Source: a virus
Virus record (IMG/VR): IMGVR_UViG_3300036715_002603
Span: 1 to 20,856 of that record
Reading direction: 5' to 3' (one strand)
Length of the DNA stretch: 20,856 bases
In this document: piece after piece, positions 1 to 20,856 of the stretch
How the letters are laid out: each line of letters starts with the position of its first letter
Position numbering within the stretch: position 1 is the first letter of the stretch
Notes under the pieces: model-generated
What the model saw: only the letters and a program-made list of their open reading frames with translations
Databases searched by the model: none
Told to the model about the DNA's origin: nothing
Position numbers and translations under genes: made by a program

Positions 1-17
1 CCGGTGTTTAATAGTTT

Positions 18-35
18 CCCCCAGTTCGCTGGGGG
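18..35 (+). other. Perfect 7-bp stem-loop with TTCG loop ahead of the first complete gene
   Basis: CCCCCAG (18-24) and CTGGGGG (29-35) are perfect inverted repeats around a TTCG loop. No T-run follows, so it is not a standard intrinsic terminator. It lies just upstream of the start at 58 and probably just after the end of a preceding gene (a TAA at 9-11 would fit). It may protect an RNA 3' end, act as a processing site, or set relative expression of the tail genes. The structure is seen directly; the role is inference. Confidence 0.5.
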
Positions 36-57
36 CAACCCTTCATACAAGGTCATC

Positions 58-279
58 ATGAAACCTAAACCCTTTTCCAACCAGTATGTCATTGCTGAAA
101 CCTTGAAGCACATGCTTGCAAGTGTTGAAATTTCCATTGCCAAAACAATTGCGCGTCTACCTGAAGCTAATGATCAACCCGCACTGGGGGCAGAAATTCT
201 GCTGACTCTTAGTAACCTTCACAAATTGTCCGCGCTCATCGTTTCCATTAAAGATACAAATAAGGATCTTCTGAATTGA
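58..279 (+). CDS. Small helical protein of the tail module, function unknown
   Basis: This encodes 73 residues that look wholly alpha-helical, with no membrane segment or signal peptide. I chose the ATG at 58 because AAGG lies 5 bases upstream. An in-frame GTG at 4 would place the 18-35 hairpin inside the coding region and has no visible ribosome site. The stop overlaps the TTG start of the tail chaperone gene, so the two are probably translationally coupled. Its place directly before the chaperone pair is where siphophages often carry a small protein after the major tail protein. I do not recognise a family, and a tail role is inferred only from position. Confidence 0.6.
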   Translation: MKPKPFSNQYVIAETLKHMLASVEISIAKTIARLPEANDQPALGAEILLTLSNLHKLSALIVSIKDTNKDLLN

Positions 280-596
280 AAAACCTGCTTAAAGTTAAGC
301 TTCCCACTAAGACCGTTGACTTCCTGGGTGTCAAGGACGCTGTGACTATTCGTCAAATGTCCTCGGCTGAGGTCATGGACTTTCAGTCCTTTGTCAAGGA
401 GCGAGCAGACTCCGAAGCCGAAGACGCTGGTCTTCAAATTCAGTTCAAGCTGATTCGCATTGCTGTTGAGTCCGCAGACGAGCTGACTGACGACGAGCTC
501 AAGTCTTTCCCGTTCCCGGAAATCGGTGCTCTGGTCGAGGCTATTCTGGCTTATTCCGGTATTGACACTAAGGCTGTAGCAGCCCCAAACGCCTAA
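276..596 (+). CDS. Tail assembly chaperone, short form (lambda gpG-like)
   Basis: This encodes 106 residues. The start is TTG at 276, preceded by AAGGA at 262-266; the first in-frame ATG is much further downstream, so TTG is the likely start. The N-terminal part is a short beta-rich segment (KVKLPTKTVDFLGVKDAVTIR) followed by an acidic helical half (FVKERADSEAEDAG, DELTDDELKSFPFPEIG). This layout and its position shortly before the tape measure gene match the gpG class of chaperones, which bind the tape measure protein and help tail tube polymerisation. Sequence identity to lambda gpG is not obvious, so the call rests on gene order, length and the frameshift extension next to it. Confidence 0.85.
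   Translation: MKNLLKVKLPTKTVDFLGVKDAVTIRQMSSAEVMDFQSFVKERADSEAEDAGLQIQFKLIRIAVESADELTDDELKSFPFPEIGALVEAILAYSGIDTKAVAAPNA
584..590 (+). promoter_or_regulatory. -1 ribosomal frameshift slippery heptamer CCCAAAC
   Basis: In the zero frame the bases read C CCA AAC, a textbook X XXY YYZ heptamer. It lies two codons before the TAA stop (594-596) of the chaperone short form. After a one-base backward slip the P-site tRNA re-pairs on CCC and the A-site tRNA on AAA. Translation then continues without a stop to 937. A weak stem can form just downstream, TAACT (594-598) with AGTTA (606-610), and might act as a stimulator; I see no strong pseudoknot. Programmed -1 shifting between gpG and gpGT is an established property of long-tailed phage chaperones. 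Confidence 0.85.
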
Positions 597-937
597 CTGA
601 CGAAGAGTTATCTTACTACGACCTGGCCCACAGTCTAGGAATGTCTCTAACAGAGTTGATGTCTTTACCTTACCCTGAGCTTCAAGGTTGGCTACAGTAC
701 TTTGAGAGATTTCCTAGCGGCTGGAGGGAAGACTACCGAACTTACCTTATTGTGTCAGCCTTTGCAGGTTCTGACAAGGTTAAGCCTGAAGATTTGTTCA
801 CTAGCCTCAAGACCATGAGAGATCATGAGAAAGCTAAGGAAGAAGAACTTGTTCAACAGAAAGGTATTCTTGCCTTCATTGAAAGATTTGCTCCTAAGAT
901 CAAGGGAGATATTTCCTTCCTCTCACCTAAGGGTTAA
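590..937 (+). CDS. Tail assembly chaperone frameshift extension (gpT part of gpGT)
   Basis: This is the -1 frame continuation of the upstream chaperone. The fusion has about 105 residues from the first frame plus 115 from here, giving about 220 residues. The extension begins RLTDEELSYYDLAHSLGMSL and contains WLQYFERFPSGWREDYRTYL, a Trp/Arg-rich pattern typical of gpT-type extensions that contact the tape measure protein. Independent initiation at ATG 641 is unlikely: AGGA abuts the ATG with no spacing, and that start would remove the conserved-looking first 17 residues. The frame is open from the slippery site to TAA at 935-937. The fusion is inferred from the heptamer and the uninterrupted frame. 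Confidence 0.85.
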   Translation, partial: RLTDEELSYYDLAHSLGMSLTELMSLPYPELQGWLQYFERFPSGWREDYRTYLIVSAFAGSDKVKPEDLFTSLKTMRDHEKAKEEELVQQKGILAFIERFAPKIKGDISFLSPKG

Positions 938-939
938 AA

Positions 940-1254
940 ATGCTTTCAGTCAAAATTGCAGGGTCAACAGCCTACGAAGTCGCTCGAGTAATCGCGGAAG
1001 AAAAAGCCAAGTTGCTCGAAAAAGCTCAAGAAGGGCTAAACCAAATCCGTAACTTTACTCCTGTAGACACAGGTGCCGCAAAAGCTTCCTGGGATCTAGA
1101 AGTTCACAAAGGTAAAGTAACTCTCGTCAACGACAAAGAATACATTTTCTACGTAAACTATGGGACAAGCGAAATAGCTCCCCGATATTTCATTGAGCAT
1201 GCACTAGCAACGCTTGGAACCCCGACTTACCCAGTCGCCGATAAAAAAGATTGA
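940..1254 (+). CDS. HK97 gp10-like tail/neck protein
   Basis: This encodes 104 residues starting at ATG 940, with AAGGG seven bases before it. The N-terminal half is a helix rich in Ala, Lys and Glu. The second half has FTPVDTGAAKASW followed by a strand and VNYGTSEIAPRYFIEHAL. That order (PVDTG..SW, then an NYGTS..P..F motif and a final helix) is characteristic of the HK97 gp10-like or minor-tail family, which completes the tail tube or head-tail joint. The gene usually sits before the chaperones, whereas here it sits between the chaperones and the tape measure. It is followed at once by a terminator-like hairpin. Exact role in the virion is not determined by sequence. Confidence 0.75.
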   Translation: MLSVKIAGSTAYEVARVIAEEKAKLLEKAQEGLNQIRNFTPVDTGAAKASWDLEVHKGKVTLVNDKEYIFYVNYGTSEIAPRYFIEHALATLGTPTYPVADKKD

Positions 1255-1260
1255 TTTTTG

Positions 1261-1289
1261 CCCCACGCTCACACCGTGGGGATTTTTTT
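1261..1289 (+). terminator. Intrinsic terminator-like hairpin between the gp10-like and tape measure genes
   Basis: CCCCACG (1261-1267) pairs perfectly with CGTGGGG (1275-1281) around a 7-base loop, followed by A and seven Ts (1283-1289). It begins six bases after the preceding stop codon and ends just before the tape measure ribosome site (AAGGA, 1291-1295). On the + strand it has both hallmarks of a rho-independent terminator. It would lower transcription into the tape measure gene unless antiterminated. Confidence 0.75.
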
Positions 1290-1302
1290 AAAGGAACAAC
1301 AA

Positions 1303-4300
1303 ATGTCAGTTTCTATTGACTTTACAGCAAGAGACAGGGAAGTTACGGCAGCCTTCAAGAGAATTGACGATGGTCTCAATCGTCTTACTCGGTCTAGCAG
1401 CACTCTGAACCGTAACATGCTGGCCCTGAATCGTGCTTCCGATTATTCTAAGCTATCAAAGTCGATGGATACGGCTGCTAAGTCTACAGCTACTTTTAAT
1501 AACAAAATTCTCGATACCATTGGCGGGCTGAAGGCCGCTGCCATCGCAGCCGCTGCCTTTGCTGGGGCCTTTGCCTATGTAAACAAAGTTGTCAACTCTG
1601 GTGATGCCATGACAATGATTGACAATCGAATTTCGATTGTTGTTGGCCGCACCGCAAAGCTAGCTGTTGTTAGAAAACAGCTGTCTGAGATTGCAGCAAA
1701 TACTAAGTCTACTCTGTCTGACTCTGCTGACTTATTTGGTTCTCTCGGGTTGACCTTAAAGGACAAGTACACCACTGATAAGCTGCTTTCTCTGGTTGAA
1801 ACTGTTCAGAATGCCAGTAAAATTGGAGCTCAGAGTCCTGAATCCACGTCAGCAGCTCTTGTTCAGTTTGGTCAGGCTATGTCTGGTAACTGGCACGGTT
1901 CGGGTCAAGAACTCCAGTCTATTGCTGAACAAGCTCCAATGATCCTCGTGGCTATTGCCAAGGGTATGAAGATGAGCACCACTGAAGTCAGGAAACTGGC
2001 TGCAGAAGGTAAACTGACCACTGATGCTGTTACCAACGCTCTGCTGTCTCAGCGTGAAGACCTTGCTAAGCAAGCTGCTAACCAGACGCCTACTGTTGCG
2101 GCTGGGTGGATGCTGGCCAAGGATGCTCTGATGCAGTACCATGGTGAGTTGAACCGAGCTCTCGGGATCAACCAGTACATTGGTAAAGCTCTGCTTGGTA
2201 TTGCTAACTACTTCCGAGCTCACGCAAAAACCATTGGTAAAACCGTTGATGACTTCATTAACCCGTGGGCTCGCTCGATTCACAAGATCGTTGTTTATGC
2301 TTCGGAATTGTGGCCACAAGTTGAAGCAATTTTTATCAACTTCAAGAACGGTGTCATTGCTATCTTCACTGAGTTGTGGGACGTGCTTGTTGGTCACTCT
2401 ATTTGGCCAGACACTGTCGACCAAATTGCAGAATACACTAAGACCTTGTGGCCCAAGGTAAAAGCTTACCTGGTAGAGTTTAGAAATAACGTTGTTAATA
2501 TGTTTTCTAACCTGCAATCTTGGCTTGGTTCTATCGACTACTTCAAACTAGCCTTGATTACTATAACTGGCATGGCTACTGTTTTCCGCGGTATGAGAGC
2601 CTACGCTAACTTTGGTACCAAGGGTGGTCTGTTGTCAGCCTTGCTGTTTGGAGCAGGGGTGGTTAGCTTTGCTACGCAGTTGAGTAGTATTGACGTAATT
2701 AAACAATCTATTACGAACCTAGTAGACAAGATAAAGTCGTATAGCAAAGATGGTAAGTCTATTGATCTTGGTGCTTTCTTTAGCGCAACCTTGCCCTTGA
2801 AGGCCATTGGAACGGCCCTAAGTATTGCTAAGGCAAAGTTGATTGAAAGCTTTAAAGATACTAGCTCTTTCTTGTCAGTTCAGTTTGGCTCCTTGAAAAA
2901 GAAAGTGCTTGAGTTTTACAAAGCAGTTGTTACTAGCGATTTTGGTTCTATTGCAAACCCGCTTACCTCAATCTACGACTACGCAGTAAATACCTTTGAC
3001 ATAAAACAAGCAGTCTTTATTTTGTCTACCCTACTGATGGCTGTGTTCAACGCCTCTGTAAGAGGTGTGGTTAAACAAAGCTTCAAACTTGGTTTTGGGC
3101 TGCTGCTGTTGACTGCCTTTAACGTTGAAGAAGTTAATAGCATTGTTGGTTGGTACCTACAAGCTGGGTTCTACAGTATCTACAACATGCTTGTTGGATC
3201 TGCAAAGAGCTTGTCGTCTAATGCTCTTGGTGATGTTATTGCCCAACTCTATATTCCTTCCACAGGAGCTACTGAGCGACTCATTCCAAAGATTTCTAGG
3301 GCCATTGGTAACGCTCTGACTACTGCTGGTGTAGCTCTTGGTTCGGTTTTGTTCAGTAGTGTGTTTTCTAGTTTACCTGAAGCGCAAATCAAGGCTATGA
3401 CGGCTAACTGGGCTGGTACTATTGGTACTGCTCTTGGCTTCGGTGCTATGTATGCCTTTAACGGAACTTTCCGTAGCGGCATTAAATACATGATTGGCTT
3501 CCTGACAGGAACTGCAGACAACGTGTTGGCTGGGGCCCTGTTGAGCCCGAAGCTACGAACTGCTTTCTACAAGCGATTGTTTACTAGTTTTGGCTCATTG
3601 TTTGTTGGTTGGAATCTTGGCGAAGTACTCGCAGACTCGCTGAAGCTTGGTAAGGGTTCTTTGCTTTACACAGCTACAGAGCTGGCAACCGCTTTTGGCA
3701 CTGCCTTCATTACTGACGCTGCCTACGCCATGATGACTGGTGAAGGTCTTTCGAAAAAAGTTAAGGACGCAAGGAAAAAACCTGGAGTAACTGTTAACGG
3801 CAGAAAGATGAGCAAAGCTCAACCAGCAGAAGTTGGCCCTGGCTTCTTGTCAAGTGCCTTTGGTTTGGTAACTAGTGCAGCTATTGGTTTTGCTATTTCT
3901 CAGTCAGTTATTGATCCTATCATAGAGCAATTGACTGGTGGTCCATTGTCCCAAAGCATGAAAATTGCTTCTGCAGTTATTACCATGCTTGGAACTTCAA
4001 TGGCCATGGGTATGAGCTTGCCCCTGCCCCAAGGCATGAAATCAAAGACTAAAAATCTTTCTGCTGTCTTTGTGAAAACAATGGAAAACATGATTGCTGA
4101 TGCCTTCCCAACCAAGGTCAAGGGTGTTCAACGTGTTGCGATTGGTGGGCTTGGTGCCGCTATTGGTATGTGGATTGGTGGACAAATGGTTGAAGGTGTT
4201 GGGCTTAGCTCTAACCAAGAACTAGCTGTCAAGGGTGTTTCTACTGTTGCCGGTACAATGATTGGCCTGCTTGCAAGTCAGTTTTCTGAAGCTGGTGTTG

Positions 4301-6708
4301 GCTGGATTCAAAACCGAGACTGGACCACTATCAAACAAAAGATTACTAAGAGTTTGTTGGCAAAATTGTTTGGTGGTAAAGCAGGTACTCGTGGTGCTGT
4401 CATTGGTGCAGCTATTGCAGTCAAACCTGTCGTCGATTGGGTAACAGAATCTCACCAAGACTGGAGCGCCGCTCAACAAGTTGGTGCTATCATAGGTGCT
4501 GAACTCGCAGTGGCTGTAGGTAGTGGTCTTGCCGCTAGTATGACCACTGGATTGACAAAGTACATGGCTGCTAAGACTATTACTGTCTTTGGCCCTGCGT
4601 TTACGGCAATGGCCGAGTCTATCAGGGGTAACAAAGTAGCCTATGCAGCTATTCTTTCTGTTGCTGTGATGGAAGTTATGTCTATTGCTCTGAACGGGCA
4701 AGGTATGGTTGAAAAGCTTGTTCCTGACACGCAAAAAATGGCGGGTATGTTTGTTGATGCGCTAACCAGTGCGCTTGTTGTGGGTCTAGGTGCCATTGCA
4801 ATTGGTGCTAGTATCCCTCTTGCTCTTGGTCTTGGTTTGCTTGCTGCAATTGGTCTGGGTATTGCAAGGTTCCTGGGTCCTGAGAAGATGGCGGAAATTG
4901 GGCATCGAGTCCTAGACGCAATCGAAGCAGGTATCGAAGCTGTTGTTGGTGCTGGTAAGTGGATCATTCTGCTCTACACTGACCCTCAGATGGCTCGTGA
5001 CCAAGGTGCTGAGTTTATCAAGAACTTTATGGAAGGTGTCAAGTCAATTGGCAGTGAACTGAGTGACTGGCTGAAACAGCAGATGGGATTCCCAACAGGA
5101 AACCTTGATAAGGACCTGAATAGTGTTGCAGTAGCTAAAGATAGCATTGCAACTGCCGACACTCCCCTGAAGCTTGCTCTAGCGGTTGATGCCTTGTCCA
5201 AGGCTAATGAGAATCTTGGTAAAACAATTGCAGGTAAACCTGGGGCGCTAGCCCTAGATGGTCTAGATTTCCCTGCTAGAGTCCAAGCAATGTTGAGCAG
5301 AGAACAAGACAAACTTACTGCAAACCAAAATTACTTGTCTGCTTTCCCAGTGAACTCACTGCAAATTAATGCCTTATCTAACGAGGACACTGGACTGAAC
5401 CCCGAAGATCTGGCTACAATGGCCATGGCTACAGTTCAGATTGCTGATTCTAATAAGAAAATTGGAGAGTTTCAGGCTGTTCTCGACAATCTCAAGGTCA
5501 ACGCAACCAACATCTACATCATGGGTGGTGGTCTTGGCGGCGGCGTGTTGTTGAATGTTCCCACTCCTCGAGTAGACCCCGAAGCTAACGGCTCTACACG
5601 TAGGGCAGCTGGCGGTTGGGTTTTTGGTGCAGGCTCTGCAACCAGCGATTCTATTCCCGCAATGCTGTCTAATGGCGAGTTTGTGATCAACGCTAAGCAA
5701 TCTAAGAAGTTTGCTGGTGTGTTGCAAATGATCAACAGCGGTCGCATGGGCCACCATAAAGATGGTCTCGCACCCGAGCAACCTGGGTTCTTTCAATCAA
5801 CTATGGACTACCTAACTGGTGGGCAAGGAACAAGGATTGAACCAGCAACAGACGCAGAAAATAAGCTCTCTGACGCTCGAACCAAGGGCATCAGGGTTGC
5901 AACAGCTGCGGAACGTCATGCCAAATGGCTTGCTGATCGTACTAAGGAAAACGCTAAGAAACTAGAAGAGTCTGTCTGGGAGCTTGAGCAAGCTCTCAAA
6001 GAAGCCTCTGACATGAACAAAGATTACTTTGCTCAAGTTGGGGTTGACGGTGCTAAGTCTATGTCTGACTCAATGAAGTCTCACTTGAAGGCAGCACTGT
6101 CGGGAACAGAAACTCCTCTTCAAGCTATTTCTGGTTTTATTGATGATTTTACTAGCCAGATCATTTCTGGTTTTGTAGACTCCTTCACTAACTCTATCTT
6201 CAAAGGTCTGAATCTCGATTCAATCTTTGCAAATATGTTTTCTGGAAATGCACAAATGGGTGCTGGAGTAGGTACTGCTGTCGCCGGAAAAGTCGCTGGC
6301 GCTGGCGGTGGTGGATTCTTGGCTGGTGCTCTCAGCTGGCTTGGTGGGTTGTTCCACTTGGCAGACGGCGGCCATATTTCTGGTCCAGGAACCGGGACTA
6401 GTGACTCTATTCCCGCAATGTTGTCTAACGGAGAGTTTGTTGTAAATGCAGCAGCTACTAAACGTTGGTCTCCACTACTGCACTCTATTAACTCTGGCTC
6501 TGTTCCCCACTTTGCCGGGGGTGGTCGGGTTGGTTCTCCTCCCACTGCTCTCATGGGTGGTGGTAAGGCTTCTGGGAAGGCTGAGCAACACTTCCATATA
6601 ACTGTCACTGGCGATGTTTCTGCTCAAACTCGCAAAGAAATCGTTAAGATGATCCCGGATATTACCGCTGGAGTTAACATGACCAATCGCGAAAAAGGCA
6701 ACAGATAA
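1303..6708 (+). CDS. Tape measure protein, 1801 residues
   Basis: This protein fills the tail tube, sets its length and is ejected into the host during DNA entry. I chose ATG 1303 because AAGGA sits 7 bases upstream; the longer frame from TTG 1258 would run through the terminator hairpin. Residues about 90-310 resemble the tape-measure N-terminal domain (GNWHGSGQELQSIAEQAP, AAEGKLTTDAVTNAL). Residues about 440-1190 hold roughly 15 glycine/alanine-rich hydrophobic segments, far more than usual. Two copies of a 44-residue motif (SDSIPAMLSNGEFV) lie near the C-terminus. I see no NlpC or lysozyme domain. At lambda's scale (853 residues, about 135 nm) the tail would be roughly 270-285 nm. The stop overlaps the next start (TAATG). 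Confidence 0.95.
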   Translation: MSVSIDFTARDREVTAAFKRIDDGLNRLTRSSSTLNRNMLALNRASDYSKLSKSMDTAAKSTATFNNKILDTIGGLKAAAIAAAAFAGAFAYVNKVVNSGDAMTMIDNRISIVVGRTAKLAVVRKQLSEIAANTKSTLSDSADLFGSLGLTLKDKYTTDKLLSLVETVQNASKIGAQSPESTSAALVQFGQAMSGNWHGSGQELQSIAEQAPMILVAIAKGMKMSTTEVRKLAAEGKLTTDAVTNALLSQREDLAKQAANQTPTVAAGWMLAKDALMQYHGELNRALGINQYIGKALLGIANYFRAHAKTIGKTVDDFINPWARSIHKIVVYASELWPQVEAIFINFKNGVIAIFTELWDVLVGHSIWPDTVDQIAEYTKTLWPKVKAYLVEFRNNVVNMFSNLQSWLGSIDYFKLALITITGMATVFRGMRAYANFGTKGGLLSALLFGAGVVSFATQLSSIDVIKQSITNLVDKIKSYSKDGKSIDLGAFFSATLPLKAIGTALSIAKAKLIESFKDTSSFLSVQFGSLKKKVLEFYKAVVTSDFGSIANPLTSIYDYAVNTFDIKQAVFILSTLLMAVFNASVRGVVKQSFKLGFGLLLLTAFNVEEVNSIVGWYLQAGFYSIYNMLVGSAKSLSSNALGDVIAQLYIPSTGATERLIPKISRAIGNALTTAGVALGSVLFSSVFSSLPEAQIKAMTANWAGTIGTALGFGAMYAFNGTFRSGIKYMIGFLTGTADNVLAGALLSPKLRTAFYKRLFTSFGSLFVGWNLGEVLADSLKLGKGSLLYTATELATAFGTAFITDAAYAMMTGEGLSKKVKDARKKPGVTVNGRKMSKAQPAEVGPGFLSSAFGLVTSAAIGFAISQSVIDPIIEQLTGGPLSQSMKIASAVITMLGTSMAMGMSLPLPQGMKSKTKNLSAVFVKTMENMIADAFPTKVKGVQRVAIGGLGAAIGMWIGGQMVEGVGLSSNQELAVKGVSTVAGTMIGLLASQFSEAGVGWIQNRDWTTIKQKITKSLLAKLFGGKAGTRGAVIGAAIAVKPVVDWVTESHQDWSAAQQVGAIIGAELAVAVGSGLAASMTTGLTKYMAAKTITVFGPAFTAMAESIRGNKVAYAAILSVAVMEVMSIALNGQGMVEKLVPDTQKMAGMFVDALTSALVVGLGAIAIGASIPLALGLGLLAAIGLGIARFLGPEKMAEIGHRVLDAIEAGIEAVVGAGKWIILLYTDPQMARDQGAEFIKNFMEGVKSIGSELSDWLKQQMGFPTGNLDKDLNSVAVAKDSIATADTPLKLALAVDALSKANENLGKTIAGKPGALALDGLDFPARVQAMLSREQDKLTANQNYLSAFPVNSLQINALSNEDTGLNPEDLATMAMATVQIADSNKKIGEFQAVLDNLKVNATNIYIMGGGLGGGVLLNVPTPRVDPEANGSTRRAAGGWVFGAGSATSDSIPAMLSNGEFVINAKQSKKFAGVLQMINSGRMGHHKDGLAPEQPGFFQSTMDYLTGGQGTRIEPATDAENKLSDARTKGIRVATAAERHAKWLADRTKENAKKLEESVWELEQALKEASDMNKDYFAQVGVDGAKSMSDSMKSHLKAALSGTETPLQAISGFIDDFTSQIISGFVDSFTNSIFKGLNLDSIFANMFSGNAQMGAGVGTAVAGKVAGAGGGGFLAGALSWLGGLFHLADGGHISGPGTGTSDSIPAMLSNGEFVVNAAATKRWSPLLHSINSGSVPHFAGGGRVGSPPTALMGGGKASGKAEQHFHITVTGDVSAQTRKEIVKMIPDITAGVNMTNREKGNR
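5611..5742 (+). repeat. Tape measure internal repeat, copy 1 (44 residues)
   Basis: This codes for a segment beginning GGWVFGAGSATSDSIPAML and ending INSG. It is the same length as the second copy at 6367-6498, and both share SDSIPAMLSNGEFV almost exactly. This Gly-rich SDSIPAMLSxGEFVxNA motif recurs in many tape measure and phage tail proteins. The two copies look like an ancient internal duplication or paired structural sites. Confidence 0.8.
6367..6498 (+). repeat. Tape measure internal repeat, copy 2 (44 residues)
   Basis: This codes for a segment beginning GGHISGPGTGTSDSIPAML and ending INSG, the counterpart of 5611-5742. At DNA level the core (gactctattcccgcaatg) is nearly identical to copy 1 while the flanks have diverged. 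The copies are separated by 208 residues. Confidence 0.8.
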
Positions 6709-7322
6709 TGGCAGTTTATTACTACAAGGGGTACCCGATTTTGGCACCCCTTTCTATCCGCTCTAACGAGCCTTTCTTCTCTTCAGACTCCGTGAGCCTA
6801 AAACATCAACGTATCTCAATGAACGTCCAACGTTGGGAACTTGACTTCACTGTGAGCTACACTGGCAGCGAGAATGAACTGTTCTATGATAATGTGACCA
6901 ACATTGTCAATGTTCAAACAATGACAATGCCACAATTAGTTTCAGTAGATCGGCTTGCAACCACTACCGTAAATGGCACAGTTGTTAGTGCAACAACCGC
7001 TAACACTGTGCTAGTTCCTGTTGTGAGTAGCCAGACTGGGGGCATCCTTCCAAGGGGTGCCTTCATCCAATTCAGTAACCATTCAAAAATTTACATGGTT
7101 AACAACACTGTCACGACTAACACAACTTCCTTTAACGTATCCTTGTTTCCACGCCTACAAGTAGATTTGGCGGGAGGGGAGACGGTTTATTTTCCAGGTG
7201 GTTCTGTTGGTAGTCAACCACAACTATCTTTTTTCGATGGGGCAGAGAACATCAACGGTATAACCTACTCTGATGGTCAAATTATCGCTCTTGATAAAGT
7301 TTCAATCATAGAGGCAATATGA
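6708..7322 (+). CDS. Minor tail protein, distal-tail-like
   Basis: This encodes 204 residues, start ATG 6708 overlapping the tape measure stop (TAATG). The N-terminal part (YYYKGYPILAPLSIRSNEPF, then QRWELDFTVSY) has the beta-rich pattern of the small tail proteins that follow the tape measure gene in lambda-like phages (gpM position). Residues about 85-165 look like an inserted beta domain (GGILPRGAFIQFSNHSKIYM). By position it should join tube and tip as part of the distal tail ring. The stop overlaps the next start as ATGA. The family name is uncertain; the tail-tip role is inferred from gene order. Confidence 0.7.
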   Translation: MAVYYYKGYPILAPLSIRSNEPFFSSDSVSLKHQRISMNVQRWELDFTVSYTGSENELFYDNVTNIVNVQTMTMPQLVSVDRLATTTVNGTVVSATTANTVLVPVVSSQTGGILPRGAFIQFSNHSKIYMVNNTVTTNTTSFNVSLFPRLQVDLAGGETVYFPGGSVGSQPQLSFFDGAENINGITYSDGQIIALDKVSIIEAI

Positions 7323-7897
7323 GAAGTGTAGGATCAAATTTTAAAGCTCGCCTGAGTGATGCTAGTGTTCGTACCGTTCTGTACGCAGAGATTGGTGTTT
7401 CTCCGACTCCGGTAAGGATGACAAGCCACACAACTAACCTTGTGATGGATGGAAATACCTTTCTTGCAAGTAGCAACGCCATAGGTTTTGGTTCTCCTAG
7501 GATTTCCACCTCAATTGACAGAGAGATCTACGAGTTTATCGTAGCGGATCCGTCTAATGAGATGCAAATTCTATGGAGAAATGGAATGTACGGGGCAACT
7601 CTAACAATTTGGATTGGGTTGTATGGTACTACTTTTTATCCAAGTGACCTAGGCCCAGGTAATATTTCCATAGCCTATAGAGGCATTATTGACAGTATTA
7701 TTGTTTCTAATGACCAATCTACAAAACTAGTAAAAATACAAGCTGCTTCTCCAATGGCTAGTCTTGATAATATTTCTGGGGTTCTTGTGTCAAAATCAGG
7801 AATTAATAGACTTAAACCAATTGGTGTAACAGACACTAGCTTTGACGAGGTCATTGTTGACGCTAAGGAAGTGCTTCTAAGGTGGGGTAAAAGATGA
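7319..7897 (+). CDS. Minor tail protein, gpL or BR0599-like
   Basis: This encodes 192 residues, start ATG 7319 with ATGA overlap to the preceding gene. The N-terminus (LSDASVRTVLYAEIGVSPTP, then RMTSHTTNLVMDGNTFLAS) and the central YEFIVADPSNEM resemble phage tail proteins of the DUF2163/BR0599 kind that lie before the central hub gene. The C-terminus ends in a basic tail. It occupies the place of lambda gpL, with no gpK-like peptidase or gpI following. The stop overlaps the hub gene start (ATGA), implying coupled translation of the tip complex. Assignment relies on pattern and order and would need a profile search. Confidence 0.6.
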   Translation: MRSVGSNFKARLSDASVRTVLYAEIGVSPTPVRMTSHTTNLVMDGNTFLASSNAIGFGSPRISTSIDREIYEFIVADPSNEMQILWRNGMYGATLTIWIGLYGTTFYPSDLGPGNISIAYRGIIDSIIVSNDQSTKLVKIQAASPMASLDNISGVLVSKSGINRLKPIGVTDTSFDEVIVDAKEVLLRWGKR

Positions 7898-10800
7898 TCT
7901 TTTCAACTATTGCAGTAGGGCTATCTGCCTTTGCCTCAGCTGCGGCGGGAGCCACTATCACAATTACAGGTCTCCAGGTAGCAACTTTTCTTGGGTCTGT
8001 TGCCTGGCAGCAATACCGGCAGAAAAAACTTGCCACTGAAATGGATAAGAGAAAACAGGTAGAAGTTGCCGTTCAAGGTGAACCTTTCTATTTGCCTCTA
8101 GTTTATGGACGTGGCAAGGTTGCTGGGGGGGTTACCTCAGTAAAACTCAGCAAGTACTTTAACTACGCACCAGGAACTAGTGACCCCCGGATCAATCGCT
8201 ACACTAATGGCAATGCACTCAATGCAAGCCATATCAGTTTTAATCACCCTTATTTGTTTTCTCAGCAAGCTATTTGCTACGGTGGAATCAATAGAATTGT
8301 TGATATCGAAGTCGATGGGAAAAACTGGGATCATGAAACACTAAAGTTTGGTCAGCAAATCAATGTTTACCTTGATGGTAACATTGCTGACCCAATGGCT
8401 ACCGCTAACTCTTTTCCTTCAACTAACATCTTTTCCAACACTTGCTACAGCTCTAGTGCCTACGAATTAAACCGGGACTCTTACCAGTACAATGGTAATC
8501 CTTCTTTGTCTTTTTATGTTGAAGGTATGATGATCTATGAGGTAATGAAGTCAGGCGCTACCTACTACTTGTCAGACACAAAAACTTATTCTAACAATCC
8601 AGCAAGAGTTTTGCTGGACTACCTAACTAATCCTGTTTATGGCCGAGGGCTAGACCTCAGTGAAATTGATCTTAAAAGCTTCTACAATGCTCAAAAGATT
8701 TGTAATACTGTGGTAATTCCCGCCGTTGCTACCGATGGTAAGATTTTTGGTCGTAGACCCGACGAAGAAGATGAAGATGGCAACACCATAGCTCAGCCAC
8801 CTAGTCCTGATCGTCCTTTGCCTTTGTACGAGTGTAATATGGTTGTTGACACCGAGCGGTCGATCAGAGACAATATTGAACTAATTCTAGAAACAATGAG
8901 TGAAGCCGAGTTGATTTGGTCATCAGGCACCTATAAACTCTCGCTGATGTACCCTACCAACGAAGCAAAACAATCTGCCCTGGTTGTTCTGGAAATCAAC
9001 AACGACAACCTTGTTAGAGATACTATTACCTTGACCTGGCCTGACTCTAGCACTCGCTACGCTCAAGTCACTGCTTCCTTTAAGAACGAGAATGAAAATT
9101 TTAAGGATGATGTAAAAACTTGGCCAGAAACCTATTCGACTGTCTACAACACTTATGTAACAGAAGACAGCGGACAGGTTCTTAAAACAGAAGTTTACTT
9201 GCCGGGAACTACAGACCCTTACCATGCTAAGGCCAAGGCCGAGCAAATGGTCAGAACTTCAAGAAACTCTTACTCCATAGCCTTTAAGGCAAGAGGGGAA
9301 GCAACTCTTCTTGAACCAGGCGATCTTGTTCTTATCAATGATCGAAATACCTATGTGAACGGTGAGATCTTCAAAATCAAGTCTGTAAAACTCAATGAGG
9401 ACTTTACAGCAAACCTTGAGGCTGACTACCATAGCTACACTAACTATGCCTTCAATGCCCCTGACGATGTCGCCTATGTCAAGAAAATAACTTACTACGA
9501 CGGGGTTAAAAATCCCAGGAATGTGACTGTTTCTCTTGGTGCTGAAACTAAAGATCCTAATAGAACTATGAAAATTAGTTGGGATAGCCCAATTACTCAG
9601 ACTCCGAGCAGTTATATTGTTGATTACTATATTGACAATTCTTACTTTGACTCTGGTCTTGGATTGTGGGTTGTTGATCCGGATACTACTTACTTGCCAC
9701 TGGGAACAACTACCGCTCAGAGCTATAGCATCACTGGTCTTGAAACTGGGACTTATGTCTTCAGAGTCCGTTCTATTTCTCAACTTGGTAGACTGTCCTC
9801 AGGTGTAGTGACTCGTTACACTTACCTTGACAACACTCCTCCGGAGCCGTCAATTCCTACTGTTACAGAAGAGCTTTACTACCTCAATGAAGCAGCAGGA
9901 GTTAAATCAAGACTTGTTGTTTCTTGGAATGCAAATCCTTCTTCAGGAGTTGTTATTACTTCCAGATACGCAGTAAGCTATCGTTTGTCAACAGCAGTTG
10001 ACTGGATCTTTGTTGGTGAAACTTCTGGCACAAGTATTCGTATTGATGATGTGTTGGCTGGCTCATATGTTGTTAGACTTAACGCCATAGGTCGTAATGG
10101 ATACATTTCAGACTATGTCTACCGTGAGTTTGTTGCTCTTGGGTTGACAGCCCTGCCAGCAGACCCAACTAACCTGACTTTGTCCAACGGGGCCAGCGGG
10201 CAGACTATTTTGTCCTGGGATCCAACTCCTGACATTGATGTTGCCTACGGTGGGCTTGTGCTTATAAGACTGCACCCAGCAATTGACGGGTCGGCCACTT
10301 GGGAAGCTGCGACAGAAGTAACATCTAAGGTTCCGGGTAGCATGATTACCTACTCAGTGCCAACAATGATTGGGACTTACTTTATCAAGTTTATAGACTC
10401 TACCGGCCAGCAGTCAGCTAACTTTGCTAGTGTTGTGAACAAGTATGGTGGTTTTAACTACACTGTTGTTACAAACACAGTTATACCAAACACCTATACT
10501 GGTCTCAAGACAAGATGTTCTGTTATCTCTGGTGTTCTTACCCAAGATACTGGAACGACTAATATGTCGTACTACTATGCAAGTAACCCTATTGATATCA
10601 ATGAAGTAGTGGATGTCCGTATAACTCCACAGTATGTTGCTAGTTGTACTACTCGTGGCACACTGGTTTCCGACTATTCAGACATCAGCTCCATGACTTC
10701 CTTTAGTGGGCCTGTGGGCTCTGGTTATGTTAGGTTCTATGTTTCTTATTCAGAGGACAACATCACCTTCACTCCTTACTCGCTCATTACTTCGGCTACT

Positions 10801-11145
10801 CTAACAGGTAGGTATTTCAAAATCAGAGTTAATGCTAATACCGCAGACTCAAACTCTTTCTTCCAGTTTACCTCTCTAAGTTTGATAATTGATATCAAGA
10901 ACAAGAACTACAGAGGAAACACAACCACAAGCAGCTCAGCAGATACTGTAGTGACTTTCCCGACTCCTTTTTATGGAGGCATTTCTGGGACAGTTGTGCC
11001 TACAGTTGCAGTAACCCCTGTTGGTGGTTCTTCTGGCGACAACGTTGTTGTTGTTGCTCGTAGTAAGACGAGTTTTACTGTCTCTGTATACAACGCAGGG
11101 GCACGAGTCGTTCGCGACATCGATTGGCATGCATCAGGAATTTAA
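7894..11145 (+). CDS. Central tail hub / tip attachment protein (lambda gpJ-like)
   Basis: This encodes 1083 residues, start ATG 7894 overlapping the previous stop. Residues 1-40 are hydrophobic, then FYLPLVYGRGKVAGGVTSVK matches the opening of gpJ-type hubs (YGxGrvaG). The middle contains the hub fold (YLTNPVYGRGLDLSEIDL; DNIELILETMSEAELIWSSG). Three fibronectin type III-like domains lie at about 540-648, 650-750 and 750-845. The C-terminus (VTFPTPFYGG to DWHASGI) resembles the beta-rich end of many phage hubs and fibres. It should form the tail tip, bind receptor or fibre, and open during infection. It is close to lambda gpJ in length. Confidence 0.88.
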   Translation: MIFSTIAVGLSAFASAAAGATITITGLQVATFLGSVAWQQYRQKKLATEMDKRKQVEVAVQGEPFYLPLVYGRGKVAGGVTSVKLSKYFNYAPGTSDPRINRYTNGNALNASHISFNHPYLFSQQAICYGGINRIVDIEVDGKNWDHETLKFGQQINVYLDGNIADPMATANSFPSTNIFSNTCYSSSAYELNRDSYQYNGNPSLSFYVEGMMIYEVMKSGATYYLSDTKTYSNNPARVLLDYLTNPVYGRGLDLSEIDLKSFYNAQKICNTVVIPAVATDGKIFGRRPDEEDEDGNTIAQPPSPDRPLPLYECNMVVDTERSIRDNIELILETMSEAELIWSSGTYKLSLMYPTNEAKQSALVVLEINNDNLVRDTITLTWPDSSTRYAQVTASFKNENENFKDDVKTWPETYSTVYNTYVTEDSGQVLKTEVYLPGTTDPYHAKAKAEQMVRTSRNSYSIAFKARGEATLLEPGDLVLINDRNTYVNGEIFKIKSVKLNEDFTANLEADYHSYTNYAFNAPDDVAYVKKITYYDGVKNPRNVTVSLGAETKDPNRTMKISWDSPITQTPSSYIVDYYIDNSYFDSGLGLWVVDPDTTYLPLGTTTAQSYSITGLETGTYVFRVRSISQLGRLSSGVVTRYTYLDNTPPEPSIPTVTEELYYLNEAAGVKSRLVVSWNANPSSGVVITSRYAVSYRLSTAVDWIFVGETSGTSIRIDDVLAGSYVVRLNAIGRNGYISDYVYREFVALGLTALPADPTNLTLSNGASGQTILSWDPTPDIDVAYGGLVLIRLHPAIDGSATWEAATEVTSKVPGSMITYSVPTMIGTYFIKFIDSTGQQSANFASVVNKYGGFNYTVVTNTVIPNTYTGLKTRCSVISGVLTQDTGTTNMSYYYASNPIDINEVVDVRITPQYVASCTTRGTLVSDYSDISSMTSFSGPVGSGYVRFYVSYSEDNITFTPYSLITSATLTGRYFKIRVNANTADSNSFFQFTSLSLIIDIKNKNYRGNTTTSSSADTVVTFPTPFYGGISGTVVPTVAVTPVGGSSGDNVVVVARSKTSFTVSVYNAGARVVRDIDWHASGI

Positions 11146-11148
11146 ACA

Positions 11149-11973
11149 ATGACCCAAGCTTCTCTAGTGGTGGCTGCTACGCAATCGGGGACCGCCTTCA
11201 CGGCGGCCCTCAATGCGGCCTTGGCAGCTGTCAACTCTTGTCATGAAGGTTCCACTGCTCCTACACAAGACGTAGTGAATGGTAAACTTTGGATTGACTC
11301 TTCCGCTAGCACTAAGGTGCTCAATATTTACTGGTCTGGTGCCTGGAGACCTGTGCTGACTTACTCAGGCGGTGTTATTACCCTTGCAACAGGCATCAGC
11401 CTTGCAGGACTAGCATCAACAGTAACAGAGCTAAACTACGTAGACAACGTTACTGGACCCATCCAAACTCAGTTGAATGGAAAACAGGCTTCCTCCACAA
11501 TTCTTTCAAACATTGCTGCAATTCTCTCAGGTACTACTGGCTTCTTGACAAAGACAGGGCCTAATAGCGTTGCTGCGAGGAGCATTACCGCGGGAACGGG
11601 TATTACTATTACCAATCCAAAAGGTATTGCGGGTGATGTTGTAATTTCTTCATCTTCTAGCTTTTCTAAGTTTTATGTCTCTAGCCCTACAGTCTTCAAC
11701 TATAGTACCAGCTACACTTTTGCTCACGGGCTTGGTGATGTACCCTTGCTGCTGAATGGTAGTTTTATTTGTAAAATAGGAACCTATGGTTTTACAGTTG
11801 GTACCGAAGTTCAGTTTCACCTTACTACCTTGACTTTTGGTATGTTTGCAGACGACACTAACATTTATCTAAAACTTTCTGCTACTTACCCAGCAACTAC
11901 CTACGCACCAGCTGGTAGCACAATGGGCTTTGATAAGAACTACTGGAACTTGATTGTGAGGGCTTGGCTGTAA
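11149..11973 (+). CDS. Tail fibre protein, probable receptor-binding
   Basis: This encodes 274 residues, starting three bases after the hub stop. The N-terminal section has the common fibre module with NGKLWIDSS followed by IYWSGAWRPVLTYSG. A short helical stalk-like segment (ASTVTELNYVDNVTGPIQTQ) then matches a repeat unit seen in many trimeric tail fibres. The remaining C-terminal 150 residues are Ser/Thr/Gly-rich beta sequence and probably carry receptor specificity. I see no autochaperone or enzyme motif. The stop overlaps the next start (TAATG). Fibre identity is strong from the stalk motif; the receptor cannot be predicted. Confidence 0.75.
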   Translation: MTQASLVVAATQSGTAFTAALNAALAAVNSCHEGSTAPTQDVVNGKLWIDSSASTKVLNIYWSGAWRPVLTYSGGVITLATGISLAGLASTVTELNYVDNVTGPIQTQLNGKQASSTILSNIAAILSGTTGFLTKTGPNSVAARSITAGTGITITNPKGIAGDVVISSSSSFSKFYVSSPTVFNYSTSYTFAHGLGDVPLLLNGSFICKIGTYGFTVGTEVQFHLTTLTFGMFADDTNIYLKLSATYPATTYAPAGSTMGFDKNYWNLIVRAWL

Positions 11974-12386
11974 TGTCAGTTAAATTTTATAAAGATGACC
12001 AAGGCAACTTGCTCGGAGCCTTTATTGACGGGGCCGAACCACCTGAAGGAGCAATTGAAGTCCCTGAACCTGTTGGAGATCAAGTCTGGTCCACTTCTGG
12101 TTGGGTCAACTCAGGCGCGCCTGTTACCTCTTTACAACACAAGGTAAAAAAAGTAGACTTTGTCAAGACACTTTTCTACAACGCGCTAATTTCCCGAGAA
12201 GTAGCTTACTCTCTTGTTCTGAACGGCTATAGCTCAACTAACCCAGACCCAACTACTTGTTTTGAAAATGAAATAGAATGGTTTGTGTTGTCTGAAGTAG
12301 ACTGCACCTCTGCGTTGTTTGATGACGTAATTGAAAGTCTTTCTCTTGACAAACAAACAGTCTTGACTGTTCTAGGAGTCAGCTAA
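11973..12386 (+). CDS. Small tail-fibre-associated protein
   Basis: This encodes 137 residues from ATG 11973, which overlaps the fibre stop (TAATG). A longer frame from TTG 11964 adds only three residues and is less likely. The N-terminus (KFYKDDQGNLLGAFIDG, then AIEVPEPVGDQVWSTSGW) resembles the opening of phage tail fibre assembly or fibre-linked proteins, which often start with a short strand pattern about position and value. The C-terminal half is acidic and helical. A fibre chaperone or a short accessory fibre is likely, inferred mainly from position. I did not recognise a catalytic motif. Confidence 0.5.
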   Translation: MSVKFYKDDQGNLLGAFIDGAEPPEGAIEVPEPVGDQVWSTSGWVNSGAPVTSLQHKVKKVDFVKTLFYNALISREVAYSLVLNGYSSTNPDPTTCFENEIEWFVLSEVDCTSALFDDVIESLSLDKQTVLTVLGVS

Positions 12387-12859
12387 TGCCTTACACACTG
12401 AGTACTCGTTCACTAGAAAACCTTCGTGGAGTTGATCCTCGTATGATTGATCTTGTAAAGTACGCTTTGTCTGTTAGCACTCAAGATTTTGGTGTTACTG
12501 ATGTAGCCTACCGAACAGCAGCCTATCAAAACCAGTTGTTTAAACGAGGCTTGTCACAATTGGATGGCTACAACAAAAAATCTAACCATCAATCAGGTAG
12601 AGCAGTTGATCTAACTCCCTACGTAGCAGGCTCAGGCTTTGACGTAAACTCTATTCCGAGGCAGTTGACCATTGCTGTCGCCATGTCTCTGGCAGCTAAA
12701 CACCTTGATCTCGGTTTGATTTGGGGTGGTAACTGGTACGAAGACATGAGAGACTATGGCTCTTCTCTTTCGGATATCAAGGCAGCACCTCTACGTTACA
12801 ACTTGAAACATCCTGGTTCTGACTTTAATGATTGGCCACATTTTGAGTTGATTAAATGA
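12386..12859 (+). CDS. Endolysin: L-alanyl-D-glutamate endopeptidase, peptidase M15 family
   Basis: This encodes 157 residues, start ATG 12386 overlapping the preceding stop. The zinc peptidase signature is visible: SNHQSGRAVDLTP gives His68 and Asp75 as ligands, and DWPHFEL gives His152, with LIWGGNW before it. These motifs match the M15/VanY-like endolysins such as that of phage T5, which cut the L-Ala-D-Glu bond of peptidoglycan stems. There is no signal peptide or cell-wall-binding domain, so export would need the holin-like protein next to it. It begins the lysis cassette and is a standard length for single-domain M15 endolysins. Bond specificity is inferred from the family. Confidence 0.9.
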   Translation: MPYTLSTRSLENLRGVDPRMIDLVKYALSVSTQDFGVTDVAYRTAAYQNQLFKRGLSQLDGYNKKSNHQSGRAVDLTPYVAGSGFDVNSIPRQLTIAVAMSLAAKHLDLGLIWGGNWYEDMRDYGSSLSDIKAAPLRYNLKHPGSDFNDWPHFELIK

Positions 12860-13023
12860 AAACTTGGAAACGTGAAATTGCATCGGTACTCCTCTTGACT
12901 CTTGGAGTACTGCTCTGGTATAATCACCTAGAGGCCTTGAAAATCGTTGCTTGGCCCTTTACAACCTTTGCTGGTGCTGCTTTTGGAGCTGACTGGTGGA
13001 CTAAACAGGAAAAGAAGCAATGA
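12856..13023 (+). CDS. Small holin-like membrane protein (55 residues)
   Basis: The frame atg-aaa-act-tgg starts at 12856, overlapping the endolysin stop by four bases (ATGA), and ends at TGA 13021-13023. The 55-residue product has a basic N-terminus (MKTWKRE), a first hydrophobic stretch (residues 8-22, IASVLLLTLGVLLWY) and a second (about 27-45, rich in Ala, Phe and Trp), then a charged tail (KQEKKQ). Two membrane segments with both ends inside are typical of small class II holins, and its place right after the endolysin supports that role. It could instead be an antiholin. It contains a promoter-like sequence (12895-12924). Confidence 0.72.
   Translation: MKTWKREIASVLLLTLGVLLWYNHLEALKIVAWPFTTFAGAAFGADWWTKQEKKQ
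12895..12924 (+). promoter_or_regulatory. Sigma-70-like promoter inside the holin-like gene
   Basis: TTGACT (12895-12900), an 18-base spacer and a perfect TATAAT (12919-12924) preceded by TG at 12916-12917 form an extended -10 promoter. Transcription would start near 12931 and cover the small membrane protein and the lipoprotein. Because the bases also code for Leu/Trp/Tyr residues of the holin, coincidence remains possible. Confidence 0.4.
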
Positions 13024-13217
13024 TTAATTTTGTGTCTATTTTGTCTGCAATTGTAGATAGTCTCTACAAGTTGCTTAGTATTTTTGCCTCTGCAAAGGCT
13101 GACAAGACCAAGGAGAGAATCAATGAAGCTACTAGTGTTCCTAACAGTACTGCCGTTGCTCTTGAGCGCCTGCGAGCAAGGCAAGCCGCTCGTAAAAATA
13201 AGCCCGGTAGTAACTGA
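13020..13217 (+). CDS. Small membrane protein, candidate inner-membrane spanin (Rz-like)
   Basis: This encodes 65 residues starting at ATG 13020, overlapping the holin stop (ATGA). One hydrophobic stretch (residues 3-24) is followed by a charged helix (AKADKTKERINEAT, ERLRARQAARKNK). The lipoprotein gene starts inside it in the +1 frame, the usual layout for Rz/Rz1 spanin pairs. At 65 residues it is short for an i-spanin (lambda Rz is 153), so the periplasmic reach would be small. A second holin or an antiholin is possible. Spanin role is inferred from overlap with the lipoprotein. Confidence 0.55.
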   Translation: MINFVSILSAIVDSLYKLLSIFASAKADKTKERINEATSVPNSTAVALERLRARQAARKNKPGSN

Positions 13218-13344
13218 ACGTGGTGTTTGTGACGGATTGTCACCCTTGATTGACAACTTGAATGACGCTCTCCTGGTAGATGGAGGCCCTGTGTCTGTTG
13301 TTGCTGGAGAGAAACTAATCTCCGGTTTTGATGCTGGTTGTTGA
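13123..13344 (+). CDS. Rz1-like outer-membrane spanin lipoprotein
   Basis: This encodes 73 residues from ATG 13123, chosen because AAGGAGAG at 13110-13117 is a strong ribosome site; the longer frame from TTG 13084 has no such site. The signal is a lipoprotein type: MKLLVFLTVLPLLLSAC with a lipobox (LSAC) and lipidated Cys17. The mature part is about 57 residues and ends LLVDGGPVSVVAGEKLISG before a Cys. The overlap with the preceding membrane gene in another frame (13123-13217) is the classic spanin arrangement, in which fusion of inner and outer membranes completes lysis. It implies a Gram-negative host. Confidence 0.78.
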   Translation: MKLLVFLTVLPLLLSACEQGKPLVKISPVVTERGVCDGLSPLIDNLNDALLVDGGPVSVVAGEKLISGFDAGC

Positions 13345-13348
13345 TCAG

Positions 13349-13404
13349 AAAAAAAAAAGAAAGTGGACCCCTCCGGCGTAATGCCAGAAGGGTCCTTTTT
13401 TTTT
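13349..13404. terminator. Bidirectional intrinsic terminator between converging operons
   Basis: A 13-position stem (GGACCCCTCCGGC 13365-13377 with 13383-13395, two C-A mismatches) has a GTAAT loop. It is followed by nine Ts (13396-13404) on the + strand. On the - strand the upstream A-run (13349-13358) gives a T-run. It sits directly after the lipoprotein stop and overlaps the stop of the 13403-14278 gene, so it should end both transcripts. Confidence 0.9.
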
Positions 13405-14278
13405 AGAACTCCTCGCCGGGGTTCAGTACAATATTGTTGGCTGCAGGCACATCAGCCATATGGACCGGGCCTTCTTCTTGTGCGCCAATCCCTGCATTCC
13501 AGAAATCATCTGCAGGAGCAGGGTCAGTGGCAGCTTTCCACTTTATTGGTCCTCCTGGAAACTTCTTGGGGCTAGCAGATGCAAGCTTCACCTCTTCCAG
13601 GTGAAAGTCAAAGTTTATAGCTTCTCGCAGAAAAGCTCGGCGAGCCCCATACTCGTTGTAGTCCAATAACTTTGAGCACCAAAAATAGAATCCATTCTTG
13701 GTGGCTTTCCAGTCAAAGGCTTCATACAACTCGTACAAAGGTTTGTTGACGATGTAGTCAATCCTTTCTTGTTGTGTCAAACCTGTGACCCCCAGGGTTT
13801 TCAATCCCTCGAGATCTACAATTGCCATTGGCAGGTAGGTTGGCAGCAGATTGATTACCACTTGCATCGCATCTACCATCTGAGATAGTATTTCAGGGTA
13901 ATCTGTTTCCGAGGGCAAGTAGTCAGTTAGTGCTCCGCTATCTACAAAGCTAGGAGCGCCTTTCCGCACTACCTGCACATAGAACTTGAAGTGTTGGGCC
14001 TTGAGAGCACGCAGCACCATACTTCGGGGGGACTCACTGAGCCCTACTTGAACTGACAATTGTGCTGCGTAGTTCAGAAACATTTTCAGATCAGTACAAA
14101 CTTCCGCAAATTGTTCCGGTTCAATTCTGCGGCCAAAGTGAGCATCGTAATACTCAGCGCTCTCCTTTGCAGCCTTGATACAATCCACTTCACGACCAGC
14201 CTTGATCTTGCTTGAAAATGGTGAACCGAGGTATCGCAGAGGTGTCAGGGCCGCCATAATTTCGTAGCTTTTACTCAT
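13403..14278 (-). CDS. Unknown protein at the end of the amidoligase cluster (291 residues)
   Basis: This encodes 291 residues. ATG at 14278 overlaps the stop of the ATP-grasp gene (ATGA), and the stop TAA lies inside the terminator T-run. The protein looks mainly helical (EYYDAHFGRRIEPEQFAEVC, FFLREAINFDFHLEEVKL-like stretches), with a Pro/Ala/Gly-rich low-complexity C-terminal tail (DPAPADDFWNAGIGA). I see no catalytic motif, signal peptide or membrane segment and recognise no family. It is the last gene of the leftward transcript, so it probably works with the ligase genes, for example as carrier, substrate or target-binding partner; that is inference from coupling alone. Confidence 0.8.
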   Translation of the reverse strand: MSKSYEIMAALTPLRYLGSPFSSKIKAGREVDCIKAAKESAEYYDAHFGRRIEPEQFAEVCTDLKMFLNYAAQLSVQVGLSESPRSMVLRALKAQHFKFYVQVVRKGAPSFVDSGALTDYLPSETDYPEILSQMVDAMQVVINLLPTYLPMAIVDLEGLKTLGVTGLTQQERIDYIVNKPLYELYEAFDWKATKNGFYFWCSKLLDYNEYGARRAFLREAINFDFHLEEVKLASASPKKFPGGPIKWKAATDPAPADDFWNAGIGAQEEGPVHMADVPAANNIVLNPGEEF

Positions 14279-15048
14279 ACAGCAATTGCTCCAATCATGG
14301 TAATATAGTCATTCACCGTGGTCCCCGACAAGCCAGGGGCGGTGTTTGCTTCAAGAACAAAAGGTTGTTTTTTCCTCTCATTGTAGATAATGTCAAAGGC
14401 TCCAAAGTCAAGACCAGAAGCCTTGGCTGCCTTGGACGCTTCTTCAAGAACATTCGGGGGAACATCAATGTCATTTCGAGCAAAGATGAAACCATTGTCA
14501 TGGTTCCGAATCTTGAAGTTCACCTTGTCCTCAGGGATGTCCATGTCCCTCTTTTTTTGTTGAATCGAGAACACGGTGCCATCACCCTTGGTGTGGATGC
14601 GGTATTCATGCCGCTTGGGAATATACTCCACCAACAGCGTTCCAGGAGCAATTGCATCGAGCTCTTCCTTGCTGTTCACAACAACAATACCAACACCGCT
14701 GTGCCCATTCAACACAGTGCGAGCAAACACCATCTTTGCTCCTGTATCAAAATAGGAACGAGCAACTTCCTTGTCAGTCGTGAAGCGAGGAATAGAAACC
14801 CCTGCAGCTGCCATGTCTTCAAAGAAGGTCTTCTTGTTGGTAGCTCGGGAAGTCTTGTTGGGGTGGTTGATGACCTTCACCCCTGTTCCTTCCCAGTGAG
14901 CAGGCAGCGAGCTGGAGCCCCAGTTCAGAACAAGCTTCTTGGCACTCGGTTTGAACTTGGAGCCTTCAAGACGAATCAAGAGACTCTCTGTGCCCTTGGC
15001 TAGCGCGAGAGCAGACTTGGAACCGGCTTTGTAGGGAAGAATGTACAT
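14275..15048 (-). CDS. ATP-grasp amide ligase (RimK/D-Ala-D-Ala-ligase-like)
   Basis: This encodes 257 residues from ATG 15048, chosen because GGAG lies 9 bases upstream and the ATG overlaps the amidoligase stop (TAATG). ATP-grasp motifs are in order: NKKTFF (71-76), the glycine-rich loop FARTVLNGHSGVGIVVV (108-124), LLVEYIPKRHEYRIH (138-152), QQKKR (163-167), DFGAFDIIYN (214-223, Asp219) and FVLEANTAPGL (230-240, Glu233 and Asn235 as Mg/ATP ligands). The enzyme should activate a carboxylate as acyl-phosphate and join it to an amine, making a peptide-type bond. It is short (257 residues), close to a bare catalytic core. The substrate is unknown. Neighbouring ligases and glutaminases suggest a shared pathway. 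Confidence 0.9.
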   Translation of the reverse strand: MYILPYKAGSKSALALAKGTESLLIRLEGSKFKPSAKKLVLNWGSSSLPAHWEGTGVKVINHPNKTSRATNKKTFFEDMAAAGVSIPRFTTDKEVARSYFDTGAKMVFARTVLNGHSGVGIVVVNSKEELDAIAPGTLLVEYIPKRHEYRIHTKGDGTVFSIQQKKRDMDIPEDKVNFKIRNHDNGFIFARNDIDVPPNVLEEASKAAKASGLDFGAFDIIYNERKKQPFVLEANTAPGLSGTTVNDYITMIGAIAV

Positions 15049-15878
15049 TATTTGGTGCTCCATTTTTTCAGATAGATCCAGAACTGGTGAAGGTAGATAC
15101 AACCACGAATTTTGTCTTCAAAATTGGGTTGTTTGGTGATCTTCGGAGCATACGCCCCAAACACCGTATTGGCAACGGTTTCAAAGCCAATGGCTGAGAA
15201 GCTGTCAATGACCTCCTGTGGGTTGTTGAATCGCTTCGCCCCCTGGACCAGGCACTCAATGATGTCAATCCAAGTCAGTATGGGGGCTGCTGTGACGGGA
15301 GTGCGCAAGGCTCGGAATTCAATCGAACCAAACTTCTTCACCGAGTACAAGTTAAGCGCGGAGTAGCGCATGTCTTGGTTGTTGAACAGCATTGCTTCGA
15401 AGGTTTCACTCTGCAAACACTGATACAAACCATGAGGAATGTACCCGGCTTCCTTTGCGTCAAGGCAAAAGAGATTGCCCTTTCGTTCTTCTCCCAGGAA
15501 AACAAAGAGCGTGTCTTCAAACAAGTAGTACAACGACAAGAAAGTAAACAGCTCCTGAACTGTCCACGATTGAACGTTGTAGTGTATGTGTACACCAGCT
15601 CTCATCGAATCGTTGACTGTTCCGATTTTGTCGTAGAGTCTGACAACTTCCTTCTTTGCCTTCAATGCATCAGGAAAAACGCCTGACACGTACTCCATGG
15701 AATGACCCCGCAAAGAGCCATCGGGTTTGGAATTCCACCACGCGTTGTCAGGATCAACCCCCGCCACCATTTCAGGGAAAGGTGCAGGACCTTCAACTTC
15801 AACCTCAACACCATAGAGTTCTTTTCGGATGGTGTGACGATAGTGCGTGCCAAGCACCTTAGAAAGAAATACGCTCAT
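15048..15878 (-). CDS. Amidoligase_2 family ligase (glutamine-synthetase-like)
   Basis: This encodes 276 residues from ATG 15878, with GGAGGA just upstream on the - strand. It overlaps the end of the preceding 201-residue protein by 20 bases. Family motifs appear in order: GVEVEVEG (23-30) with metal-binding acidic residues; KPDGSLRG then MEYVSG (51-66); RAGVHIHYN (93-101); and RYSALNLYSVKKFGSIEFRA (171-190) with the conserved ATP/metal residues. These fit the GS-like COOH-NH2 ligase superfamily, which forms amide bonds through an acyl-phosphate. Enzymes of this kind make gamma-glutamyl or isopeptide links in bacterial surface polymers and peptide metabolites. The particular substrate is unknown. 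The full motif set suggests an active enzyme. Confidence 0.88.
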   Translation of the reverse strand: MSVFLSKVLGTHYRHTIRKELYGVEVEVEGPAPFPEMVAGVDPDNAWWNSKPDGSLRGHSMEYVSGVFPDALKAKKEVVRLYDKIGTVNDSMRAGVHIHYNVQSWTVQELFTFLSLYYLFEDTLFVFLGEERKGNLFCLDAKEAGYIPHGLYQCLQSETFEAMLFNNQDMRYSALNLYSVKKFGSIEFRALRTPVTAAPILTWIDIIECLVQGAKRFNNPQEVIDSFSAIGFETVANTVFGAYAPKITKQPNFEDKIRGCIYLHQFWIYLKKWSTK

Positions 15879-16464
15879 AGCCTACAGTTCCTCCGAGCTC
15901 TTGCGACAAGAAGTCAAAATTTGACTCAAGTTTAAACTTATCGTTACCAGTCAGTCGACCGATAGGAATCTCCTTGTACTTCAGCTTGTAGTCACCACTC
16001 AGGCAGAAGGAACGAGACAGCGGTTGCTGTTCCCCTGTTTCCTCCAATTCTTCCATGACGTCATCAATCTTGCGGTAAGTGTTTTCCAGACAGATAGAGA
16101 CATCCTTGGCGTTGTCAGTGAAGATTCTTTCGCTGAACCCACTCAGGTTTCCTTTTTCTCCAAGGATGAACATGGTCCCACTGGTGAGGCCTTGTTTAAA
16201 GTTTCGACGCAGAGGACTACGCACGACATAGTACGGCCCAATGTAGCCGAGCTCTCCCGGCACATACTCAAGAGTGTCCCAGGTCGTTTGTCTCCAGCCA
16301 GAGAACAGTCCTTTGTTGGCAACAGAAATCTTCGCAGTTTCCAGCTTGTTGTTTATGCCAGTCATTTCTCCTACCTGGACAATACCAACCCCTTTCATCT
16401 TCAACCAAGACATGTGGAGTCGGGAATGAGCCCAAGACATTTCGTTGTTAAAGGGAATTTTCAT
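15859..16464 (-). CDS. Unknown protein inside the amidoligase cluster (201 residues)
   Basis: This encodes 201 residues from ATG 16464, chosen because AGAAGG sits 6 bases upstream; the longer frame to 16560 runs back into the preceding ligase gene and lacks a ribosome site. It overlaps that ligase by 17 bases and the next ligase by 20, so all three are tightly packed. The sequence is mixed alpha/beta, with GVGIVQVGEMTGINNKLE, LGYIGPYYVVRSPLRRNFK and a Glu-rich helix (ICLENTYRKIDDVMEELEE). I recognise no family or active-site motif. Its position between two ligases suggests a substrate adaptor, a third enzyme or a modified target, but no function can be stated. Confidence 0.8.
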   Translation of the reverse strand: MKIPFNNEMSWAHSRLHMSWLKMKGVGIVQVGEMTGINNKLETAKISVANKGLFSGWRQTTWDTLEYVPGELGYIGPYYVVRSPLRRNFKQGLTSGTMFILGEKGNLSGFSERIFTDNAKDVSICLENTYRKIDDVMEELEETGEQQPLSRSFCLSGDYKLKYKEIPIGRLTGNDKFKLESNFDFLSQELGGTVGYERISF

Positions 16465-17296
16465 GACGAACCTTCTCATAGATAGCTGCGCCAATTTCAG
16501 CCATGTTGTTGTTGATAACAGCCTGCGCTTGGTAGCCTGCACGATTGTTGATTGCCGCAACCTTGGGCATCAACGTTGCTTTTTCGCTGTTCATTGCCAG
16601 CTGTGCAAAGGCCGCCACCGCTCTGCGGTAGACAAAGCGTGTTGTGGACTCCTTCAACAGCCATTGATTGCTGAGAGAACGGTACTCCATTCCGTAGGGC
16701 TTCGGTCGGAAAGCTCCTGCAGCCCCGTAGAGCGCACGACGCAAGGCGTTGTCATCCCAACCAAGCGATGGAACTCCTAGAAAGTTGTCCAGCTGGATTG
16801 CAAGAGCAGCACAAGCATTGATATGCGCACCATTGGGTCTGAAATTCTTTCCCCAACCAAAGTGGACATGACCCCCCGCAGACCGCATGCAAGGATCTGT
16901 AAGGTTCGGTTTCGGGTTTGTCATCCTTGTGTAGGCGTTGTAATCGGGATCACAACCTAACTCGAGAGCCTCGGGAGGTTGTGCTCGGATAATTGTCTCA
17001 TCGAAGACCACAACCGGAACAACATCCAGCGTGTAACCCTTCGGCAGCATAGACGCCAACTGCGTCATGACTGAGGAAATTCGAGTGACAAACTCATCCT
17101 CAGTGGCACAAGGATCTACCCCAAACTCAAGTGCCATACCATCGACCTGAACCATCCCGTCTTTCACCTTGAGAGGGTTGTCCTTGGTTCCAGGAATCAG
17201 GCCATGGGCACTGACATGCTTGCCCGAACTGTCTTTTACAAAGACCTCGGGGTCACAACCCAACATCAATTCAAGGCTACCTTTGTTCAGCTTCAT
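16448..17296 (-). CDS. phiEco32-like COOH-NH2 ligase, type 2 (glutamine-synthetase-like)
   Basis: This encodes 282 residues from ATG 17296 (GGAG 5 bases upstream, TGATG overlap with the preceding glutaminase stop; GTG at 17299 adds one residue). Motifs from the ATG at residue 1: LGCDPEVFV (about 12-20), DGMALEFGVDP (52-62), SAGGHVHFGWG (139-149) and RRALYGAAGAFRPKPYGMEY (186-205) followed by RSLSNQW. These match the family named for phage phiEco32, a relative of Amidoligase_2 and gamma-glutamylcysteine ligase that forms amide bonds through ATP and Mg. It differs clearly from the other ligase at 15048-15878, so the cluster has two separate GS-like ligases. The substrate is unknown. The HVHFGWG histidines and Arg/Glu residues appear intact. 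Confidence 0.88.
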   Translation of the reverse strand: MKLNKGSLELMLGCDPEVFVKDSSGKHVSAHGLIPGTKDNPLKVKDGMVQVDGMALEFGVDPCATEDEFVTRISSVMTQLASMLPKGYTLDVVPVVVFDETIIRAQPPEALELGCDPDYNAYTRMTNPKPNLTDPCMRSAGGHVHFGWGKNFRPNGAHINACAALAIQLDNFLGVPSLGWDDNALRRALYGAAGAFRPKPYGMEYRSLSNQWLLKESTTRFVYRRAVAAFAQLAMNSEKATLMPKVAAINNRAGYQAQAVINNNMAEIGAAIYEKVRHENSL

Positions 17297-18402
17297 CACG
17301 ACTCCAACATTTCAAACTCAAGGGCGCAGCTATGGCAAACAGGAAGCAGCTTGTTTGCCCATTTGATTCTCCCGTTTGTGCAGTCTTCAAAGTTCAGATC
17401 GGCCCCACAGCAGGCGCACCCACCATGAGACAAATCAGCAAAAAGAGCAGCAGTAACAGGACTACTATGAATGTACCATCCGTCTTCGATTCCGAGTCTC
17501 TTGGAGCCTTGACGACGAAAAGGCACTACTGCATGTGGTACCTCCCGGCCATGTCCCACCAGTCTTGATACTCCTGGGACTGTAAGTGCGCCTCGTTGTT
17601 GAAAGTTGTCAGCTGCGGGGGTTGCCGCAACTACCTCCTTCTCAACAACCTCAACAGTCATGGACTCAATTCTGCCAGTAGTCTTTGACAGCTTGAAGGT
17701 CAAGTGTTTGTTTTCGTCGAGAGATGTTACCATCTCAGGTTTGATCCAGGTGCATTTGCCCTGGCGAGCTGCCAGCTTCAACATCCACTCTTCTGACGCC
17801 CAGGCCAGCTTGCCATAGGGTTGGTCAAAGACAAAGAACAACGGACGTTCTTTGTTCCTGTAAAGGTTGATCGTGTTGGTCTTATCGTCATACCAGGTGA
17901 GAGCAAGAGCACCTGTGACTGTGTTCACAACCTTTTGAAGCGGCCAGTCCTTCGACAAGGCATGGAACATTTTTTCCGAGTCAGTGGTTCCCTGCAAGTC
18001 TCCCTGAACATGGGGCAGCTGGAACAACCCTTGGTTGATCGTGCCATTGTGAGCGCCCACGATGTTGCCCTGACGGAAAGGGTGAGCATTCATGACACCG
18101 GGCCCGCCGACAGAGGCAGCCCGGTTGTGGCCAATGATAAACTCGATTCTTTCACCAAGAGGGGCTTCAATACGACCCAGGGTGTTGAAGAAACCAGGGT
18201 TCCTGGCAAACAAGTTACCAGGAGCTCCTTCGGTCTTCCGCAGGTCAACACGACCCCGATTGTTTGAAAGCTTGACCCGCTTGATAGCAACACCTGTGGA
18301 GTCTTCGCCGCGAGTCGAGTCAAAGTTCAGCATCCAACGGAAGGTTTCCAAGTCAATGTTATTGCTCAGATCCGTTCCTGCCATACCTACAAGTCCACAC
18401 AT
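17296..18402 (-). CDS. Class II glutamine amidotransferase with C-terminal zinc-ribbon-like tail
   Basis: This encodes 368 residues, start ATG 18402 directly after the previous stop. The Met-Cys start (MCGLVGMAG) gives Cys2 as the N-terminal nucleophile. RGEDSTGVA (31-39), GHNRAAS (91-97), AHNGTINQ (117-124, oxyanion Asn-Gly at 119-120) and TTDSE (about 139-143, substrate Asp) complete the glutaminase site. No synthetase, phosphoribosyl or isomerase domain follows, unlike AsnB, PurF or GlmS. After a Pro/Val-rich linker the C-terminus has CACC and CHSC pairs 23 residues apart, a zinc-ribbon-like tail. It probably releases ammonia from glutamine for one of the ligases or acts as an Ntn-type amidohydrolase. 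The partner is not known. Confidence 0.88.
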   Translation of the reverse strand: MCGLVGMAGTDLSNNIDLETFRWMLNFDSTRGEDSTGVAIKRVKLSNNRGRVDLRKTEGAPGNLFARNPGFFNTLGRIEAPLGERIEFIIGHNRAASVGGPGVMNAHPFRQGNIVGAHNGTINQGLFQLPHVQGDLQGTTDSEKMFHALSKDWPLQKVVNTVTGALALTWYDDKTNTINLYRNKERPLFFVFDQPYGKLAWASEEWMLKLAARQGKCTWIKPEMVTSLDENKHLTFKLSKTTGRIESMTVEVVEKEVVAATPAADNFQQRGALTVPGVSRLVGHGREVPHAVVPFRRQGSKRLGIEDGWYIHSSPVTAALFADLSHGGCACCGADLNFEDCTNGRIKWANKLLPVCHSCALEFEMLES

Positions 18403-19014
18403 TCACTTCTCTCCGTAGTAATTCAGAATGAGGTCACGGGCAAGGGTCGAGGTTTCCCCTGTCAGCTTGGAGTCATACTCTGGGTGAAACTGCATCCCTA
18501 GGAAGTTGTATCGTTGGCTGTGGATAACCTCCACATGGGTACGATCATCGACAACGCCCATGACAAGGTCATACTGAGCAGTCTCATCAAGAGGCACTTG
18601 CTGATGGTGGTAAGTGTTGGTGTACCAGTCTTCATCCTTCAGCGGGTTTGCTCCTGAGACCAGAACAACTCGGTGATCTCGGGCCTTGTGGTCGTTTATG
18701 TGCTGCGTCAGACGACCTCCTGTAGAAATATGAAGCATCTGCATTCCCCTGCAAATACCGATCATTGGAACACCTTGCAGCCGGTAGCGGAGAATTGACT
18801 CAAACTCATTGTAGTCACGGTTCAAAGGGGCAGGGGAGGTAAAACGGTGGGCTTTCTCTCCATACAGAATGGGGTTCACATCAGCCCCTCCCGGAAGGAT
18901 TAGAAAGTCAGGGAGCGGGCCACCTGCATCTTGCTTGGCAGGTTTCCAACCCAGAGCATCTTCAACCCAGCTGGCAACGTTGAAGTCAGGGTGCGACATT
19001 GTAAAGGTTTTCAT
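18403..19014 (-). CDS. Class I glutamine amidotransferase-like hydrolase (peptidase C26, PuuD-like)
   Basis: This encodes about 203 residues from ATG 19014; a GTG at 19023 that overlaps the upstream stop would add three residues and is an equal possibility. The triad is visible: GICRGMQ (nucleophile Cys88 from the ATG), and GMQFHPEY (His177, Glu179). LILPGGADVNPILYGE gives the oxyanion strand. The ILPGGADVNP pattern and the YHHQ motif are those of the C26 gamma-glutamyl hydrolases such as PuuD rather than of PurQ or GuaA. It should cleave a gamma-glutamyl amide bond or supply ammonia. It abuts the class II glutaminase with no gap, so the two are probably co-translated. Confidence 0.86.
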   Translation of the reverse strand: MKTFTMSHPDFNVASWVEDALGWKPAKQDAGGPLPDFLILPGGADVNPILYGEKAHRFTSPAPLNRDYNEFESILRYRLQGVPMIGICRGMQMLHISTGGRLTQHINDHKARDHRVVLVSGANPLKDEDWYTNTYHHQQVPLDETAQYDLVMGVVDDRTHVEVIHSQRYNFLGMQFHPEYDSKLTGETSTLARDLILNYYGEK

Positions 19015-19019
19015 CTTGT

Positions 19020-20051
19020 TCACATTCCAGTTGTTATGTTGTTTTTCGCCACGAAGTTTTCAAACCACGGAAGATCTACCGAGATCTTAGAGATGCTGGC
19101 TTTGTTGGAGCTAGGCAGCTGGCTAACTGCTTGCTCCCAGAAGTATTGGTATGCCGGTTCGATCTCTTCTGTTCTACCTCCTACACGGGTTTGATTTTTG
19201 CCGTGGTAATCCCTGACTGGAATAATCTCTCCGTTGATCTCACCAAGCAAAAGTTTTGTTGCGTAGCCATCCCAGTTTTTGACACAGATGCTACTATCCA
19301 TCCCAAAGAGTTTTCTACCCTTCAAAAAGGAGATACCCTGAAAACCTTGTTGCAGTTCACTTCTACACAGATTCTTAAGTCCCCCAAGGTAGTTCATCTG
19401 CACAGACCAAGGCAAATGATGGGAAGTCCCTGTGCCAAACAAAGAATGGCTAGTATGGCTTTGGGCTCCTGCAACCCAATAGAGCTTATCGTTAGACAAG
19501 CACAGTTGGCCACTCGTAACCAAGGCAAGCTGCAACAACCAAGGAAGCTTATAACCATCTTTCACGAGACGGTCAAAAGGTTCTACGTAGACCTCATACT
19601 CAGTCCAAGGCCAGCGGGCCAGCTGTGCTGCAAGCAAGAAGAGGTTTGCTTCAAGATCAATTCGTTGAATCACCCCGTGTTTAGCAGCTACTTCTGCCTT
19701 TTTTGTGATGTAGCAATCCCTCAACAAGGATCTGTTCAACAACCAGTCGTAGTAAGCTACGATACTGGTATAGTTTGACAGGTCTTTAGTGCTGTGGGTG
19801 ACTACCCCTAGAATCTTTGTCTTCCTTACCATAGACTGAGCAGCGGGTAGCAAGAAATAATGACAAGGACCATCACCTTGATACATTTCTCCTTTCTCTG
19901 GCAGCAAACTTGCCTTGACACTGGAAATCTTTTGTTTGATTCCAAACACACCAGCTTCGTGTTGGTTAATGTACTCTTGAATGGTAGCCAAGATAACCTC
20001 TTTGCTAAAATGAGAAAAAAGCCCAGTAATCTGGGCCTTTAGCTTAGACAT
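19020..20051 (-). CDS. Unknown protein upstream of the amidotransferases (343 residues)
   Basis: This is 343 residues if started at ATG 20051, which overlaps the glutaredoxin end by 8 bases but has no clear ribosome site. A terminator hairpin (20015-20036) lies in its first 13 codons. A TTG at 19991 preceded by AAGAGG at 5 bases spacing would avoid it and give 323 residues; I list the ATG version but rate the start uncertain. The protein has several hydrophobic and aromatic patches (FLLAAQLARWPWTEYEVYV, LPWLLQLALV) but no clear signal or membrane helix. I do not recognise a family. It precedes the class I amidotransferase gene by a TGA/GTG overlap, so it may belong to the amide-ligase pathway. 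Confidence 0.75.
   Translation of the reverse strand: MSKLKAQITGLFSHFSKEVILATIQEYINQHEAGVFGIKQKISSVKASLLPEKGEMYQGDGPCHYFLLPAAQSMVRKTKILGVVTHSTKDLSNYTSIVAYYDWLLNRSLLRDCYITKKAEVAAKHGVIQRIDLEANLFLLAAQLARWPWTEYEVYVEPFDRLVKDGYKLPWLLQLALVTSGQLCLSNDKLYWVAGAQSHTSHSLFGTGTSHHLPWSVQMNYLGGLKNLCRSELQQGFQGISFLKGRKLFGMDSSICVKNWDGYATKLLLGEINGEIIPVRDYHGKNQTRVGGRTEEIEPAYQYFWEQAVSQLPSSNKASISKISVDLPWFENFVAKNNITTGM
20015..20036 (-). terminator. Intrinsic terminator hairpin between glutaredoxin and the amidoligase genes
   Basis: On the - strand GCCCAG, loop ATTA, CTGGGC is followed by six Ts, with AAAG before the stem that can extend it through one G-T and three A-T pairs. It begins eight bases after the glutaredoxin stop. 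That is typical placement for a terminator ending the ribonucleotide reductase transcript, but it falls inside the first codons of the next open frame if that starts at ATG 20051. Confidence 0.7.
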
Positions 20052-20274
20052 AGGCTAGTAGTTCAGTGTAGCCTCCTAGGTACTCTGAGTCAAGAAAGAT
20101 TGCAGGGACAGTTCTGATACCAAGCTCTGCAAACAGGTTCTGGTATTCAGGTGAAGTTGCGAGTTCAACAAACTCATAGGCTAGCCCTTTCCTCTCAAGG
20201 AGCTTTTTAGCCAACTCACAATATGCACAAACAGGAGTTGTTCTTCCAACAACCCTAATATAAATTGATTCCAT
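20044..20274 (-). CDS. Glutaredoxin
   Basis: This encodes 76 residues, start ATG 20274 overlapping the ribonucleotide reductase stop (TAATG). The active site CAYC (residues 16-19), the cis-proline motif TVPAIF (55-60) and the GGYTEL helix start (67-72) identify a small monothiol/dithiol glutaredoxin of NrdH or GrxC type. It would reduce the C-terminal cysteine pair of the adjacent ribonucleotide reductase, using glutathione or a thioredoxin reductase of the host. CAYC is a variant of the usual CPYC. The length is about normal for a phage glutaredoxin. The tight overlap with the reductase gene strongly supports that partner. Confidence 0.92.
   Translation of the reverse strand: MESIYIRVVGRTTPVCAYCELAKKLLERKGLAYEFVELATSPEYQNLFAELGIRTVPAIFLDSEYLGGYTELLAYV
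20065..20093 (-). promoter_or_regulatory. Possible sigma-70-like promoter within the glutaredoxin gene
   Basis: On the - strand TTGACT (20088-20093), a 17-base spacer and TACACT (20065-20070) form a moderate promoter pattern, with a predicted start near 20058. It lies ahead of the terminator hairpin and the 343-residue gene. The match is weaker than the one at 12895-12924 and may be a chance result of coding sequence. Confidence 0.25.
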
Positions 20275-20856
20275 TAAGCCTCACAGCTAGTGCAGGAGAC
20301 CAAACTTGCAACAAGCTCCTGAACAGGGTTGGTTGAATGTTGATAGTACAAAGACTTTAGACCAAGTTGCCAAGCAGTAAGATACAGCGACGAAACATCC
20401 TTTACAGGGGTTTTCGGGTGAATCATAAGATTGAGTGACTGAGCTTGGTCAATGAAACCTTGGCGATCTGCAGCCTGGATAACAATTTCCAGTTGAGAAA
20501 TTTCACCGAAGGTCTTAAACACATCTTTTTCATGACTAGACAAGAAGTCAAGATGTTGAACAGAACCTTTCCTAACCAAAATTGACGACCACACTTCTTC
20601 GGTGTTTTGAACATGAGCAGTCAGAACCCGATTCAGTTCAGGGTTGCGGTAAGTGTATTTCCCCTTGGCAAGATCCTTGGTAAAATAGTTTGAATGAAGT
20701 GGTTCAATTGACGGAGAAACTGCTCCCTTTATAAAACTAGAGCTCGTTGTCGGAGCAATAGCCATCATGGTTACATTACGGTTTCCAGTCCCTACAAGCA
20801 GCTCAGGCTCACCAAACAGCTCAGCCATCATTGATGTAGCTGCAGCCGCCTTGTCT
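20274..20856 (-). CDS. nrdA: Ribonucleotide reductase, class I alpha subunit (C-terminal part)
   Basis: The open frame continues to the window edge, so about 193 C-terminal residues are present and the gene extends beyond 20856; the ATG at 20831 is internal. GNRNVTMMAIAPTTSSSFI and SPSIEPLHSNYF are the conserved loop and substrate-binding segments of class I large subunits. LYYQHS contains the Tyr-Tyr dyad of the class I radical path, which implies an NrdB partner probably encoded upstream, outside the window. The C-terminal SCTSCEA carries the redox cysteine pair reduced by glutaredoxin. The enzyme makes deoxynucleotides for phage DNA synthesis. Identification is firm. Confidence 0.93.
   Translation of the reverse strand, partial: DKAAAATSMMAELFGEPELLVGTGNRNVTMMAIAPTTSSSFIKGAVSPSIEPLHSNYFTKDLAKGKYTYRNPELNRVLTAHVQNTEEVWSSILVRKGSVQHLDFLSSHEKDVFKTFGEISQLEIVIQAADRQGFIDQAQSLNLMIHPKTPVKDVSSLYLTAWQLGLKSLYYQHSTNPVQELVASLVSCTSCEA

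Follow-up and report, generated by a model that had tools for sequence, protein, structure and literature searches.

A "peptidoglycan modification cassette" is known from the phages RIO-1/PSA-HP1, PA11/TC6, LUZ24/PaP3, phiEco32, 7-11 and CW02, according to passages of PMC5498523 which cite Hardies 2013 and Iyer 2009. It has repeatedly been termed a putative peptidoglycan-modification or peptide-bond module (PMC5498523, PMC6256558, PMC11945000), and its genes also appear in published gene lists (PMC3890496, PMC6209634). Its action on peptidoglycan is a proposal (PMC5498523, PMC6256558): we found no experiment on this action in the open-access literature and no proof, in the literature searched, of the cassette product, which has been guessed at since 2009. 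The window analysed here, a stretch of 20,856 nucleotides (virus record IMGVR_UViG_3300036715_002603), carries an operon which is almost certainly a member of this known phage peptide-ligase cassette, in a siphophage. A first-pass annotation had rightly pointed to related sets in phiEco32-like phages (the cassette is present in phiEco32, LUZ24, 7-11 and others; PMC5498523) and had also proposed an undescribed pathway, which the descriptions cited above contradict. The set is already known from many phages and is found here in an unusual one, belonging to a siphophage clade. The literature searched yielded no description of the cassette in this clade, of its last gene, Z, of an interchange between C26 and gamma-glutamyl cyclotransferase (GGCT) or of SSB-like tips on Amidoligase_2.

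The cassette genes overlap or abut and are all on the minus strand (Table 1), in the single run that had been annotated. The cassette part of the operon extends from 13403 to 20051 and is continuous with the upstream genes for ribonucleotide reductase (RNR) and glutaredoxin; the start of the interval originally proposed (13403–19023) stands, and its other limit moves outwards to include gene X, which belongs to the cassette. The Y gene starts at 16464 (Shine-Dalgarno GAGAAGG), giving a protein of 201 rather than 233 residues. A DNA-level search against known phages gave matches limited to RNR and ATP-grasp fragments, and none of the eight proteins matched a PADLOC model of known anti-phage defence at 0.01.

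Table 1. Features of the operon and its surroundings in the window, listed from upstream to downstream
Feature	Coordinates	Strand	Evidence and remarks
RNR alpha subunit, C-terminal part	20274..20855	-	TIGR02510 2.4e-74; truncated at contig end
Glutaredoxin	20044..20274	-	PF00462 3.1e-12; upstream, same run; syntenic in window clade
X, 343 aa	19020..20051	-	Conserved cassette protein, homologues at 90/121 loci
Peptidase_C26 / class I glutaminase-like, candidate gamma-glutamyl hydrolase	18403..19023	-	PF07722 1.2e-24
Class II glutamine amidotransferase (GATase), N-terminal MCG, four-Cys tail	17296..18402	-	PF13522 (GATase_6) 2.6e-16
PF14395 phiEco32-type COOH-NH2 ligase	16448..17299	-	PF14395 1.3e-10; PHROG 3815 5e-78
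Y, 201 aa, conserved cassette protein	15859..16464	-	Present at 80/82 fully flanked loci
Amidoligase_2	15048..15878	-	PF12224 1.1e-8; PHROG 7469 1e-47
RimK-like ATP-grasp ligase	14275..15063	-	PHROG 2599 2e-70; start (about 15063) set by homology
Z, 291 aa, last gene of the operon	13403..14278	-	C-terminus NPGEEF; homologue at same place in window clade
Intrinsic terminator	13365..13395	-	Strong; 13-pair stem, 9 G-C, T-rich tail; after Z

The enzyme domains initially recognised by eye are borne out by profile searches: the PF14395 ligase (41.4 bits against a Pfam cut-off of 25), Amidoligase_2 (PF12224, 35.7 against 22), the GATase (PF13522, 60.3 against 27) and the C26 protein (PF07722, 87.8 bits) all score above the Pfam cut-offs. 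The ATP-grasp assignment is less uniform. It falls below the Pfam cut-offs (RimK, 14.7 bits against 21) and is upheld by PHROG 2599, by a match to the NCBIfam RimK family TIGR00768 (8.5e-9) and by the nearest solved structures in the PDB, which are RimK-type and glutamate ligases. The motifs, described at the outset as intact, are indeed conserved in family alignments: R168, E251 and N253 of the ATP-grasp protein, N119-G120 and D141 of the GATase and C91, H180 and E182 of the C26 protein are invariant, and Amidoligase_2 members conserve GxExExE and HxHxN. Since the profiles of PF14395 and Amidoligase_2 show no match to one another, the idea of a shared mechanism comes from the literature.

The GATase, whose structural relatives are GlmS and PurF, does carry the zinc-ribbon-like tail attributed to it, with C329, C332 and C356 invariant and C359 nearly so. 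This tail was rejected as a LysW-type amino carrier since the zinc ribbon forms part of the GATase itself and lacks conservation at its last residues; the 73–78 aa proteins of phiEco32, LUZ24 and 7-11 were also rejected as LysW-like carriers, having no zinc ribbon by eye. The C26 protein has a fold typical of gamma-glutamyl-removing enzymes, an activity which is predicted here, and its nearest PDB relatives are Lin1909 (3fij) and PuuD (6vtv). C26 and GGCT are two unrelated folds, each with gamma-glutamyl-removing members.

No fewer than 317 phage records contain relatives of the PF14395 ligase, those of E. coli, Salmonella and Pseudomonas phages among them; such relatives are nearly missing from cellular genomes, where we found 11 loci, every one a MAG contig. 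The neighbourhoods examined define a cassette of about seven genes, whose enzymes co-occur in the same order at more than 100 phage loci. At the 82 phage loci flanked by 5 kb or more on either side (hereafter fully flanked), the GATase, Amidoligase_2 and ATP-grasp genes are each present in every case, and C26 or GGCT in 80. The order X-C26-GATase-COOH-Y-AML2-ATPgrasp is the same in TC6, KZY1 and T5S1 and is contiguous at 42 of these loci, while COOH-Y-AML2 is contiguous at 78. GGCT is found at 13 of the 15 loci without C26, an anticorrelation (Fisher p=0.001) that is not significant after correction for phylogeny, with too few independent pairs. Except for ATP-grasp, the cassette genes diverge together (rho about 0.5–0.6), their correlations with primase or polymerase being mostly lower (about 0.2–0.6). 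This co-occurrence in related phages, shared order and joint divergence of most genes agree with the initial idea that the enzymes form one functional set. In the phages examined the cassette mostly adjoins primase-helicase and DNA polymerase genes. The amidoligase of PaP3 is ORF46, and ORF32–48 of that phage belong to the middle expression class, at 10–30 min (PMC4707531).

X and Y are standard parts of the cassette, since 71 and 80, respectively, of the 82 fully flanked loci carry them; among the "unknown partners" listed originally, only Z is specific to a clade. In X, Cys63 and Arg146 are invariant and His212 nearly so (56 sequences). Its structure model (pLDDT 70) has no significant PDB match, and its viral fold matches come from the cassette-bearing phages CVT22, CW02 and RIO-1. 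A deaminase-like core, to which partial, non-significant blasticidin-S deaminase matches and a single weak deaminase-like Pfam match (SNAD2, E 0.011) had pointed, was rejected, since X has no zinc-ligand PCxxC or HxE motif. Matches to dPPR at 1e-5 were also set aside, as they span 18 residues only and concern repeats. Long versions of X carry several N-terminal repeats, SH3-like by eye and none named by Pfam. Y is modelled as a confident fold (pLDDT 93) without a significant PDB or Pfam relative, the PDB giving weak, partial SH3/Tudor-like matches only; tblastn gave no match in phages. A small Pfam match to SspH in 10 members (best E 3e-5) is not plausible. Z is homologous to a gene at the same place in the phage clade of the window (hhalign E 1.2e-4), and its relatives were found in this clade only.

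These genes, motifs, co-occurrence and order are observations, from which we infer each reaction and the target. Tentatively, and with rather less than even confidence, we read the cassette as a gamma-glutamyl peptide-ligase pathway of the cytosol, with a peptidoglycan precursor of the host as its likeliest target. It would operate after early infection and in the cytosol, where such precursors are made, because no transmembrane-like stretch occurs in the window cassette proteins. The GATase would free ammonia from glutamine or act on gamma-glutamyl amides; Amidoligase_2 and the PF14395 ligase would use ATP to form amide bonds with either ammonia or a glutamyl side chain; the RimK-like protein would lengthen a carboxyl end and C26 (GGCT in other phages) would trim the gamma-glutamyl group. 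X is probably a further enzyme with a Cys/Arg/His site and Y probably holds the ligases together. With a precursor peptide as the likeliest acceptor, the wall would be altered, possibly hindering superinfection or defence. The published reading agrees with this peptidoglycan-modification view (PMC5498523). The roles suggested in the first-pass annotation, a gamma-glutamyl product or a cell-surface step, likewise agree with the published guess. Against a wall target, the Pfam scan detected no Mur-ligase or wall-specific domain in the cassette, the role of C26 and GATase could be no more than ammonia supply, and the SSB-like tails which many Amidoligase_2 proteins carry hint at the replisome rather than the wall.

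A possible, if rather unlikely, alternative to a wall change is a free product, either a small peptide or an amidated gamma-glutamyl metabolite, serving as a signal, an inhibitor or an anti-defence compound, with gamma-glutamyl as a temporary protecting group. BtrJ/BtrG in butirosin synthesis and PuuA/PuuD in putrescine use employ gamma-glutamyl in this way, and such pathways consist of a ligase, an ATP-grasp protein and a gamma-glutamyl remover. The make-up of the cassette matches this composition, and the proximity of C26 to PuuD and Lin1909, the presence of GGCT at most loci without C26 and the lack of membrane-like stretches are all consistent with it. However, the operon lacks genes for a transporter, a carrier protein or a precursor peptide, and its overlapping genes leave no room for one.

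A further, unlikely reading is protein modification: the ligases would add amino acids to proteins of replication or transcription, whether from host or phage, and an SSB-like acidic-aromatic C-terminus would serve Amidoligase_2 or Z for docking. RimK itself modifies a ribosomal protein. Acidic-aromatic tips occur in 31 of 109 distinct Amidoligase_2 proteins compared with 77 of the 1830 remaining genes of the neighbourhoods, and the same tips are present in 26 of 30 members of a phage SSB-like cluster; the adjoining primase-helicase and DNA polymerase genes and the weak SH3/Tudor-like match in Y point the same way. Yet many cassettes have no such tip, and in the window clade Amidoligase_2 lacks it, Z alone having a similar end (NPGEEF). 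Another reading, which we consider distinctly improbable, makes the cassette a replisome-docked peptide-ligase complex rather than a wall modifier: Amidoligase_2 (or Z in the window clade) would mimic the SSB tip to reach replication proteins, and there the complex would both build and trim a gamma-glutamyl tag, carried by a protein or a nucleic acid. X would then represent a new enzyme family with a Cys/Arg/His site, and Y the scaffold of the complex.

Amide-linked decoration of the bases of phage DNA, as by CmoX/CmoY in phage S-B43, where such modification by a phage ligase is proved (PMC12783734), would fit the adjoining replication genes and the middle-class timing in PaP3 (PMC4707531), but is very improbable here: no base-handle enzyme appears among the named domains or larger neighbour clusters, and phage tf, which bears the cassette, has DNA that HaeIII cuts and that can be sequenced normally (PMC3517423). 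Auxiliary nitrogen metabolism aiding host use of ammonium or nitrate, as proposed with a growth claim for phage ZRK32 (PMC10945688), would suit the glutamine- and glutamate-handling folds but is just as hard to credit, ammonium assimilation needing neither two ligases nor an ATP-grasp protein and the same ordered set, X and Y included, being kept by phages whose hosts differ widely and hardly ever found in cells.

The comparison defines the cassette core, including two unrecognised protein families, and points to gamma-glutamyl chemistry. If the wall is the target, the cassette would provide a superinfection or defence mechanism; if not, it would represent a new modification pathway.

Among known systems, CmoA/CmoX/CmoY share with the window phage-encoded, ATP-dependent amide ligation but use an asparagine-synthetase-like ligase and require a carboxymethyltransferase (PMC12783734); neither DNA cytosine carboxymethyltransferase nor Cx-SAM synthase is among the operon Pfam matches, the 20.9 kb contig being part of a phage genome. 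A graspetide (ATP-grasp RiPP) pathway was rejected, with no small ORF between the overlapping genes and RiPP ligases only weakly represented among the ATP-grasp PDB matches, as was MurT/GatD-type peptidoglycan amidation for want of a Mur-ligase domain. The Sinorhizobium phage phiM6 module has C26, class II GATase, Amidoligase_2 and ATP-grasp in the window order, but adds a second GATase and GGCT, and the gene which takes the place of PF14395 there bears only an annotation as an aminotransferase-superfamily protein (PMC6256558). ORF20–29 of the LUZ24-like phage UFV-P2 include a COOH-NH2 ligase, a conserved hypothetical protein at the Y position, Amidoligase_2, GATase_6 and ATP-grasp, but with GGCT (AIG2) replacing C26 and the GATase after Amidoligase_2 (PMC3890496). 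The RIO-1/TC6/LUZ24-type cassette resembles the window in its PF14395 ligase, Y, Amidoligase_2, class II GATase, ATP-grasp protein and gamma-glutamyl remover, which TC6 and KZY1 arrange in the window order. While the known cassette belongs to podoviruses and neighbours a primase, that of the window adjoins the RNR and glutaredoxin genes of a siphophage clade, has C26 with no GGCT seen in the contig, ends with the extra gene Z and encodes an Amidoligase_2 without C-terminal extension.

The operon under study lies on the minus strand of the window, which is the entire IMG/VR record (20,856 bases). From the window's right end it encodes the C-terminal part of RNR alpha, a glutaredoxin, X (343 aa), a gamma-glutamyl-hydrolase-like Peptidase_C26 protein (C26), a class II glutaminase (GATase_6, here GATase), the phiEco32-type COOH-NH2 ligase PF14395 (COOH), Y (201 aa), Amidoligase_2 (AML2), a RimK-like ATP-grasp protein and Z (291 aa); X, Y and Z are the unassigned proteins of the first-pass annotation. 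The domains named in the first-pass annotation were all confirmed by profile searches, and the catalytic positions of the cassette enzymes show no variation among 25–31 relatives in the family alignments. Two of its starts were wrong: that of Y was moved to 16464, where GAGAAGG precedes the ATG by six bases, and that of the ATP-grasp gene, by homology, to about 15063. The extent given to the feature was also too short: since X is a member of the set, it reaches 20051.

A sample of 111 virus loci with PF14395 relatives was assembled, in which ORFs were called and searched with iterated profiles; co-occurrence was counted in the 82 loci flanked on both sides by 5 kb or more. GATase, AML2 and ATP-grasp genes are present in all 82, Y in 80 and X in 71. 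C26 is found in 67 and a gamma-glutamyl cyclotransferase (GGCT) in 39, with one or the other in 80. COOH-Y-AML2 is uninterrupted in 78 of these loci and the full seven-gene order in 42. Gene-tree distances among X, C26, GATase, COOH, Y and AML2 are correlated (pairwise Spearman 0.47–0.63, versus 0.33–0.58 with primase and 0.21–0.38 with polymerase), while those of ATP-grasp correlate more loosely. Given this co-occurrence, gene order and correlation of distances, X and Y are integral parts of the cassette. Among approximately 85,000 cellular genomes, PF14395 was found at only 11 loci, all on MAG contigs (L121–L131) which are probably viral contigs binned with cells. Some loci carry additional copies: a second, inverted Y-AML2 pair in L107 and a second PF14395 copy in L033.

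Conservation of Cys63 and Arg146 (56/56 sequences) and of His212 (55/56) suggests that X is an enzyme. Its structural model has a pLDDT of 70. Among viral structures it significantly matches, for example, uncharacterised proteins from CVT22 and CW02, two phages that carry the cassette; its matches in RIO-1, LAh_8 and tf are weaker. Long forms of X carry several N-terminal repeats, SH3-like by eye, with the pattern xVGDxVxx...Y.V, to which Pfam gives no match. The AlphaFold model of Y has a pLDDT of 93; comparison with the PDB gave nothing significant, only SH3/Tudor-like fragments. Near-invariant residues in Y are G73, N76 (G in the window), R82, R86 and G92.

The nearest structures to C26 are Lin1909 and PuuD, and its fold is unrelated to that of GGCT. 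GGCT is present in 13 of the 15 loci without C26 (Fisher p=0.001). This interchange is a hint, not proof, of gamma-glutamyl chemistry, because the tree provides just one to three supported independent pairs. In Bacillus phage 022DV001 and in Clostridium prophages, AML2 genes occur near a GGCT gene and the other cassette genes are absent (PMC11318856).

AML2 proteins frequently end in an acidic-aromatic tip like that of SSB (e.g. VEEGVPF, DDDFPPIDF, RDEF), often on a Pro-rich linker. It occurs in 31 of 109 distinct AML2 tails compared to 77 of 1830 other genes (Fisher p ~1e-15, uncorrected for relatedness), and similar tips terminate 26 of 30 members of a phage SSB-like cluster. The window AML2 is without the tip; Z terminates in NPGEEF. 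We found no published description of such tips on the cassette AML2.

The clade of the window (L010–L020 and L037) shares the arrangement primase ... RNR-glutaredoxin-X-(C26)-GATase-COOH-Y-AML2-ATP-grasp, mostly followed by a gene, Z', which was detected in this clade only and which hhalign relates to Z (E 1.2e-4). The arrangement faces spanin-like genes together with the genes of an M15-type endolysin and a J-type tail protein; the nearest named relatives of the tail gene are marine siphophage-type J proteins. Because of its tape-measure-like gene and J-type tail gene, the carrier is classed, from sequence, as a siphovirus.

Features of the window and of comparison loci (L numbers)
Feature	Locus	Coordinates	Strand
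Tape-measure-like gene, 1816 aa	window	1258-6708	
J-type tail gene, 1083 aa	window	7894-11145	
Strong terminator, 3' of Z, the last gene of the minus-strand run	window	13395-13365	-
AML2 with SSB-like tips (VEEGVPF, DDDFPPIDF, EDDFPPIEF, RDEF)	L004, L029, L036, L079	L004:9420-10367, L029:11604-12545, L036:2653-3552, L079:10233-11441	
Long X forms	L081, L077, L083	L081:5241-7226, L077:4380-6125, L083:4996-6771	
Y-AML2 genes, with a second, inverted pair	L107	8182-9614 and 10001-12000	
Cassette of phage ZRK32	L007	6576-15196	
Second gene annotated glutamine amidotransferase, phiM6	L134	7803-8909	
Second gene annotated glutamine amidotransferase, RHph_N3_19	L135	8274-9410	

The set has already been described, and is not the new pathway for which the first-pass annotation took it as the best candidate; the interpretation given there mostly agrees with the published hypothesis. 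One paper names it the 'Peptidoglycan Modification Cassette', lists it as conserved across RIO-1, phiEco32, 7-11, PA11, tf, MR299-2, LUZ24, PaP3 and CW02, and hypothesises that it changes the cell surface as a protection from superinfection (PMC5498523). The sets of phiM6 (PMC6256558) and of a 2025 P. aeruginosa phage (PMC11945000) were described in like terms, and the genes are listed in the UFV-P2 and TC6 papers. PaP3 microarrays place ORF32-48 in the middle class (PMC4707531), which includes the amidoligase, ORF46. The DNA of phage tf is susceptible to HaeIII (PMC3517423), which argues against wholesale DNA modification. 'Nitrogen metabolism' AMGs were reported for Poriferisphaera phage ZRK32 (PMC10945688); these include COOH-Y-AML2-GATase-ATP-grasp-GGCT, the same cassette in phiEco32 order, and the nitrogen-assimilation reading is therefore doubtful. 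The open-access literature, where most subscription papers are missing, yielded no experiment on the cassette product. The present analysis adds co-occurrence counts that place X and Y in the core; it also adds the occurrence in a siphophage together with Z, the C26/GGCT interchange and the SSB-like tips.

The window order recurs in annotated phages; KZY1 and T5S1 both carry this set. In phiEco32, LUZ24-like phages, 7-11 and T2S2 the set is rearranged and GGCT replaces C26 where such a gene was detected. In phiM6 and RHph_N3_19 a second gene annotated as glutamine amidotransferase lies 3′ of ATP-grasp. TC6, of the PA11 group, has the order X-C26-[two small genes]-GATase-COOH-Y-AML2-ATP-grasp-[449-aa gene]. 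In contrast to the podoviruses of earlier descriptions, the carrier here is a siphovirus.
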